DNA of 64,000 nt from Thermoanaerobaculia bacterium (GTDB lineage: Bacteria; Acidobacteriota; Thermoanaerobaculia; Multivoradales; JAIOJS01). Below are positions 1-64,000 of the stretch, piece by piece. Location: contig JAUIDB010000005.1 in NCBI GenBank assembly GCA_030429235.1, forward strand, positions 62,001 through 126,000, written 5' to 3'. The notes beneath the pieces are model-generated. The model was given only the letters and a program-made list of their open reading frames with translations, ran no database searches and was not told the DNA's origin. The number at the start of each line of letters is the position of its first letter. The stretch's first letter is position 1. The translations under genes were made by a program, and so were the position numbers.

Positions 1-23
1 CCGGCGAAGTCGACGGTCGCCAT
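1..23 (-). CDS. possible start of a further gene, cut by the window edge
   Basis: An ATG on the minus strand lies 51 nt after the radical SAM stop and opens a frame (M-A-T-V-D-F-A) that leaves the window. The sequence AGGAG lies only 3 nt before it, and a second GAGGAG lies further upstream. The codons between the radical SAM stop and this ATG are also coding-like, with G or C at nearly every third position (they read S-Y-D-S-Y-E-E-I-G-P-E-E-H), but they are in the same frame as the stop. This could be a precursor peptide or the next pathway gene. Only a handful of codons are visible, so no function can be assigned. Confidence 0.3.
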
Positions 24-74
24 GTGCTCCTCGGGCCCGATCTCCTCGTAGGAGTCGTAGCTGACCCCGTCGCT

Positions 75-1181
75 CTAGCCGACGACGGGTAGCTTGGCGT
101 GTCCTGCTGCCGTCTTGCGGAGTTCGATCCGTTCCTCGGCCGCCGGGTAGAGCTGATCCGGCGCGCCGGTGGCGATCACCGCCTGGCCGGGGCAGAAGGA
201 GGTCAGATTCGCGTCACTACCGATCGCCACCAGCGACTGGCGGGCGGCTTCGTTGCCACTCCGAACCTCTTCGAGGGCGCTAGAGCCCCCACGCCAGAGC
301 TGCCGGATCGACTGGTCATGGAGGTTGCCGACCGGCCTTCGCCACTGCACGCAGGGGTAGACGTTGCCGAAGGGGTCGACGGTGAGGGAGTTGGTCCCGG
401 CGCCACAGTACCGTTTGGCGCTGGTGCCGACGGCGGCCACGACCTGGTCGCCTTCGCGGGCGGCCGGCGGCGTCGGGTTCGCGGAGAGTCCAGCTTCGAA
501 CGCTTGACGTCGCTCCTCCTGCAGGCGGAAGAGCCGCAACAGTCCTTCCTCACTGGGACGGATGTCGAGCGGCGAAGCGTCGCCATCATCCCGCGGTGTG
601 ACCTCGGGATCGAACTGAAGCGGAAGACCGAGATCATCGGTGATGGCGAACATCTCGCGGAGTTCGGTCTCGTTCCAGGCCGTGACGGTACTGTTGACCT
701 TGAGGCGGAGACCGATGCTCTGCATCTCTCTGAGGTTCGCCAAGAGGCGATCGAAGCTCCCCGGCACTCGGGTTTGCCGATCGTGCGTCTCGGCCTTGGC
801 ACCGTGCAGACTGACCTCCACCACCAGGGGATCTACCTCCTCGTAGAGACGGCGGGCCAGGGCGCCGCGCAGGGCGTGGCCGTTGCTCTTGACCCGGACT
901 GCGAAACCGAGCTCCTTGGCGTGGCGGCCGAGCTCGAAGAAGTGGGGGTGCGCCAGGGGCTCTCCGCCGGTGAGGATCAGGTGGAGCACTCCCAGTTCGG
1001 CGAGTTCTGCGAAGACCTCGTAGTAGCGCTCGCGCGAGATCGGCGTGCCGCGCAGCCCGAGGTCGTTGTAGCAGAAGAAACAATCGAGGTTGCAGCGATA
1101 GGTCAGCTCGAACATCACCGAGAAGAGGCGATTCTCCTCGCGGGTGCGCTGGATCAGATGCTGGTAGGAATTCGACGACAT
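75..1181 (-). CDS. radical SAM/SPASM-like protein, probable peptide-modifying enzyme
   Basis: 368 aa. Near the N-terminus the motif CxxxCxxC (C30, C34, C37) marks the radical SAM 4Fe-4S cluster, followed by TGGEP (71-75) for SAM binding. Further cysteines at 259, 277 and 330 resemble a reduced SPASM-type auxiliary cluster region, including the usual G-N-V-Y-P-C segment. In PqqE and anaerobic sulfatase-maturase relatives such proteins modify peptide or protein side chains. It is the second gene after the HprK-like kinase (39 nt gap, same strand), and a PqqD-like protein is encoded divergently just beyond. That context supports a peptide substrate rather than a heme or nucleotide one. The substrate itself is not evident in the window. 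Confidence 0.85.
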   Translation of the reverse strand: MSSNSYQHLIQRTREENRLFSVMFELTYRCNLDCFFCYNDLGLRGTPISRERYYEVFAELAELGVLHLILTGGEPLAHPHFFELGRHAKELGFAVRVKSNGHALRGALARRLYEEVDPLVVEVSLHGAKAETHDRQTRVPGSFDRLLANLREMQSIGLRLKVNSTVTAWNETELREMFAITDDLGLPLQFDPEVTPRDDGDASPLDIRPSEEGLLRLFRLQEERRQAFEAGLSANPTPPAAREGDQVVAAVGTSAKRYCGAGTNSLTVDPFGNVYPCVQWRRPVGNLHDQSIRQLWRGGSSALEEVRSGNEAARQSLVAIGSDANLTSFCPGQAVIATGAPDQLYPAAEERIELRKTAAGHAKLPVVG

Positions 1182-1220
1182 GGCTTTGACCTGGGACCTG
1201 TTGCACCGTGAATGAACGGG

Positions 1221-2180
1221 TCAGTCCGGCTGAGGATCCAGTATAGACCAGGGGTCTCCGTGGCGCCTGAAGGTCAGGTTCCGCACCGGAGTGGCGGCAG
1301 CGAGTCGCTCCAAGGTCTCGAGCAGGGGGTGCGATCGAAAGGGGTCTCGGCCGACGGCGGTCGCGCAGGCGGCGAGGATGCCGAGACCCTCGGCGGGCGA
1401 GCAGGGAGTCGAGGTTTCTTCGCTGCCCTGGAGAAGGCGGTGCACGGCCACCAGCGGAAACGCCCCGGGGACTCGGTGGGCCTGGCCGAAGTCTCCCGAG
1501 AAGGGCATCTGGTAGACCACGGGTTGCCCCTGTTCCCAGGTCACGGCGTTCAGATCGTCCGACAGGACCTGACGACCCGACGAGTCGCTGAGGGAGGAGA
1601 TCGTGGTCTTGCCCGCCCCCGAGCGCCCGAGGAAGAGGTGCGCTCCTCCCGAGGAGTCGAGAACACCGGCACTGTGGAGCAGGCACCCGCCGCCGGCGGC
1701 CAGCTGGTAGGCCACGATGGCTCGGAAGACGTTCTCGAGGGTCCCTGCGAACACTTCGCCCGCCGGTACATAGGTCCACAGGGCCGCCTCCAGTTCTCGG
1801 TCGCGCCAGCGCAACGCTGCCATCAGCTCGAGTCCGGCGAGGTCGACTCGTCGCTCCGCGTACCTGAGGTCGAGGGAGTACTCCCAACCGACCTCTTCGA
1901 TGGCTCGGAAGTCCGATTGCGGAACCCGGAACACTCGGAGCCGAACGACCGACCCAGCGGTGGCCTCGGGATCGGAGCAGAGGTCGCCGAAACGGTCGTG
2001 CAGAGCTTCCACCTGAGGATCGGAAAGACCCTCGACCTGGTAGGGACCGCCCAGGAAATCGAGCCTCAGGGTCGCCTCGCCCCAGCGCTCGCCGGAGAAA
2101 CGCACCGGAAAGAGGTCAGGGTTGTGCAGGAACTGCTGTGCGAAGCCGGTCGATTCGGAGGCGGAGTGCATCGCTGGCAT
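1221..2180 (-). CDS. HprK-related serine kinase-like protein
   Basis: About 319 aa from the chosen start. The C-terminal half contains a Walker A loop, GRSGAGKTT (about 185-193), preceded by LLHSAGV and followed by LSDDL (206-210). That arrangement is typical of the HPr kinase/phosphorylase C-terminal domain and its relatives found beside PqqD-like proteins. The N-terminal half is not recognised. An upstream ATG exists at 2231, but the ATG at 2180 is preferred: TATGCT lies exactly 6 nt before it, and the longer start would overlap the divergent PqqD start. In related gene sets these kinases accompany small PqqD-like chaperones and peptide-modifying enzymes. Its target is unknown. Confidence 0.75.
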   Translation of the reverse strand: MPAMHSASESTGFAQQFLHNPDLFPVRFSGERWGEATLRLDFLGGPYQVEGLSDPQVEALHDRFGDLCSDPEATAGSVVRLRVFRVPQSDFRAIEEVGWEYSLDLRYAERRVDLAGLELMAALRWRDRELEAALWTYVPAGEVFAGTLENVFRAIVAYQLAAGGGCLLHSAGVLDSSGGAHLFLGRSGAGKTTISSLSDSSGRQVLSDDLNAVTWEQGQPVVYQMPFSGDFGQAHRVPGAFPLVAVHRLLQGSEETSTPCSPAEGLGILAACATAVGRDPFRSHPLLETLERLAAATPVRNLTFRRHGDPWSILDPQPD

Positions 2181-2186
2181 CCCCCA

Positions 2187-2223
2187 AGCATATGTCGGCG
2201 GGAGAGCGGCTGCGTGGTATCTT
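2187..2223. promoter_or_regulatory. divergent leaderless promoters for the HprK-like and PqqD-like genes
   Basis: Minus strand: TATGCT at 2192-2187, then 6 nt, then the kinase ATG. Plus strand: TATCTT at 2218-2223, with TGG before it (extended -10), then 6 nt, then the PqqD ATG. Neither gene has a Shine-Dalgarno sequence in this space, so transcripts would begin at or next to the start codons. No convincing -35 boxes were seen. Confidence 0.5.
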
Positions 2224-2229
2224 CGGTCC

Positions 2230-2499
2230 ATGTCCGAGTACCGTCTCCCCAGCCACGTGCGCTATCGAGTCGTCGCCGACGAGGCCGTCGTCCTGCGGCT
2301 CACCGAGGGCAAGGTCCTGGGACTCAACTGGACCGGTACCCGCATTTTCGAGCTGTTCCACCGCGGAGCCTCGCAGCAAGAGGTCGTCGAGCAGCTGAGC
2401 CAGGAGGTGGAAGCCGAACCGGAGGAACTCGCTGCCGATATCGCCGCCTTCGCCGAGGAGCTGTTGGCGGCCGGTGTGCTGGAAGTGGCGTCGAGCTGA
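2230..2499 (+). CDS. PqqD-like peptide carrier (RiPP recognition element)
   Basis: 89 aa from ATG 2230 (M-S-E-Y-R-L-P). The protein follows the PqqD pattern: an N-terminal beta-rich part with the segment EGKVLGLNWTGTRIFELF, then a helical C-terminal half. PqqD-fold proteins bind leader peptides and present them to radical SAM enzymes. It is transcribed away from an HprK-related kinase and a radical SAM protein, so the three probably form one functional unit. An upstream in-frame ATG at 2122 would add 36 residues unlike the family, so it was rejected. No precursor peptide gene is seen between 2122 and 2579. Confidence 0.8.
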   Translation: MSEYRLPSHVRYRVVADEAVVLRLTEGKVLGLNWTGTRIFELFHRGASQQEVVEQLSQEVEAEPEELAADIAAFAEELLAAGVLEVASS

Positions 2500-2517
2500 T
2501 TCTTCGGCCGTGAGGGC

Positions 2518-2546
2518 TTGACAGCCCTGGGGACCTGTGAGAAATT
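2518..2546 (+). promoter_or_regulatory. promoter of the initiator tRNA
   Basis: A perfect -35 TTGACA (2518-2523), a 17-nt spacer and a weak -10 GAAATT (2541-2546) lie 32 nt before the mature tRNA 5' end. They are followed by a G+C-rich discriminator as expected for a stable RNA. Confidence 0.6.
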
Positions 2547-2578
2547 CACCATTCGCGCCGGCGACGGCGAGGGAATGA

Positions 2579-2657
<79 letters not shown>

Positions 2658-2663
2658 CCGCAG

Positions 2664-2700
2664 AAGGGCCTTTCGTTTCGACGGAAGGCTCTTTTGTCTT
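2664..2700 (+). terminator. Rho-independent terminator after tRNA-fMet
   Basis: A 10-bp stem (2666-2675 with 2682-2691; two G-U pairs) with loop TTTCGA is followed directly by TTTTGTCTTTCT and more T-rich sequence. It ends the tRNA transcript and separates it from eno. Confidence 0.85.
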
Positions 2701-2732
2701 TCTGGGCTTTTGTTTTTCTGGGCCTCAGGTGA

Positions 2733-4088
<1,356 letters not shown>

Positions 4089-4094
4089 TCGGGC

Positions 4095-4442
4095 GTGAGC
4101 AGGCCGGCCTCGGGCCCGCGGCGCTCCAGACTGCCGATGGGTCTCGCCGTCGGCGTGGCGGTCGCGCTGCTGGTGCTGGCGATCGCGGCCGTGGACGTCT
4201 ATCGGGACCTCGCCCAGCAACGCGCCAAACGGGTCGAACTCGAGCTGAAGATCCAGCAGGCCGAGGAGCGGATCCGTCAGCTCGAAGAGCGAATCGAACG
4301 GATGCGCAGTGATCCCGACACGCTCGAACGCCTGGCTCGCGAAGAGCTCGGACTGGTTCGCCCAGAGGACCTGATCGTCGTGTTCCCGGAGGAGGACCCC
4401 TCGGCGCCGGAGTCCGTGACCGACCCGCCGGATTCCCCATGA
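4095..4442 (+). CDS. ftsB: FtsB/DivIC-like septum formation initiator
   Basis: 115 aa with a GTG start 6 nt after the eno stop. A short basic N-terminus precedes one membrane helix (about 15-36), then a coiled coil rich in E, R, Q and L (about 40-80), then the short conserved LAREELGLVRPEDLIVVFP block typical of FtsB/DivIC. A proline- and acid-rich tail follows. The family bridges FtsL and FtsQ in the divisome; ftsL and ftsQ are both in the dcw cluster further along this window. An in-frame ATG at 4137 would remove the cytoplasmic segment. Confidence 0.85.
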   Translation: MSRPASGPRRSRLPMGLAVGVAVALLVLAIAAVDVYRDLAQQRAKRVELELKIQQAEERIRQLEERIERMRSDPDTLERLAREELGLVRPEDLIVVFPEEDPSAPESVTDPPDSP

Positions 4443-4476
4443 TCGGACGCCTCGAGTTCCTACGCCAGCCTTCTCC

Positions 4477-5388
4477 TCAGAGCCAGTCGGCGAGCTCGCG
4501 GCGGAAGGAGGACCGCGGAGTGTCCGGCTCCAACATCCACCAATGGCCAGCGCGCTGGAATCGGTGGTGTGGTTGGCCCTGCCACGGGCTGCCCTTCGGC
4601 AGGGTGGGAGCGTCGCCGGTCAGCCAGATCTCGAGCGGTCCACCCCTGGGCTCCAGTGTCGGTGTGTACCCCAGCAGGGTGTCGAAGCCGGTGACCAGGC
4701 TCCGGCCGGCGGCCCGCTCCAGATCGCGGAGCACGGCGGTCCGAACTTCGGGCGGCGCGCTGGTCAGGAGCGGCTGAAACTGCAGCTCCAGTTCTGTCCG
4801 CGGTTCGCGCGCCACGGCTTCCGAGAGTTCCGTGCCAGGGATGCCGAGGTCGATTCCCAGGGGCGGATCGAGAAGTAGGGATCCCAACACCCGGTGGGGC
4901 TGTCGGTGGCGGAACTCCAGCGCCGCCACCGCGCCGAGCTCGTGGCCGAGCAGACGACAGCGGGACCAGCCCAGGGCGTCGAGCACGGCCGTGAGGTCGG
5001 CGACGAGTTCCGAGGCGGTGATCGCTCCGGTGTCCGACCTACCGTGGCCCCGCAGGTCGAGCGCGGCCAGGGCTCGTTCGCTGCCGAAGGTCGCCAGGGT
5101 CGACCGCCAATGGTCGCTGGAGCCAGCGAGGCCGTGCAACAGGAGGACCGGGCTCGAGCGTTCGACCGTGGGTTGTGTCGAGCGGAGGAACAGGTCCCCG
5201 GCAGGCCCCGAGATCCAGCCTTCCTGCAGATCGATCTCAAGGGGCTGTGGTGCGGTCGTTCCGGGCGGGGCGGCGGAGACCGAGCGCGGCCGTCGCAGTC
5301 CACCCCACCAGAGTGCACCGGCCGCGGTCAACGCACCCAGCCCGACGAGTCGGTGCCAGAGCGGGTTCGACGAGGATCGTCTTGTCAT
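4477..5388 (-). CDS. alpha/beta hydrolase-fold protein with Glu at the nucleophile position
   Basis: 303 aa. The N-terminus is a single hydrophobic segment (about 12-30), so the protein is probably membrane-anchored or exported. The fold is clear: oxyanion motif LLHGLAG (83-89), LDLRGHGRSD, nucleophile elbow GHELG (148-152), a possible acid D259 and a C-terminal RAGHWW with H282. The elbow should read GHSxG (or GHDxG in epoxide hydrolases and dehalogenases); here Glu150 replaces the nucleophile. The codon is GAG in clean sequence. Start ATG 5388 is chosen because CATAAT sits 6 nt before it. Substrate unknown; it may be a non-catalytic family member. Confidence 0.8.
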   Translation of the reverse strand: MTRRSSSNPLWHRLVGLGALTAAGALWWGGLRRPRSVSAAPPGTTAPQPLEIDLQEGWISGPAGDLFLRSTQPTVERSSPVLLLHGLAGSSDHWRSTLATFGSERALAALDLRGHGRSDTGAITASELVADLTAVLDALGWSRCRLLGHELGAVAALEFRHRQPHRVLGSLLLDPPLGIDLGIPGTELSEAVAREPRTELELQFQPLLTSAPPEVRTAVLRDLERAAGRSLVTGFDTLLGYTPTLEPRGGPLEIWLTGDAPTLPKGSPWQGQPHHRFQRAGHWWMLEPDTPRSSFRRELADWL

Positions 5389-5394
5389 GATCAG

Positions 5395-5417
5395 ATTATG
5401 GACCAAGCCGGTAGACT
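5395..5417. promoter_or_regulatory. divergent -10 elements between hydrolase and thioesterase genes
   Basis: Minus strand: CATAAT at 5400-5395, 6 nt before the hydrolase ATG. Plus strand: TAGACT at 5412-5417, 10 nt before the thioesterase ATG. The whole intergenic gap is 39 nt and contains no Shine-Dalgarno sequence, so transcripts would be leaderless or nearly so. Confidence 0.45.
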
Positions 5418-5427
5418 GCGGACCACC

Positions 5428-5883
5428 ATGGCCGAGTCCACTCCCTATCGCACCCCCTTGACGATTCCGTTCGGCGACGTCGATTCGGCCGGGATCGTGT
5501 ACTACCCGCGCTACGCCCACTACTTCCACCTGGCGATGGAACGCTTCTTCGCCGAGGCCGTGCAGCGACGGTACCCGGACTGCATCAACGAGGATCATTT
5601 AGGACTTCCGACGGTGCGGCTGGAGGTCGACTACCGCCGACCTCTGCGCTACGGCGACGAGGCAGAGATCGAGGTCCAACTGGAACGAGTGGGTGGCAGC
5701 TCGGTGATCTGGCGCTTTCGAATCATCGGGGCTCACGGTGCCGTCTGCACCGAGGCCAGGGTGGTCACGGTGGCTCTCGACCTGGACTGCTTCGAGAAGG
5801 TCTCGATCCCCGAGTGGTTGCGCCAGCGCCTCGAGCCGCACGTGGTCGAGGAGGCCGTCGGCGGATTCAGAGGCGTCCGGTGA
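5428..5883 (+). CDS. YbgC-type acyl-CoA thioesterase (4HBT hotdog fold)
   Basis: 151 aa, the normal size for a 4-hydroxybenzoyl-CoA thioesterase family protein. The N-terminal signature FGDVDSAGIVYYPRYAHYFH (15-34) holds the catalytic Asp (D19) ahead of the long hotdog helix. The rest matches the family: VRLEVDYRRPLRYGDEAEIEVQL. These enzymes hydrolyse acyl-CoA thioesters in the cytoplasm. No tol-pal genes are nearby, so a Pal-linked role is not supported by context. The start ATG at 5428 follows TAGACT by 10 nt. Confidence 0.88.
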   Translation: MAESTPYRTPLTIPFGDVDSAGIVYYPRYAHYFHLAMERFFAEAVQRRYPDCINEDHLGLPTVRLEVDYRRPLRYGDEAEIEVQLERVGGSSVIWRFRIIGAHGAVCTEARVVTVALDLDCFEKVSIPEWLRQRLEPHVVEEAVGGFRGVR

Positions 5884-5910
5884 CCCTCGAGGCTGGCTGA
5901 GCCAGTCGCG

Positions 5911-7974
5911 CTACCAGGTCAGGAGTTCGCGAGCGGCCGGAACGACCTTGTCTACGCCGGGCAGGAGCTCGGCCTCCAGCTTCTTGACGTAGGGTGAGGG
6001 GCGGTCCGGGTAGGCGAGTCGACGGACGGGCGCATCGAGCCAGGCAAAGGCGGCATCAGCGATCCGAGCGGCGATCTCGGCGCCGAAACCTCCAGTGTGC
6101 AGGGCCTCGTGGACCACGAGGACCCGCCCGGTGCGTCGCACCGAGGCGAGCACTGTCTCCTCGTCCAGCGGCACCAGGGTTCGGAGGTCGATGACTTCGG
6201 CCTCGGTCCCCTCGGCCGCCAGCTGTTCGGCGGCTTCGAGGCAGGTCCAGAGGGAGGCGCCGTAGCTGACCAGGGTGATGTCGTCGCCTTGGCGGCGAAC
6301 CGCGGCCCGGCCGAGTTCGGGGATCGGAGCCCCGGTGGGCAGGCTGGCCTTGACCCGCCGATAGAGAAACTTGTTCTCGCAGAAGATCACCGGGTTGGGA
6401 TCCCGGATCGCGGCCTGGAGGAGTCCCTTGGCGTCTTCGACGGTGGCGGGGCAGACAACCTTGAGGCCCCCGGCGTGGGCGAACCACCCTTCGGGATTCT
6501 GGGAGTGGAACGGGCCGGCACCGACTCCGCCACCCGCCGGCAAGCGTACGACCAGGGGGCAGGGGATCTGCCAGCGGTAGTAGAGCTTGGCGGCGACATT
6601 GACGATCTGATTGAAACCACAGGTCACGAAGTCGGCGAACTGCATCTCGACCACCGGTCGGTAGCCCAGGATCGCGGCTCCGGCGGCGATGCCCAGCGTG
6701 CCACTCTCGGCGATAGGGGTATCGAGGACCCGGTCGGGCCAGCGCTCGAAGAAGCCCCGGGTGACCCGGAAGGCGCCTTCGAATCGACCGATGTCCTGAC
6801 CCATCAAGACCACATTCGGGTCTCGTTCCAGCTCCTCGCCGAGAGCGCGGTGGATCGCCTCCACATAGGTGACGACCTCCGTTTCGGCGTTCGATTGGGT
6901 CCCGTCGGGAGCAACCGAAGGATCGGGTTCCTGGCTCGGGGTGGGGGCGAAGACGCTGCGTCGAGCCGTCTCGGGCCGCGCCAGCTCCGAGTCCAGGGCG
7001 GCGGAGAGGGCCTCCTCCACCAAGGCCTCGATGTGGCCGTCGAGGCGCTCTCGCAGTTCTGGGCGCAACACGCCGGTCTCCTCCAACCGCCGACCGTAGT
7101 TGGGTACCGGGTCGGCCGCGAGGTACTCGGTCAGTTCCTCATCGGGAACGACTTTGAGCGAGTCGTCGCCTTCGCTGTGGCCCCGCATCCGGCCGAGTCG
7201 CGCTTCGACCAGGGTGGGGCCGTCTCCCAGTCGGGCCCGAAGCACGGCCTCCTCCAGCACTTCGGACATGGCGTCGGGGTCGTTGCCGTCGGCGCTGACG
7301 CCGCGGATGCCGTAGCCGACCGCGCGGTCGGCCAGGCTCTCGCAGGCGAACTGCAGTGAGGTCGGGGTGGAGAACGCATACTGGTTGTTCTCGACCACGA
7401 GCACCAGGGGGAGCCGCCAGACCGCGGCCATGTTCAAGCCCTCGTGGAAGTCTCCGGTCGAGGTACCACCATCTCCGATGAAGTTGATGGCGACCCGATC
7501 GGTACCCCGTTGCTTGAGCCCGAAAGCGCAACCCGCGGCCACCGGGATCATCGAGCCCAGGTGGCTGATCATGCCGACATGGTGCAGGCCGGCGGCTGGC
7601 TCCTGGTAGGCGTAGTGGAAGGAGCGCTCGATTCCCTGCGAGAACCCGTCGTGGCGCCCCAGGAGCTGGCAAGCGAGACGGTAGAGGAGGTCCTTGGGCT
7701 CGGAGCGCAAGTCGGTCTCTTCCCGTTCGAAGCCAAAGCCGGGGAAGGTCCTCGCCGGGTCGAGATAGGTGGCGAGGATCGCTCCCAGGTCACGATGCAG
7801 GGTGCAGAGCACGTCACCGGGCTGGAGGGCGAGCCCGGCCGCCACCGTCGTGGCCTCGTTGCCGACCTCGCTGTACCACTTGGCGACGCGCCCGGTGAGC
7901 AGGAGATTCTCGAAACGGGCGTCGAGCTCACGAGTGAGCCGCAGGAAAGCGTAGCGGAGCAGCTTCTCTTGCAT
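5911..7974 (-). CDS. fused alpha/beta E1 component of a 2-oxoacid dehydrogenase
   Basis: 687 aa joining both E1 subunits in one chain. The alpha half carries the thiamine diphosphate motif GDGG (167-170) through the ENN at 195-197, and the segment HHVGMISHLGSMIPVAAG. A Pro-rich linker (about 335-365) leads to the beta half with EDIGR-like MGQDIGRFEGAFRVT, DTPIAESG, and PAGGGVGAGPFHSQNPEGWF. Such fusions usually decarboxylate branched-chain 2-oxoacids or pyruvate and pass the acyl group to an E2 lipoyl protein. No E2 or E3 gene is in the window. TAGACT lies 8 nt before the ATG. Confidence 0.88.
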   Translation of the reverse strand: MQEKLLRYAFLRLTRELDARFENLLLTGRVAKWYSEVGNEATTVAAGLALQPGDVLCTLHRDLGAILATYLDPARTFPGFGFEREETDLRSEPKDLLYRLACQLLGRHDGFSQGIERSFHYAYQEPAAGLHHVGMISHLGSMIPVAAGCAFGLKQRGTDRVAINFIGDGGTSTGDFHEGLNMAAVWRLPLVLVVENNQYAFSTPTSLQFACESLADRAVGYGIRGVSADGNDPDAMSEVLEEAVLRARLGDGPTLVEARLGRMRGHSEGDDSLKVVPDEELTEYLAADPVPNYGRRLEETGVLRPELRERLDGHIEALVEEALSAALDSELARPETARRSVFAPTPSQEPDPSVAPDGTQSNAETEVVTYVEAIHRALGEELERDPNVVLMGQDIGRFEGAFRVTRGFFERWPDRVLDTPIAESGTLGIAAGAAILGYRPVVEMQFADFVTCGFNQIVNVAAKLYYRWQIPCPLVVRLPAGGGVGAGPFHSQNPEGWFAHAGGLKVVCPATVEDAKGLLQAAIRDPNPVIFCENKFLYRRVKASLPTGAPIPELGRAAVRRQGDDITLVSYGASLWTCLEAAEQLAAEGTEAEVIDLRTLVPLDEETVLASVRRTGRVLVVHEALHTGGFGAEIAARIADAAFAWLDAPVRRLAYPDRPSPYVKKLEAELLPGVDKVVPAARELLTW

Positions 7975-8038
7975 GGCGCGCGAGTCTACCGGGCTCGAGG
8001 GGGCGGGTCCACCGGCTAGGGATACCCGCGGCTGCCGC

Positions 8039-10090
8039 TCAACCGCCGGCTGCTTCCAGGCGTTGGGCCGCGTCGATCACCGCGGGATCCTCCCGCGCCA
8101 TCTGCCGGATCACTCGCAGCGCTACCGAGGCCTGGTCGAGGTTGCCCTGCGCGAGGAACTGATCGAAAGCTCGCAGCCCGTCGGCGACGGCTCGCTGTTT
8201 CTGGTCCGCCGCCTGGAGCTTGGCGATCTCGGCGGTGAGCTGTTGAGGCCTCTGGCTGCGGGGGAACGCCTCCTCCATCTCGCTCACCACCGCTCGAGCC
8301 CCCAGCCAGTCGTGGTCCGCGACCCTGGCCTGGTAGCGCGTCTCGTACTCCTGGAGCGCGCTCGACATCCGGAGTTCCTGGTCCCGTTCCTCGATGCGCG
8401 CTCGCAGTCCATCGAGGGTGATCCGCGCCACGTCGAGACCGGCCAGCGCCTGGAGGTCTCGGCTGGCGGCGCCGATGTCGCCGGCGGCGAGGTGCTGCTC
8501 GAGCCGCTCCAGAATCTGCTCCGTCTTCTCGTCCTGTTCGTGCCCCCGCTCGGCCTCTTGGAGTTCGCTCAGCAGCCGGCCCGCCAGGTTGCCGCTGAGA
8601 TCGAACCGTTCTACTTCGGTCATCAGCTCCCGGGCTCGATCGAGATCCCCCCCGGTGACGGCGTCCATGCCTTCGTCGAACGCTGCCTGGGCCTTCTTCT
8701 GCTGGGCGGCCTCGTCGGCCAGGAGTTCGACCCAGGACTCGTAGTCGTTGCGCTTCGGGTGGTTGGGATAGATGTCGAGGAGCGTTTCGAGTGCGAACCG
8801 GGCCGCAGTCTGCTGCCGCTCCAGTAGGTACTTCTCGAGCATCTGCTCGGCCTGGAGCACCTGCTGGCGGCGACGCGCGATCTCCTCCGCTTCGTCGAGT
8901 CGCGCTCGTAAGTCGCCCAGGCCCTTGAGTTTGGGGTGGCTCGTCTCGAGTTTCTGGACGAACTTGCCAGCCTCTTCGAATCGACCCTCCTTGAGAGCCA
9001 TCTCGGCGCGACGGAAGACCTTGGACGTCTCACTGACCCGACTGGCGGCTCGATCGATCTGGGCCAGCAGGGCGCTGCGCTCGTCGGGAGTCAGATCGAC
9101 GGAGGCCTTCTTACGAGCAGACCTCTTGGCCGTGGCGGGAGCCTTCTTGGGGGGCAGCAACGAGGCGGCGGTGGCGATCGGCTGGTTGCCGGTGTCGGTG
9201 GCGGCGCCGACGTCGCGGGTCGCCAGCCCCCTCAGTTCGTCGAGCACCACGGCGAGCGCGTGGATGAAGTGGGAGGCGTCGGGGTAGCGCTTTTCGCGGT
9301 CGCGTTCGAGCCCCCGCATGACGACCTGTTCCAACGCGGCCGGCAGCTCCACGCGAGGATTGCGTCGCAGGAGCGACAACGGCTTTTCGGTCAGCCGCTT
9401 GAAGACGAAACCGTGTTGGCTCTGCGAGTCGAAGGGGGGCAGGCCGGTCAGCAGCTCGTAGAGAACCTGTGCCAGCGAGTAGAGATCACTACGGGCGTCG
9501 AGAGGAGCTTCGTTCTCGCCGGCCTGTTCGGGCGAGCAGTACTGGAACTTGCCCAGGAACGTGCCGACCTGGGTGAGCTCCATGCCCTTCTCCGGGCCGA
9601 GGTCCTTGGCCAGTCCCAGGTCGATGATCTTGATCCGGTTGCGCCCCTTGCGGTCGCGCGTCACCATCAGGTTGTCCGGTGACACGTCGCGGTGGATCAC
9701 TCCGGCGGCGTGGATGGCGTCGAGGCCGCGGAGGGCCTGGATCGCGAAGTCGAGCGCAAGTTCCACCGGGAGCGGTCCGCGTTCCCGGATCGTCGCACCG
9801 AGGTGCTCGCCTTCGATGTACTCCCAGACCATGTAGTAGCGGCCATCCTTCAGCCGGCTGTAGTCGTAGAGGATGGCGACGTTGGGGTGCTTGATCTGGG
9901 TGGCGACTCGAGCCTCCTGCTGGAATCGTCGCATCGCCGAGGTGTCGTCCGCCAGGTCCGGACGGAGCACCTTGACCACCCGAAGTTCTTGCAAATGCTG
10001 ATGTCGAACGAGATACACGTCCCCCATGCCGCCGGTGGCCAGGCGATTCTGTATCTCGTACTTGTCGTCGAGCAGCGAGCCGATATCCAG
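8039..10090 (-). CDS. serine/threonine protein kinase with coiled-coil/TPR-like C-terminus; non-standard start
   Basis: About 683 aa if translation starts at CTG 10090. The kinase domain is complete in that frame: Gly loop L-A-T-G-G-M-G-D-V-Y, Lys40 (RVVKVL), HRDVSPDN catalytic loop, DLG in place of DFG, PEQA and SDLYSLA. An alanine- and lysine-rich linker follows, then a long helical region with repeat-like units (ALKEGRFEEAGKFV and similar); no membrane segment is evident. The first ATG in frame (10027) falls inside the Gly loop. Between it and the in-frame stop at 10129-10127 there is no ATG, GTG or TTG. GGAGG at 10104-10100 sits 9 nt before CTG 10090, which is the best candidate; ATT 10099 is another. 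Confidence 0.85.
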   Translation of the reverse strand: MDIGSLLDDKYEIQNRLATGGMGDVYLVRHQHLQELRVVKVLRPDLADDTSAMRRFQQEARVATQIKHPNVAILYDYSRLKDGRYYMVWEYIEGEHLGATIRERGPLPVELALDFAIQALRGLDAIHAAGVIHRDVSPDNLMVTRDRKGRNRIKIIDLGLAKDLGPEKGMELTQVGTFLGKFQYCSPEQAGENEAPLDARSDLYSLAQVLYELLTGLPPFDSQSQHGFVFKRLTEKPLSLLRRNPRVELPAALEQVVMRGLERDREKRYPDASHFIHALAVVLDELRGLATRDVGAATDTGNQPIATAASLLPPKKAPATAKRSARKKASVDLTPDERSALLAQIDRAASRVSETSKVFRRAEMALKEGRFEEAGKFVQKLETSHPKLKGLGDLRARLDEAEEIARRRQQVLQAEQMLEKYLLERQQTAARFALETLLDIYPNHPKRNDYESWVELLADEAAQQKKAQAAFDEGMDAVTGGDLDRARELMTEVERFDLSGNLAGRLLSELQEAERGHEQDEKTEQILERLEQHLAAGDIGAASRDLQALAGLDVARITLDGLRARIEERDQELRMSSALQEYETRYQARVADHDWLGARAVVSEMEEAFPRSQRPQQLTAEIAKLQAADQKQRAVADGLRAFDQFLAQGNLDQASVALRVIRQMAREDPAVIDAAQRLEAAGG

Positions 10091-10126
10091 GACGCGAATC
10101 CTCCGTGCGAGGTTGGAGAACCTATT

Positions 10127-10702
10127 CTATGGCAGATCGACAGCCTGGGAAGGCTCGGAGGCTTCGGTTTCGTCGCCACGCAGTCGACGACGCAGCCAGA
10201 TCATGGTCAAGAGGAGACCACCGCTCACGGCGTTGAGGACGACGTCGCGCAGGTCGTAGGTTCGGTTCGGCAAGATCGCCTGCACGCCTTCGTCGCCCCA
10301 GCCCGCCAGAGCGTTCAACCAGAAGGCATGGCGGTAGGGGTGTCCTCGACCGAGGCGTCGCCGACGCGCTTCGAGGGCAAGCAGGAGCAGGGCGGCAAGG
10401 ACGCCGTACTGCACGAGGTGGACCCGTTCCTGGATCACCTCGAGTTCGACCCAGAGCCAGCCGTAGGGCAGGGCTGCGGCCGGCAAGAGCCAGAGTTCTC
10501 GCCAACTGGAACCGTGGCGCACCGCGACGATTCCCAGTGTGACCCCGACCAGGAGGAAAAAGGCGGCCAGGGTATTGACCAACCAGCCGCGCTCGAACAG
10601 GGCGGTGAGGACGAACTGGACGTAGTACGCCGCCGCGTAGATCGTCAGCGTGTAGAGGGCAGCCAGGCTCCACCAGCGGCGTTCGCTCGAACTCCAAGAC
10701 AC
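10127..10702 (-). CDS. VanZ-like membrane protein
   Basis: 191 aa, GTG start. Four hydrophobic segments (about 11-32, 40-58, 72-85, 98-112) and a final one near 160-176 suggest a polytopic membrane protein. The C-terminal WGDEGVQAILPNRTYDLRDVVLNAVSGGLL block has the D-E, Q, D and N pattern of the VanZ family. The family name comes from teicoplanin resistance; the role of chromosomal members is generally unknown. Its TAG stop is in the same frame as the downstream kinase and forms part of a TAGAAT sequence. TAGGAT lies 6 nt before the GTG, so it probably has its own promoter after ftsZ. Confidence 0.75.
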   Translation of the reverse strand: MSWSSSERRWWSLAALYTLTIYAAAYYVQFVLTALFERGWLVNTLAAFFLLVGVTLGIVAVRHGSSWRELWLLPAAALPYGWLWVELEVIQERVHLVQYGVLAALLLLALEARRRRLGRGHPYRHAFWLNALAGWGDEGVQAILPNRTYDLRDVVLNAVSGGLLLTMIWLRRRLRGDETEASEPSQAVDLP

Positions 10703-10708
10703 GCCGGA

Positions 10709-10714
10709 ATCCTA
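10709..10714 (-). promoter_or_regulatory. -10 element of the VanZ-like gene
   Basis: TAGGAT on the minus strand ends 6 nt before the GTG start at 10702, the same geometry as at other leaderless candidates in the window. There is no Shine-Dalgarno sequence between it and the start. Confidence 0.4.
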
Positions 10715-10767
10715 CCGCCCCGGATCCGGCGAGTTGGGGCAGAATCGCGGCAACGCGATGGCGAAGA

Positions 10768-10797
10768 CCGGGGTGGCCTCAGAGAGTTCCACCCCGG
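10768..10797 (-). terminator. strong hairpin after ftsZ, probable end of the dcw transcript
   Basis: A perfect 9-bp stem CCGGGGTGG/CCACCCCGG (10768-10776 with 10789-10797) with a 12-nt loop lies 24 nt past the ftsZ stop. On the minus strand it is followed by TCTTCGCC rather than a run of T, so it may be an inefficient terminator or an RNA 3' end stabiliser. A promoter for the next gene lies between it and that gene, which fits a transcript boundary here. Confidence 0.5.
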
Positions 10798-10820
10798 CCG
10801 ATCCGGTGGGTTGTGCGTTC

Positions 10821-12242
10821 CTAGTCCATCTGGCGTCGCAGAACCGCTGGGATGTCGAAGTCGTCGACGCCCGACCAGTTGGGGCCGTAGCCGCCGCTCT
10901 GGTCCGCCGCGTTCTGGGCCAGGACCTTCTTGAAGAAGGGGATCTCCTCCGACGGTTCCTGGGTACGGGTCTCCTCGAGGTCTGCGGCCACCGTACCCGA
11001 GGTCTGCAGCGGAACGTCCTGCAGCGGTGTGTCGCGCGGGCTCGGGGTGGGTGCCGCCGGGCTGGTGAGTTCCTCGGCTCGGCGATCGAAGAGACCCCGC
11101 GGCTCCTCCGCCACCGGCTCGCTAGGAGCCGCCGGCGATGGGGCAGGGGCGGCGGTGGCTCGCACCGTCGCGGTCGGGATCGAGGGGCGGCTGTCGATCA
11201 GCCGGCGCTCGGTCGGGCGTTCGACCTCCATCGGCTTCTCGCTCGGCTCGTAGTGGAAGCCGGTGGCGATGACCGTGACCTTCATCTCGTCCTCCAGGTC
11301 CCCATCGGTGACCATGCCGCTGATGATGTTGGCATCGATGTCGACCGATTCCTGGATGATCCGACACGCCTCGGCAACCTCGTGCAGAGTGAGATCGTGA
11401 CCGCCGGAGACGTTGATGAGCACCCCCTTGGCCCCTTCGATCGAGGTCTCCTCGAGCAGCGGCGAAGAGATCGCGCGCTGCGCAGCCTCGAGGGCCCGGT
11501 TCTCACCGCGAGCGATTCCGGTGCCCATCAGCGCCATGCCCATGCCGCTCATGATCGTGCGGACGTCCGCGAAGTCGACGTTGATCTCACCCGAGACGGT
11601 GATCAGATCGCTGATGCCCTGCACGGCCTGTCGCAGTACGTCGTCGGCGATGAGGAACGCCTCCGACAGCGGAGTGCCACGGTCGACGAACGAGAGCAGT
11701 CGCTCGTTGGGGATAGTGATCAGGGTGTCGACCGCGCTGCGGAGTTCCTCGACGCCACGCTCGGCGAGCTGCATGCGGCGTCGGCCCTCGAACTGGAACG
11801 GCTTGGTGACGACCGCGACCGTCAGGGCACCGATCTCCGCGGCCAGGGATGCGATGATCGGGGCGGCACCGGTCCCGGTTCCGCCGCCGAGGCCCGAGGT
11901 CAGGAAGACCATGTCGGCTCCATCGAGCAACTCGAGCAGGGTTTCGGTGTCTTCGAGCGCCGACTTGCGGCCCATCTCGGGATCTCCCCCCGCTCCGAGA
12001 CCGCGGGTCAGCGCGGTACCGAGCTGCACCTTGACCGGGGCCCGACAGCGCTGGAGCGCCTGGACATCGGTGTTGGCGGCGATGAACTCGATTCCACCGA
12101 GGTTGGCGTCGATCATCCGGTTGACGGCGTTGCCGCCACCGCCGCCGACGCCGAGGACCTTGATCCGGGCAGGGGCGATGTTGGCCGCGCTGAGGTCCAG
12201 CTGGGTTTGCGGTGCGGTTTCGTTGTCTTCGAAGAGAATCAT
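10821..12242 (-). CDS. ftsZ: cell division GTPase FtsZ
   Basis: 473 aa. It polymerises into the Z ring at midcell and recruits the divisome. The N-terminal GTPase domain contains [13 protein letters not shown] and the tubulin signature [10 protein letters not shown], then the T7-loop region. After about residue 330 comes a long Pro/Ala/Glu-rich linker of roughly 120 residues and a conserved C-terminal peptide, [12 protein letters not shown], the docking site for FtsA and other partners. GGGAGG lies 5 nt before the ATG. It is the last gene of the dcw run. The linker is longer than in E. coli, making the protein about 90 residues longer. Confidence 0.98.
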
Positions 12243-12346
12243 GTCGCCTCCCTGGTTTGGGTCTGGGTGGTCACTCGGGAAACCGCCGGCCGGTCGGAAT
12301 CCGAATGAAAGTTGATCGATTGGTTACGGTTCATGGTGTGCTCCAT
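12239..12346 (-). CDS. possible small ORF filling the ftsA-ftsZ gap
   Basis: An open frame starts directly after the ftsA TAG (ATG 12346-12344) and ends in a TGA that overlaps the ftsZ ATG. It would give 35 aa, or 31 aa from a second ATG at 12334 that has GGAG 6 nt upstream. The peptide is polar (N, S, T, R rich) with no membrane segment. Codon use (CAA, CGT, TTT, CAT) is poorer in GC3 than the neighbours, which argues against a conserved protein. It could be a leader that couples ftsZ translation to ftsA, or chance. Confidence 0.2.
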
Positions 12347-13588
12347 CTAGAGCAGATCGGCGAAGAGACTCTTGATCGAGCCCATCACTTGCCGCAGGTT
12401 CCTTCCCTGGCTGCGAGCCCGGTTCGAGAGTCGCTTCTCGGCTTCGACGCCGTGGAGCAGCAGACCGGATGCGGTACACCAGGAGGGAGAGTTGATGACG
12501 TCCACCAGTCCTCCGAGGCCTCTGGGCAGGCCGTAGCGGACACTGGCGTTGAAGATCTGTTCGGCGAGTTCGAGCAGGCCGTCGAGTTGGGCGCCGCCGC
12601 CCGTGAGCACGACGCCGGCGCGCAGGCCTTCGGCCATGCCCATGCGAGCGAGATCCCGCTGGATGACCAGGAAGAGTTCCTCACCTCGGGGCTGGAGGAT
12701 CTCACAGATCTCGCGCTTCGGAACCACGCGCGTGGCACCACCGCCGACGGTGGGGACCGACACGCCCTCCTCCTGTCCGACCAGCGAGCCGAGGCAGCAC
12801 CCCTTCTCGATCTTGATCCGCTCCGCCTCCGCGAAGGGCGTACGGAGGACGGTCGCCAGATCGGAGGTGAAGTGTCCTGCCCCGATGGGAAGCACGGCAC
12901 TGTGCTGCACCTCGCCGTCGGCGAAGAAGGCGTAGCTTGTGGTGCCGGCGCCGATGTCGACGAGGAGGACGCCGAGTTCGCGCTCGTCGTGGCTGAGAAT
13001 CGCTTCCGCCGTGGCCAGCGATTCGAAGACCAGTTCGGTGACCTCGATGCCGGCTCGGTTGACGCAGGTAAGCAGCGTCTTCGAGCGGGTGGCCTGTCCG
13101 GTGACCAGATGGACGCCGACTTCGAGTCGGCTGCCGAGCATCCCTTTCGGATCGGCGATCCCTCCCTGTTCGTCGACGATGAACTCCTGCGGGATGGCGT
13201 GGAGGATCTCGCGTTCGCGTGGGATCGCTGCCGACTGGGCGGCCTCGAGGACCCGCTGGATGTCGGAGAACTCGATCTCACGGTCCTTGCGCGCCACCGA
13301 GACCATGCCGCGGGCGTTGAAGGAGCGGATGTCGGACCCCGCGATGCCGACGTAGGCCGAAGCGACCTCGACTCCCGCCATCACCTCGGCTTCCTCGCAG
13401 GCCGCCTTGAGTGCCTCGACCGTGGTCTCGACGTTGACCACGGTGCCGCGGCGGGTCCCCCGATTGGGGGCTTCGCCCTTGCCGACGATCTCGAGTCGCC
13501 GGCCCTCCTCCCCTCGCTGGGCGATGAGGACACCCACCTTGGACGATCCGATGTCGATGCCTACGATGTACGGTTCCTGCTTGGCCAT
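12347..13588 (-). CDS. ftsA: cell division protein FtsA
   Basis: 413 aa from ATG 13588 (M-A-K-Q-E-P). An actin-fold ATPase that tethers FtsZ to the membrane. Phosphate-binding motifs are visible: VGIDIGSSKVGVLIA near the N-terminus, LLVDIGAGTTSYA in the middle, and VVLTGGGAQLDGL later. The 1C subdomain is present after residue 80. The C-terminal end is a helix rich in basic and hydrophobic residues (SIKSLFADLL), consistent with the membrane-targeting amphipathic helix. The upstream ATG at 13675 lies deep in ftsQ and was rejected. The ftsQ TGA is separated from this ATG by one base. Confidence 0.97.
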   Translation of the reverse strand: MAKQEPYIVGIDIGSSKVGVLIAQRGEEGRRLEIVGKGEAPNRGTRRGTVVNVETTVEALKAACEEAEVMAGVEVASAYVGIAGSDIRSFNARGMVSVARKDREIEFSDIQRVLEAAQSAAIPREREILHAIPQEFIVDEQGGIADPKGMLGSRLEVGVHLVTGQATRSKTLLTCVNRAGIEVTELVFESLATAEAILSHDERELGVLLVDIGAGTTSYAFFADGEVQHSAVLPIGAGHFTSDLATVLRTPFAEAERIKIEKGCCLGSLVGQEEGVSVPTVGGGATRVVPKREICEILQPRGEELFLVIQRDLARMGMAEGLRAGVVLTGGGAQLDGLLELAEQIFNASVRYGLPRGLGGLVDVINSPSWCTASGLLLHGVEAEKRLSNRARSQGRNLRQVMGSIKSLFADLL

Positions 13589-13589
13589 C

Positions 13590-14438
13590 TCAGCCCTCTT
13601 CTGTGGCGACGGGACCTCGAGGCCCCGGTTGGTTAGTCCGTTCCACGGTGGGTTCCGCGGTACGAAGGACGACACGGCGGGGCAGGCGGAGGTCGACGAT
13701 CCCCACCTCTTCCGCTCGGTCTCCGATCTCTTGTAGTGCCCGGTCGAGACGCGACAACGCGCCGTCGAGGGTTCCGGCCCGGACGATGATCTGGTACGGC
13801 GTGCTCCCCAGCGCCATCCGGTAGTCCTCGTCGGAGAGGATCTCGATCTGGCGGACGCTGGCAGCCCACGCGGGCCTCAGGGTTCGCAACTCCTCGAGGA
13901 GAGCGAGGCTTCCGGCCACCGGCACCGGTTCGCCGTCGGGCCAGATCAGATGGGGGAGCAACTGCGCGAGCTCCTCGTCCTCGGTGCTGGCGATGACGGC
14001 GCCCTCACGGTCGAGGTAGTAGCTCTGTTCGGCTCGTTGCCAGACGGCCAGCGGCTCCTTCTCCTCCACCTTGACGACGAGTCCTCGCGGCAGCTCCTTG
14101 GTCACCGCGACGCTGGCGACCCAGGGGTGCTCGGCCAAGGGTCGGGCCACGTCGTCGAGCGACAGGGCGAGGATGTGGCGCCCTTGCACGGTGTCGAGGG
14201 CCGTCGTCGCCCAGCTGGTAGCGACCCGTTCGCCGGCTCGAACCGTGACCTGGTCGACGAGGAAGTAGCCGGAGAGGGCGACCCATCCCACCAGGCCGAC
14301 CGGCACCCCGACCAGCAGGGTGGCCTGCAGGGCGGCCCGGGCCACCATGGCCAGAGTCCGGCTGCGCGGCTGGCGGCGCGGCATCGGATCACGCCGCCGC
14401 AACAGGCGGGGTCCGGACTCGGTGACCGCGGCTCTCAT
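13590..14438 (-). CDS. ftsQ: cell division protein FtsQ
   Basis: 282 aa. A basic cytoplasmic tail, one membrane helix (about 36-60), then a POTRA-type domain starting with FLVDQVTVRAGERV and containing HPWVASVAVTKELPRGLVVKVEEKEPLAVW, followed by the FtsQ beta domain with DREGAVIAS and LPHLIWPDGEPV. FtsQ links FtsB and FtsL to the rest of the divisome at the outer face of the inner membrane. Its ATG overlaps the murC stop (ATGA), so translation is probably coupled. Length is normal for the family. Confidence 0.95.
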   Translation of the reverse strand: MRAAVTESGPRLLRRRDPMPRRQPRSRTLAMVARAALQATLLVGVPVGLVGWVALSGYFLVDQVTVRAGERVATSWATTALDTVQGRHILALSLDDVARPLAEHPWVASVAVTKELPRGLVVKVEEKEPLAVWQRAEQSYYLDREGAVIASTEDEELAQLLPHLIWPDGEPVPVAGSLALLEELRTLRPAWAASVRQIEILSDEDYRMALGSTPYQIIVRAGTLDGALSRLDRALQEIGDRAEEVGIVDLRLPRRVVLRTAEPTVERTNQPGPRGPVATEEG

Positions 14439-15832
14439 GCCGCCTCTCCTGCCAGTTGGTGGCTCAGTCGGTAGATATCACCGGCGCCCAGGGTCAGGAT
14501 CACGTCGCCGGCCTCCAGACGGTCCCCGAGGACGGCCGGTAGGACCGTCCAATCGGGATGGGATTCGACCCGGCGGTGACCCGAGGCGCGGGCTGCGTCG
14601 ACCACCATCTGACCCGAGACCTCGGGATCGAAGGCTTCGCGGGACCCGTAGACATCGACGACATAGGCGCAATCGGCTCCGAGCAAGGCGCGACCGAACT
14701 CGGCCGCCATGTCCCGGGTGCGCGAGTAGAGGTGGGGCTGGAAGACGGCGTGGATCCGAGCTCCGGGGTAGGCCTCGGCGGCAGCCGCGAGGGTGGCCGC
14801 GACCTCGGCGGGATGGTGTGCGTAGTCGTCGACGACGGCGGCGTCACAGAAGGTGCCCAATACCTCGAAGCGGCGGTGAACTCCCCGGAAGGCCGCCAGC
14901 CCCTGGCGAATCTGTTCGAAGTCGAGGCCGAGGGCGCGTGCCACTCCGACCGCTGCCAAAGCGTTCTGCACGTTGTGACGGCCCGGGAGCGGAAGTCGTA
15001 CGGTGCCCAGGACCTCTCCGGAACCGACCCGTACGGAGAAGGAACAGCCGGCGCCTTCGGGGCGCAGATCGATCGCGGCGAGGTCGGCCTGGGGAGACAG
15101 ACCGTAGGTCACGATTCGGCGGTCGGCGAGCCGCGGCAGGATGGTCTGCAGGTTGGCGTCATCCAGGCAAGCGATCACCTGACCGAAGAAGGGGACGCGG
15201 TCGGCGAACTGGACGAAGGCGTCGCAGATGGCTTCGAGGTCTCGATAGGTGTCGAGGTGATCGACGTCGATCGAGGTGATGACCGCGAGGACGGGAGAGA
15301 GTCTGAGGAAGGAGCGGTCGAACTCGTCCGCTTCGGCGACCAGGTAACGGCTGCGCCCCAGTCGGGCGCCGGTGCCAGAAACGCGGAGTCGCCCCCCTAC
15401 GATCACCGTGGGGTCCAGGCCCGCCTCGGTGAGCAGGGTTCCCACCAGGGAGGTGGTGGTCGTCTTGCCGTGGGTGCCGGCGACGGCGATGCCGTACTTG
15501 AGACGCATCAGTTCGGCGAGCATCTCGGCGCGCCGGATGACGGTGATGCCCTGGGCACGGGCGGCAGCGATCTCCGGATTGTCATCGGGCACGGCTGACG
15601 ACTTGACCACCAGATCGGCGCCCTCGATCTGGTCCGGGCGATGGCCGATCGCGATGTCGACACCGAGCCCTTCCAGCCGGCGGGTGTTGTCGCTGGCGGC
15701 TTGGTCGCTGCCGCTGACCTCGAGGTCGTAGTCCAGGAGCACTTCGGCAATGCCACTCATGCCGCTGCCCCCGATGCCCACGAAGTGCACGCGGTCGAGG
15801 CCAGCCAGTTCGCGGAAGGAGGTGCCGGTCAT
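14435..15832 (-). CDS. murC: UDP-N-acetylmuramate--L-alanine ligase
   Basis: 465 aa. It adds L-alanine to UDP-MurNAc using ATP in the cytoplasm. The N-terminal Rossmann motif HFVGIGGSGMSGIAEVL, the P-loop GTHGKTTTTSL and the later conserved DDYAHHPAEVAATL and QPHLYSRTRD blocks identify MurC among Mur ligases. The ATG overlaps the murG stop (ATGA) and its own TGA overlaps the ftsQ ATG. The much longer frame upstream (to 16552) is only murG read out of frame. Confidence 0.98.
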   Translation of the reverse strand: MTGTSFRELAGLDRVHFVGIGGSGMSGIAEVLLDYDLEVSGSDQAASDNTRRLEGLGVDIAIGHRPDQIEGADLVVKSSAVPDDNPEIAAARAQGITVIRRAEMLAELMRLKYGIAVAGTHGKTTTTSLVGTLLTEAGLDPTVIVGGRLRVSGTGARLGRSRYLVAEADEFDRSFLRLSPVLAVITSIDVDHLDTYRDLEAICDAFVQFADRVPFFGQVIACLDDANLQTILPRLADRRIVTYGLSPQADLAAIDLRPEGAGCSFSVRVGSGEVLGTVRLPLPGRHNVQNALAAVGVARALGLDFEQIRQGLAAFRGVHRRFEVLGTFCDAAVVDDYAHHPAEVAATLAAAAEAYPGARIHAVFQPHLYSRTRDMAAEFGRALLGADCAYVVDVYGSREAFDPEVSGQMVVDAARASGHRRVESHPDWTVLPAVLGDRLEAGDVILTLGAGDIYRLSHQLAGEAA

Positions 15833-16932
15833 GCCGCGACCTCCACCAGGTGGCGGGTGATGTCGGCCGCCGCTCGAGGCCGGGCCAGGCGGCGGGCGGC
15901 GGCGGCCATCTCCGAGAGTTGGCCGCGCTGCTCGAACAGCTTCTCCACGGTGACGGCGAGAGCACCGGCCGTCGACTCGGAGGCGTCGAAGACCCGCGCC
16001 GCTCCGGCTCGGGACATCGCTTCGGCGTTGGCGCGCTGGTGTCCTTCCGCGAGGGTCAGAGGAACGAGGATGGAGCCGCGGCCCGCGGCACAGAGTTCGG
16101 CCAGGGTGATGGCACCGGCGCGCGAGACGACGAGGTGCGCTTCTGCCATCTCGCTGGCGACATCGGCGACGAACGGCACGACCGTGACCTGGTGCGACGG
16201 ACCCACCTGCTCCTGGTACGCGTGGCGCGTGGCATCGGCGTGCCGCTCCCCGGCCTGGTGCAGCACCCGCAGTCCACCGGGAGGCTCGGGGACCAACGCC
16301 AGGGCCTCGGGCAGGAGCCGATTGAGTTGAGCTGATCCCTGGCTGCCTCCGAGGACGAGCAACCGCAAGGGCCCGCTGGGCAGGGCCGCCGGGGTCTCGA
16401 AGAAGGCCCGGCGAACCGGCACTCCGGTGTTCCAGCGGGCACCGCGCAGTTGGACCTCGGGCCAGGCTACGCAGGCGCCCCGAGCGAGCCGCGCCAACAG
16501 TCGATTGGCGGCGCCGGGATGGGCGTTCGGTTCGAGAAGTACGAGCGGACAACCGGCCAGCCGGGCGCCGATGCCGGGGGCCACCGAAACGTAGCCGCCG
16601 GTGGCCAGGACGACGCTGGGCTCGAGGCGACGGATGAGCCGGCGGGCCCGAAGGCTGGAACCGACCAGGGTGGTGAGGGCCTGCAGCTTTCCGGTCAGCC
16701 CGCGTCCCACGACCGGGCGAGCGGGCAGGCCGGTGAAGGGCACGTCGCGGCCGCTCACGAGGCGAGCCTCCATGCCGTGGGCCGAGCCGACGAAGCTGAC
16801 GCGACCGCCCCGCCGACGGACCTCGTCTCCGACCGCCAGAGCGGGGAACACGTGTCCACCGCTGCCGCCGCCGGCCAGGAGCAGGTGGAAGCCATCAGGC
16901 AGTGGTGAAGCGTCGACATCGAGATCAGGCAT
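15829..16932 (-). CDS. murG: UDP-GlcNAc:lipid I N-acetylglucosaminyltransferase
   Basis: 367 aa, GT28 family. It converts lipid I to lipid II at the inner face of the membrane. The N-terminal glycine-rich loop GGGSGGHVFPALAVGDEVR and the second loop LVLGGSQGSAQLN are both present, as is the C-terminal donor-site segment with SRAGAITLAELCAAGRGSILVPL. A short acidic extension precedes the usual N-terminus. It overlaps ftsW by 8 nt upstream and murC by 4 nt downstream. Confidence 0.97.
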   Translation of the reverse strand: MPDLDVDASPLPDGFHLLLAGGGSGGHVFPALAVGDEVRRRGGRVSFVGSAHGMEARLVSGRDVPFTGLPARPVVGRGLTGKLQALTTLVGSSLRARRLIRRLEPSVVLATGGYVSVAPGIGARLAGCPLVLLEPNAHPGAANRLLARLARGACVAWPEVQLRGARWNTGVPVRRAFFETPAALPSGPLRLLVLGGSQGSAQLNRLLPEALALVPEPPGGLRVLHQAGERHADATRHAYQEQVGPSHQVTVVPFVADVASEMAEAHLVVSRAGAITLAELCAAGRGSILVPLTLAEGHQRANAEAMSRAGAARVFDASESTAGALAVTVEKLFEQRGQLSEMAAAARRLARPRAAADITRHLVEVAA

Positions 16933-18010
16933 GTTGAGAGACGTTGAGGATGACGCCGCTGGCCGCCAGAGCGGTGACCAGGGCGGAACCGCCGTAGGTC
17001 ATGAAGGGCATCGGGATACCGGTAGAGGGGAGCAGGGCCAGAGCCACCGAGCAGTGCAGGAAGGCCTGTAGGACCAGGACGCCGGTGAAGCCCCAGGCGA
17101 GATAGCGGCCGAGGGGATCGGGAGCGTGGAGGCCGGCCCGCAGTCCGCGCCAGGCGAGCGCGGCGAACAGTCCGAGCACCGCCAGGGCGCCGACGAAACC
17201 GAGCTCCTCGGCCAGGATCGAGAAGATGTAGTCGGTGTGAGGGTAGGGAAGGAAGTAGAGCTTCTGCCCGCCGTGCCCCAGTCCCTGACCCAAGAGCCCC
17301 CCGGAACCGACGGCGATCAAGGACTGCATCGCCTGGAATCCGCTGCCCAGGGGGTCCTTCTCCGGCTCGAGGAAGGAGAAGAGTCGCGCCCGGCGGTACG
17401 GCTCGGCCCAGATGGCGAGGGCGATCAGGGGGAGCCCGACCAGCGCGCCGCCGGCCAGGAAGCGCCACGACAAGCCCGCCAGGAAGAGCAGCAGTCCACA
17501 GGCGGCCACCAGCACCAGTGCAGCGGACAGGTGGGGTTCGAGCACGACTAGGCCAGCCATCAGCAGGGTGACCCCGACGGTCGGGATCAGGACCTCCGGA
17601 CGGTTCACCTTCGCTTCTTTGCGGTCGAGCTGGTAGGCGATGTAGGGCACCAAAGCGAGCTTGGCGAGTTCCGATGGCTGAATGGATACGCCACCCACGA
17701 AGAGCCAGCGGTTGGTCTGGTTGAGGGCGGGACCGAAGAGCACGACCACCAGGAGCAGGAGGACTCCGCCGAGCAGGGAGTAGACGACCAGGGGGCGCTT
17801 GAGCAGCGTGTAGTCGACGTGCATCGCGGTCGCCATCAACACCAGGCCGGCGCACGCGGCCACGGTCTGCTTGACCAGGAAGGGGTTCCAGTCGGCGCCG
17901 CTCTCGCGAGCGATCGCCGCACTCGCCGAATACACCATCACCAGTCCGATGCCGACGAGCAGCAACACGACGGCGAACAGCCCGCGGTCGAAGGCCAGTT
18001 TTTTAGCCAC
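16925..18010 (-). CDS. ftsW: FtsW, SEDS-family peptidoglycan glycosyltransferase
   Basis: 361 aa from GTG 18010 (V-A-K-K-L-A-F-D), with GGGAGG 6 nt upstream and an 8-nt overlap with murD. About ten membrane segments. Family motifs include GLVMVYSASAAIA near the start, VGGVSIQPSELAKLALVPYIAY in the middle, and STGIPMPFMTYGGSALVTAL near the C-terminus. FtsW polymerises lipid II at the septum together with the transpeptidase FtsI, encoded in the same cluster. The longer frame reaching 18235 would fuse unrelated murD-antiphase sequence and is not used. Confidence 0.96.
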   Translation of the reverse strand: MAKKLAFDRGLFAVVLLLVGIGLVMVYSASAAIARESGADWNPFLVKQTVAACAGLVLMATAMHVDYTLLKRPLVVYSLLGGVLLLLVVVLFGPALNQTNRWLFVGGVSIQPSELAKLALVPYIAYQLDRKEAKVNRPEVLIPTVGVTLLMAGLVVLEPHLSAALVLVAACGLLLFLAGLSWRFLAGGALVGLPLIALAIWAEPYRRARLFSFLEPEKDPLGSGFQAMQSLIAVGSGGLLGQGLGHGGQKLYFLPYPHTDYIFSILAEELGFVGALAVLGLFAALAWRGLRAGLHAPDPLGRYLAWGFTGVLVLQAFLHCSVALALLPSTGIPMPFMTYGGSALVTALAASGVILNVSQHA

Positions 18011-19379
18011 GGCGCCCTCCCTGCAGGGCCCGCACCAGGGCCTGGAAGTGGTCGCCGCGGGCACCGAAGTTCGCGTACTGGTCAAAGCTCGCACAGGCTG
18101 GCGACAGCAGAACCGTCTCGCCCGTCGTGGCTCGGCGCCGGGCACTCTGGACCGCGCGGTCGAGGTCCCCGCAGGTCTCGTAGTCGACGCCCCGCGAATC
18201 GAGTTGGGAGGCGAAGAGTTCGCTGGCCTCGCCAATCAGGTAGCAGCGCGCCGCGCGAGCGGCCACCACCGGCCAGAGGTCATCGAAACCCTCCCCCTTG
18301 GCTCGTCCGCCGAGGATCAGATGCACCGTTCCGGCCTCGAATCCGTCCAGAGCCCGCAGGGTGGCTCCGGGGTTCGTACCCTTGGAGTCGTCGTAGTAGG
18401 CGACGCCGTCGATCGTGGCGATCCACTGGGTTCGATGGGGGAGCCCCGCGAAACCACTGAGGGCCTGGCGAAAGGTCTCGCGACGACCCCCGACCGCGGT
18501 GGCCAGGAGGCTGGCGGCCATGGCGTTCTCGAGGTTGTGGACGCCGGGCAACCTCAGATCCTCCAGGCGAAACAGTTCGCGTTCGGGCTCGCCGGGGGCC
18601 CTCTCCACGACGCGGTCTCCGTCGACGAAGCAGCCGTCTTCGACCGCGGTCTGCCGCGAGAAGGACCGCCGTCGAGCCGTAGTGGCTACGGTCCGCACCC
18701 AGGGGTCGTCGGCATTGACCACCGCTGTGTCGGTGGCGAGCTGGGTTGCCAGCAGGCGGGCCTTGGCGTCCCCGTAGGCCTGGAGACTCTCGTAACGGTC
18801 CAGGTGGTCGGCCGAGAGATTCAGGAGTCCGGCTGCCTGGGCTCGAAAGTCGCGGATGGTCTCGAGTTGGAAGCTGGAGAGTTCGACCACGAAGACGCGA
18901 TCGGCCGGTCCGTCGACGCAGGCGGAGAGGGGACGGCCGATGTTGCCACAGACCTCGGTAGCGAGCCCGGAGGCTTCGAGCAGGGCACCGGTGAGCGCGG
19001 TGGTGGTGCTCTTGCCGTTGCTGCCGGTGATGCCGACCACGGGCCCTTCGACGAAGGCAGCGGCCAGCTCGACCTCGGCGATCACCGGGATTCCGGCTCG
19101 TCGAGCGGCGAGCACCAGGGGGCGATCCAGCGGCACCCCCGGCGACAGGACGATGCCGTCGACCGCTGGCAAGGCGTCCGGTTCACCACCCACCTGCAGC
19201 TCGACCTGCGGATCGTCCGCCAGCTCGGCGAGACCGAGTTGGTCGAGCGGGCGACGGTCCACGCCGACCACGCCGATGCCGTGCCGTCGGAGGAGCCGGC
19301 TGGCGGCGACGCCCGACAGTCCGAGCCCATAGACCAGGGCTCGTTGCCAGCGGTGGAGGGAGAACGAGGTCTTCTTCAT
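18003..19379 (-). CDS. murD: UDP-N-acetylmuramoyl-L-alanine--D-glutamate ligase
   Basis: 458 aa. It adds D-glutamate to UDP-MurNAc-L-Ala. After an N-terminal dinucleotide-fold ([19 protein letters not shown]) comes the P-loop [16 protein letters not shown], the [10 protein letters not shown] motif, [15 protein letters not shown], and the C-terminal domain with [15 protein letters not shown] and [20 protein letters not shown], all diagnostic of MurD. The start overlaps the mraY stop (ATGA). The end overlaps the ftsW GTG. Confidence 0.97.
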
Positions 19380-20458
19380 CGCAGCTTGAGGGAGGAGATC
19401 GCCACCAGGGCGAACAGCAGTGAGAGGATCCAGAAGCGGACGATGATCTTCGGCTCGGCCCAGCCACCGAGTTCGAAGTGGTGGTGGAGGGGGGCCATGC
19501 GGAAGATCCGCTTGCGCCGCATCTTGTAGGAGCCGACCTGCAGGATGACGGAGAGAGCTTCGAGGACGAAGAGCCCACCCACCACGGCCAGGAGCAGCTC
19601 CTGGCGACAGAGCACGGCCACGGTTGCGATGGCGCCACCCAAGGCCAGCGAGCCGACGTCTCCCATGATCACTTCGGCTGGGTGGCAGTTGAACCAGAGG
19701 AACCCGAGGCTGGCTCCGACCAGGGCGCCGCAGAAGATGGTCACCTCGCCGACTCCGGGAACGTAGGCCACCTGCAGGTACGAGGCGGCGATCGAGTTGC
19801 CGGCGATGTAGGTGAAGAGGGCGTAGGTGGCGGCCGCGATCAGGGTGGCTCCGATCGCCAGGCCATCGAGGCCGTCGGTGAGGTTGACCGCGTTCGAGGA
19901 CCCGACCAGCAGGAACATCACGAAGGGGACGTACAACCAGCCCAGGGGGAGCACCAGCTGCTTGAAGAAGGGAAAGTTGAGTAGCTCGGGACTGAAGTCG
20001 AGGGGCAGTCGGAGCAGTGCGACCGCCGCCAGCGCCGCGACCAGGGACTGGCCGAGGAACTTGTGGCGGGCCGACAAACCGAGGTTCCGCCCCCGCCGGA
20101 CCTTGAGGTAGTCGTCGGCAAAGCCGATCAGTCCGAACCCGACGGTCACGGCGAGCGCGATCCAGACGAAGGCGTTGTCGAGTCGGGCCCAGAGGAGGGT
20201 GGGTACCACCACGACGAAGAGGATGAGGATGCCTCCCATGGTCGGGGTACCAGCCTTCACGAGGTGGGTCTTCGGCCCGACCTCTCGGATGTTCTGTCCC
20301 ACCGACAGGCGGCGCAGCAGACGGACGAACCCCGGCCCCAGGAGGAGGCTCAGCACCAGGGCCGTCACCACGGCGCCCGCCGCCCGGAAGGTGATGTAGC
20401 GGAACACGTTGAAGAGAGCGAATTGCTCGGCGAGGGGGAAGAGGAGGTGGTAGAGCAT
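19376..20458 (-). CDS. mraY: phospho-N-acetylmuramoyl-pentapeptide transferase
   Basis: 360 aa, ten or so membrane helices. It transfers phospho-MurNAc-pentapeptide to undecaprenyl phosphate to form lipid I. Catalytic motifs include [16 protein letters not shown] with its Asp pair, the [13 protein letters not shown] block and the C-terminal [12 protein letters not shown] histidine motif. Its ATG overlaps the murF TGA by one base (TGATG), and its stop overlaps the murD ATG. Confidence 0.98.
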
Positions 20459-21837
20459 CAGTCTGCCCCCTCGCTCAGGGCTTCTACCGCCCTCTCGAGG
20501 CCGATGCCGCGAGAGCCCTTGATCAGGACCAGGTCTCCCGCTCGAGCCTCCTCGCGCAACCAGGTCGCGGCTTCGGCCGCCGTGGCGAACCAGAGCGCGC
20601 TGCTACCCGCGGCCTGGGCTCCACTGACGAGGTGGCGGGCGAGATCGCCGACTCCGAGGATGGGCGAGAAGCCGAGGTCGGCCGCCGCTCGCCCCTCGGC
20701 GCGATGGTAGTCGGCGGCCTCAGGCCCCAGCTCGAGCATGTCGCCGAGCACGGCGATGCGCCGCTGAGCGGGCAGGCGGGCGGCGGACTCCAAGGAGCGT
20801 CGTAGCGCCACCGGGTTCGAGTTGTAGCTATCGTCGATGACTCGGACGTTGGAGGAGAGAGTGCGGACCACACCCCGGCCAGCGACGGGTCCGAGAAGGG
20901 TGGCCTGGGCGGCGATCTCGTCGAGGCTGACCCCCAGTCGATGGGCGCAGGACGCGGCGGCCAGGAAGTTCTCGATGTTGTAGCGTCCGTGCAGTGGGAG
21001 TTCGATCTCACGATCGCCGTCGGGAGTGACGAGACAAAAACGCGAGCCAACCCCCGTGGCCAGGTCACTGATCTCCTTCGCCCGATAGGCCACCGCGGCC
21101 TCGATACCGTAGTAGACGACCGGCCCCGGAGCCCGTTCCGCGATCGCCACCACGCGGGAATCGTCGGCGTTGGCGACCACCAGGCCGTCGGGGGCGAGTC
21201 CCGCCAGGATTTCGGCTTTGGCCCGGGCGACGTCCTCGATGGTTCCCAGGGTCTCGAGATGCGCGGGCCGGATGTTGGTGAAGACCGCCACGTCGGGCCG
21301 AGCCAGCAGACTGGTTTCTCTGAGCTCACCAGGCAGGGAGAGCCCCATCTCGGCGACCATCCACTCGGTGTCTTCGGGGATGCCGAGCAGCGCGATAGGG
21401 AAACCAAGAGTGTTGTTCAGATTGCCGGGACTACGCGCTACCCGGTACCGCGAACCGAGTAGGGTGGCGAGCAGCTCCTTGGTCGTGGTCTTGCCGTTGG
21501 AGCCGGTGATTCCGACCAGGCGCTCGGGTACCGCACGACGGATCTCACGGGTCAGAGCGTGGAGTCCTCGGTAGGGATCGTCGACCCGGACGATCGCTCC
21601 CTGGCTCTGCTCGACGTCGATGTCGTGGGCCACGATAGCCGCGGCCGCACCCCGAGCCAGGGCTCGGGGTGCGAACTCGTGGCCATCCCTCCGGCTCCCG
21701 GGAAGGGCGAAGAACAGTTCGCCGCCGGAAACCCGCCGCGAATCGAGGCAGGCTCCGCACCAGCGGTCTCCCGGGTTTCCGAGCACCACCTTTCCAGCCA
21801 TGGCGGTGGCAGCCTCAGCTACCGTTCGACACACCAT
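20458..21837 (-). CDS. murF: UDP-N-acetylmuramoyl-tripeptide--D-alanyl-D-alanine ligase
   Basis: 459 aa. It adds D-Ala-D-Ala to the tripeptide precursor. The N-terminal domain follows the MurE/MurF pattern ([17 protein letters not shown]), then P-loop [35 protein letters not shown] and [16 protein letters not shown], typical of MurF. Start ATG 21837 overlaps murE by 23 nt and preserves the usual N-terminal helix ([12 protein letters not shown]); ATG 21801 would clip it. The D-Ala-D-Ala ligase that makes its substrate (ddl) is not in this window. Confidence 0.97.
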
Positions 21838-23281
21838 GGTGCTCCTCCAGTGCTCGCAGAATCTCTTGGCGATCCGAGAACGGGCGGACCACGCCGCCCG
21901 CCTCCTGGCCCGTTTCGTGCCCCTTACCGGCCACCACCAGAACCCAGCTTTCGTCGACCACGTCGAGGGCCCGACGGATGGCGTCCCGTCGATCAGGGAG
22001 TAGGCGGTAGCTGCGGTTGCCGCTCGCCACCAGCCCCTCTTCCACCGCGGCCAGGATGGCGATCGGATCCTCGCTACGCGGGTTGTCCGAGGTGACGATC
22101 GGAAGGTCGGCGAGCTCTCCCGCGACGCGACCCATCACCGGACGCTTGCTCCGGTCCTTGTCGCCGCCGCAGCCGAAGACGACGGCCACCCGGCGCTGGC
22201 TGAGCGAACGCACCGCCGACAGGGTGGCGGCGAGGGCCTCGGGAGTGTGGGCGAAGTCGACGAAGATCGGGCACCGTGAGCCCTCGCCGACCCGTTCCAT
22301 GCGGCCAGGGACGACCGGAGTGGCCGCGATTCCCTGACGAATGTCTCGGTGGTCGAGCCCGAGCGCTTCGCCGACTCCGACCACGGTGCAGAGGTTCTCG
22401 AGGTTGTAGGCGCCAAGCAGCTGCGATTCGATCTCCAGGTCGCCGCGTGGGGTGGTGATCCGAGCCCAAGTCCCTTCCAGGGTGAGTTTCGACTCGGCGA
22501 TCTGCACGTCGCCCCGGGGGCCGACGGTGATCGCGTCGGGGAGGGACTTGGCCAGCCGTCGTCCCCACGGGTCACCAACGTGGATGACGGCTCGTCCCTC
22601 GTCGGTGAGTTGGTCGAAGAGTCGGGACTTGGTTTGGAAGTAGTCCTCGAGGTCGCGGTGGAAGTCCAGGTGATCCTGCGTGAGATTGGTGAAGACCGCG
22701 ACGCGAAAGGCCAGTCCCTCGACTCGGTGGCGAGCCAGGGCGTGCGAGGAGACCTCCATGGCGATCGCCTGGGCTCCGGCGTCGCGCCAGGTCCGCATCA
22801 ATCGGAACAGATCGGTCGACTCCGGAGTGGTGCGAGTCGCCGGTTCTTCCAGGTTTCCGAAGCGGCTTGCCAGTGTGCCGAGGCGGCCAGCCGGGCGTCC
22901 CGCCGCGGTCAGGACCTGTTCGAGCAGCCACACGACGGTCGACTTTCCGTTGGTGCCGGTCACGCCCACCAAATCGAGTTCACGATCGGGATGATCGTAG
23001 ATGCGGGCGGCCAGGGTGGCCATGAGCCGCCTGGCTTCGGGAGCCACCAACCAGGGGAGGGAGGTTTCCGAGTCTGGCGGGCCTTCCGCCAGCACCGCGA
23101 TCGCCCCCCGCTCGATGACGTCCGGCACGAACCGTGTCGCATCGAAGCGGTCGCCGACCAGTGCCACGAAGAGACTGCCCGGCTCGACCCGACGGGAGTC
23201 GTGGGTGATCTCGCGCACTTCGACCCGAGCCTCGCAGTCGCCGGAGATCGGTAGCCCGGCCACCAAATCGTGCAACTTCAT
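21815..23281 (-). CDS. murE: UDP-MurNAc-L-Ala-D-Glu--meso-diaminopimelate ligase
   Basis: 488 aa from ATG 23281. It contains THDSRRVEPGSLFVAL, P-loop GVTGTNGKSTVVWLLEQ, AMEVSSHAL, FTNLTQDHLDFH and VDFAHTPEAL. The DNPR motif in SDNPRSEDP is the known determinant for meso-diaminopimelate rather than lysine, so the peptidoglycan is probably DAP-type. It overlaps ftsI by 4 nt (ATGA) and murF by 23 nt. The long upstream extension of this frame is out-of-frame ftsI and is not part of the gene. Confidence 0.97.
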   Translation of the reverse strand: MKLHDLVAGLPISGDCEARVEVREITHDSRRVEPGSLFVALVGDRFDATRFVPDVIERGAIAVLAEGPPDSETSLPWLVAPEARRLMATLAARIYDHPDRELDLVGVTGTNGKSTVVWLLEQVLTAAGRPAGRLGTLASRFGNLEEPATRTTPESTDLFRLMRTWRDAGAQAIAMEVSSHALARHRVEGLAFRVAVFTNLTQDHLDFHRDLEDYFQTKSRLFDQLTDEGRAVIHVGDPWGRRLAKSLPDAITVGPRGDVQIAESKLTLEGTWARITTPRGDLEIESQLLGAYNLENLCTVVGVGEALGLDHRDIRQGIAATPVVPGRMERVGEGSRCPIFVDFAHTPEALAATLSAVRSLSQRRVAVVFGCGGDKDRSKRPVMGRVAGELADLPIVTSDNPRSEDPIAILAAVEEGLVASGNRSYRLLPDRRDAIRRALDVVDESWVLVVAGKGHETGQEAGGVVRPFSDRQEILRALEEHHGVSNGS

Positions 23282-25110
23282 CGGCGACCCTCCAGGACTC
23301 GCCAGGCCGGGTGGCTCTCTTCGGGAGAGGGGTTCTCGAACTCCGGAATGCCGTCGCGAGCCTCCTCGGCCAGTGGAACCGGTAGCTCTTGTGAGGCGGC
23401 GAGTTGCAGAGACGGCATCTGCGGGGCCAAAGGGTCGGGCCAGTCGGGGGGGTTGAACTGGGGAGCGATTCCCCAGTAGGGCAGGACCTGGCGAGCGATG
23501 GCAGCGAACGTCGGGGCCGCAACCTGGCCGCCATGGTAGAGGGGCCGAGGCTCGTCGAGGACGATGATGCCGACCAGACGAGGGTTCTCCAGGGGCACGA
23601 ATCCCATGAAGCTGGCCACGAACCGAGTCTGCGAGTAGCGCCCGCCGATCACCTTCTGGGCGGTCCCCGTCTTGCCTCCGGCTGGGTAGCCGGGAATCTG
23701 GGCCGACCGGGCCGTACCGTCGGCGACCACCCCCGAGAGCATCTCCTGGAGCTGAGTGGCAACACGCGGCGTAAGCAGCCGCTCGCCGCGGGGTGGAGTC
23801 AGCGCCCGGCGTCCCTCGCGATCGCTGACCGCGGACACGACGTGAGGTCGTACCTGTTCGCCGCCGTTGGCCACCACCGCCAGGGAGCGGGCCATCTGCA
23901 GCGGCGTGACCGAGATCTCCTGCCCGAACGAGATGTAGGCCTTGCTGAGAGCAGCCCACCGGTCGAGGGGCCGAACGATTCCCGGGTTCTCGCCCGGCAG
24001 GTCGACACCGGTACGACTCCCGAAGCCAAACTGGTCGATGGCCCGGTGGAGTCGCTCCTCGCCGAGCAGCAGGCCCAGTTTGATGACGCCGACGTTGCTG
24101 GAGCGCGCCATGACCTCGCGTAGCGAGAGGTCACCGAAGGGGTGGTGGTCGCGGATCCGCTGTCCCGCCAGGGTGATACCCCCCATCTCGCAGTACAGGA
24201 CGTCGTCGGGAGTGAGCAGTTCGTGTTCCAGCACGGCGGCGGCGGTGACCATCTTGAAGGTCGATCCGGGCTCGTAGGCGTGTTCGATGGCCGAGGTGCC
24301 CCAGTTCTCCCGTGGCGAGTCGGCGAAGTGGTTGGGATCGAAGGTCGGCCAGCCGGCCAGGGCCACGACGCCGCCGGTCTGAGGGTCGAGAAAGGCTGCG
24401 ACACCACGGGAGGCCTGGTACTTCTCGACGGCGGTGGCGAGCTCACGTTCGACGATGTGCTGTACGGTGGCGTCGAGGGTGAGGTGTAGGTCGGCTCCAG
24501 GCTCCGCTTCGACCACGGCGAGACGCGGCGAGAGCAGCGTCCGCCGGTGGGCATCGCGCATCACGGTGCGGCTGCCTGGGACGCCGGCGACGACGGAGTC
24601 GTACTGTGCCTCCAGGCCGGCGAGGCCCTTGTGATCGGTCCCGACGAAGCCGAGCACCGAGGCCGCCAGGGGACCCATCGGGTAGTACCGCTTGCTCTCT
24701 TTGACGAAGTGGATCCCCGGCAGCTCGAGCGCTGCGACCTCGGCGGCCTGGGGCGGGTCGAGCTTACGGGCCACGAACACGAAGTCGAGGTCCTGTTGCA
24801 AGCGCTGGTAGAGGCGGTCGGCGTCGAGGTCGAGGACCGCGGCCAGTTCGTCGGCGGTTCGCCGCGGATCCTCGAGTTGTCGCGGGTCGGCATAAGCCGA
24901 TTCGACCTCTACCGAGACGGCGAGGACCCGGCCGCGGGCGTCGTAGATGGTGCCCCGTGGCGGTTCGAGGTCCAGGACCCGGCGCTGTTGGTTGGCGGCG
25001 AGGTTCTGGTAGTGGTCGTGTTGCCGAATCTGGAGATGATGAAGGCGGGCCGAGAGACCCGCCACCCAGAAGGTCAATCCGACCATCAAGAGGAGGGCTC
25101 GCCGTTTCAT
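23278..25110 (-). CDS. ftsI: FtsI/PBP3 septal peptidoglycan transpeptidase
   Basis: 610 aa class B penicillin-binding protein. One N-terminal membrane helix (about 6-22) with the following LRHHLQI-type segment, a PBP dimerisation domain containing LEPPRGTIYDARGRVLA, then the transpeptidase domain with the three active-site motifs: S-T-F-K in EPGSTFKMVTAAA, S-S-N in MARSSNVGVIKLG, and K-T-G in AGGKTGTAQK. It crosslinks septal peptidoglycan together with FtsW. No PASTA repeats follow; the C-terminus is Pro/Glu-rich. The ATG overlaps the ftsL stop. Confidence 0.97.
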   Translation of the reverse strand: MKRRALLLMVGLTFWVAGLSARLHHLQIRQHDHYQNLAANQQRRVLDLEPPRGTIYDARGRVLAVSVEVESAYADPRQLEDPRRTADELAAVLDLDADRLYQRLQQDLDFVFVARKLDPPQAAEVAALELPGIHFVKESKRYYPMGPLAASVLGFVGTDHKGLAGLEAQYDSVVAGVPGSRTVMRDAHRRTLLSPRLAVVEAEPGADLHLTLDATVQHIVERELATAVEKYQASRGVAAFLDPQTGGVVALAGWPTFDPNHFADSPRENWGTSAIEHAYEPGSTFKMVTAAAVLEHELLTPDDVLYCEMGGITLAGQRIRDHHPFGDLSLREVMARSSNVGVIKLGLLLGEERLHRAIDQFGFGSRTGVDLPGENPGIVRPLDRWAALSKAYISFGQEISVTPLQMARSLAVVANGGEQVRPHVVSAVSDREGRRALTPPRGERLLTPRVATQLQEMLSGVVADGTARSAQIPGYPAGGKTGTAQKVIGGRYSQTRFVASFMGFVPLENPRLVGIIVLDEPRPLYHGGQVAAPTFAAIARQVLPYWGIAPQFNPPDWPDPLAPQMPSLQLAASQELPVPLAEEARDGIPEFENPSPEESHPAWRVLEGRR

Positions 25111-25463
25111 GGCAGACCTCCTCTGGATACCCCGACGAAGATCATCTGGTCGAGTTCGGGGGCAGACATTCCGAGGTGCTCGACCGCCCAGGCCTCCAGG
25201 CGAGGCGGACTGGCGAGATAGGCCGCTTCCAGTCGTAGGTGACGCTCTCGTCGCTCGAGCTCGACGATCTTCTGCTGCAGCTCGCCCACCGCGTAGCCGT
25301 TCTCGATCAAGCCGAGATGCAGCCAGGTGTAGCCGAGCAGCGCCGACCCCACGACCAGAATCGCACCGGCCACCCGGGCGAGGTCGACGAGCAGGCTGCG
25401 ATCGCGCTCGCGAACCAGGTAGCGGTTGTGAACCGGACGGCTCTTGGCGTAGGAGGTCCGCAC
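25107..25463 (-). CDS. ftsL: FtsL-like divisome protein
   Basis: 118 aa. A basic cytoplasmic N-terminus, a single membrane helix (about 27-50) and a short coiled coil (ELQQKIVELERRERHLRLEAAYL) followed by a SPPRLEAWAVEHLGMSAPE segment, the layout shared by FtsL and FtsB/DivIC. Its position between rsmH and ftsI is the canonical ftsL locus, which decides the name over FtsB. It overlaps ftsI by 4 nt and starts 4 nt after the rsmH stop. Confidence 0.88.
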   Translation of the reverse strand: MRTSYAKSRPVHNRYLVRERDRSLLVDLARVAGAILVVGSALLGYTWLHLGLIENGYAVGELQQKIVELERRERHLRLEAAYLASPPRLEAWAVEHLGMSAPELDQMIFVGVSRGGLP

Positions 25464-25467
25464 CCGT

Positions 25468-26388
25468 TTACAGTCTCCGGGCGGCGCGCAGCCGAGCCGA
25501 ACGGGCGCGGGGGTTGCTCTCGATCTCCTCGGAATCAGCAGAGATAGCTCGACGGGTGAGGAGCTCGAGCAGTTGGGTCTCCTCGCGGGGCCGACCGGTC
25601 ACCGGGTCCTTCTCTCCCTGGGACCAGTCGCGAAGGCGGTGCTTGACGATTCTGTCCTCGAGGCTGTGGTACGAGATGATGACCAGGCGACCCTCCTGGT
25701 CGAGGAGGCGGACTGCCTGGTCCAGAAGCTCCTCGAGTTCGGTGAGCTCGCGGTTCACCTCGAGTCGCAGGGCCTGGAAGACACGGGTGGCGGAGTCGAT
25801 TCGGCCTTCCCGGGTGCGTCCCTTGGCCCGGTGTACGGCCTCGCGGAGGTCGGAGGTGGTCTCTAGCGGTTGCTGATCGCGGCGCCGCACGAGCTCTCGA
25901 GCGACCCGGCGGGCCATGCGTTCCTCACCGTAGTCCTTGAACACGCGCCTCAGCTCCTCTTCCGGATACTCGTTGACGATGTCGGCCGCCGTGACCTCTC
26001 CCCGACCCATGCGCATGTCGAGCGGACCGTCGTGCTGAAAGCTGAATCCCCGTTCCCCCTGATCGAGCTGCATCGAGGAGACGCCGAGATCGGCCAGGAT
26101 GCCGCCGTCGATCCGCTCGCCCCGCAGGACCCTCTCCAGCTCCGAGAAGCGGGCGTTTTCGAAGCGTGTGCGGGACTCGAACGGAGCCAGACGGCGTGCA
26201 GCGCGGTGCAGGGCATCGGGATCCCGATCGATTCCCAGAAGTCGTGCCTCGGGAGCGCGCCGGAGCAGGGCTTCCGCGTGGCCGCCGAGTCCCAGCGTGC
26301 AGTCGACGAACAGGCCGCCCCGCTCGGGGGCGAGCAGGCCGAGCGTTGCTTCGAGGAGGACCGGTTCGTGCCGGGGGATCGAGGACAT
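25468..26388 (-). CDS. rsmH: 16S rRNA (cytosine1402-N4)-methyltransferase
   Basis: 306 aa from ATG 26388. It methylates C1402 in the ribosomal P site. The family hallmarks are HEPVLLEA near the start, the SAM motif FVDCTLGLGGHAEALL, GILADLGVSSMQLDQGERGFSF, LDMRMG, and the C-terminal SYHSLEDRIVKHRLRD with the usual NPRARSARLRAARR tail. It follows mraZ by 13 nt, the standard gene order. The longer upstream frame is out-of-frame mraZ. Confidence 0.97.
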   Translation of the reverse strand: MSSIPRHEPVLLEATLGLLAPERGGLFVDCTLGLGGHAEALLRRAPEARLLGIDRDPDALHRAARRLAPFESRTRFENARFSELERVLRGERIDGGILADLGVSSMQLDQGERGFSFQHDGPLDMRMGRGEVTAADIVNEYPEEELRRVFKDYGEERMARRVARELVRRRDQQPLETTSDLREAVHRAKGRTREGRIDSATRVFQALRLEVNRELTELEELLDQAVRLLDQEGRLVIISYHSLEDRIVKHRLRDWSQGEKDPVTGRPREETQLLELLTRRAISADSEEIESNPRARSARLRAARRL

Positions 26389-26401
26389 CGCAAGAGGAAC
26401 C

Positions 26402-26842
26402 TCATACTCCCCGTTCGCTGAGGGCCATGAAGTCCTCTTCAGTGAAGGGCTGATCGTCGAGACGCTTGGCCCAACGGTCGCGGTTCCACACCACGAGGTG
26501 GTCGAGTCGACCCGACACCACGACCTCGCCTTGAGTCTGGGCACTCTCGCGCAAGATCTGCGGGATGACGGTCCTTCCCTGGGCGTCGAGGCGAACCTGC
26601 TGTCCGAAGTAGTTGACTCGCTCCAGGTATCGTTCTCGAACTCGGTCGGTCGAGGGCATCGAGAGTAGACGTTCCTCGAGCTGCTCCCAGACCGGGAGGG
26701 GATAGACCAGGGCGCTGTCGCCAACTACCGACGTAATGAAGAGCTCGTTGCCGTACCGCTCCTCTAGCTGCCGCCGAAAATCCGTCGGCACCTTGAGACG
26801 CCCCTTGTCGTCTATTTTTGCTGGCGCACTCCCTCGGAACAT
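26402..26842 (-). CDS. mraZ: transcriptional regulator MraZ
   Basis: 146 aa from ATG 26842 (M-F-R-G). Two SpoVT/AbrB-type beta domains are visible: one with KIDDKGRLKVPTDFR and one with RLDAQGRTVIPQILR. MraZ binds direct repeats in its own promoter and controls the dcw cluster as an oligomeric ring. It is the first gene of the run of 14. The candidate binding array lies 56-100 nt upstream of the ATG and overlaps the promoter, so autoregulation is expected. The in-frame ATG at 26902 lies inside that array and was rejected. Confidence 0.96.
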   Translation of the reverse strand: MFRGSAPAKIDDKGRLKVPTDFRRQLEERYGNELFITSVVGDSALVYPLPVWEQLEERLLSMPSTDRVRERYLERVNYFGQQVRLDAQGRTVIPQILRESAQTQGEVVVSGRLDHLVVWNRDRWAKRLDDQPFTEEDFMALSERGV

Positions 26843-26882
26843 TTCGTATCGCCTACCTTGCAGATCGTCAGACCGATGGGGA

Positions 26883-26942
26883 AGTCTAACAACCTGCTCC
26901 ACTCTTGTCCACTATCTTCCGAAAATGTCCACTTTTCTCCAC
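26883..26942 (-). promoter_or_regulatory. mraZ promoter with a five-unit MraZ-box array
   Basis: On the minus strand five consecutive 10-bp units run from 26942 to 26893: GTGGAGAAAA, GTGGACATTT, TCGGAAGATA (degenerate), GTGGACAAGA, GTGGAGCAGG. A -35 TGGACA (26911-26906), 17-nt spacer and -10 TAGACT (26888-26883) form a good promoter whose -35 lies inside the fourth unit. The 10-bp phase and GTGG core match known MraZ operators, so bound MraZ should occlude the -35. The leader to the mraZ ATG is about 34 nt. Confidence 0.8.
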
Positions 26943-27046
26943 CTGGGAGAGAAAAGGGACCCCTGTCGCCCCCCGAGCCCCACCGGGAGCAGTGCCTGGG
27001 GAGCGTCATCGGTGGCGCCGGAGCGATCGACGCCGGTCGGCGAGAT

Positions 27047-28147
27047 CTACTCGGTCAGATCAGGGGACGAAGCGTCGAGGTGGGTCTCGGCTTCTTCGCT
27101 CGCGCCGAGGCCGCGGAAGCCAGCGGCATCGGGGGGAATCTGCATCTCGATGAACGCGTTGGCTTCGACCTCGCGGAGGTAGTCCTTGTAGGCCTCGGCC
27201 ATCCGCGTGTCGCGCTCGCGTGCCAGAAGCAGGTCGCGAACTTCGTCGAAGGGCCGAACCGTCTCTTCCCGTACCTCGAGGACTCGCAGGATGTGGCTGC
27301 CACCCCGTGCCTCGACTGGCGCGCTGAACGCTCCGACTTCGAGATCCCAGACCGCGCGGTCCAGTTCGGGGGCGAGGTGCCCTGGTTCGACCCAGCCGAG
27401 GTCGATGACGCCGCTGGTGACCCCGCTCTCGGCCAGTACATCGACGGCGTCGGCGAAGTCAGCGCCGCCGTCGATGGCCGACATCAGGTCGGCGATGACT
27501 CCCCGCCGTGCTTCGAGGTCGGGGGTCGGCTCTTCGAGGACCACGACCTCTTCGACGAGACGAGCCGCTGGGATGGTCAGTTCCGCTTCGTTCTCGCGGT
27601 AGATCTTGCGGAGTTCGTCGTCTTCGATCTCGATCTTGGAGCGGATCTCGCGGCCCACGACCTGTTGGACCAGCAGAGTGTTCTCCATCTTGGTGCGCAG
27701 TTCGTCCAGGGTGAGACCGGAGGCGATCAACGCCTGCTCCATCTCGGACTCGGTCTGGATCCCCATCCGCTCCTTGGCCTGCGCTACAGCGTTGTCGATC
27801 TCCGCCTGGGTGGCGAAGATCCCGAGTTGCTTGGCTCGAGAGCGCAGCAACAGTTCCTCGTAGATCTCCCGGTAGACCTGCTGGCCCGAGTCGGCCATCA
27901 TCTGTTGCCGCTGTTCCTCGGGCATCTCCGCCATGCGAATCGCTTGCCGACGGTCGGTGAGTTGGTTCTGGTAGTCGTGGGCGGTCGCGATCTGATCGTT
28001 GATGCGCAGCACGACTCCGTTGACGACCTCGGCACTGGCCGGCAGGGGCATGAGGTGGGCGACGGTGGCGGCAAGGGCGGCCACCGCCACCCCACGAGAA
28101 AGTCGCTCGGCGGTTTGGGGGAGGAAGCGGGGAAGTGTCAGGCTCAT
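27047..28147 (-). CDS. surA: SurA-like periplasmic peptidyl-prolyl isomerase/chaperone
   Basis: 366 aa. A signal peptide (about 1-39, cut after LPASA) leads to the SurA N-terminal chaperone domain starting EVVNGVVLRINDQIATAHDYQNQL, followed by one parvulin (PpiC) domain around 195-300 (RLVEEVVVLEE, GADFADAVDVLAESGV, GVIDLGWVEPGHLAPELDRAVWDLEVGAFSAPVEARGGSHILRVLEV). It would assist outer-membrane protein folding. It is downstream of a PpiC-like lipoprotein (28-nt gap) and upstream of mraZ (204 nt). Confidence 0.88.
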   Translation of the reverse strand: MSLTLPRFLPQTAERLSRGVAVAALAATVAHLMPLPASAEVVNGVVLRINDQIATAHDYQNQLTDRRQAIRMAEMPEEQRQQMMADSGQQVYREIYEELLLRSRAKQLGIFATQAEIDNAVAQAKERMGIQTESEMEQALIASGLTLDELRTKMENTLLVQQVVGREIRSKIEIEDDELRKIYRENEAELTIPAARLVEEVVVLEEPTPDLEARRGVIADLMSAIDGGADFADAVDVLAESGVTSGVIDLGWVEPGHLAPELDRAVWDLEVGAFSAPVEARGGSHILRVLEVREETVRPFDEVRDLLLARERDTRMAEAYKDYLREVEANAFIEMQIPPDAAGFRGLGASEEAETHLDASSPDLTE

Positions 28148-28175
28148 GGAGTCCTCGGGGCGGGAGTGGGAGGAA

Positions 28176-28985
28176 CTAGGACGGGTCGGCGTAGGAACCC
28201 GTGTAGTCGAAGGGCAGGTTCTGCTGCCACACCCGCGGATTGTAGCGATCTCGGGCCTCAGCGGCCAGTTGGGAACGCTTCTCGGCCGCCGCCGCGGTAC
28301 GAAGTTGCCGCCGAGTCAGTTCCTGGGCATCGAACTCCGAGAGCACGCGGGCTGGCTGTCGCTCGACCAGCCAAAGCACGGTGTGGCCCTTCTGGTCGAC
28401 GAGCACGGTGCCTCGACGGTTGAGGTCCAGGTCCGCCACCGCTTCGGCGAAGGCTGTCGGCAGACGGTGCGAGGGAATCTCGGTGACTTCGTGCGTCGGA
28501 TGCTCGGCCAGCCAGGCCTCGGTGCCGTCGGCATTAAGGGCCCCCAGGGCTGCCTCGGCCGCCGTTGCCTGGTCGTACGTCAGGTGGAGGAGGCGTACCC
28601 GTTCCTCCTCCCGTGGCAGTCCGTGGTGCTCGAGCCAGCGGCCGACCTGCTCTTCGGAGACGTCGACACGGGCCAACTCGGCCAGCAGATCGAGCCGCTG
28701 CTCGGCCAGAGAGACCTCCCTTCGGACCCATTCCATCTCCTGACCGAGAAGGAGGAGCAGACGCTCTTCGAGGTACTGATCGAGGAGCGACGACAGGACC
28801 TCGGAGTCGAGCCCGGCCGCACCTCCGCCCGCGACTCGCGCCAGGTGTTCCTTCCACTCGCCGTAGAGCACTGGCTCGTCGCCCAGGGTAGCGATCTCTT
28901 CCGGCGGCCGTTCGCGCTGCGGTTGGCAAGCCAGGAGACCCCACACGAGCGGGCTGCAGAGGAGCAGAGTCCGACCGACGCGCAC
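28176..28985 (-). CDS. PpiC/SurA-type peptidyl-prolyl isomerase lipoprotein
   Basis: 269 aa, GTG start overlapping the mfd TAG by one base. The N-terminus is a lipoprotein signal: basic residues, a hydrophobic stretch and the lipobox LLAC with C20 as the acylation site. The body is helical and charged like SurA/PrsA N-domains; around 120-215 it shows parvulin-like features (LLHLTYDQATAAEAALGAL, FAEAVADLDLNRRGTVLVDQKGHTVLWLVERQP). The second isomerase-like gene in a row supports a periplasmic folding unit. Catalytic parvulin residues are not clearly conserved, so it may act mainly as a chaperone. Confidence 0.7.
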   Translation of the reverse strand: MRVGRTLLLCSPLVWGLLACQPQRERPPEEIATLGDEPVLYGEWKEHLARVAGGGAAGLDSEVLSSLLDQYLEERLLLLLGQEMEWVRREVSLAEQRLDLLAELARVDVSEEQVGRWLEHHGLPREEERVRLLHLTYDQATAAEAALGALNADGTEAWLAEHPTHEVTEIPSHRLPTAFAEAVADLDLNRRGTVLVDQKGHTVLWLVERQPARVLSEFDAQELTRRQLRTAAAAEKRSQLAAEARDRYNPRVWQQNLPFDYTGSYADPS

Positions 28986-31900
28986 TAGGCAGACTCCGTC
29001 GTAGCCAGCCGCTCGAGGGTGGCGCGAGCCGTTTCGAGCAGCAGTTCGGGGCGGGCGGGTTTCAGGGTGAGAATGCCATCGGGGGAGAAGCGGGCGGCGC
29101 CTTCGGCCAGTAGATCGATGAGCCGGTCCGGTTCGATGCGGGCGTTCTGCCGAAAGCGGAAGATGAGCTCTCCCCGCTGCCAGGACAGGCTCTGGACCCG
29201 CAGTCGTTCGGCCTGTCGCTTGAGCTGCGAAACCGCGATCAGCTGCTCGACCTCCTGCGGCGGAACCCCGAACCGGTCGCGCAGCTCGGCCAGCAGTTCC
29301 TCGGCCGAGGTTTCCGCCAGCGCCAGCTTGCGGTAGACCTCGAGCCGCACGTTGGGATCCCGCACGTAGTCGTCCGGGATCGACATCGCGACCGGCAGGT
29401 CGAGGGTGGCGGAAGGAAGCTCTTCGATCGTCTCACCCCTCAGCTCCCGCAGGCAGTCCTCCAACATCTTCATGTAGGTCTCGATGCCGACCGCGGCGAT
29501 GTGACCGCTCTGCTCGGCTCCCAGGAGGTTGCCCGCGCCCCGGATCTCGAGATCGCGAGCCGCGATCCGGAAACCGGCTCCGAGTTCGGAGAAGTCCCGC
29601 AGGGCGTCGAGTCGATGGCGCGCGGTCTGCGACAGCACGCGGTCGGCAGGCACCAGCAGGTAGCAGTAGCCACGCTCGGAGCTCCTCCCGACGCGGCCGC
29701 GGAGCTGGTAGAGCTGGGCCAATCCGAAGCGATCCGCATGGTGGACCAACATGGTGTTGACCCTCGGGATGTGGATTCCGTTCTCGATGATCGTGGTCGC
29801 CAACAGGACGTCGTACTCGCCGTCGGTGAAGGCGTGCATCCGTTTGGCTAGCTCCTGGTCGTCCATCTGACCGTGGCCCACCGTGACGCGGAGACCCGGG
29901 ACCAGTTCGGTGAGGTAGTGGGCCAGACGGTCGATGTCTTCGACTCGGTTGTAGACGTAGTACACCTGCCCCTGGCGCTCGAGCTCGAACTCGATCGCCT
30001 CCCGCACCAGTTCGGGCGTAAAGGGGAGGATGGTGGTCTCTACCGCCATGCGGTCGCGGGGCGGAGTCTCGATGACCGACAAGTCACGGACGCCGGCGAG
30101 CGAGAGTTGCAACGTACGCGGGACCGGAGTGGCGGACATCGCGAGGACGTGTAGGTCCTTCTTGAGGTCCTTCAACCTCTCCTTCTGACCCACCCCGAAG
30201 CGCTGCTCTTCGTCGACGATCAAGAGGGCCAGTTTGGGCAGCTCGACGTCCTTCGACAGCAGCTTGTGGGTTCCGATGAGGATGTCGATCCGCCCCTGGG
30301 CGGCTCGGCTTTGGATCTCCTTGATTTCGGCGTTGGTGCGGAAACGGGAGATCATCTCGATCTTGACCGGAAACCCCGCGAAGCGCCGGCGGAAGGTCTC
30401 CAGGTGCTGATCGGCCAGGATGGTGGTGGGGGCGAGCACAGCGACCTGGTAGCCGTGGTCGACGACCTTGAAGGCAGCGCGCATCGCGACCTCGGTCTTG
30501 CCGAAGCCAACGTCGCCACAGAGCAGGCGGTCCATCGGCATCTCACGCTCCAGGTCGGCGCTGATGGCTTGAATCGACTCGAGTTGATCGTCCGTCTCGT
30601 CGAAGGCAAAGGCCGACGCGAACTGCCGCTGGAGATCACTGTCCGCACCCATCGGCGGGGCCTTGGCCAGTTGACGCTTGGCGTAGAGCGCCAGCAGATC
30701 CACCGCCAACTTCCGCATCCCCTTCCTCACCCGAGAGCGGGTCTTGTTCCAGGAGGCGCCGCCCAGCGTGTCGAGTTTGGGCGCCATTCCTTCGATGCCG
30801 CCGTACTTCTGGATGCGGTCGAGCCTCGACAGCGGAAGCAGGAGGGTGCGGCCGTCCGAGTAGGTCAGCTCCATCACCTCGACCGCGATCGGTGCCAGGC
30901 CGTCGTCCGTCCTGAGGGTCTCGGGCACCGGTCCCTCGGAGGTGGTCTCGGAGACGGTGCGCAGAGCGGTGAACTGGCCGATCCCATGATCGACGTGGAC
31001 CACGAAGTCACCGACCTCGAGGTCTCGCAGGCTCGAAACGAAGGGGCCGTAGCGAGTCCGCCGTCGCGGAGAGCGGGCGCGCGGTGGAAAGAGCTGCGGG
31101 GTTCCGAAGAGCACCAGTCCAGCCGCCGGCAGCCGGAATCCTCGACTCAGGGTGCCATCGGCGACCTCGACTCCCGGAGCGCCGATGGGTAGTTCGTGGG
31201 CCTCGAGCAGGTCCTGGATCGCATCGCGCTGGTGGGGTTGGCTGACCAGGACGAAACGCTCACCGCGATCCCGCGCGGCGCGTACCTCGCGGGGTAGTCG
31301 CGGTAGCTGGCCCTCGAGATTCTCGGTGGCGACAGCCGCGAAGTCGATCGCTCCGCTCGGGGGGGCGAGCGCACCGATCGTGACGTCGGCCTGGGCCAGG
31401 TCGGCGAGGACGTCGTCGCACGAGCGGAGCAGTTCCTGCGGCGAAACGGCGAGTGACCCCTGGGCCCGAAGCGACACGAAGTCGTCGGCCAGCCGGCCGG
31501 CGTAGTGGCTGGCTTCCTCACCCAGGGTCTCCGGGTCGACGACGACGGTGAGCGCGTCGGGTAGCAGATCGAGCGGGGCTACGGTCTCGGCTTCGTGGAT
31601 CAGCGTTTCGAGGGCTTCGTAGCCGGCGACCCGTTCCCCCCGCGCCAGAGCTCGAAGGCGTTCGAGCTCCTCGCGCTCCAGTCCCTCCGTGCTGGCCAGC
31701 AGTCTCTCGCCCAGCTCCCGTCGCGCTTGGCTGGTGACGACGAAGGGTGTCAGGGGGAGGATCCTAAGGCTCTCCAGCTCCTCCTCGGAGCGTTGGCTCA
31801 AGCGGTCGAAGTAGCGCAGGCTCTCGACCGTGTCTCCGAAGAGGTCGATCCGGACGGGACGGTCGAGGCCGGGTGGGAAGAGGTCCACGACGCCTCCCCG

Positions 31901-32416
31901 GACCGAGAAGTGACCTACTTCCGATACCAGGTCGACTCGCTCGTAGCCGTTGTCGACCAACCAGAGCGCCGACTCGTCGGGAGGAACGTCGTCTCCGGCT
32001 CGTACTCGGCGCACTCGCCGGGCGTAGTGTTGAGGGCGGGGGAGGCGATCGAACAGGGACCGGGGAGTGGCGAGGAGCACGGGGTGTCCGGTTCCCCGTG
32101 ACAGTCTGTCCAGGGCCAGAACGCGTTGGGCCTGGGTCTGGACCGAAGCGTCCCCCTGCTGGTAGGGCGTCAGAGCGGGAGTCGGCAGGACCACCGTCCG
32201 GTCCTCGTCGGTGACGAAGCGGTCCATCTCGACCCAGGCCAGGGCGTCCGCTTCGTGGGGCAGGACGACGACCAGCGGTCGATCGAGATCACCCGCTAGT
32301 TCGGCGCAGACCCAGGCGGCGGCCGCGGTCGGTAGACGAGTCACCTGGCCCAACTGCTCACGAAGCTGTTGGTACGGTCGGCTGGCTCGCAGGGCGCGAC
32401 GGAGCTCACTCCACAT
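28985..32416 (-). CDS. mfd: transcription-repair coupling factor Mfd
   Basis: About 1143 aa. It removes RNA polymerase stalled at lesions and recruits UvrA. Order visible: UvrB-like N-terminal module (PTPALTPYQQGD, GVVDLFPPG), the RNA-polymerase interaction domain (DFVVHVDHGIGQF), then the RecG-like translocase with Walker A GDVGFGKTEVAMRAAF, DEEQRFGV box, MSATPVPRTL, the TRCF motif region and C-terminal D7 domain (RDRFGVPPQEVEQL). Start ATG 32416 is preferred to 32428 because TATGCT lies 7 nt upstream and no ribosome binding site is present. Confidence 0.96.
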   Translation of the reverse strand: MWSELRRALRASRPYQQLREQLGQVTRLPTAAAAWVCAELAGDLDRPLVVVLPHEADALAWVEMDRFVTDEDRTVVLPTPALTPYQQGDASVQTQAQRVLALDRLSRGTGHPVLLATPRSLFDRLPRPQHYARRVRRVRAGDDVPPDESALWLVDNGYERVDLVSEVGHFSVRGGVVDLFPPGLDRPVRIDLFGDTVESLRYFDRLSQRSEEELESLRILPLTPFVVTSQARRELGERLLASTEGLEREELERLRALARGERVAGYEALETLIHEAETVAPLDLLPDALTVVVDPETLGEEASHYAGRLADDFVSLRAQGSLAVSPQELLRSCDDVLADLAQADVTIGALAPPSGAIDFAAVATENLEGQLPRLPREVRAARDRGERFVLVSQPHQRDAIQDLLEAHELPIGAPGVEVADGTLSRGFRLPAAGLVLFGTPQLFPPRARSPRRRTRYGPFVSSLRDLEVGDFVVHVDHGIGQFTALRTVSETTSEGPVPETLRTDDGLAPIAVEVMELTYSDGRTLLLPLSRLDRIQKYGGIEGMAPKLDTLGGASWNKTRSRVRKGMRKLAVDLLALYAKRQLAKAPPMGADSDLQRQFASAFAFDETDDQLESIQAISADLEREMPMDRLLCGDVGFGKTEVAMRAAFKVVDHGYQVAVLAPTTILADQHLETFRRRFAGFPVKIEMISRFRTNAEIKEIQSRAAQGRIDILIGTHKLLSKDVELPKLALLIVDEEQRFGVGQKERLKDLKKDLHVLAMSATPVPRTLQLSLAGVRDLSVIETPPRDRMAVETTILPFTPELVREAIEFELERQGQVYYVYNRVEDIDRLAHYLTELVPGLRVTVGHGQMDDQELAKRMHAFTDGEYDVLLATTIIENGIHIPRVNTMLVHHADRFGLAQLYQLRGRVGRSSERGYCYLLVPADRVLSQTARHRLDALRDFSELGAGFRIAARDLEIRGAGNLLGAEQSGHIAAVGIETYMKMLEDCLRELRGETIEELPSATLDLPVAMSIPDDYVRDPNVRLEVYRKLALAETSAEELLAELRDRFGVPPQEVEQLIAVSQLKRQAERLRVQSLSWQRGELIFRFRQNARIEPDRLIDLLAEGAARFSPDGILTLKPARPELLLETARATLERLATTESA

Positions 32417-32423
32417 CAGAGCG

Positions 32424-32429
32424 AGCATA
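32424..32429 (-). promoter_or_regulatory. -10 element of mfd
   Basis: TATGCT on the minus strand ends 7 nt before the mfd ATG at 32416. The mfd start has no ribosome binding site, so this fits the leaderless geometry seen at other genes here. The 128-nt gap to the antiporter start also holds a GGTAC-TG-GTACC inverted repeat (32514-32525) of unknown role. Confidence 0.4.
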
Positions 32430-32556
32430 GTCGAGACGCGGCGCTGTGGCGACGAAGCGATCGGGGGCCGCGTCGGTCTCGCGTGTCCCCGATCGCCACA
32501 CCAACCGAGGCGTGGTACTGGTACCATATCGCCTCCCCGAAAGGAGGGGTCTGATT

Positions 32557-33987
32557 TTGAAGCGCTCAATCCTGGGACTGTTCCTGCTGGCTAGTCTGCT
32601 CGTCGTACCGGCGACGGGCCTCGGTGGGGGAGCGTCCGGCGGGGACGCGCCGTCGACGGCGAGTGCGCTCGGGGCCGAAGGAGGAGGGGCGGCCGCGGCC
32701 AGCGACCCCCACGCTAGCTCCGACGGGGGCGACCACGGGGGTGCTTCGCATGCCAACCCGGTTTCTCCAGTGCTCCTGGGGCTGGTCATCATTCTGCTCG
32801 GAGCCCGTTTCGGGGGTTGGTTGGCGGAGTACTTTCGGCAGCCGGCGGTTCTGGGAGAGTTGCTGTTTGGGGTACTGCTCGGCAACCTGACCCTGTTCGG
32901 CTACTCGGGCCTCGAGTTCCTGGCGGGGGACCCGGGGATCCAGGTGCTGGCGGAGATCGGCGTCATTCTTCTGCTGTTCGAAGTTGGGCTCGAGTCCAAC
33001 GTTCACGAGATGCTGTCGGTGGGCATGTCGAGCCTCATGGTGGCGCTGCTGGGGATCGTGGCCCCCTTCGCCCTGGGCTGGGGGGTTTCGGCCTGGATGC
33101 TGCCTGCGGAGGAGACCCTGGTCCACGTCTTCATCGCCGCGACCCTGTGTGCCACCAGTGTCGGGATCACGGCTCGGGTCCTGGCAGATCTCGGCAAGCT
33201 GCAGACCCGCGAGTCGAAGATCGTGCTGGGAGCGGCCGTCATCGACGACATCCTCGGTCTGGTGATTCTGGCGGTGGTGACCGGCAGCATTCAGGCTGCC
33301 AATCAGGGCACGGAGCTCGATACGATGTCGGTAGCTCTCATCATCGGCAAGGCCGCCCTCTTCCTGGTGGGAGCGCTGGCTATCGGTGGCTGGGTCGCAC
33401 CCCGGATGTTCCGCATCGCGTCGAAGCTGCGCGGCGAGGGTTTGCTGGTGACGATCAGTCTGGTCTTCTGTTTCCTGCTGTCCTATCTCGCCAACGCCAT
33501 CGAACTCGCCACCATCGTCGGCGCGTTCGCGGCCGGATTGATCCTCGACGAGGTGCACTACCGCGACCTGGTACCCGACGGGCGGGCCCACGCTCTCGAG
33601 GAACTTCTGCAGCCGATCGCCGCCATTCTGGTTCCGATCTTCTTCGTGCGCATGGGTCTCGAGGTCGATCTGTCGACCTTCGGTCGCGTCGAGGTCCTGG
33701 GCTTGGCGGCGCTGTTGACCCTGGCCGCCATCGTCGGCAAGGGACTCTGCGCCTTCGGAGTGTTGGAGAAGGGACTCGATCGGATCTCGGTGGCCGTGGG
33801 GATGATCCCGCGCGGCGAGGTCGGATTGATCTTCGCGGCGATCGGCGCCTCCCTCACCCTGCACGGTCACTCGGTAGTGTCGGCAGAGATCTTCTCGGCG
33901 GTCGTCATCATGGTGATCGTGACCACCCTGATTACGCCGCCCACGCTAAAGATCACCCTGGCTCGGGGCGACGCCCGACCGCGCTGA
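32557..33987 (+). CDS. Kef-type cation:proton antiporter (CPA2 family)
   Basis: 476 aa from TTG 32557, chosen because AAGGAGG lies 9 nt upstream and the following L-K-R-S-I-L-G-L-F-L reads as a signal peptide or first helix. After a Gly/Ser/His-rich stretch (about 25-65, with DPHASSDGGDHGGASHA) come roughly twelve membrane segments. Family features include ARFGGWLAEYFRQPAVLGELLFGVLLG, EIGVILLLFEVGLES, a buried Asp pair in AAVIDDILGLVILAVV, and GMIPRGEVGLIFA. It exchanges K+ or Na+ for protons. There is no RCK/TrkA-N regulatory domain. A sulfatase-like gene follows after one base. Confidence 0.88.
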   Translation: MKRSILGLFLLASLLVVPATGLGGGASGGDAPSTASALGAEGGGAAAASDPHASSDGGDHGGASHANPVSPVLLGLVIILLGARFGGWLAEYFRQPAVLGELLFGVLLGNLTLFGYSGLEFLAGDPGIQVLAEIGVILLLFEVGLESNVHEMLSVGMSSLMVALLGIVAPFALGWGVSAWMLPAEETLVHVFIAATLCATSVGITARVLADLGKLQTRESKIVLGAAVIDDILGLVILAVVTGSIQAANQGTELDTMSVALIIGKAALFLVGALAIGGWVAPRMFRIASKLRGEGLLVTISLVFCFLLSYLANAIELATIVGAFAAGLILDEVHYRDLVPDGRAHALEELLQPIAAILVPIFFVRMGLEVDLSTFGRVEVLGLAALLTLAAIVGKGLCAFGVLEKGLDRISVAVGMIPRGEVGLIFAAIGASLTLHGHSVVSAEIFSAVVIMVIVTTLITPPTLKITLARGDARPR

Positions 33988-33988
33988 G

Positions 33989-36094
33989 GTGAACGGGAAG
34001 TCGGTTCTGCCGCCGAAAGCCCGGGGCCTGCCGTGGCGCCGGCGCCGTGCGTACGGCCTCCTTGGGGCCCTTCTTCTGCTGACGACCCCGCTGTCTGGAG
34101 CGGACTCTCCTGCACCTCCTCGCCCTCACATCGTCGTAGTGACCGTCGATACTCTGCGGCCCGACGCTCTCGGTTGGGTCTCGGGCTCCGATCTGACACC
34201 CCACCTCGACGCACTGGCCGAAGGGGGGCTCCGCTTCCCGGCGGCGCTGGCGCCAACGCCGATCACCCTGCCTTCCCACACCACGATCTTCACCGGCTTG
34301 ATTCCTCGGCGGCATGGAGTCCGGGACAACGGTCAGGTCGTGGCTCCGGGGCGGACGACCCTGGCCGAGCGACTCCAGGCGATCGGCTATCGGACCGCGG
34401 CCTTCGTCAGCGGGTATCCACTGGCCCAGCACTTCGGTCTGGACCAGGGGTTCGATACCTACGACGACCGTGGTCTGAGGGGCATGGTGGGCGAGCGACC
34501 GGCGACGGAGACGGTGACCGCGGCCCTACGCTGGCTGGAGACGGACGGTGGAACGGATGCGCCCTGGTTTCTCTGGATCCACCTCTACGATCCCCATGAC
34601 CCCTACGTGCCGCCGGAGGAGTTTCGTCAGGCCGGGGAGCACGGCGACTACCTCGGCGAAGTGGCGGCCGTCGACGCGGCGTTGGGTCCCTTCTTCGCGG
34701 CGGTCGAGTCGGCCGCCCACGGTCGCGAGGTCCTGACCTTGTTCGCGTCGGACCACGGGGAGAGTCTGGGGGAGCACGGGGAGGAGACGCACGGTTTCTT
34801 CCTCTACCAGAGCACCATGACGGTACCGATCGTGGTGCATTGGCCGGGACGGATCGAACCGGGCCAGGGAGCGCGTCGCGGGGCGCTGGTCGACCTCACG
34901 CCCACCCTTCTCGATCTGCTGGGACTCGAGGCCGAAGGGTTGGACGGCCACAGCCTGCTCGTCAGCAGCGAACGGCCGATCTACCTGGAGACCCGACGGC
35001 CCTGGTATTCGTACGGCTGGTCCCCGCTGCGGGGGGTGGTCGAGGGAGACTGGAAACTCATCGCGGCGCCCCGACCCGAACTGTACGACCTGGCCCGAGA
35101 TCGCGAGGAGCGGCTGGATCGCGTCGACGACGAACGTCGCCGCGCACGAGCGTTGCAACGCTCCTTGCGAGCAATTGAGGCGCTGCCGGCGGCCGCGATC
35201 GAAACGTCGGTGGACTCCGAAACCGAAGCGCGTCTCGCGGCGCTGGGGTATGTGGGAGGAGGACGACCCACTGAGGAGATTCCGGCCATAGGGTTGGCGG
35301 ATCCGAAGGACCGGATCGATCTGTGGAACCGTCTCGGGGCGGCCGAATCGGCTCGGTTGTCCGGTGATGTCGCGGCCGCCCTGGCGGAGTACGACCAGGT
35401 CCTACGAGTCGAGCCCGCGAATCCGTTCGCGCTGAGCCGCTCCGGAGCCCTGCTGGCCGAGTCGACGGTACGGGCCGAGGTCGAGACCGGTCTCGCGCGG
35501 TTGCGGCAGGCTCTGGATGAGAACCCGACCGACGGGGAGAGTTGGGCCGGGTTGGCCGGAGCCCTGGGCCGTGCTGGGGATTGGGTCGGGTCGGCCGAGG
35601 CCTGGCAGGAGGTGATTCGCCTCCGCCCGCGCCAGCCGAGTGCCTGGATCGGTCTGGCCAATGCGCTCGGGGTCTCTGGCCGCCGCGCGGAGGCGGTCTC
35701 GGCCTTTCAACGGCTGGTCGAGCTCGATCCCGGCGAGGCTGACTACCGGCTGCGCCTGGGGTTTGCCCGCGTGGCCGCGGGGGAGTTGGCAGCCGCGGCG
35801 GCGGATCTGGAGGTTGCCGCGGGTCTCCTCGGGGATGCGTTCCAGCACGCGGGGGCGTTGGGCGTCTTGCTGGCGCGCAGTGGCCAGCCGGCAGAGGCAG
35901 TGCCCTGGCTGCGTCGGAGTCGGCCTACCGAGTCCGACTTCGCCACCGCGCGCGTGTTGCTGGCCCGGCTCAGTCTTGCTGCGGGGGACGTTCTCGGTGC
36001 CCGCCGGGCGCTACTCGAAGCCGTGGCAGCCCAACCGTCGCTGGCGACTCGACTGGCCGACGATCCCGAACTCGCTCCCTACCTACCCAACTAA
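33989..36094 (+). CDS. sulfatase-like alkaline phosphatase superfamily protein fused to TPR repeats
   Basis: 701 aa, GTG start one base after the antiporter stop. A signal peptide or anchor (about 22-38) is followed by a sulfatase-like domain: VTVDTLRPDALGW metal site, LPSHTTIFTGLIPRRHGV, FASDHGESLGEHGEETHG and LYDLARDREE. The usual formylglycine C/S-x-P-S-R motif is replaced by T-L-P-S-H, so the catalytic residue is probably Thr or Ser, as in phosphotransferases of the superfamily. From about 430 to the end, several TPR-like repeats follow (for example DVAAALAEYDQVLRVEPANPFA). Likely an exported hydrolase with a protein-binding tail. Confidence 0.82.
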   Translation: MNGKSVLPPKARGLPWRRRRAYGLLGALLLLTTPLSGADSPAPPRPHIVVVTVDTLRPDALGWVSGSDLTPHLDALAEGGLRFPAALAPTPITLPSHTTIFTGLIPRRHGVRDNGQVVAPGRTTLAERLQAIGYRTAAFVSGYPLAQHFGLDQGFDTYDDRGLRGMVGERPATETVTAALRWLETDGGTDAPWFLWIHLYDPHDPYVPPEEFRQAGEHGDYLGEVAAVDAALGPFFAAVESAAHGREVLTLFASDHGESLGEHGEETHGFFLYQSTMTVPIVVHWPGRIEPGQGARRGALVDLTPTLLDLLGLEAEGLDGHSLLVSSERPIYLETRRPWYSYGWSPLRGVVEGDWKLIAAPRPELYDLARDREERLDRVDDERRRARALQRSLRAIEALPAAAIETSVDSETEARLAALGYVGGGRPTEEIPAIGLADPKDRIDLWNRLGAAESARLSGDVAAALAEYDQVLRVEPANPFALSRSGALLAESTVRAEVETGLARLRQALDENPTDGESWAGLAGALGRAGDWVGSAEAWQEVIRLRPRQPSAWIGLANALGVSGRRAEAVSAFQRLVELDPGEADYRLRLGFARVAAGELAAAAADLEVAAGLLGDAFQHAGALGVLLARSGQPAEAVPWLRRSRPTESDFATARVLLARLSLAAGDVLGARRALLEAVAAQPSLATRLADDPELAPYLPN

Positions 36095-36099
36095 CGAGG

Positions 36100-36123
36100 C
36101 GACCTGGCCCCTAGGCCGGTTCG
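36100..36123. terminator. hairpin between converging genes
   Basis: CGACCTGGCC (36100-36109) pairs with GGCCGGTTCG (36114-36123), one mismatch and one G-U pair, around loop CCTA. It sits in the 16-nt gap between the sulfatase-like gene and the converging HD gene and covers the latter's stop codon, so it could end both transcripts. There is no T-run on either side. Confidence 0.4.
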
Positions 36124-36731
36124 CTCGGTTCGTCGGGGCCAGAACCGCCAGCGAACCAGCCCCGCTCCTCGGCCTGATCGAGCAGGCGTTGGGTGTACTC
36201 CCAGAGCGCCGGAGCGCCGTCGCCGATCGGAGCCAGCCGGCGTTGCACCTGGTCCCGCTCAACTCCGTGACGGCGCCACGAACCGCCCTCGGTGGCGATA
36301 TTCAGCAGCAGCGGAGCGAACCGATCCACCGAGTTCGCGAAGCGCGCCTCGGGAGTCTCGCGGGACTCGAATTCGTGCCACAGGGCCAAGCACTCCTGGC
36401 CGAGGTCATCCGGCAGCAACCCGAACAGTCGGCGGGCCGCCAGCTCTTCGCGCTCGGCCTTGCCGACGGTGGCGGTTTCGTCGTAGCAGAAGGTGTCGCC
36501 GGCGTCGATCTCGACGACATCGTGGACGAGCAGCATGCGAACCGTGCGTTCGACATCGAGTTTCGGCGGGCCGTGCTCGGCCAACACGACCGCCATCAGG
36601 GCGATATGCCAGGAATGCTCGGCGCTGTTCTCGAGGCGGGAGGCATCGGCGAGGGTCGTACGGCGTTGCACCGACTTCAGCCGGTCGAGTTCGAGCGCGA
36701 AGTCGACCTGGGCCTGCAACCGTTCGAGCAT
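36111..36731 (-). CDS. HD-domain 5'-deoxynucleotidase-like protein (YfbR/HDDC2 type)
   Basis: 206 aa. The HD-family metal residues are in place: H39 in AEHSWH, H70-D71 in LLVHDVVEIDAGDT with E74 and D76, and a later D in FANSVDRFAPLL. This arrangement is that of the YfbR/HDDC2 branch, which removes phosphate from 5'-deoxynucleoside monophosphates and acts in nucleotide pool balance. Start ATG 36731 has TATACT 6 nt upstream and no ribosome binding site. The C-terminal tail is short and Gly/Pro-rich. Confidence 0.85.
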   Translation of the reverse strand: MLERLQAQVDFALELDRLKSVQRRTTLADASRLENSAEHSWHIALMAVVLAEHGPPKLDVERTVRMLLVHDVVEIDAGDTFCYDETATVGKAEREELAARRLFGLLPDDLGQECLALWHEFESRETPEARFANSVDRFAPLLLNIATEGGSWRRHGVERDQVQRRLAPIGDGAPALWEYTQRLLDQAEERGWFAGGSGPDEPSEPA

Positions 36732-36737
36732 GACGGC

Positions 36738-36787
36738 AGTATAGCGGGCGGCAGCTGCAGGGCATCCTCCTCGCCATCGGCTAAACT
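36738..36787. promoter_or_regulatory. divergent -10 elements for the HD gene and the small membrane-anchored protein
   Basis: Minus strand: TATACT at 36743-36738, 6 nt before the HD ATG (leaderless geometry). Plus strand: TAAACT at 36782-36787, about 50 nt before the small-protein ATG, which instead has a GGAG ribosome binding site. No strong -35 was seen on either strand. Confidence 0.45.
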
Positions 36788-36837
36788 GGAGCTACCGCTG
36801 CCCAGTCCTTGCCCGGTCCCGCATACGGAGTTTCCTC

Positions 36838-37320
36838 ATGGCCAAGATCGCTCGTCTCGTCGCCCTGGTCGTCCTCGCCTTTGTCGCCTATGACTATGGC
36901 TGGCCCTGGTTGCAGGGGATCCTCGACGGCCAGGGCAGTCTGACGACCTCCTCGTTCACCGCCGACGATGGTGAGGCGTACGGCTCGAGCGACGTCGAGA
37001 GCTGTCTAGCCGCGGCCACATCGGCCAACGACGCCTTCGGGGCCGGCATCGGACAGTTCGTGCGGGGCAAGCCAGACACCGGTGCCTGGATGAGTTTCGC
37101 CGGTCGAGTCCAGCGCCAGGTGGCGGAGGCGCAGTCGGACTGCAGCTGCGGTTCGGAGGCGTGTTCGCTAGCCTCGGAAGCGATGTCCTCGCTAGACTCG
37201 CTGATTCAGGAAACCGATGGCCTGGTACGGGGATCGACCGATCGATTCGGCAATCCCGCCACCCGTCAGGAAGAGATCTACGACCTGCTCCAGGCCGCAC
37301 GCAACGCGCGCGGCAACTGA
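36838..37320 (+). CDS. hypothetical membrane-anchored protein with four cysteines
   Basis: 160 aa, not recognised. A single hydrophobic N-terminal segment (about 6-28) suggests a membrane anchor or uncleaved signal. The remainder is Ser/Ala/Asp-rich and helical, with cysteines at 56, 102, 104 and 109 (the last three as CSCGSEAC) that could form disulfides or bind a metal. GGAG lies 8 nt before the ATG and a TAAACT -10 lies upstream, so it looks like an expressed single gene. It converges on the M64 peptidase gene 30 nt away. Confidence 0.7.
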   Translation: MAKIARLVALVVLAFVAYDYGWPWLQGILDGQGSLTTSSFTADDGEAYGSSDVESCLAAATSANDAFGAGIGQFVRGKPDTGAWMSFAGRVQRQVAEAQSDCSCGSEACSLASEAMSSLDSLIQETDGLVRGSTDRFGNPATRQEEIYDLLQAARNARGN

Positions 37321-37350
37321 GCCTCAGCGCGCACCGGTCTGCGGCGTCTC

Positions 37351-38811
37351 CTAGCGTGAGTACAGGTCGATGATGCGTTCGATGGCGCGATGGCAGACGG
37401 CGCAGAAGCCGACTTCGTTGCGGGTGAACATGATGCAATCAGCCTGCGGTCGGTAGAGCCCGTGGGCCTCGTAGCCGGCTCCTTCGAAGGCGCCGACGGC
37501 CTGCGACCATTCACCACGGGCCAAGAGCTCGGTAGACCACTCCTGGGTCTCTCGGAAGAAGGCGTCCATGACCTCCTCCGACACCCCCTGGGCGCGGAGT
37601 TCGGCCCGCTTGGCCTGTCCCTCGCGAGACCGCCGGTCGTACTCCTCCTTGGGCCAGGGGGTCGGAATGGGAGTGTCGTCAGTGACCAGGTCGGCCCATT
37701 TGAACTGCTCCGGGTCGCTGAGGTTGGTGACGTTGGGCGACCAGGGTTCGGGCGGATTGGCGGCTCCGGTGGCATAGGAAACCGGTGAGGTGTAGTACTC
37801 GTCTCCGAGCCCCGCGAAGTGGTGGCCGAACTCGTGCACGAACACGTATTCGGCGAAGCCGGTGTCGACGGAGGTGGTGGCCTGGTGGTTGAAGATCCCG
37901 CCGCCGCCGTACTGCGCGTCGTTGACCAGGATCTCGAGGAACTCGTAGGGCGCGGCTGAGGCGATGTCCCGCAGGGCTCGGTTGTCGTAAGTCAGGACGT
38001 AGCGTTCAGAATCGAAGATGTTGTAGCTCGCCGACAGCGGTGTGCGCCGGTAGTGGCCGGCGCGCGGTCGGTTGCCGCCGCTCTCGGCAGTCGGGACGTC
38101 GATGGCCCAGACGTTGAAGTCGTTACGACGACTCTTGAACGGTTCCCAACGAAACAGCGCTTCGGTCAGCCGCTGCGCGTCGGCGTGGAACTTGTCCATC
38201 TCGTCGGCGGTGTAGCCTTCCGGCAGCAGCAGCAGGTCGACCTTCTCCTGTGCGGGACCGTTCTCCTGCACGGCCCAGACCCGACCGGCTGCGGCGCGGT
38301 CGGCGGGATTCACGAAGCGGGAGTTGGGGTCCACGGTGACCTCCCAGAGGGGCTCGAAGGCGAGGTGCTCCCCACGGTCCAGGAGTTCGACCCGAACCGG
38401 ACTCCGAGGCCAGGGGAAGCGGAGCGATTCGTGGAAGGTCCGGTACCTCTCCTGGGCCTCTCCGGTCGTCACCCACTCGCCGTAGATCGAGGCGAAGCCC
38501 CGGGAGTAGAGGAGCCGGCCGCTGGCCGCATCGTAGACCCGGAACAGGTACTCGCCGAGGTCGGTGTCGTCGATCAGCTGACTCGTGCTGCCCGACCAGG
38601 GTCCGTCGGAGACCACCTGGTCGAGGGCCAGGATCTCGGTCCCCTGCCCACCGGTGTGGAAAAAATCGAGACGCATCGTCTTGTTCTCGAAGTCCTGGTC
38701 GAAGGTGAAGTGTTGGTCGAAGGTGCTGGTCTCGTGGTGATCCAGGGCCACGGTGGGTGCGGTCCCGGCCAGCGCGAGGGTGAGAAGAAGGGTGAGATTC
38801 GTACGGGTCAT
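37351..38811 (-). CDS. secreted M64 family (IgA peptidase-like) metalloprotease
   Basis: 486 aa from ATG 38811, with a signal peptide ending near AGTAPTVA (about 22). An N-terminal beta domain (about 30-160) precedes the peptidase region that begins VDLLLLPEGYTADEM. The zinc site HEFGHHFAGLGDEY (326-339) supplies HExxH plus a downstream Asp/Glu ligand, as in the M64 family. A cysteine pair near the end (CIMF...CAVCHRAIE) may be structural. M64 proteins in Acidobacteriota and Bacteroidota are generally uncharacterised exported proteases. Its ATG overlaps the stop of the upstream ATP-grasp gene, so the two are translationally coupled. Confidence 0.88.
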   Translation of the reverse strand: MTRTNLTLLLTLALAGTAPTVALDHHETSTFDQHFTFDQDFENKTMRLDFFHTGGQGTEILALDQVVSDGPWSGSTSQLIDDTDLGEYLFRVYDAASGRLLYSRGFASIYGEWVTTGEAQERYRTFHESLRFPWPRSPVRVELLDRGEHLAFEPLWEVTVDPNSRFVNPADRAAAGRVWAVQENGPAQEKVDLLLLPEGYTADEMDKFHADAQRLTEALFRWEPFKSRRNDFNVWAIDVPTAESGGNRPRAGHYRRTPLSASYNIFDSERYVLTYDNRALRDIASAAPYEFLEILVNDAQYGGGGIFNHQATTSVDTGFAEYVFVHEFGHHFAGLGDEYYTSPVSYATGAANPPEPWSPNVTNLSDPEQFKWADLVTDDTPIPTPWPKEEYDRRSREGQAKRAELRAQGVSEEVMDAFFRETQEWSTELLARGEWSQAVGAFEGAGYEAHGLYRPQADCIMFTRNEVGFCAVCHRAIERIIDLYSR

Positions 38812-39761
38812 GGCGTCTCCGGGGTCGGGTCGGACGTCCCACTGGGGCCGTCGGACGGATTGGGAAGGGGGACCGTATCGTCGAGCCTGCGGCCGTCGAT
38901 GCGCTGGAGCAGGGCATCGGCGAGGCGTTCCGCGGCATGCGGTGCGTGGCGGAAGAACAGCGAGGGTTCTACCAGTTCGAGCTCGATGAGTCGTAGCTCC
39001 CCGTCGTCGTTTCGCAGAAAGTCGGTGCGCGCGTACAGGAGGTCGGGTAGACGGACCGCTTCGACTGCCTGCAGGGCGAGGGCGATTTCGGCCGGCTTCG
39101 GGGTGATCGGTTCGTCGTGAGCCCCGAAGTCGTCCTGCACCCGGTAGTCGCCGGGAGTCGGGACCTTGCGTACGGCGTGGGTGACGGCGCCGTCGATGAC
39201 GAACAGCGAGAGTTCTCCCTGCTGTTCGACGCTCTCCTGGTAGGGCTGCAGCAGCATGTCCTCTCGCTGCAGCAGGCGGTCGAGGTGGGCCTGGGCGCGG
39301 CGGACGGCGGCGGGCTCGTCGTCGAAGCGCAGGGTCTCGCGAGCGGTGGCGCCGATGGCGGGTTTGAGGAAGGCTCGTTGCCAACCCGTGGCTCGCAGCA
39401 ACCGGGCGAGGTCGATCGGCTCCCCCCGTTCGAGCCAACAGGTCGGAAGAGTCGGGACGCCGCGCGCTTCGAGGTCGCGAAGGTATCCCTTGTGGGTGTT
39501 CCAGTGGACCACCTCGGCGGAATTGAAGAGCCGAGTCTTGCGGTTGATGCGGTCGGCCCAGTCCAAGTAGTCCCGACGCCGCTCCATGTAGTCCCAGGTG
39601 GTGCGGATCAAGCAGGCGTCGAGCCGATGCCAGGCGAAGTCGCGATCACTCCAGGCCGGACGCAGCAGATCGACGCCCCGGTCGACCAGCGCTTGATGGA
39701 GCGGTTCGTCGTCGACTTCGTGATCGGGAAGGTCCTCGCAGGTAGCCAGGGCGATGCGCAT
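38808..39761 (-). CDS. ATP-grasp ligase, RimK/glutathione-synthetase-like
   Basis: 317 aa from ATG 39761. The start was set by TATAGT 7 nt upstream; the GTG at 39770 overlaps that element. The layout fits the ATP-grasp family: an N-terminal domain (MRIALATCEDLP, DACLIRTTWDY), then an ATP-binding region with FLKPAIGATARETLRF, LQPYQESVEQQGELSLFVIDG, and the Mg-binding ELRLIELELVEPSLF. It resembles proteins annotated as cycloserine-synthesis DcsG-like or glutathione-synthase-like ligases. Substrates are unknown. It overlaps the exported M64 peptidase by 4 nt, an unusual pairing. Confidence 0.82.
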   Translation of the reverse strand: MRIALATCEDLPDHEVDDEPLHQALVDRGVDLLRPAWSDRDFAWHRLDACLIRTTWDYMERRRDYLDWADRINRKTRLFNSAEVVHWNTHKGYLRDLEARGVPTLPTCWLERGEPIDLARLLRATGWQRAFLKPAIGATARETLRFDDEPAAVRRAQAHLDRLLQREDMLLQPYQESVEQQGELSLFVIDGAVTHAVRKVPTPGDYRVQDDFGAHDEPITPKPAEIALALQAVEAVRLPDLLYARTDFLRNDDGELRLIELELVEPSLFFRHAPHAAERLADALLQRIDGRRLDDTVPLPNPSDGPSGTSDPTPETP

Positions 39762-39768
39762 CGGCCGC

Positions 39769-39798
39769 ACTATAGCGCGCCCATCGGGCGGGTAAGAT
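39769..39798. promoter_or_regulatory. divergent -10 elements between the ATP-grasp and TauE/SafE genes
   Basis: Minus strand: TATAGT at 39774-39769, 7 nt before the ATP-grasp ATG. Plus strand: TAAGAT at 39793-39798, 10 nt before ATG 39809. Neither start has a ribosome binding site. Confidence 0.45.
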
Positions 39799-39808
39799 GC
39801 CGAGATCG

Positions 39809-40579
39809 ATGCTCACTCCTGATGCTCTCCTGGCCTCGACTCCCGCTCTCGGGACTGCGCTTTTTCTCATCGGCATCGTGGCGGGAACGATCAACGTCGT
39901 AGCCGGAGGCGGCTCGTTCTTGACGCTGCCAGTACTGATCCTACTCGGCCTCCCGGCGGGGGTGGCCAACGGCACCAACCGCGTGGGGATTCTGCTGCAG
40001 AACGCCGGTGCGGCTTGGTCCTTTCGGCGCTCGGGGACGTTGGGGGGACTCCCGCTCGGTCGCGAACTCGCGGCGGGAGTCCTGGGTGCACTGGCCGGGG
40101 TCTGGTTGGCGCTCCAGGTGGGCGATTTCGCGTTCCGCCGGATGCTGGCGGTGTTGATGGTCGTGGTCTTCCTGGGCACGCTGTGGCGTCGGCCGACCGC
40201 TCGAGACGCCGCGGGGTGGCTTCGGTGGGGGTCCCCGCTGGCCGTCGTCGGCTTTTTCCTGGTGGGTGTCTACACCGGATTCATCCAGGCCGGAGCTGGT
40301 TTCTTCGTGCTCATGGTCACCTCGGCTCTCGGCCTGGATCTGGTACGGGGCAACGCGATCAAGGTCGTTCTCATTCTCTGCATTACGGTCCCGGCCCTCG
40401 CCCTCTTCGCGGCCAACGGGCGGGTCGACTGGTTCTGGGGCCTCTGTCTCGCTGCGGGCACCTTCCTCGGTGGGCAGTTGGGAGTGCGGTTGACGCTGAC
40501 GCGCGGCGAGGCCTGGGTGCGGGGTTTCTTGTCCGTGACGGCGATCCTGTTCGCGGTCGCGCTGTGGATTCGGGGCTAG
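39809..40579 (+). CDS. TauE/SafE family sulfite/anion exporter
   Basis: 256 aa from ATG 39809 (an in-frame ATG at 39797 overlaps the -10 and adds four residues). About seven to eight membrane segments. The family repeats are visible: GIVAGTINVVAGGGSFLTLPVLILLGLPAGVANGTNRVGILLQN in the first half and VGVYTGFIQAGAGFFVLMVTSALGLDLVRGNAIK in the second. TauE/SafE proteins export sulfite, sulfoacetate or similar anions; the substrate here is not defined. The addB GTG follows two bases after its TAG, so the genes may be co-transcribed. Confidence 0.88.
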   Translation: MLTPDALLASTPALGTALFLIGIVAGTINVVAGGGSFLTLPVLILLGLPAGVANGTNRVGILLQNAGAAWSFRRSGTLGGLPLGRELAAGVLGALAGVWLALQVGDFAFRRMLAVLMVVVFLGTLWRRPTARDAAGWLRWGSPLAVVGFFLVGVYTGFIQAGAGFFVLMVTSALGLDLVRGNAIKVVLILCITVPALALFAANGRVDWFWGLCLAAGTFLGGQLGVRLTLTRGEAWVRGFLSVTAILFAVALWIRG

Positions 40580-40581
40580 CG

Positions 40582-43500
40582 GTGGAGACGAAGGCGGTCC
40601 AGCTTCGGTTCTCGCGTCAGGCTGCAGGTCGCCTCGAGGTTGCCCGCGAATGGATCGCCGCGCGCCCGCCACTGGAGGAGGCGTGGCTGGTCGCCGATCG
40701 CAAACGGGTCGCCGACGAACTCGTCCGGGGTTTGGCCGCGGCGGGTCAGGGGCGCTTGGGGCTTCGTGGCACGACCGTGCTGCAGCTGGCCGGCCAACTG
40801 GCGGCGCAGTCGGCGGGCCTGGTCCCCCTCTCGCGGCTGGCCGCCGAGGCCGTCGTGGCCCGGACGGTCGACCGCTCGGTAGCCGACGAAGGAGCCTTGG
40901 CCTTCTTCGAGCCGGTGCGCGAGACGCCGGGCTTTTTACCTGCCCTTCTCAGGACCCTCTCCGATCTGCGGCTGGCCGAGGTGGATGCCGCCGAACTCGA
41001 GGGGGTTGGACCGAGGGGTCGGGACCTGGCTCGACTCCTGAGGGCCTACCATCGGGAGCTCTCCGCGCTTTCGCTGGCGGATCGAGCGGGACTGCTGACC
41101 GCAGCGCTGGAGGGTGTACCCGCGCACTGGGGACCGATGGTCTGGCTCGACCCGACGGTGACGTCTCGTCTCGAGGCGCGGTTCGTGGCGACCCTGGTGG
41201 CACGTTCGCCCGAGGTCCTGATCCTGTTGCCCGAGGGAGACCGAGAGAGCCGGGACCGCTTGGAGGACGCCCTCGATGTGGCCGCCCGCGCGCTGGAGAA
41301 AGAGGATTCTCCGATGCGTCGCCTCGACCGAGGCCGTGCCTATCTCTTCGAGCGCGACGTGCCCGCCTCGGAGGCCGAGGCGGCGGACGACAGTCTGGTC
41401 TTCTTCTCGGCTCCGGGTGAGGGCCAGGAGGCGGTCGAAATCGCCCGACGTCTCCACGCTCTGGCCGCGTCGGGCGTTCGGTTCGACCGCACGGCGATTC
41501 TGCTACGCAACCCCACTGCCTATCAGCCGTTGGTCGAGGCAGCGCTCGAGCGAGCCCGAATTCCGGCCTACTACTCCCGGGGCGTGTTGCGTCCCGACCC
41601 CGCGGGCCGCGCGCTTCTGGCCCTCATCGACTGTGCCACCGAGGGACTCTCGGCCGAGCGGTTTGCCGAGTACCTCTCCTTCGGGCAGGTACCGGCGCTC
41701 GAGACAACAGGCCAGCCACCGTCGCCGCCGGTCCCCTGGTTCGAGGCGGGTCCGCCGGACGGCGAAACGACACCGTTGGTGAGTCCGGCGCAGCTCACCC
41801 ATCAGCTCGAGCTTCGCTTCGACGCGGGGTACGAGCAGCCGAGGCAGCAAGCGGTGGTGGCCGGGACCCTGGTGGCACCCGCCCAGTGGGAGAAACTGTT
41901 GGTCGACGCGGCGGTGGTTCAGGGGGAGGAACGATGGCGCCGCCGGCTCCGAGGTCTCGAAGCGGAGTTCGAGAAACAGAGCCTGGCCTCGGGCGAGGAC
42001 GACGAGCAACGGGCACGGGCCGAGCGTTCGCTCGAGCGGACGCGACACCTGCGAAGGTTTGCCCTGCCCCTGATCGAGGAGTTGGCCGAGTGGCCGGCGC
42101 GAACGACCTGGGAGCAGTGGCTCCATCGGCTCGAACGGCTCGCGGTGCGTTCCCTGCGGCGTCCCGAACGGGTGCTCGAGGTGCTGGCCGAGTTGCGGCC
42201 GATGGCGGGGGTGGGCGATGTGAGCCGCGACGAGGTGCGGCGGGTGCTCGCCGACCGCTTGCGGAATCTGCGGGGGGGAAGTGAGGGACGGGGGTACGGT
42301 CAGGTGTTCGTCGCCCCGCTCGAAGAGGCCCGAGGCCGGAGCTTTGATACGGTCTTCCTCCCTGGCCTGGCCGAGGGCGTCTTCCCCCGTCCGCACTTCG
42401 AAGACCCCCTGCTGCTGGACGAGGATCGACTGCGGCTGCGTCCGGCCGAGGCCGACGAACGGCCCGACCTCGCGACGCGAGAGGTGCAATCGAGTCGCGA
42501 ACGGTTGTTGGCCCAACTGGCGGTCGGCAGCGCCGAGCGGCGTCTGGTCGCGTCCTATCCCACGCTCGACGCCCTGCAGGAGCGCGCCCGCGTGCCGTCG
42601 TTCTACGCCCTGGATCTGTTGCGAGCGGCCGACGGTTCCCTGCCCGATCAGCGTAGCTTGGAGCGCCGGGCCGCCGAGAGTTCGGCCCTGCGGCAGGGCT
42701 GGCCGGCGCCTCGACAGCCAGAGGTAGCCATCGACGGTGCCGAATTCGATCTCTCCGTGGTCGAACCCCTGTTGCGGGGATTGGAGGCGGGTGCCGATCC
42801 GGACTCGCTGCGCGGCGAGGCCAACTATCTGCTCTCGGTCAGCGATCGGTTGGCTCGAGCCTTGCGGCAGCGGGGCCGGCGCTGGCGGAACTTCTTCTCT
42901 TCGGCCGATGGTCTGGTGGGCGATCGTCGCGCCGAGTCGCTGGAGCGGCCCGAACTGCTAGAGCTCCTGGCGGACCGACGGCTGACCGCTCGCGCCTACT
43001 CCCCGACCGCATTGCAAGGCTGGGCCGCCTGCCCCTACCGTTTCTTCCTGCACGGCGTCCTGCGCCTGCGACCGCGGGACGAAGCGGTGCGGCTCGAGCG
43101 CCTCGACCCCCGAACCCGCGGCAGCATCTACCACGAGGTGCAGGCCGAGGCGCTCCGCCAGTTGGCGGCGTCAGACCACCTGCCAGTGGTCGAGGCCAAT
43201 CTCGAGGGGGCGCTCGTCATCCTCGATCAGGCTTTCGATGCCGTCGTCGCGCGCAACGAAGAGGACCTCGCCCCGGCGCTCCTCGGCGTCTGGCGTTCCG
43301 AGATGGAGGCGATGCGGGTCGACCTTCGGGGTTGGCTCCGCCACGTCTCGATGGAGGAAGAACCCTGGCTGCCGCGCTGGTTCGAGTTGGGTTTTGGGCT
43401 GCGTGGCCGCGAAGATCGCGACCCGGAGAGCACGGTCGATCCGGTCACCCTACTGGAACGATTCCGAGTGCGGGGGGCGATCGACCTGGTGGAGGTGCAC

Positions 43501-43911
43501 GACGCCAGTGGCCGACTCCGAGTCACCGACCACAAGACGGGGCGCCCCCCCGAAGCGGCCGAGGTACAGGTCGGACGTGGCGAGATCCTGCAGCCGTTGC
43601 TCTACGCGTTGGCGGCGCAGAGCATCCTGCAACGACCGGCGGAGCGGGGCCGCCTTTTCTACAGCACCCGGCGCGGTGGCTACGAGACCCGCGAGGTACC
43701 GCTGGGCCCCTCGCAGCTGCACTATCTGGAGGACGTCCTGGGATCGATCGATGAAGCGCTCGGGGACGTCTTCCTGCCGGCCGCGCCGGCCACTGGGGCG
43801 TGCCGCTACTGCGACTTCCGCCCGGTGTGCGGACCCTACGAGGAGACCCGGCTCCAGAGGAAGAGGAAGGACCGCTTGCACCGGCTCGAACAGGTGAGGA
43901 CGTACCAGTGA
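40582..43911 (+). CDS. addB: AddB-like subunit of the AddAB helicase-nuclease
   Basis: 1109 aa, GTG start two bases after the TauE/SafE stop. The N-terminal and middle parts look like an inactivated UvrD-type helicase: no clean Walker A, but motif-like blocks such as FDTVFLPGLAEGVFPRPHFEDPLLLDE. The C-terminus is a PD-(D/E)XK nuclease with GSIYHE, a D in RGAIDLVEV, DHKTG and the LQPLLYALA helix. Four cysteines framing it (first in AACPYRFFLHG, then CRYCDFRPVC) match the AddB 4Fe-4S staple. With AddA it processes double-strand breaks for RecA loading. It overlaps addA by 4 nt (GTGA). Confidence 0.88.
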   Translation: METKAVQLRFSRQAAGRLEVAREWIAARPPLEEAWLVADRKRVADELVRGLAAAGQGRLGLRGTTVLQLAGQLAAQSAGLVPLSRLAAEAVVARTVDRSVADEGALAFFEPVRETPGFLPALLRTLSDLRLAEVDAAELEGVGPRGRDLARLLRAYHRELSALSLADRAGLLTAALEGVPAHWGPMVWLDPTVTSRLEARFVATLVARSPEVLILLPEGDRESRDRLEDALDVAARALEKEDSPMRRLDRGRAYLFERDVPASEAEAADDSLVFFSAPGEGQEAVEIARRLHALAASGVRFDRTAILLRNPTAYQPLVEAALERARIPAYYSRGVLRPDPAGRALLALIDCATEGLSAERFAEYLSFGQVPALETTGQPPSPPVPWFEAGPPDGETTPLVSPAQLTHQLELRFDAGYEQPRQQAVVAGTLVAPAQWEKLLVDAAVVQGEERWRRRLRGLEAEFEKQSLASGEDDEQRARAERSLERTRHLRRFALPLIEELAEWPARTTWEQWLHRLERLAVRSLRRPERVLEVLAELRPMAGVGDVSRDEVRRVLADRLRNLRGGSEGRGYGQVFVAPLEEARGRSFDTVFLPGLAEGVFPRPHFEDPLLLDEDRLRLRPAEADERPDLATREVQSSRERLLAQLAVGSAERRLVASYPTLDALQERARVPSFYALDLLRAADGSLPDQRSLERRAAESSALRQGWPAPRQPEVAIDGAEFDLSVVEPLLRGLEAGADPDSLRGEANYLLSVSDRLARALRQRGRRWRNFFSSADGLVGDRRAESLERPELLELLADRRLTARAYSPTALQGWAACPYRFFLHGVLRLRPRDEAVRLERLDPRTRGSIYHEVQAEALRQLAASDHLPVVEANLEGALVILDQAFDAVVARNEEDLAPALLGVWRSEMEAMRVDLRGWLRHVSMEEEPWLPRWFELGFGLRGREDRDPESTVDPVTLLERFRVRGAIDLVEVHDASGRLRVTDHKTGRPPEAAEVQVGRGEILQPLLYALAAQSILQRPAERGRLFYSTRRGGYETREVPLGPSQLHYLEDVLGSIDEALGDVFLPAAPATGACRYCDFRPVCGPYEETRLQRKRKDRLHRLEQVRTYQ

Positions 43912-46900
43912 CCGACCCCCCGACCCCGCCGCCGGACCTGCAGACGGCTCTGGCCGAGGATGCCGCCCACCGCGAGCGCATCCTGACCTCGCTCGACGAG
44001 AGCCTGTTGGTCGAAGCGGCGGCTGGTACCGGCAAGACGACCGCCCTGGTAGGACGGATGAGCGCGCTGTTGGCGACCGGTCGCACGACCGTCGACCGGC
44101 TGGTGGCGGTGACCTTCACCCGCAAGGCGGCGGGCGAGCTCAAGCTCCGGTTGCGCCACCAACTCGACCGCGAGCGGCGGGAGCGGCAGGACCCCGCCGA
44201 GCGGGCTTGCCTCGAAGAGGCGATGGCCCGATTGGAGGAGGCCAGGATCGGTACCATCCATTCGTTCTGCGCCGAGATCCTGCGGGAACGACCGGTAGAG
44301 GCCGGGATCGACCCGGCGTTCGAGGAACTCGACGAGGAGAGTGCGCGGAGCCTCCACCAAAGGGCTTTCGAGCGCTGGATCCAACCCCGGCTCGACGCGA
44401 TGTCGCCTACCTTGCGCCGAGCCCTGGCTCGGCTCGGGCTGCAGAGCTACGGCGAGGATCCACCGCTCACACGACTCCGTGTCGCGGCCTTCGGGCTTCT
44501 GGGCTGGCGCGACTTTCCGACCCCCTGGCGCCGAGAGCCCTTTCCCCGGGACGAACTGCTCGACCGTTTGATCGTGGAGGGGCAGTCCCTGGTCGAGCGC
44601 CTGGCCCACGGTCCGAAGGAGGATCCGCTGCGGGCTTCGATGGCCGTGCTCGAGGAAGAGGTGACCTGGCTGCAGCGGGCGGACTGGGGGGGAGAGCGGG
44701 ATGACGATCTGCTCGAGGCGCGGTGGATCGCGCTGATCGGTCCGCTCAAGTGGCGCTTTCGCAAGGGCCGAGGCAAGAAGTTCGGTCCGCTCGACCGGGA
44801 CGAAGTCCTCCGCCGGCGAGAGGAGCTGCTGTCCCTACTCCAGGAGTTCAAGGAGCGAGCCGATGCTGACCTGGCGGTCGGCCTGCGCGAGGAACTCGGG
44901 GGTTCGATGCGGCGCTACGAGGAGGCGAAGCGGCGCGAGGGAACGCTCGATTTCCTCGACCTCCTGCTGCTCACGCGCAATCTGTTACGCGACGACGGCA
45001 CCGTGCGTCGGCACTTCCAACGTCAGTTCACCCACCTCTTCGTCGACGAGTTCCAGGACACCGACCCCCTGCAGGCGGAGATCCTCCTCCTGCTGGCGGC
45101 GGACGATCCCGAGCAATCGGAATGGACGCGCACCGTACCGCGGCCGGGCAAGCTCTTCCTGGTTGGGGATCCCAAACAGTCGATCTACCGGTTCCGCCGC
45201 GCCGACATCGTGCTCTACCGAGACATCAAGGAACGGCTGGTGGCCGGCGGCGTGGCCACGGTGACGCTGTCGCGGAGCTTTCGAGCGGTCGAGGGGATCC
45301 AGCGTGTGGTCAACCGCGCCTTCGCGCTCCACATGCAGGGGGACCGCGCCACGGCGCAGCCGGAGTACATCCCGCTGTTACCGCATCGCGACACTCCCGA
45401 CGCGCAGCCTTCGGTGGTGGTCCTGCCGGTACCGGAGCCGTACGCCAAGTACCGACTGGCGGCCCGATCGATCGAGGCCAGCCTGCCGGATGCGGTGGCG
45501 GCGATGGTGCAGTGGATCCTGCACCAGAGTGGCTGGACGGTCGAGGATCCGGAGGCTCCGGGGTCGGGGCGGCAGGTGCCGGTGGCGCCGCGCCACATCG
45601 CGCTGCTGTTCCGCCGTTTCGTGCACTTCCGGACCGATGTCTCACGGCAATACGCTCGGGCGCTCGAGACGCGGCAGATCCCCCATGTGTTGCTGGGAGC
45701 TCGATCCTTCCACCAACGGGAAGAGGTCGAGACCCTGCGCGCCGCCCTGCACGCCATCGAGTGGCCCGACGACGAGCTGTCGGTCTACGCCACCCTGCGC
45801 GGCCCGCTGTTCGGGCTGTTGGACGAATCGCTACTGCGCTTCCGCGTCGAGGTGGGGAGTCTCCACCCCTTCCGGCGGCGCCCCGAGGGCGTGACCCTCG
45901 ACGGCGAGCTGTTGAGCGTGGTGTTGGCGCTGGAAGAGCTGGCGCGCCTGCACCGAGAGCGGCACCGGATCCCGATCGTCGATACCCTGCATCGGCTCCT
46001 CGACGGCGGGCGAGCGCACGTCGCCTTCGCGCTGCGTCCGGCCGGTGCCCGGGTTCTGTCGAACGTGCTCCACGTTCTCGAGTTGGCGCGTGGATTCGAG
46101 ATGCGGGGTGGACTCTCCTTTCGCCGCTTCGTCGAGTTGCTGGACGAGCGAGCGGCGACCCTGCAGTCGCGCCAGTCGCCGGTGGTCGAGGAGGGCGCCG
46201 AGGGGGTGCGGCTGATGACGGTCCATTCCGCCAAGGGGTTGGAGTTTCCGGTGGTGGTCCTGGCCGACCCCACGGCGAAGTTGAGTCGGGACCGGGCGGG
46301 TTCCTACCACGATGCCGGCCGCGGGCTGTGGGCCGAGAAGATTCTGGGTTGCGCTCCCTGGGAGCTGCTCGAGGCCGACGAGATCGAGTCGGGTCTGGAT
46401 GCCGCCGAAGGCGTACGGGTAGCCTACGTGGCGGCGACCCGGGCACGGGATCTCCTGGTGGTACCGGGGGTGGGCGACGATCCCTGGCCGGGTTGGCTGG
46501 CTCCGCTCGACGACGCCATCTACCCCGAGCGACGGGATCGCAGCCGGTCGGAACCCGCCACCGGCTGTCCTGAGTTTGGACGGGATTCCGTGCTCGACCG
46601 TCCGGCGAGCTTCGACATGACGCAGCTCGATCCCGTGCGTCCCGGGCGGCATCGGATCGGCGAGGACGGAGCGAATGCCAGTGAGGTGGTGTGGTGGGAT
46701 CCTCGTTGCCTCGAACTGGAAGTGCCCCGTCGGTTCGGGTTGGTGGCCGAAGACCTGCTGGTGGGTCGGGGAGAGGAAACCAAGCGCGACGCCGGGCTCG
46801 CTCGGTGGACGGCGTGGCAGCAGCGAGTCGGTCGTGCACTCGAGAACGGCGCACGGCCCGACCTGGAGGGAGTCACCGTCACCGGCTTGGAGGAGCCTCC

Positions 46901-47417
46901 ACCGCAGCCGATCGAAGTCGAGTTCGTTCAACTGGAGAGGGATCCGGGTCGACCGACCGGCCGTCGCTTCGGATCCCTGGTGCATGCCCTGCTGGAACGC
47001 CTGCCGCTGACCGTTCCCGAGGCTTCGGTCGGCGTGAGTTCCCTCCGCCCCCTCGCTCAGACCCTGGCACGCACTCTCGACGCCCCGCCGGAAGAGATCG
47101 ATGCCGCCGTCGTGGTGGCCGAGCGCGCCGTGGCCCATCCGTTGCTGCGTCGCGCCGCCGCGGCCCGCCACCTCCGCGAGGCTCCCTTCTCCCTGGCCCT
47201 CGACCCGACCGAGCCCGGAGGACCACCGCGGGTTCTCGAGGGGACGCTCGACCTCGCCTTCTCGGAGAACGGTATCGACTGGACCGTGGTGGACTTCAAG
47301 ACCGACCAGGCCGGGGCGGACCAGGAGGAGTACCACCGACAGCTCGGCTGGTACGCAGTGGCGTTACGGTCGCTGGGGGCCACGGGCGAGATCCGCGGCA
47401 TCCTGCTCGAAGTGTAG
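43908..47417 (+). CDS. addA: AddA helicase-nuclease subunit
   Basis: 1169 aa, GTG start inside the addB stop. UvrD-type helicase motifs: Walker A VEAAAGTGKTTALV, motif Ia TFTRKAAGELK, GTIHSFC, Walker B FVDEFQDTDPLQ, GDPKQSIYRFRRADI, VRLMTVHSAKGLEFPVVVL and VAYVAATRARDLLVVPG. A C-terminal nuclease domain has GSLVHALLERL, a D in LEGTLDLAF and DFKTDQ. The pair AddA plus AddB, each with a nuclease, replaces RecBCD. The next gene starts 107 nt downstream after a small hairpin (about 47419-47432). Confidence 0.95.
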   Translation: MTDPPTPPPDLQTALAEDAAHRERILTSLDESLLVEAAAGTGKTTALVGRMSALLATGRTTVDRLVAVTFTRKAAGELKLRLRHQLDRERRERQDPAERACLEEAMARLEEARIGTIHSFCAEILRERPVEAGIDPAFEELDEESARSLHQRAFERWIQPRLDAMSPTLRRALARLGLQSYGEDPPLTRLRVAAFGLLGWRDFPTPWRREPFPRDELLDRLIVEGQSLVERLAHGPKEDPLRASMAVLEEEVTWLQRADWGGERDDDLLEARWIALIGPLKWRFRKGRGKKFGPLDRDEVLRRREELLSLLQEFKERADADLAVGLREELGGSMRRYEEAKRREGTLDFLDLLLLTRNLLRDDGTVRRHFQRQFTHLFVDEFQDTDPLQAEILLLLAADDPEQSEWTRTVPRPGKLFLVGDPKQSIYRFRRADIVLYRDIKERLVAGGVATVTLSRSFRAVEGIQRVVNRAFALHMQGDRATAQPEYIPLLPHRDTPDAQPSVVVLPVPEPYAKYRLAARSIEASLPDAVAAMVQWILHQSGWTVEDPEAPGSGRQVPVAPRHIALLFRRFVHFRTDVSRQYARALETRQIPHVLLGARSFHQREEVETLRAALHAIEWPDDELSVYATLRGPLFGLLDESLLRFRVEVGSLHPFRRRPEGVTLDGELLSVVLALEELARLHRERHRIPIVDTLHRLLDGGRAHVAFALRPAGARVLSNVLHVLELARGFEMRGGLSFRRFVELLDERAATLQSRQSPVVEEGAEGVRLMTVHSAKGLEFPVVVLADPTAKLSRDRAGSYHDAGRGLWAEKILGCAPWELLEADEIESGLDAAEGVRVAYVAATRARDLLVVPGVGDDPWPGWLAPLDDAIYPERRDRSRSEPATGCPEFGRDSVLDRPASFDMTQLDPVRPGRHRIGEDGANASEVVWWDPRCLELEVPRRFGLVAEDLLVGRGEETKRDAGLARWTAWQQRVGRALENGARPDLEGVTVTGLEEPPPQPIEVEFVQLERDPGRPTGRRFGSLVHALLERLPLTVPEASVGVSSLRPLAQTLARTLDAPPEEIDAAVVVAERAVAHPLLRRAAAARHLREAPFSLALDPTEPGGPPRVLEGTLDLAFSENGIDWTVVDFKTDQAGADQEEYHRQLGWYAVALRSLGATGEIRGILLEV

Positions 47418-47492
47418 AGCCGTCGAGACGGCCGGCCGCTTCCGACGATCGGGGTGCTTGTGCCCCGCCGCGGTCGACCAGGATTGCCCGGC

Positions 47493-47498
47493 TATACT
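47493..47498 (+). promoter_or_regulatory. -10 element before the tandem secreted paralogs
   Basis: TATACT lies 26 nt before the TTG start at 47525, which also has GGAAGGGG as a ribosome binding site. No clear -35 was seen. Confidence 0.35.
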
Positions 47499-47524
47499 CA
47501 TCGCTCTAGTGGAAGGGGTGTGGT

Positions 47525-49858
47525 TTGCTGGAGTTTCGAGCCTTCGTTTCGGGCGTTCGCGGAAACGGCAGCGCCGAGGCCTGCGCCACAGGTATGCGAG
47601 GGTGTTTCTCCTCGAGGCGTCGCGCTCGGTGGTGGCACGGTGGGCCTCGGCCCTGGCAGCCACTCGCGGTCGTTTCCGTTTTCCTGGCGGCCAGCAGCCT
47701 CGGAGTCGGGCGGGCCGATCTCGTGGTCGTGCCCCAGCTGCCCTCCGCTTCTGGCGAATCTCAGGCTTCGGCGGCTGAGGGCTTCTCCCTGCACCTCGTC
47801 CCGGTCGATTCCTACCAGGAGCAGGTGGTCTCGGCGACGGAACCCGTGCAGGCCCCGTACGGTACGAGCCGAGTCTGGCTGCAGGGCGAGGGCCTGATGA
47901 CCCCGTTCTCCCAGCTGGTGTCCAACCGCGCCGGGGAGACCGAGCTGCTGGAACTACCGGTGGTCGCGGCCGGGATCGTGCAGAAACCGGTTGGCTTCGC
48001 CGACGAGGAGGACCTCGTGCTCCATCTCCTCCACGCCGGAGACTACCGAGTGGAGGGAACCCTGCGCTGGGAACTCTGGTTGCGTCGCCCACTGCCCGAG
48101 ATCACCGACGGGGTTCTGATGCCCGAAGGGCCGACGGTGGCGTTGCTGTGGGACGAGCGGCGGGACCGTTTCGTCGCGGCCAGCCGTCCGTTCGAGGTCT
48201 CCGCCGCGGCACCGGTGTCGGCGCCGCTCCGCGCCCCGGGCCCGGGGGGCGACCTTTGGGCTCGGGTCGCGAAGCGTTCCGCCGGACCAAAGGGTCCGGC
48301 TTCCGAGATCGAGCTCCTGCGTTCGCAGGAACGTCACGCTCCCGACCTGGTAATCGAGGTGGCCGAGCACTACGAGCTTTTCTGGTACGACCTGGATCCG
48401 GGTCCGATCTCGTTGCAGACGTCGTCGCCTTTGGGTTTCTTGGATGAGTCGCTGGAACTCGTTGCGGGTGAGGTTCGGTGGTTCGAGACCACACTCCGTG
48501 CGCCAGCCCGCCTCACTGTAGAGTGGTCGCTTCCGCCCCGAGTACGGTCTGCAGAAACGGCGATCTCTCTGCAACGGCTTCCGGCTTCGCAGGAACCGGA
48601 CGTTCGCTCCCTGCCGTCGTCCGAGTCATCGGTGGTCTACGCGGGTCTACCGGCGGGCTCCTACGAACTCGCATTGGAGACGGAGCTGGGCAGAACGTCC
48701 CGCCCGTTGCGCCTGGCCGAGGGCGAGGATGGTTACCAACTCCTGGCTCCCAATCTGATCACCCTGCAGGGATCCGTCACCCAGGGGGACGAAGGGCGTC
48801 GGGCGAGGCTCCAGTTCCGTTCCCCAGGGCGCAACGACGTCGCAACCTGGAGCGACGGGAACGGCGAGTACGTGGTCGACCTGCTCGAGCCGGCGGCGAT
48901 GGCGACCGTGACGTTGCTCGGGGAGGAGGAGAGTCCCACCGTCGAGTACTTCCGGCCCCCGATCGAGGAGAGCCGGCAGCTCGACTTCGTGCTGCCCGAC
49001 CACTACCTGACGGTCCGGGTCGTCGACGCCGAGAGCGGGAGGCCGATCGAGGCGGCGGCGGTGATCAGCCGCAACCTCTACCCCGACTCGGCGGCCAGTG
49101 ACGGCCACGCGGCGGGCAAGACTAGAGGCGTGACGCAGCGTACCGTCACCGATGTCGAGGGTGTGGCCTCGTTGCCTCCTCTGCGGGCTGGAACCGTCGA
49201 GATCGAGGCCTCCGCGAAGGGTTATCGGCGCCTGACCGAACCGCTCGAGATCGTGGTGGCGGAGGGTTTCGAACCGGAGGCCGAACTCCGCCTCGATCCG
49301 ATGGGGGAGACCCGCACCGTCCAACTCTTTCTCCCCCGCGGGGGGCCGGCACCCGGGGCGCGGGTGTTCCTGCGGGATCCGACCCTGATGCAGGAACAGA
49401 CCACCGCACGCGCCGATCGCCAGGGTCAGGTCGAGCTTCCGCTCGCGCTGCCCGGCGTGGCCGTGGTGCAGCATCCGGAGGCGGGGTTCTCGGCCTACGA
49501 CTGGCCGCCAGCGGACGGGGTGGAGGAGCTGACCTGGGTGCTCCCTCCGGCCGCCGCGCCCCTGCAGATCCGTGCCGTCGACGGTCGCGGCGAAGGGGTG
49601 GCTCAGGCCGAGATGGCGCTTCGCGTGGAGGGCCGGTGGTACCTCGGGCCGATGTTGGCGATTCTGACGCGCGGTCAAGTCGCTACCGACCCCCAGGGGT
49701 TCTGGCAGGTGGCGGGTCTACCCGCCGCCGCCATCGACATCGTGGTCTGGCCCTCGCGGCGGGGACGCATTCCGCAGTGGCTCGAGTCGGAGGTCGTGCG
49801 AATCGATCCTCCGTGGGGTGAGGTGCTCGACGTGCCGGTGGTGCAGTGGACTCCGTAG
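47525..49858 (+). CDS. large secreted protein with carboxypeptidase-like regulatory domains, unknown function
   Basis: 777 aa from TTG 47525, picked because GGAAGGGG lies 6 nt upstream; ATG 47594 is an alternative. The N-terminus is basic then hydrophobic (about 44-62), a signal peptide. Residues 85-330 form a module that recurs in the next gene, including LRRPLPEITDGVLMPEGP (186-203) and a WYDLDPGP block. Residues 405-680 contain three or so carboxypeptidase-regulatory-like beta sandwiches (ITLQGSVTQGD...NGEYVVDLL; VRVVDAESGRPIEAAAV...VTDVEGVASLPPLRAG). Such domains are common in exported surface proteins. No catalytic motif was seen. Confidence 0.75.
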   Translation: MLEFRAFVSGVRGNGSAEACATGMRGCFSSRRRARWWHGGPRPWQPLAVVSVFLAASSLGVGRADLVVVPQLPSASGESQASAAEGFSLHLVPVDSYQEQVVSATEPVQAPYGTSRVWLQGEGLMTPFSQLVSNRAGETELLELPVVAAGIVQKPVGFADEEDLVLHLLHAGDYRVEGTLRWELWLRRPLPEITDGVLMPEGPTVALLWDERRDRFVAASRPFEVSAAAPVSAPLRAPGPGGDLWARVAKRSAGPKGPASEIELLRSQERHAPDLVIEVAEHYELFWYDLDPGPISLQTSSPLGFLDESLELVAGEVRWFETTLRAPARLTVEWSLPPRVRSAETAISLQRLPASQEPDVRSLPSSESSVVYAGLPAGSYELALETELGRTSRPLRLAEGEDGYQLLAPNLITLQGSVTQGDEGRRARLQFRSPGRNDVATWSDGNGEYVVDLLEPAAMATVTLLGEEESPTVEYFRPPIEESRQLDFVLPDHYLTVRVVDAESGRPIEAAAVISRNLYPDSAASDGHAAGKTRGVTQRTVTDVEGVASLPPLRAGTVEIEASAKGYRRLTEPLEIVVAEGFEPEAELRLDPMGETRTVQLFLPRGGPAPGARVFLRDPTLMQEQTTARADRQGQVELPLALPGVAVVQHPEAGFSAYDWPPADGVEELTWVLPPAAAPLQIRAVDGRGEGVAQAEMALRVEGRWYLGPMLAILTRGQVATDPQGFWQVAGLPAAAIDIVVWPSRRGRIPQWLESEVVRIDPPWGEVLDVPVVQWTP

Positions 49859-50790
49859 TGCAGCGTGGGGTGGTTTCGCTAGCTGTCGGAGGCCTCGTGT
49901 TCCTCTTCGGAACGGGCCTGGAGGGCGGTTGGGAGAACCGCATCGACCTCAGTCAGGGTGAGATCGAAGGATTCAGGGCCCTAGCCATCGAGGTGGTCGA
50001 CTTCTCCGGGGCGGAGCGCGAGTTGCTCGATCCTGCGGGGTACGAAGCGCACCTGGTTCGGCTCGACGATCTGGATCGGGAACTGGTGGCGCCGTGTGGT
50101 GAGTGGTTCCTTCCCGAGTCGGGCCGCTACCGGGTCTGGGTCGAAGGGGACTGGGAGATCACTCCCTACGCGGGTCGTATGTCGTTCGGCCGGATCCCTT
50201 TCGCTGGGCAAGGGATGTCGGGGGGCTATCCGGTGGGGCCGGCGGGGCGGGTGGTGCTGCCTGACGCTTTCGCGGCTGCCGAGCACCTCACACTGCAGTT
50301 GTTCGCGGGGGAAGATGCGTCCGAGTTGGGTCGTGCTCGCGATGGGCTCTTCCGGCGGCGCCCCACCACCGAGATGGCGGGAGGTCTCCTGTTTCCCGAG
50401 GGGCGAGCCGTCGCGATGGTGCGGAACGAGCGGTCCGAGCAGGTGGTGGCGTTGAGCCGCCCCTTCCGGGTGACGGCTCGCAGGGAGGTCGTTCCCCGGT
50501 TCGATCCGACGCCGACCGCGGCCTCCCATCTCGTAGTCCGGGTGAGACGCCAGGTCTCGGAGGAGAGGGAGTACCGAGATCTAGAACTCGAGCTGCGCCA
50601 TGACGAGGTGCCAGTCCCGGCGGAGTTGGTAGCGCAGTCAGCCCGGTTCCTGGTCGCCGTCTGGTACGACCTGCCTCCTGGAGCCTACGAGCTCGAGGCT
50701 CGAACCCCCGAGGGACAGCTGGTCGCCGGCCCGCACGACCTGGCGGCCGGTACGATCGAGGTCGTTCGGTTGCGGATGGACCCGAACTGA
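49846..50790 (+). CDS. secreted paralog of the preceding protein's N-terminal module
   Basis: 314 aa from GTG 49846, overlapping the previous gene by 13 nt; GTG 49858, which touches the previous stop (TAGTG), is an equally possible start. A signal peptide (about 8-26) precedes one copy of the module found in the preceding protein: FRRRPTTEMAGGLLFPEGRAV (169-189) followed by a block ending ALSRPFRVTA, and later VAVWYDLPPGAYELEARTPEG aligned with the FWYDLDPGPISLQ region. It lacks the later beta-sandwich repeats. Function unknown; the two probably arose by duplication and are co-transcribed. Confidence 0.75.
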   Translation: MDSVVQRGVVSLAVGGLVFLFGTGLEGGWENRIDLSQGEIEGFRALAIEVVDFSGAERELLDPAGYEAHLVRLDDLDRELVAPCGEWFLPESGRYRVWVEGDWEITPYAGRMSFGRIPFAGQGMSGGYPVGPAGRVVLPDAFAAAEHLTLQLFAGEDASELGRARDGLFRRRPTTEMAGGLLFPEGRAVAMVRNERSEQVVALSRPFRVTARREVVPRFDPTPTAASHLVVRVRRQVSEEREYRDLELELRHDEVPVPAELVAQSARFLVAVWYDLPPGAYELEARTPEGQLVAGPHDLAAGTIEVVRLRMDPN

Positions 50791-50833
50791 CTGCTTTCTG
50801 TCCGCCCCGAACTGGCAGCCTCGAGCGTTCGAG

Positions 50834-50839
50834 TAGAGT
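50834..50839 (+). promoter_or_regulatory. -10 element of the large membrane protein gene
   Basis: TAGAGT ends 8 nt before ATG 50848, with no ribosome binding site between. This is the same near-leaderless spacing as at several other genes. Confidence 0.4.
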
Positions 50840-50847
50840 CGAATCGC

Positions 50848-52656
50848 ATGGAGTCACGATCGTCTGACCCGCGGGGTCGCTGGACCCTTCTCGGGTTCGT
50901 CGGCCTGGGGCTGATCCTCTACGGTCCGAGCCTGGGGATCGGCTACCTCTCGGATGATTTCCTCTACCTCGCGGCGTTGGAGGAGGGGTTCGGCCCTCTG
51001 CTCGGCCATCTGACCGTGGACTCGAATCCCAGGATGATCCGACCGCTGTCGGCGATCGGTTGGCTCCTCTCCCCGGTCCCCGGTGGCGCCGGGCTCCAGC
51101 ACCTCCTCTCGCTGTTCCTGCACGTTGCGGCGGCGTGGCTGGTGTTCCGGCTGGTGGCGTCGCGGGGGCCGGCCGATGGGGGCTCACCCAGCCGCCAGGC
51201 CACGCTGTGTGGCCTGCTCTTCCTGGCCTGTCCGCTGCTCACCGAACCGGTGCTCTGGCTCAGTGCCGCGCCGGACCTCTGGGCGACGGGGTTGGCCCTG
51301 GGGGCAGTGGCTCTCCTGCGTTTTGCAACTCCCTTCGGCCTCTTCGGTTCGGTCTTCCTCTTCGCCGGGGCACTGCTGGCCAAGGAGTCGGTCGTCGTCC
51401 TGCCCCTGATCGTGCTCTGCTGGTGGCTCGCCGAGCGCGACTCCCTACCCGCGGGCCGCTTGGTCTTCGCTTCGGGGGTTTTGGGAGCGGCAGCGGCCAC
51501 CTACCTGATCGGACGCTGGTGGCTCTTCGGGGGCCTCGGGGGGTACCTCGACGCCAGCGGTCGCAGCATCGCGGCCGGCTTCGATCTGGTCACCTACCTG
51601 CGCAATCTGGGGCTCCAGCTGCCGTGGCGGCTCTTGATGCCGTGGAAGCGATCGGGCGTCTGGTGGTTGCCGGTGGCTGGCCTCTCGGTCGGTCTGTTGG
51701 CGTGGTTGGGGGTGCGCGCCCGGCTCTGGCGGGTCCTGACCCAGAGTGGCGACCGCCGCCGGTTCTTCTATCTGGTAGCGGCCTTCGGGGCGAGCACTCT
51801 TCCCGTGGCGCCGGTGCTGTCGGTCGATGTGGACCACGGCGGGGGACGGTTGATCTACTTCCCCTTGGCGGTGGGCCTGGTCGGTTGCGGCCGACTGCTG
51901 GGGGCACTGCCGGAACGAGATCGCCGGGCGGTCACGGCTCCGTTGGTCGTCCTCCTCCTGGGATGGATGGTGGCGCTTTCGGCCAACACCAGGAGTTGGC
52001 GAGCGGCCGGCCGAGAGGTCGGGGAGACGCTCGACCACCTCCAGGCCAACGCTTCGCAGTGGTCCCCTGGCACCACGGTGTGGGTCGACGGCCACGACAG
52101 CTGGCACGGGGCCTACGTCTGGCGCAACGGTTTCGACTTCGCGTTGCGGCGGGTGGGGTTGGAGCCGCGAAGGCCCTGGCGCCTGGGAACGTTGGCGCGC
52201 GCGCCGGAAGCGTTGGCCGACGGATCCCTCGGTCGCTCGGTGTTCCAGATCGCGAGGGTGGCCGACGGCGAGTGGGCCGACCGGACGGAGTGCTACCGGG
52301 CGTTGGCGGCCGTCGCGGGCCCTCCGTTGGCGCAGTTCGAGGTCGGTGCCAACCTGGCAGTGCATGAGTTCGAGGTCAGGGTGGACGGCGGCCTACCGGC
52401 CGTCGCCGTCTTCGTCCGATCGGAGGATCCGGTGTCCGGCCATCTCTGGTGGCTTCACGACGGCATCCCGCGCTTCAACCCCACCGAACGACGGGCCTTT
52501 CGGAGCGACCTCCAGAGACCCGGAGTCCTCGCGCTGCCTGCGGTCTCAGGGCAGGGGGACTATCTGAGGATTGGCCTGGAACTCGCCCCCGAGAGCACCG
52601 GGGCCGTGAGCGGGGTCGAAGTCGTCGCCGCGCCGCCGGCCTGTGGTCGATCCTGA
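50848..52656 (+). CDS. polytopic membrane protein, GT-C glycosyltransferase-like
   Basis: 602 aa. About ten to eleven membrane segments fill the first 380 residues, then a soluble domain of about 220 residues. The first extracytoplasmic loop carries YLSDDFLYLAAL, the D-D motif position of GT-C glycosyltransferases such as PMT/ArnT relatives, followed by RMIRPLSAIGWLL. This makes a lipid-linked sugar transferase likely but unproven. The soluble part (VWVDGHDSWHGAYVWRNG onward) is not recognised. It follows the two secreted paralogs by 57 nt, so glycosylation or export of those proteins is one possibility. Confidence 0.65.
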   Translation: MESRSSDPRGRWTLLGFVGLGLILYGPSLGIGYLSDDFLYLAALEEGFGPLLGHLTVDSNPRMIRPLSAIGWLLSPVPGGAGLQHLLSLFLHVAAAWLVFRLVASRGPADGGSPSRQATLCGLLFLACPLLTEPVLWLSAAPDLWATGLALGAVALLRFATPFGLFGSVFLFAGALLAKESVVVLPLIVLCWWLAERDSLPAGRLVFASGVLGAAAATYLIGRWWLFGGLGGYLDASGRSIAAGFDLVTYLRNLGLQLPWRLLMPWKRSGVWWLPVAGLSVGLLAWLGVRARLWRVLTQSGDRRRFFYLVAAFGASTLPVAPVLSVDVDHGGGRLIYFPLAVGLVGCGRLLGALPERDRRAVTAPLVVLLLGWMVALSANTRSWRAAGREVGETLDHLQANASQWSPGTTVWVDGHDSWHGAYVWRNGFDFALRRVGLEPRRPWRLGTLARAPEALADGSLGRSVFQIARVADGEWADRTECYRALAAVAGPPLAQFEVGANLAVHEFEVRVDGGLPAVAVFVRSEDPVSGHLWWLHDGIPRFNPTERRAFRSDLQRPGVLALPAVSGQGDYLRIGLELAPESTGAVSGVEVVAAPPACGRS

Positions 52657-52733
52657 CGGTCGTTGCGCGGGACGGTCGTTGATGCGGGTGACGCGACGCC
52701 AACGCGTGATCGCGCTCCGCTGAGACCAGGGGC

Positions 52734-53105
52734 TCAGTGGACGCGCCGACTCGAGGGGTCTTCCTCCTCGCCCTCGTAGGCGTGGGCCAGCACGAAGAAG
52801 TAGGCGGCCAGCCGATTGGTTTCGTCTTCGACGATCAGCTCGAACACGAACTCCTCCTCCTGGTCGCCGCGGGTCCCCTCGACGTAAGCGATGGGCTCGG
52901 CCATCAGGAGCAACTCACCGAGCATCCGCTTGCCGCGGATCAACTGCACCAACAGGGTGCCGGGGTCTTCGGCACCGAAGTGCCAGTGAAGATCCTCGGC
53001 GTCGTAGAGCACGGTCTCGGGAGTGCCGGCGCGGAGGATGCAGTTCGGGTGGCGGACGAGCCACGCCCAGAAGGTATCGAACGGAAGGGTGATGCTGTTT
53101 TCCAT
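52734..53105 (-). CDS. small acidic hypothetical protein
   Basis: 123 aa from ATG 53105, 11 nt after the amidohydrolase stop. Not recognised. It has no signal peptide or membrane segment. The middle is predicted beta-rich (ETVLYDAEDLHWHFGAEDPGTLLVQL) and the C-terminus ends in a helix and acidic tail (AYEGEEEDPSSRRVH). Close spacing suggests it is co-transcribed with the amidohydrolase. The longer frame up to 53225 lies within that gene's coding end and is not used. Confidence 0.65.
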   Translation of the reverse strand: MENSITLPFDTFWAWLVRHPNCILRAGTPETVLYDAEDLHWHFGAEDPGTLLVQLIRGKRMLGELLLMAEPIAYVEGTRGDQEEEFVFELIVEDETNRLAAYFFVLAHAYEGEEEDPSSRRVH

Positions 53106-53116
53106 GGGAGATCCGG

Positions 53117-54295
53117 TCAGTCGGGGAAGCGGGAAGCGTCGAGGCCGGGGAGGATGCGCAGTGCGTTCTGGTAGTACAGCTTCTTCAGCACCTCGTCGGG
53201 AAGGTCCAGACCGTAGATCTTCCACAGGCCGTGACGCCGCCGATAGTAGTCGAAGTACTCGTCGTCCGTCTCGAGAACCCGAAAGTAGTAGGCGTACTCC
53301 GACGGAGTCCAGCTGTCCTTACCGAACAGCACCCGATCCTGGTGTTCGATGAAGAACTGCCGCGCGAAGCGGGGCTGGCGGCCCAGTTCGGCCAGCACGG
53401 CGCCGATCTCGGTGTAGACATTGGGCAGCTCGTCCAGCAGGGCGCCGAGCCGTCCCAAGTCGTTGCCCATCCAGCCCAGGTGAGCGTTGATGAAGGTGGT
53501 CTGCGGGTGGCTTCGGAAGACGTCGTGTTGTTCCGCCATCAGCGCTTCCCAGGAGGGGTTGCTGGCCGGGTCGCGGTACCGATCGGGCTTCTCGATCAAC
53601 TCGAGCAATCGTTCGTTGTCGCCGTCCTTGGGGAGCCAGAAGGAGGCCGGTTCGCCGGTATGGATAAGCACGGGGATCCCGAGTTCGCCACAGCGGGTCC
53701 AGATCGGAGCGAGGCGCGGGTCGTTGACCGGGACGCGCTCGCCCGCCGGGTCGCGGACCGTGAGGCCGAGGTTCTTGTAGATCTTCAGGCCGATGGCTCC
53801 CGCGGCGACATCCCGTTCGAGGCCGGCCAGGGTGCGCTCGACCCAACCGTCCGAACCGAAGTCGAGGAACGAGATGTTGGTAAACGACACGACGCGGCCG
53901 GGGGCATGGGCGGCGACGTTGGCCAGGCCCCGTGGCAAGTACTCCGGTTCCCGCAGGTCGAAGACCTCGGTGCCGTCGGGTAGCGTCACCCTCCGGAATC
54001 CGCGGCCGCTCAGGTTGACCATGATTCCCATGTTGAGGTCGTCCATGGCGGCCGTCAACACGGACAGGTCCTGCTCGGGCAGGCCCCACTGATGGTTGTG
54101 GACGTCGATGAACGGGTAGCGTGCCCTCTGCACCTGGTGCTCGGGAACGACCAGGGTCGAGGGCGGGTCGTACTCGTGGAATCCCGGAATGGTGACCTCT
54201 TCCTCCGACTGGCCGGCCACGGAGCCGGCGAGCGCAGCGAGGAAGACGAGATAAAGAAGGGAACGCAGGAAGGGCTGGGGCGAGTCGAACGACAT
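53117..54295 (-). CDS. secreted amidohydrolase (amidohydrolase 2/TIM-barrel family)
   Basis: 392 aa with a signal peptide ending near GSVAG (about 28). The TIM-barrel metal ligands are visible: HNH at 66-68 (FIDVHNHQWG), a Lys in LKIYKNLGL, His in VLIHTGEP, His in FINAHLGWMGND, and the final Asp in LFGKDSW. This is the amidohydrolase-2 (ACMSD-like) pattern, usually decarboxylases or hydrolases of cyclic or aromatic acids. Export to the periplasm is unusual for the family but seen in Acidobacteriota and Bacteroidota. CGGAGG lies 6 nt before the ATG. Confidence 0.85.
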   Translation of the reverse strand: MSFDSPQPFLRSLLYLVFLAALAGSVAGQSEEEVTIPGFHEYDPPSTLVVPEHQVQRARYPFIDVHNHQWGLPEQDLSVLTAAMDDLNMGIMVNLSGRGFRRVTLPDGTEVFDLREPEYLPRGLANVAAHAPGRVVSFTNISFLDFGSDGWVERTLAGLERDVAAGAIGLKIYKNLGLTVRDPAGERVPVNDPRLAPIWTRCGELGIPVLIHTGEPASFWLPKDGDNERLLELIEKPDRYRDPASNPSWEALMAEQHDVFRSHPQTTFINAHLGWMGNDLGRLGALLDELPNVYTEIGAVLAELGRQPRFARQFFIEHQDRVLFGKDSWTPSEYAYYFRVLETDDEYFDYYRRRHGLWKIYGLDLPDEVLKKLYYQNALRILPGLDASRFPD

Positions 54296-54339
54296 CGGAA
54301 ACCTCCGAGAGGGGGCAGTGGCGGTGGGGCCGGATGCTA

Positions 54340-56058
54340 TCAGCGCGGAGTCGGGACGACGAGAACGGTAGCGGCCCTGCGCACCTCACGGTCGGTCAGT
54401 TCGACCTTCCACCGCTTGCGATCGGCCTCGAGGCCGGAGCGGTCGACGGCGAGGACGTAGTAGCCAGCGAGGGTTCGCCCGAGTCGTTTGGCGGCGCGGG
54501 CGGGAAACTGGTTGGTCTTCTCGTAGGTCCCACCAGTATCTCGCGCTACCTGTTCGAGTCCCACCTCCAGCGAGTGGTAGTCGGCGTCGGTGGTGTCGAG
54601 CACGAACACCGTGACGTCGGCCTCGCGCAGCGCGGCGCGCGCGGGCTCGTAGTCGGGAGTCATACGGACTCCGCCGCGCCCGAAGCGGCCGAGCCCCCAC
54701 CCGAGGTAGAGCAGGGTCTTCTCACCCGAGAACTCGGCCAGCGCTTCGGCGGTGACCCGCAGGGCGTCCTCGGGGTTCGCCGCCCGTCGCGCGGCCTCGA
54801 AGTCGAGCACTGCCGCCAGCGACGGAGCGGGCTGCTTGCGCTCGGTCCCCAGGCCTCCGAATCGGATCGAACGATCGAGCGCTTCCAGGATTCGTCGCTT
54901 GTCGGTCGAGAAGTCGAGTCGGAGGCGGAGCTGCGAGTCGAACCCGACGACGCCCACCCGCGATCCCGGGGGGAGTCCGGCCAGCAGTTCGTCGGCGACC
55001 TGTTGGAAGCGCATCGCACCCCGGGTGTAGGAGGAGTCGAGCCCGGCCTGGACGAAAAACAGCACGAGCGGAGGTTCGGTGAGACGGGAGGGAATGGGAG
55101 CGACACGGCCGGCTCGCCGCACTCCGGCCATGGTCTCGGGTTGGTATCGCATCAGGTCGACCCAGTCCGCCGCCAGCACCGTCGTTTCCTGTCGACCGAG
55201 CCGCACCGAGAAGTCCTCTGGTTGCAGTCCGCTCACTGGTTCGCCATGGGAGTCCACGACGCGGACGACCAGATTGCTGATCTGGACGTCGATCACTTCC
55301 CCGAACCCTTGGTCGAGGGGATCCCCCGCGGTCGGCGCCTCCAGGGTGGTGGTCTCCCAGCGACCGATCGCGACCGCCGTCGACGGGGGAGTGAAGTGCG
55401 GAGGAAGAACCTCGTCGAGGGCGAGCCGGGTTTCGATCTCGACCCGCCAGATGGTGGGTGGGGGGGCGGCACCGCGTGCCGGGAGCCCCTGGTTACCCAT
55501 CGCCTGCCGCATGGCGGCCTCGGGTGAGTCGATGGTGGTCATGGTCTTGTGGACCAGGCCACTGGCCGCGTCGATCCACTGGTCCACTCGAATCGTGGGA
55601 TCGGGGTTGCTCTCGCCGTTGCCGGGTGGCAGCAGTATGGTCAGGCCATCCGCAGCGCGTGGACCGATGGCCAGGTCCAGGGCCTGTTCCAGCGTGCCGA
55701 CCTGGCCGTACCGTCCCGAAGCGCCATCCCAGACCAGCGTCTCCTGACCCTCGGTCCACAGAGCTCGCACCACGCGGTTGGGGTCGGCGCGTGGGAAGAG
55801 GAGGAGCTGGTAGCGCTCGGGCTCGAGCACCACGTCGAACCGCCACTGGGCCACCGGCTCGGTTCCTTGGTGCTGCTCGATGTGGCCCACCAGTCGCTCG
55901 CCAGTGGCGGAACTCGCGCCGGCCGGGGCCAGGAGCGCGGTCCAGAGGGTGGCCAGAACGGCGACCGTGCGACGGCAATGCCGGATCGCCGAGAGGCGAC
56001 GGATGGCACCTGGAGGCTGGGCCGCCGCGTGGAGGTATGGGATGGGTAGAGCGCTCAA
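54340..56058 (-). CDS. secreted VWFA-related domain protein (Acidobacterial type)
   Basis: 572 aa from TTG 56058; no ATG or GTG precedes the signal segment. A signal peptide (about 29-48) leads to an N-terminal region of about 200 residues of unknown fold, then the VWFA-related domain beginning VQISNLVVRVVDSHGEPVSGLQPEDFSVRLGRQETTV. This opening is typical of a large family especially frequent in Acidobacteriota. A MIDAS D-x-S-x-S is replaced by DSSYT in VQAGLDSSYTRGAM. Later blocks include ALDRSIRFGGLGTERKQ and VFVLDTTDADYHSLE. Probable role is surface binding or assembly; no partner is defined. Confidence 0.8.
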   Translation of the reverse strand: MSALPIPYLHAAAQPPGAIRRLSAIRHCRRTVAVLATLWTALLAPAGASSATGERLVGHIEQHQGTEPVAQWRFDVVLEPERYQLLLFPRADPNRVVRALWTEGQETLVWDGASGRYGQVGTLEQALDLAIGPRAADGLTILLPPGNGESNPDPTIRVDQWIDAASGLVHKTMTTIDSPEAAMRQAMGNQGLPARGAAPPPTIWRVEIETRLALDEVLPPHFTPPSTAVAIGRWETTTLEAPTAGDPLDQGFGEVIDVQISNLVVRVVDSHGEPVSGLQPEDFSVRLGRQETTVLAADWVDLMRYQPETMAGVRRAGRVAPIPSRLTEPPLVLFFVQAGLDSSYTRGAMRFQQVADELLAGLPPGSRVGVVGFDSQLRLRLDFSTDKRRILEALDRSIRFGGLGTERKQPAPSLAAVLDFEAARRAANPEDALRVTAEALAEFSGEKTLLYLGWGLGRFGRGGVRMTPDYEPARAALREADVTVFVLDTTDADYHSLEVGLEQVARDTGGTYEKTNQFPARAAKRLGRTLAGYYVLAVDRSGLEADRKRWKVELTDREVRRAATVLVVPTPR

Positions 56059-56109
56059 GTTCCTTCGACTGATACGGCGAAGGAGGCGCGGAGTTCTGCC
56101 GTCGTCGCC

Positions 56110-56856
56110 TCAGGCCTCGTCGTCGAGGCTCAGCGATTCGGGGTTGACGTTGCTCCACACCTTCTGGACGTCGTCGTGGTCATCGAGTTTGTCGAGCATG
56201 TCGGCGATCCGTCCCGACAGGTCGGAGTCGACCTCCATCTCGTTCGAAGGGACCATCACCCATTGGGAGTTGCTCGGTTCGACTCCGAGCTCGGTGAGAC
56301 CGTCGGTGACCGCGTGCAGCTCGGTGCCATCGGTCGTGATGATCCAATCCTCGCCGGCGTCATCGTAGTCCTCGGCCCCGCACTCGATCAGGAGCTCGGT
56401 GAGACGCTCCTCACCCGCGAGGTCCTTAGACAACGTGATCAGGCCCTTCCGTTCGAACTGCCACGCCACCGAGCCGTTCTCGGCCAGATTGCCGCCGGCC
56501 CGGGAGAAGAGGCTACGGATCTCCGCAGCGGTACGGTTGCGGTTGTCGGTCAGGCCCTCGATCAAGATGGCCACCCCGCCCGGTCCGTAACCCTCGTAGG
56601 TGAACTCTTCGTAGGAATCACCGTCCCCCGTGCCGGCTCCCTTGTCGATGGCCCGCTGGATATTGTCGGCCGGCATGTTGACGCTTCGGGCTTCGGTGAC
56701 GGCAGATCGTAGGCGGGGATTTGCGGCCGGGTCGGGGCCGCCGAGACGCGCCGACACCGTGATCTCGCGCACGATCTTGGTGAAGATCTTGGCCCGCTTG
56801 GCATCCTGGCGGCCCTTGCGGTGTTGGATATTTGCCCATTTACTATGTCCAGCCAT
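56110..56856 (-). CDS. yebC: YebC/TACO1-family protein
   Basis: 248 aa. It begins with the diagnostic MAGHSKWANIQHRKGRQDAKR and continues with FTKIVREITVSARLGG, NMPADNIQRAIDKG, YEGYGPGGVAILIE and GNLAENGSVAWQFERKG. Members were first called transcriptional regulators; TACO1 and several bacterial relatives are now linked to translation of difficult sequences such as polyproline. Length is standard. AAGGAGG lies 9 nt before the ATG. Confidence 0.96.
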   Translation of the reverse strand: MAGHSKWANIQHRKGRQDAKRAKIFTKIVREITVSARLGGPDPAANPRLRSAVTEARSVNMPADNIQRAIDKGAGTGDGDSYEEFTYEGYGPGGVAILIEGLTDNRNRTAAEIRSLFSRAGGNLAENGSVAWQFERKGLITLSKDLAGEERLTELLIECGAEDYDDAGEDWIITTDGTELHAVTDGLTELGVEPSNSQWVMVPSNEMEVDSDLSGRIADMLDKLDDHDDVQKVWSNVNPESLSLDDEA

Positions 56857-57150
56857 CGTCGAAGTCCTCCTTGCAGCCCTCGGGGGCAGCCACCGAATCT
56901 ACCACGCCGCGGGGCGCTGGAAACCGGGTCTCGAGAAGTCGTCTGTAACCTGGACGGCCACGGTGCGTTGTTAAGGGTGAGGCCCCGTGGCGGGTACCCT
57001 CTGGCTCCGGAGGTTGTGCGCCTCGGTGGCCTCGCTCTGTCCGATGCAACTCTGGCCACCAGCCAGACGTACCTCCTCTGCACAGTTCATTCCGGCAGAC
57101 CACGGCTGGACCTCGTTCGCCGTGGATCTCGAGACTCTTGAGGAGGCAAC
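56857..57150. other. intergenic region between yebC and the DUF2911 gene
   Basis: 294 nt with divergent genes at each end. It holds the yebC promoter, a GCCACGG/CCGTGGC inverted repeat (56957-56963 with 56985-56991, 21-nt loop) that could structure a 5' leader, and the GAGGAGG ribosome binding site for the DUF2911 gene at its right end. Frames that run through it on both strands have no gene-like features. No tRNA or small RNA was recognised. Confidence 0.5.
56896..56923 (-). promoter_or_regulatory. yebC promoter
   Basis: On the minus strand -35 TTTCCA (56923-56918), a 16-nt spacer and -10 TAGATT (56901-56896). The leader to the yebC ATG would be about 33 nt and contains the AAGGAGG ribosome binding site. 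Confidence 0.5.
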
Positions 57151-58182
57151 ATGAAGAAACTCTTGACCCTAGTTGCGATCGGCGCACTCTCTGCTCCGCT
57201 GGCCGCTCAGATCCCTCTCACCACGCCGCGGGTGAGTCAGAAAGCCTCGGTGATGCAGCGCGTCGGACTCACCGACATCACCGTCGAGTACCACCGGCCC
57301 GGCGTCAACGGGCGCGACGTGTGGGGCGGCTTGGTGCCGCTGGACCAGGTGTGGCGCGCGGGTGCCAACGAGAACACCACCGTGACCTTCTCGACCCCGG
57401 TGTCGGTCGAAGGTGAGTTGGTGCCGGCCGGAACCTACGGCCTGCACATGATTCCCAGCGAAGGCGACTGGACGGTGATCCTGTCCAGCGTCGCGTCGGC
57501 CTGGGGCAGCTTCAGCTACGACCAGTCCGAGGATGTAGCGCGCGTCATGGTGTCTCCGGAGGAGCATGCGGCGACCGAGCGGCTGACCTACAGCTTCGAC
57601 CAGCCCGAGGCCTCCAGCGTCGAGCTCGCCTTGACCTGGGCCGACAAGCGAATCCCCATCTACCTGGAGGTCGATCTCGCCGACACCCTGGTGGCGAGCG
57701 CGGCCGACGAACTGCGCGGCCTACCCCGCTTCGGGTGGCAGGGTTGGAACCAAGGGGCGGGGATCGCAGTCCAAGTTGGAAACCTCGACCAGGCGACCGA
57801 GTGGGTCGATCGGTCCATCTCGATGAACCGCAACTTCTCCAACCTCCAGACCAAGATCCAGATTCTGCAGGCGCAGGGTGAGTCGGCCGACGACCTGATC
57901 GCGGAAGGGATCGAGATTGCCAACGAGAACGAGCTCAACGCCTGGGGTTACACCCTGTTCTACGGTCAGAGCGATATCGATGGAGCGATCGAGGTCTTCA
58001 CTCTCAACACCGAGCGTCACCCCGATTCCTGGAACGTCTGGGACAGTCTGGCTGAGGCCCTCGCCGCCAAGGGCGAGACCGAGGCGTCGATCGCCAACTA
58101 CACCAAGGCGCTGGAGATGACCACGCTGGAACCGCAGAAGGCCCGCATCCGGCAGACGCTGGAGGGGTTGCGCGGCGAGTAG
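57151..58182 (+). CDS. secreted DUF2911/TPR protein
   Basis: 343 aa. A short signal peptide (cut near APLAAQ, about 20) is followed by a DUF2911 domain (RVSQKASVMQRVGLTDITVEYHRPGVNGRDVWGGLVPLDQVWRAGANENTTVTFS... through about residue 170). After it come TPR-like repeats (GNLDQATEWVDRSISMNRNFSN; SDIDGAIEVFTLNTERHPDSW). DUF2911 has no known reaction; the pairing with TPRs is common in Bacteroidota and Acidobacteriota. GAGGAGG lies 5 nt before the ATG, and a strong hairpin follows the stop. Confidence 0.85.
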   Translation: MKKLLTLVAIGALSAPLAAQIPLTTPRVSQKASVMQRVGLTDITVEYHRPGVNGRDVWGGLVPLDQVWRAGANENTTVTFSTPVSVEGELVPAGTYGLHMIPSEGDWTVILSSVASAWGSFSYDQSEDVARVMVSPEEHAATERLTYSFDQPEASSVELALTWADKRIPIYLEVDLADTLVASAADELRGLPRFGWQGWNQGAGIAVQVGNLDQATEWVDRSISMNRNFSNLQTKIQILQAQGESADDLIAEGIEIANENELNAWGYTLFYGQSDIDGAIEVFTLNTERHPDSWNVWDSLAEALAAKGETEASIANYTKALEMTTLEPQKARIRQTLEGLRGE

Positions 58183-58196
58183 GCGACTGCCTTCAT

Positions 58197-58244
58197 AGAT
58201 CGCTTCGGGGCCATCCGCAGGACGGGTGGCCCCAGGAGTGATCT
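58197..58244. terminator. long bidirectional hairpin between converging genes
   Basis: An 11-bp stem GGGGCCATCCG/CGGGTGGCCCC (58207-58217 with 58223-58233, one G-U) with loop CAGGA, flanked by a second paired segment AGATCGC/GTGATCT (58197-58203 with 58238-58244). It lies between the DUF2911 stop and the stop of the converging ATP-grasp gene. The T-run is absent, so termination in either direction may depend on Rho or on the hairpin alone. Confidence 0.55.
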
Positions 58245-58251
58245 ACCAGTT

Positions 58252-59493
58252 CTACTCGTATCGCAAAAGGCGCCACACGGCCTTGGCATCCTGCTTCATC
58301 TGCGCCTCGTCGGGGTGGATCAGGAAGACGTCGTAGGCCCGACTGTCGACGTCGACCGACAGGGGGGCAGGGGTTCCGACCGGGCGCACCAGCCCGAAAC
58401 CCTCGAACGACGGGAGGGCTTCGACCTCCCGCACACCGTGCACCGCACGGATTCTGGGGATGGGATATTCCTGAACGCCGTTGATGACGCGGGCCGAATA
58501 GCGGTCGTAGCGATCGAAGTCGACGTCGCGACGCGACAGCGGTAGGTCGGCGAGGTAATGGCAGGCCGCGAGTTCGAAGAGACTCCGGCCGTGGAGTTTC
58601 GAGGCCAGCATGGGCAGGCTGGCTCCTGACAGGCGGGCTCCGACCTCGATCAGGCAGGGGCCACGGTCGTCGACTTTGACCTCCATATGGATCGGGGCGC
58701 GACGAAGCTCGAGGGTTTCGACCACGGCGGCGGCGTAGTTGCCCAGGGCGCCGAAGACCGGTTGGTGAGAGGAGACCTTGATCGACTGGTGGTAGACGTT
58801 GGGGACGCCGCGATTGGATCGGCGGTCGTAGATCCAGATATCGGTGACGAGCAGATCGGACTTGTCGTCGACGATCCCGTTGACGGCGAACTCGCGACCG
58901 CCGATGAACTCCTCCAGCAGGACGCCACCATCGCCGCTGCGCAGGACCTCCTGGCACCGTGCGAGCAAGTCTTCGTCGCTGGTGACGAAGAACACGTTTT
59001 CCGACCCGGAGCCGGCCGTCGGTTTGACGACGATCGGCCAGCGGCCGAGGCGACGTTGGAAATCGAGGGCTCCGGCGGCGTCGTGCACCACGCGGGCGGC
59101 GTTGATGCGGACCGACCCTCGCTCTCTGAGCCACTGCTTCATGACTGCCTTGTCCCGGCAGCGTTCGATGACGTGGCGACCGTTCCATCCCAGGCCCAGG
59201 CGCTCGCCGAGGTCGGCCCCGAGCAGGACACTCTCCTCGTCCCAGGGGATGACCCCCTCCAGGTCGGGCCACTGGTGGGCGATCCGACCCGCCAGAGCGC
59301 CGAGCGACGGCGCCTGAGGAGCGAGGTACTCGTCGAGAACCCACTTGCCGAGAGTCTTCGACCACTTGTTCTGCCACAGCAGGTAACGGCCCTGACTGGA
59401 GAACACCGCGACCGCACCCTTGTTGCGCGCTCCGAGGAAGTTCATCAGGTGGGTTGGATACTCGCCGCAGGGGTCGATGATCAGGTAGGCCAT
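58252..59493 (-). CDS. ATP-grasp ligase, copy 2 of a tandem pair
   Basis: 413 aa from ATG 59493, with GAGGAG 7 nt upstream. It begins AYLIIDPCGEYP and contains the ATP-grasp parts: VVKPTAGSGSENVFFV, LLEEFIGGREFAVNGIVDD and the Mg-site PCLIEVGARLSGASLPML. The family joins a carboxylate to an amine via an acyl phosphate (for example dipeptide or carnosine synthetases, carbamoyl-phosphate synthase large-like enzymes). It aligns with the upstream gene along its whole length (shared VGARxxG, LHG, EVEALPSF). Ten bases separate the two. Substrates are unknown. Confidence 0.82.
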   Translation of the reverse strand: MAYLIIDPCGEYPTHLMNFLGARNKGAVAVFSSQGRYLLWQNKWSKTLGKWVLDEYLAPQAPSLGALAGRIAHQWPDLEGVIPWDEESVLLGADLGERLGLGWNGRHVIERCRDKAVMKQWLRERGSVRINAARVVHDAAGALDFQRRLGRWPIVVKPTAGSGSENVFFVTSDEDLLARCQEVLRSGDGGVLLEEFIGGREFAVNGIVDDKSDLLVTDIWIYDRRSNRGVPNVYHQSIKVSSHQPVFGALGNYAAAVVETLELRRAPIHMEVKVDDRGPCLIEVGARLSGASLPMLASKLHGRSLFELAACHYLADLPLSRRDVDFDRYDRYSARVINGVQEYPIPRIRAVHGVREVEALPSFEGFGLVRPVGTPAPLSVDVDSRAYDVFLIHPDEAQMKQDAKAVWRLLRYE

Positions 59494-59503
59494 CGTGGTC
59501 TCC

Positions 59504-60778
59504 TCACTCGAAACGCAGCCACTGGCGCACGGCGCGGGCGTCATGCTCGACCTGTTCCGCCGAGGGATGGAGCAGGTACACCTCGTAGGACTTGGTGTCG
59601 AGATCCCGGGTCATGGGCAACGGCATGCCGGGGTGGCGAAGGGTGCCGAAACCCTGGAAGGAGGGGAGGGCCTCGACCTCTTCCTTGCCATGAATCCGGC
59701 GAATCCGGTCCAGGCTTCGGGGTTGAATGCCCGACACGATTCGGCTGTGCAAGTGATCGTAGCGCGAGTAGTCGACATCGTCCGGGCCGAGTTCGATGCG
59801 GTCGACGTACTGTCCCGCTGCCAAGGAGAAGAGGTCGATTCCGTGCAGTTTGGAAGCCAGCATGGGCTGGTTCCCACCGGCAAATCGAGCCCCGACCTCG
59901 ATCAGGCAGGGGCCGAGCTCGTCGCACTTGATCTCCATGTGGACCGGGGCTCGTCGGAGATCGAGGGCGCGCACTACCGCGGCGGCGTAGTCCGCGAGGT
60001 CCCAGAACGGAGGATCTTCGGAGCCCACCTTGATCGACTCGTAGTAGAGGTTGGGGATACCGTGGCTCTCGCGCCGGTCGTAGTACCAACAGTCGGTGAG
60101 CAAGAAGCCGCCGAGGTTGTCGACGATGCCGTTGACCGCGAACTCGTCGCCGCCGACGAACTCTTCGAGGAGAACCTCCCCCGAACGGCTCTCGAATACC
60201 TCCTGGCAGGCGCGCAGCAGCTCGCCGCGAGTGCGGGCGAAGAAGACGTTGGTCGAGCCGGCCCCGCCGGAAGGTTTGACCACGATGGGCCAGCGACCCA
60301 CTCCATCCTGGAAGGCGATCGCCTCTTCGGCGTCTCGCACCGCGCGGCCGGCGTTGATCCGGAGTGCCGTCGAAGTCCGCAGCCAGTCCTTCATCACGCG
60401 CTTGTCACGGCAGCGCTCGATGATCGAGGGAGGGTTCCAGCCGAGTCCCAAGAGCTGCCCCAGCTGCGCGCCGAAGAGGATGTTCATCTCGTCCCAGGGG
60501 ATGACGCCCGCCAGTCGACCGCGCCAGGCCTCACCGATCTTCTCGGCCAGGATGCCGATGTCGACCGGCTCCGACTCCGGGGCGTAGGTGGCGGTGATCG
60601 CCTCACCGAACTGCTCCTGCCAGCGGTGCTCGAAGATCTTGGCCCGCAGCGGGTTCGAGAACACGGCCACCCCGACCCGGCCGTTGGCGGCGAGACAGTC
60701 GACGAATCGCTTGGCGTACTCGCCGACCGGGTCGACGATCAGGTAGTGACGCCGTTCGTCGGGGGAGGGGGAAGCCAT
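59504..60778 (-). CDS. ATP-grasp ligase, copy 1 of a tandem pair
   Basis: 424 aa. It begins HYLIVDPVGEYAKRF after a short polar N-terminus and shows VVKPSGGAGSTNVFFA, LLEEFVGGDEFAVNGIVDN, and PCLIEVGARFAGGNQPML. Both copies place a conserved IERCRDKxVMKxWLR helix before the ATP loop, and both end in a similar helix (DARAVRQWLRFE here). Two full-length ligases in a row, each with ATP-binding residues intact, suggest two condensation steps on related substrates or one complex. TAGAGT lies 6 nt before the ATG. The pair stands between a DUF2911 gene and sdhC, with no other biosynthetic gene in the group. Confidence 0.82.
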   Translation of the reverse strand: MASPSPDERRHYLIVDPVGEYAKRFVDCLAANGRVGVAVFSNPLRAKIFEHRWQEQFGEAITATYAPESEPVDIGILAEKIGEAWRGRLAGVIPWDEMNILFGAQLGQLLGLGWNPPSIIERCRDKRVMKDWLRTSTALRINAGRAVRDAEEAIAFQDGVGRWPIVVKPSGGAGSTNVFFARTRGELLRACQEVFESRSGEVLLEEFVGGDEFAVNGIVDNLGGFLLTDCWYYDRRESHGIPNLYYESIKVGSEDPPFWDLADYAAAVVRALDLRRAPVHMEIKCDELGPCLIEVGARFAGGNQPMLASKLHGIDLFSLAAGQYVDRIELGPDDVDYSRYDHLHSRIVSGIQPRSLDRIRRIHGKEEVEALPSFQGFGTLRHPGMPLPMTRDLDTKSYEVYLLHPSAEQVEHDARAVRQWLRFE

Positions 60779-60784
60779 CCCGAG

Positions 60785-60866
60785 ACTCTACCGGAACGTC
60801 GGGTCTCCTGGGAGCACGGTTTCGGTCGTCGACGGTGCAGTGCGAGGGCACCCCTGTGATAGGTTT
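60785..60866. promoter_or_regulatory. divergent promoters for the ATP-grasp pair and the sdh operon
   Basis: Minus strand: TAGAGT at 60790-60785, 6 nt before the first ATP-grasp ATG. Plus strand: TAGGTT at 60861-60866 preceded by TGA (extended -10), giving a leader of about 54 nt to sdhC. A GGGGC-GAC-GCCCC hairpin lies in that leader. Confidence 0.45.
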
Positions 60867-60926
60867 CCTACATCCGACGGGGCGACGCCCCCGTACGGCG
60901 GATCGCCGTTTGAATCGAGGGAGGCT

Positions 60927-61619
60927 ATGTCCTGGATCGTTGAGTTTTATCGTTCGTCCATCGGGCGGAAGGTGGTGATGGCCGTCAGCGGCCTGGCTCT
61001 CTTCGGCTTCGTGTTGATCCACATGGTGGGCAACCTCAAGGTCTATCTGGGGCCGGAGGCGTTCAACCACTACGCCGAGGGGTTGCGGACCATCGGCGAC
61101 CCACTCTTCGGCTACGGACAGCTGTTGTGGATCGCGCGGATCGGTCTCTTGCTCGCCGTCGTCGTACACATCCATGCGGCCTGGAAGACGACACAGGTTT
61201 CGCGGGCCGCCCGTCCCGCGGGGTATCAGCTGCGCCGGTCGGTGCAGCAGACCTACGCCGAACGAACCATGCGCTGGGGCGGCGTGATCGTGTTGCTGTT
61301 CATTCTCTACCATCTGGCCCACTTCACCTTCGGGCCGGACTGGGCGCATCCCGACTTCGTGCCGGGAGATCCCTACCACAACTTCGTGGTGGGCTTTCAG
61401 GTCTGGTGGGTGAGTGCCTTCTACATCGTGGCGCAGCTGTGCCTCGGTTTGCACCTCAAACACGGCCTGTGGAGTCTCTTTCAGTCGCTCGGGATCACCC
61501 CCGACCAGGACAGCGGACACGGCGACTGGCGGCGCACCTTCGCGACCAGCTTCGCCCTCGTCATCGTCCTCGGCAACATCTCATTCCCGCTCGCCGTTCT
61601 CGCCGGCGTGGTGCAGTAG
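60927..61619 (+). CDS. sdhC: succinate dehydrogenase cytochrome b subunit (b558 type)
   Basis: 230 aa from ATG 60927, with GGGAGG just upstream. Five membrane segments, each rich in the His residues expected for a diheme b558 protein: [41 protein letters not shown]. This single-subunit anchor is the Bacillus-type form used in three-gene sdhCAB operons; no separate sdhD is present. It carries electrons between the flavoprotein/iron-sulfur pair and quinone. It is the first gene of the operon. Confidence 0.93.
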
Positions 61620-61630
61620 AGGGATCGACC

Positions 61631-63549
<1,919 letters not shown>

Positions 63550-63550
<1 letters not shown>

Positions 63551-64000
63551 TGCATCTCACCCTGAAGATCTGGCGACAGAGTTCGCCCGAGGACGCCGGT
63601 CAGCTGGTCACCTACGAGATGCCCGATGTTTCCGAACACATGTCGTTTCTCGAGATGCTCGATGTCCTGAACGAACGGCTCACCGAGCAGGGCGAGGATC
63701 CGGTGTCGTTCGACCACGACTGCCGAGAGGGAATCTGCGGCATGTGCGGGCTGATGATCAACGGCTCGGCCCACGGGCCCCGGGCGGCTACCACCACCTG
63801 CCAGTTGCACATGCGAGAGTTCGAGGACGGTGAGACGATCCTGATCGAGCCATGGCGGGCCGAGGCCTTCCCGGTGGTGAAGGACCTGGTCGTGGATCGT
63901 TCGTCGTTCGACCGCATCATCCAGGTGGGAGGGTACGTCTCGGTGAATACCGGCAGTGCGCCGGACGCCAACGCTCTTCCCATCGGGAAAGAGGTAGCGA
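63550..64000 (+). CDS. sdhB: succinate dehydrogenase iron-sulfur subunit, 5' part
   Basis: About 150 codons are visible before the window ends. The 2Fe-2S ferredoxin-type domain shows [10 protein letters not shown] (near residue 59) and a fourth Cys in TTTCQLHM. The following part ([37 protein letters not shown]) matches the start of the second, 4Fe-4S/3Fe-4S domain; its cysteines lie past the edge. The ATG shares a base with the sdhA stop, so translation is coupled. It passes electrons from FAD to the heme subunit. Confidence 0.95.

Follow-up and report, generated by a model that had tools for sequence, protein, structure and literature searches.

The window, by which we mean the whole stretch of 64,000 nucleotides analyzed here (bases 62001-126000 of contig C13, in a genome of 4.85 Mb), opens with the tail of a predicted precursor gene and with three genes for its putative recognition and modification (Table 1). 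A tRNA-Met gene follows the PqqD gene. The radical SAM, P-loop kinase and PqqD reading frames all lie where an earlier note on this DNA had placed them. Homologues of the kinase begin near the ATG at 2180, which is therefore a likelier start than that at 2231.

Table 1. Features at the left end of the window, with the evidence for each
Feature	Position	Strand	Evidence
3' end of PRE2, a precursor peptide gene	1..51	+	ORF, AAGGAGG before ATG, family conservation, synonymous divergence from paralogue
Radical SAM peptide-modifying enzyme (predicted)	75..1181	-	CxxxCxxC and C259/C277/C330; Pfam Radical_SAM
HprK/PEPCK-fold kinase	1221..2180 (longest ORF from 2231)	-	H186, GxSGxGKT P-loop, AlphaFold, Foldseek
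PqqD-fold RiPP recognition element (RRE)	2230..2499	+	Pfam PqqD; closest solved relative TbiB1

The precursor genes and their products

PRE2 is a plus-strand gene for 57 amino acids (L003:15878-16051, ending at window position 51) with AAGGAGG ahead of its ATG. It begins 123 bases to the left of the window, has its final 16 codons and stop inside, and is convergent with the radical SAM gene. The product is MTVPPPSPKKPAGAPHPRRPYEKPRLLFEEPLELFATVCNPPAKSTVAMCSSGPISS, and the portion encoded within the window is PAKSTVAMCSSGPISS, which includes the C-terminal Ser and is followed by the stop. Window bases 1-47 match at 87% a sequence 5.56 kb leftward, and both copies are the ends of plus-strand reading frames; the second gene, PRE1 (L003:10320-10490, plus strand), encodes MNTTSQPKETVRVPSRRRPYEKPRLLFEEPLELFATVCNPPAKSTVASCSSGPISS. 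Over the last 38 codons the two genes show 18 synonymous codon differences and a single nonsynonymous one, 16 of the 21 changes are at third positions, and the pair in a sister genome behaves likewise. These differences show purifying selection on the plus-strand frame, so that the minus-strand gene proposed in the earlier note is no more than its antisense shadow. The coding-like character that the note saw in the 51 nucleotides is genuine, but it belongs to PRE2 and not to a minus-strand gene starting at an ATG with AGGAG nearby. In the sister genome that frame is the antisense of the peptide alone, lacks an ATG at the proposed start and meets an early stop, and it was rejected as a precursor. 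The expectation of a precursor just left of the window fared similarly: a short precursor does sit at the left edge, but on the plus strand and with its 3' end within the window. Leftward extension also revealed an adjoining protease gene. This long gene is not an unrelated neighbor, as it encodes a C25 peptidase that recurs beside such precursors elsewhere, and the genes of the cluster co-occur in other genomes.

Precursors of the family have the leader pattern [YW]xxPxh...E-h-E..A..C and the core pattern C-x(1-10)-K-x(n)-C-x(3-10)-S-COOH. In the leader, [YW]xxP is a motif of the lasso type, and basic residues stand directly ahead of it. In the present precursor it reads YEKPRL, an instance of YxxPxL, and YEKPRLLFEEPLELF is the corresponding leader and predicted RRE ligand. 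A short encoded precursor with a conserved leader, as expected of an RRE-dependent RiPP, is thus at hand. Exactly two Cys follow the ExxA motif in all 66 non-redundant complete precursors, and the core Lys is present in 65 of the 66. The last residue is Ser in 64 and Thr in two, as looked for in a phosphopeptide of the PadeK/ThcoK type, and Ser stays last however far the second Cys lies from the C-terminus (4 to 11 residues). Ser makes up 10.7% of the remaining core positions, and a binomial figure for the C-terminal Ser ignores shared ancestry and is not readable as a probability; once the precursors are grouped by a similarity of 60%, Ser is still the last residue in 31 of the 32 clusters.

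Predicted enzymes of the cluster

The PqqD-fold carrier named in the earlier note is borne out by a Pfam match (PF05402, 4.2e-13) and corresponds to a discrete PqqD-fold RRE. The best solved match of its profile is TbiB1, the RRE of a lasso peptide cluster (1.8e-14), and RREs of lasso systems recognize [Y/W]xxPx[L/V/I/A/F/Y] (PMC13381572). The radical SAM enzyme matches Pfam Radical_SAM (1.8e-18) and SPASM in part. The C30/C34/C37 motif that the note had seen is confirmed, and so are extra cysteines, which we place at C259, C277 and C330; all six are conserved without exception across 79 homologues. The seven-Cys SPASM pattern is absent, as these three are the only cysteines outside the core motif, and we predict at most one three-Cys auxiliary site. 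The nearest solved structures are PqqE and SkfB. The PqqE/PqqD pair and SkfB-type maturases share with the window system the radical SAM fold and an RRE partner, whereas the enzyme described here has three auxiliary cysteines rather than seven, serves another precursor and is accompanied by a kinase.

Three residues of the kinase, H186, K208 of the P-loop (GxSGxGKT) and D225, are shared by every one of 66 kinases (numbering of the 336-residue reading frame), and a second Asp, D226, is kept in at least 90% of the sequences in alignment A3. The His-Lys-Asp-Asp motif described for the Ser kinases of lasso peptides (PMC9266682; PMC10368454) is therefore complete; the likeness to PadeK and ThcoK rests on motifs quoted in reviews. 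Profile searches with the kinase gave nothing above curated cut-offs and touched PEPCK and HprK-related models only; HprK-related kinases A and B (TIGR04352 and TIGR04355) scored 13.1 and 11.8 bits against a cut-off of 200. A confident AlphaFold model (pLDDT 93.8) returned PEPCK first (1e-6) and HprK next (2e-3) in Foldseek, with query-normalized TM-scores below 0.5. According to this model the protein shares the HprK/PEPCK P-loop fold but is close to neither. The HprK-type assignment of the earlier note holds for the P-loop and the shared fold, but the match to HprK is weak and that to PEPCK better. The presence of such a kinase does not in itself fix the phosphosite, since the HprK-like RiPP kinases BsfK and LppK act on an internal residue, Ser3 (PMC10368454; PMC13381572).

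Distribution of the gene set

The same gene set is found in the genomes of many relatives (tblastn, neighborhoods of kinase matches, with precursors recovered by pattern), and the gene-order comparison that the earlier note had suggested finds PqqD, kinase and radical SAM genes together in many genomes. The gene set, the leader motif, the invariant residues and the co-occurrence are all read directly from the sequences. Matches to the precursor profile occur in 64 of 396 genomes sampled across Acidobacteriota, a census that is somewhat biased because the profile was made from Ser-ending peptides. When the kinase is called at E <= 1e-40 in the same 396 genomes, precursor and kinase are both present in 55, the precursor only in 9, the kinase only in 10 and neither in 322. 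The odds ratio is about 200, and the Fisher p-value is only indicative as the genomes were treated as independent. A strong kinase match is present in 49 of the 50 genomes with a confident precursor. At two loci (L134 and L154) the precursor has no kinase nearby, and the kinase lies elsewhere in the genome (1.6e-116 and 3.6e-79, respectively).

A scan of the genome collection with the radical SAM alignment gave at least 80 loci, the hosts of which, among the matches listed, are Acidobacteriota, Pseudomonadota, Myxococcota and Desulfobulbus. Orthologous cassettes are found in Acidobacteriota, Gamma- and Betaproteobacteria, Myxococcota and Desulfobulbus. The phyla are intermixed in the radical SAM tree, where well-supported branches require two or more changes for Acidobacteriota and three or more for Pseudomonadota. 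Among the radical SAM loci listed, 45 are flanked by 2.5 kb or more in both directions, and these hold PqqD (43), kinase (38), precursor (42) and C25 (28) genes; as the loci were chosen by radical SAM similarity, the figures describe that clade only.

Additional genes accompany the set in some lineages. Among the loci listed, an NTP_transf_5 gene (PF14907) is present in seven Myxococcota loci and several others, an S24/SpI-like peptidase in sixteen and an ABC exporter in a few. These are the accessory genes of clusters for linear polyphosphorylated peptides and, in part, of pseudomycoidin, and they give independent support to phosphorylation of the peptide. The window's own cluster showed no gene for a transporter, for NTP_transf_5 or for a peptidase dedicated to the leader, and its genome has no PF14907 match. 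At one locus (L122, 7764-11576) kinase genes and PqqD-like stretches, two of each, lie around a single radical SAM/precursor pair.

The C25 partner, the proposed pathway and known relatives

PRE1 and PRE2 each follow a gene for a protein of 1600-1700 residues that ends in a peptidase C25 domain (PF01364, about 1e-56) and has, as judged by eye, a signal-like N-terminus. The two units of peptidase and peptide in this genome are a tandem duplication. The catalytic His and Cys are invariant, as expected of a C25 peptidase; the fold of its model is similar to those of RgpB and PorU, and PorU is closest by sequence (7e-44). The neighboring protein thus shares with PorU and the gingipains a C25 domain whose His and Cys do not vary, and it is unlike them in its hosts, Acidobacteriota and others, and in its predicted coupling to a modified peptide. 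No match to SprA, the type IX secretion marker, was found in this genome; the control gave none either, which makes the result uninformative. A third C25 gene of the same genome (G000:C58:13832-14956) has no precursor match on its contig. Gene neighborhoods mark the C25 peptidase as a conserved partner in the system.

Our preferred explanation, to which we give a probability of roughly 0.7, is an RRE-dependent radical SAM RiPP whose C-terminal Ser would be phosphorylated and whose product would act with the adjacent C25 peptidase. Each enzymatic step of this scheme, like the part given to the peptidase, is a prediction. The two short plus-strand genes would encode the RiPP precursors. The PqqD-like RRE would bind the YxxPxL leader and present the peptide to the enzymes. 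Modification of the two-Cys/Lys core would fall to the radical SAM enzyme, with a Cys thioether as the default guess, and phosphorylation of the C-terminal Ser to the HprK-fold kinase, in the manner of PadeK and ThcoK in lasso peptides of the paeninodin type. In some lineages the NTP_transf_5 enzyme may then decorate the phosphate, as PsmN does on the phosphorylated C-terminal Ser of pseudomycoidin (PMC9266682). The mature peptide may act with the secreted C25 gingipain/PorU-like peptidase as a substrate, a regulator or an attached ligand. The genes are best read as a family of RRE-dependent, probably phosphorylated radical SAM RiPPs. The gene set and the conserved precursor family favor the peptide-modifying system, apparently of RiPP type, that the earlier note had supposed; phosphorylation, which the note had put forward as a possibility, is plausible from the sequences. 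A more specific proposal, that the radical-SAM-modified peptide with its phosphorylated last residue serves a secreted gingipain-like protease as dedicated ligand (as a regulator, or as a group that a PorU-like transpeptidase attaches) and forms with it a protease-RiPP pair present in at least four phyla, is speculative and in our estimate rather unlikely.

What the peptide does with the peptidase can be read in two further ways. It may be a dedicated C25 regulator, an inhibitor or propeptide acting in trans, rather than a free natural product, and phosphorylation would then serve as switch or anchor. This reading is compatible with the biosynthetic part of our preferred explanation, and we hold it as a tentative possibility. 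It draws on the 29 pairings in which the precursor lies 17-759 bp downstream of the C25 end on the same strand, together with 11 further pairings with the C25 gene downstream of the precursor, and on the joint duplication of peptidase and peptide. The six genomes checked have one to four C25 genes each, and in the three that have a single one, this gene stands beside the precursor. A looped two-Cys peptide with a Lys fixed in 65 of 66 cores would also suit a regulator. Against it, about a third of the loci have no C25 gene in range, and S1 specificity for Lys is not legible from the alignment with gingipains.

Alternatively, the C25 enzyme may be a mere leader-removing protease that acts after export, the peptide having a separate secreted function. 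The adjacency of the two genes, the gingipain/PorU fold with its invariant His and Cys, and the basic residues just ahead of the YxxP motif are consistent with such a role. However, the N-terminus of the peptidase is signal-like whereas the modification would be cytoplasmic, an SpI-like peptidase of the type that processes the precursors of linear polyphosphorylated peptides (LPPs; PMC13381572) is present in some lineages, and duplication of a 1600-residue protein with each peptide is left unexplained. We regard leader removal as a rather unlikely sole function of the C25 enzyme.

Under the preferred explanation, two tailoring chemistries, radical SAM modification and phosphorylation of the C-terminal Ser, are predicted to be joined on one small precursor family, the product of which is tied to a gingipain/PorU-like peptidase as its usual neighbor. 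The explanation makes predictions at the level of residues (phosphorylation of the last Ser, recognition of the YxxPxL leader, and modification of the core with its two Cys and Lys), and it offers a possible role for some uncharacterized C25 proteins outside Bacteroidota.

Comparison with curated systems provides the context. The uncharacterized SynChlorMet cassette (TIGR04248-TIGR04251) is the nearest curated relative, sharing a PqqD-like protein, an HprK-like protein, a radical SAM enzyme, a YxxP precursor and an S24/SpI-like domain. Membership of the window's genes in a SynChlorMet cassette (ScmA-F) would account for the same kinds of enzymes (HprK-like ScmC, PqqD-like ScmD, radical SAM ScmE and ScmF) and for the weak profile matches. 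We nevertheless consider it very unlikely and rule it out, as the scores fall far below the curated cut-offs (ScmD, 20.5 against 100; ScmE, 71.9 against 400; ScmF, 72.4 against 400; ScmC, 29.9 against 125 in a homologue) and a real SynChlorMet cassette, in the acidobacterial genome G383, combines two radical SAM genes with a Cys-repeat precursor that ends in Gly and not in Ser. That cassette (L198, 5177-11750) also has an S24/SpI-like domain fused ahead of ScmC and an ABC exporter.

An atypical lasso peptide cluster, to which the lasso-type RRE and leader motif and the paeninodin-like kinase motif with the C-terminal Ser would point, is so improbable that we reject it: in the genomes checked the B2-type protease (PF13471) is on other contigs or missing and never on the contig of the cluster. 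A radical SAM enzyme is present instead, and an asparagine-synthetase-like cyclase was not noticed among the recurrent neighbors. The likeness to paeninodin-type clusters (PadeA/B1/K; PsmK/PsmN of pseudomycoidin) extends over the RRE, the [YW]xxP leader, the C-terminal Ser of the precursor, the HprK-like kinase with His-Lys-Asp-Asp and, in some lineages here, an NTP transferase. The window system differs from them in its radical SAM enzyme, its two-Cys/Lys core, its pairing with C25, the lack of an adjoining B2 protease and, as far as the recurrent neighbors show, the lack of a cyclase. LPPs (PMC13381572) share the RRE and the HprK-like kinase, and their accessory set of SpI-like peptidase, NTP transferase and ABC exporter occurs in some lineages of the present family. 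The LPP kinase acts on core Ser3, whereas the fixed residues of the present family are the C-terminal Ser together with Cys and Lys; the description of LPPs contains no mention of a radical SAM enzyme (PMC13381572). Among open-licence papers we found none that brings HprK and radical SAM together with a precursor peptide, an absence that is not proof, and nothing on SynChlorMet or on gingipain/C25 in Acidobacteria.

Related clusters with other peptides also occur. The present genome has a second PqqD/HprK-like/radical SAM cluster (L060, 8775-11124, contig C86), in which the C-terminal part of a 153-residue PqqD reading frame, EFPPRLVWEEGLEAVAQPGRSCGFMPGQGDQCVGFPFQ, resembles an RRE-fused precursor that does not end in Ser. 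A second kinase/radical SAM pair at L036 (14079-16488) is accompanied by a different precursor-like peptide, YEPPVVRRISLRAEEVLSVGCKLGAGPGPFGATCDAVPCNQPGS, which ends in Ser.

Follow-up and report, generated by a model that had tools for sequence, protein, structure and literature searches.

A 10-bp repeat array enclosing the -35 element before mraZ, a probable MraZ operator in Thermoanaerobaculia

The mraZ gene of this Thermoanaerobaculia bacterium heads a dcw cluster and is preceded by tandem repeats that run over its promoter, raising the question of which protein reads these repeats and what its binding would do to the genes that follow. The window examined here, meaning the whole stretch of DNA that was analysed, is 64,000 nucleotides of contig JAUIDB010000005.1 (assembly GCA_030429235.1). 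In the list below, slots are numbered from the box that holds the -35 element (slot 0), and slot counts were made with one genome per genus, in 27 genera of the window's order.

26933 to 26942, minus strand: box 1, GTGGAGAAAA, at slot -3; RTGG in 5 of 27 genera of the order
26923 to 26932, minus strand: box 2, GTGGACATTT, at slot -2; RTGG in 12 of 27 genera of the order
26913 to 26922, minus strand: unit 3, TCGGAAGATA, degenerate, at slot -1; GTGG in 25 of 27 genera of the order
26903 to 26912, minus strand: box 4, GTGGACAAGA, at slot 0, with the -35 TGGACA inside it (26911-26906)
26893 to 26902, minus strand: box 5, GTGGAGCAGG, at slot +1, in the promoter spacer; RTGG in 26 of 27 genera of the order
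26888 to 26883, minus strand: -10 element TAGACT, with TG in front of it and a 17-bp spacer from TGGACA
26402 to 26842, minus strand: mraZ (146 aa), which opens the cluster and encodes the presumed binder; Pfam MraZ match at 9.8e-24, in two stretches
10821 to 26385, minus strand: rsmH, ftsL, ftsI, murE, murF, mraY, murD, ftsW, murG, murC, ftsQ, ftsA and ftsZ, from Pfam matches

The five 10-bp units are contiguous from 26942 to 26893, and a GTGGA core is present in four of the five, unit 3 (TCGGA) being degenerate. Inspection of the locus therefore confirmed the sequence-only reading of this DNA, which had described five gapless units, one of them degenerate, with TGGACA as a -35 element in the fourth; the interval under study, 26883-26942, takes in the -10 element as well (TTGTTAGACT, 26892-26883). 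When both strands of 26700-27150 (451 bp) were scanned with a promoter consensus, TGGACA/TAGACT was the sole sigma-70-like site, and shuffles in the same scan gave a mean of 0.0 (sd 0.2). The mraZ ATG is at 26842. Because 26700-27150 gave no Rfam match and no minus-strand terminator (that is, none between the surA-like gene and mraZ), and 26943-27046 folded no better than its own shuffles (z 0.43), a reading as an RNA leader or terminator was dropped. The region directly upstream of mraZ, after mfd, holds a gene for a surA-like peptidyl-prolyl isomerase and an ORF without a Pfam match (27047-28985, minus strand). Positions 26868-26892 (minus strand), from the array end through the -10 and the likely start site, are identical at 24 of 25 letters between the two genomes of the window's genus, far above the identity of the upstream flank.

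The array stands out from its surroundings and from shuffled sequence. Twenty-three of 25 letters match five in-phase GTGGA cores; among 5000 dinucleotide shuffles of the 300-bp upstream region the highest score was 18, and the other 300-bp tiles of the window, on both strands, reached at most 16, excepting two overlapping tiles that scored 23. With up to three mismatches allowed, the five-slot array occurs once in the 4.85-Mb genome, and no second copy, as a further MraZ target, was found. Three consecutive RTGGR boxes at the array's phase were found nowhere in the genome, the array itself included, which fails this search because unit 3 interrupts the run; single-mismatch three-box matches occur at two other places.

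The presumed binder has the features expected of its name. The DxxGR motifs of MraZ have a role in DNA contact, and both are present in the protein encoded here, with D11, G14, R15, D86, G89 and R90 invariant across 31 MraZ proteins. The predicted structure (pLDDT 95.9) resembles known MraZ structures, with Z scores of 19.5 to 1n0e and 18.4 to 9sz7, and by its MraZ domains, its two DxxGR motifs and the MraZ fold of the model, the protein fits the MraZ family, PF02381. Thirteen co-directional genes follow it and make up, with mraZ, a 14-gene dcw cluster, in which the genes overlap or almost touch, save for 104 bp ahead of ftsZ; the ftsL match is under the Pfam cut-off (20.6 vs 22.9 bits), and the individual Mur ligases were assigned by their position in the cluster. 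A Ser/Thr protein kinase gene (8039-10027, minus strand) lies downstream of ftsZ, on the same strand as the cluster.

MraZ sites described in other bacteria provide a standard against which the array can be set. In the available parts of the published accounts, the Mollicutes site is given as (AAAGTGKN3)3 (PMC5282649) and the Burkholderia site as four 7-nt repeats with 3-nt spacers (PMC7761207); in both E. coli and Burkholderia the site is located downstream of the -10, and in Burkholderia it overlaps the start site (PMC7761207). Within the same limits, loss of mraZ in M. genitalium was reported to raise the RNA of mraW, MG_223 and ftsZ by 2.1 to 3.0 log2 units (PMC8475190). PDB entry 9sz7 is titled as MraZ in complex with a 4-box promoter. 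The array in the window shares with the operator of Burkholderia cenocepacia and E. coli in-phase 10-bp repeats with a GTG core before mraZ and the dcw cluster, but it lies over the -35 and the spacer, whereas theirs is placed after the -10 in the available part of that account (PMC7761207). With the Mollicutes operator (M. gallisepticum, M. genitalium) it shares direct repeats at a 10-bp period, as far as the available part of PMC5282649 describes them, and it differs in its GTGGA cores, its five slots with one broken, and the 14-gene cluster of a walled cell. Switches of this kind are already known, and what sets this one apart from the Burkholderia and E. coli accounts is its layout. Titles and abstract openings, a search that covered few subscription papers, yielded no report of MraZ boxes in Acidobacteriota or of a -35 embedded in an MraZ box, and a search of PMC5089854 for MraZ-site terms turned up no passage.

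Absence of the repeats from near relatives had been named at the outset as grounds for rejecting the reading, and the array was in fact found there, throughout the class. A mraZ gene was found in 143 of 148 class genomes and up to 300 bp upstream was taken for all 143; three loci with less than 100 bp upstream were left out, and 140 were counted. At least three RTGG at exact 10-bp phase precede mraZ in 138 of these 140, compared with 0.28 expected from shuffles, and the two misses (L083 and L106) each reach two in-phase boxes. No comparable excess was seen before mraZ in class genomes at periods of 7-9 or 11-15 bp. Within the window's order, TRGACA followed at 17 or 18 bp by TANNNT was present in 67 of 68 genomes (0.02 in shuffles), the -35 lies within a box in 67 of the 68, with L101 as the exception, and RTGG occupies slot 0 in 22 of the 27 genera. 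Judged by these counts, the candidate operator of the order usually comprises a core of three boxes, to which upstream boxes may be added. The comparison supports the earlier proposal of an MraZ operator overlapping the -35 before mraZ and the 14-gene cluster.

The window's genus departs from this pattern at one position. Slot -1 is broken in two genera of the order, this one and g6; in the window's genus it reads TCGG here and TGGG in G001, and slots -2 and -3 carry boxes. When the two genomes of this genus are compared, 22 of 25 core positions agree, as against 12 of 25 in the spacers and 18 of 50 in the 50 bp upstream, a pattern such as selection on the cores would leave. One prediction of the sequence-only reading, that five units should bring about strong autorepression, was not supported, since four units are intact, the common core of the order has three boxes, and the break falls in the unit directly preceding the -35 box, where 25 of 27 genera have GTGG. 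The strength of repression in this organism is not predictable from the number of units.

If the boxes belong to MraZ, their fate in genomes that lack the gene is informative. In the phylum sample, a mraZ match was absent in 20 of 199 genomes, and 15 of the 20, all but G188, G192, G200, G221 and G322, were searched for RsmH. RsmH was matched in 14 of the 15, with upstream sequence present for 13. Among these 13 loci, drawn from mraZ-less genomes that represent few independent losses, nine of them belonging to one genus, three in-phase boxes within 400 bp upstream were found in none (maximum two), and an MraZ profile run on the same upstream regions found nothing (best E 0.11). Of 40 sampled phylum genomes that lie outside the class and carry mraZ, at least three boxes were counted in 24 (0.09 expected), two in 10 and one in 6, and some of these 16 misses show, by eye, similar repeats that the RTGG criterion does not count. 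Family f36 has three boxes in 4 of 4 sampled genomes with mraZ. The loss of mraZ in f46 is uninformative, because the two sampled f46 relatives that carry mraZ reach only two in-phase boxes. The absence of the array from the mraZ-less genomes examined ties the boxes to MraZ.

Several other observations concern these losses. In genus g101 of f36 (L211, L213, L215-L221), mraZ was not found in any of the nine sampled genomes, which are 97-99% complete; genus-wide loss of mraZ, with other f36 genera retaining it, is probable. At L209, L210, L212 (g131) and L214 (G156), which likewise come from genomes without a found mraZ, rsmH still seems, by eye, to be preceded by a -35 of TTGAC type and a -10 of TAC type, and boxes are absent. 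The class members without mraZ are G016, G027, G083, G097 and G147, with an RsmH match in three of the five; two of these matches are cut at contig ends. Upstream of the RsmH match in G147 (42% identity) there was neither MraZ nor, by eye, an array, and G147 was left out of the counts because its locus may not be the dcw rsmH.

On this evidence we consider the array, with a probability of roughly 0.9, to be an MraZ operator that would cover the promoter so that MraZ turns down its own operon, and we infer that MraZ binds here, that it represses, and that all 14 genes are transcribed from this promoter. MraZ might instead use the boxes as an activator or mild tuner, with slots -3 and -2 as the working part, an arrangement suggested by the extension of the array upstream of the -35 and by the two intact boxes that stand above the -35 since unit 3 is broken. 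We regard this as unlikely, since the slots that are kept are those on the -35 and spacer (slots 0 and +1, in 22 and 26 of 27 genera), whereas many genera do without boxes at slots -2 and -3 (present in 12 and 5 of 27), and since repression is the effect reported for M. genitalium in the available part of PMC8475190. A different regulator in control of the dcw promoter could also bind the repeats, and the accessible portion of PMC5282649 does describe a Mollicutes protein, HsdC, that binds related repeats with a different spacing. This we find more improbable still, given that the array goes together with mraZ and was not seen ahead of rsmH in the mraZ-less genomes examined, and that its form and phase match known MraZ sites, as those are set out in the available parts of PMC5282649 and PMC7761207.

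The remaining explanations, that the repeats arose by chance or that they are coding sequence of a mraZ extended at its N-terminus from the GTG of unit 5, carry negligible weight. The longest ORF in the mraZ frame does start within unit 5, at 26902; however, unit 5 lies 60 bp from the ATG in the window and 62 bp from it in the second genome of the genus, which would put the extension out of frame there. Chance is excluded by conservation across the class (138 of 140 vs 0.28) and by the shuffle and tile scores.

An MraZ operator of this form suggests how control might work. A ring of MraZ would bind the GTGGA cores, which would lie on one face of the DNA helix because of their 10-bp period. With slots 0 and +1 occupied, RNA polymerase would be denied the -35 and spacer of the one promoter detected ahead of mraZ, and exclusion of polymerase would be the simplest mechanism. 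This negative feedback would hold down the synthesis of MraZ itself together with that of the dcw genes transcribed in the same direction. Transcripts started further upstream could run past the operator, as the search for a minus-strand terminator between the surA-like gene and mraZ found none. In the window's genus, where the box next to the -35 box has decayed, the two boxes further upstream probably compensate; the protein would then bind four intact boxes with a gap of one box among them.

The boxes do not always lie on the -35. In f13, f14 and f17, TTGACN, a gap of 16-18 bp and NANNNT are followed by boxes 3-5 bp past the -10 in 47 of 47 genomes. This strict post-minus-10 pattern was seen in 0 of 68 genomes of the window's order, in 1 of 18 of f10, in 0 of 2 of f11 and f12, and in 0 of 5 of f15 and f16. 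A looser scorer, to which we give less weight in that it examines only the vicinity of the array and favours GTGGACA as the -35, placed the boxes after the -10 in f15 and f16 (5 of 5) and on the -35 in f10-f12 (18 of 20). Loci L046-L050, which are outside the class or unplaced, showed the post-minus-10 layout in 5 of 5. The arrays of f13, f14, f17 and L046-L050 are like that of the window in having 10-bp GTGG-type boxes in the same gene context; they differ in that the first box stands 3-5 bp past the -10 and their TTGACN -35 is outside the array, whereas the -35 of the window is inside a box. A 76-taxon tree of MraZ and RsmH gave no polarity for the two layouts: its outgroup was non-monophyletic and the f13-f17 clade had a support of 0.187.

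We propose, at about an even chance of being right, that a single class has two operator positions with the boxes and their phase kept, the boxes following the -10 in one and one box serving as the -35 (T[G/A]GACA) in the other, and that in the window's genus, with the box adjacent to the -35 decayed, two upstream boxes stand in and the MraZ ring grips four boxes across the gap. If this is true, these genomes would offer a ready-made natural series in which to ask how a ring of MraZ counts and spaces its boxes, and also whether a change of operator position moves the blocked step from polymerase binding to polymerase escape. On this large comparative set, the known range of the MraZ operator would grow to include the class Thermoanaerobaculia and many of the other Acidobacteriota sampled; one regulator would be seen with two clean layouts of promoter and operator, and the natural variants could serve to dissect control of the cell-division operon by the MraZ ring.
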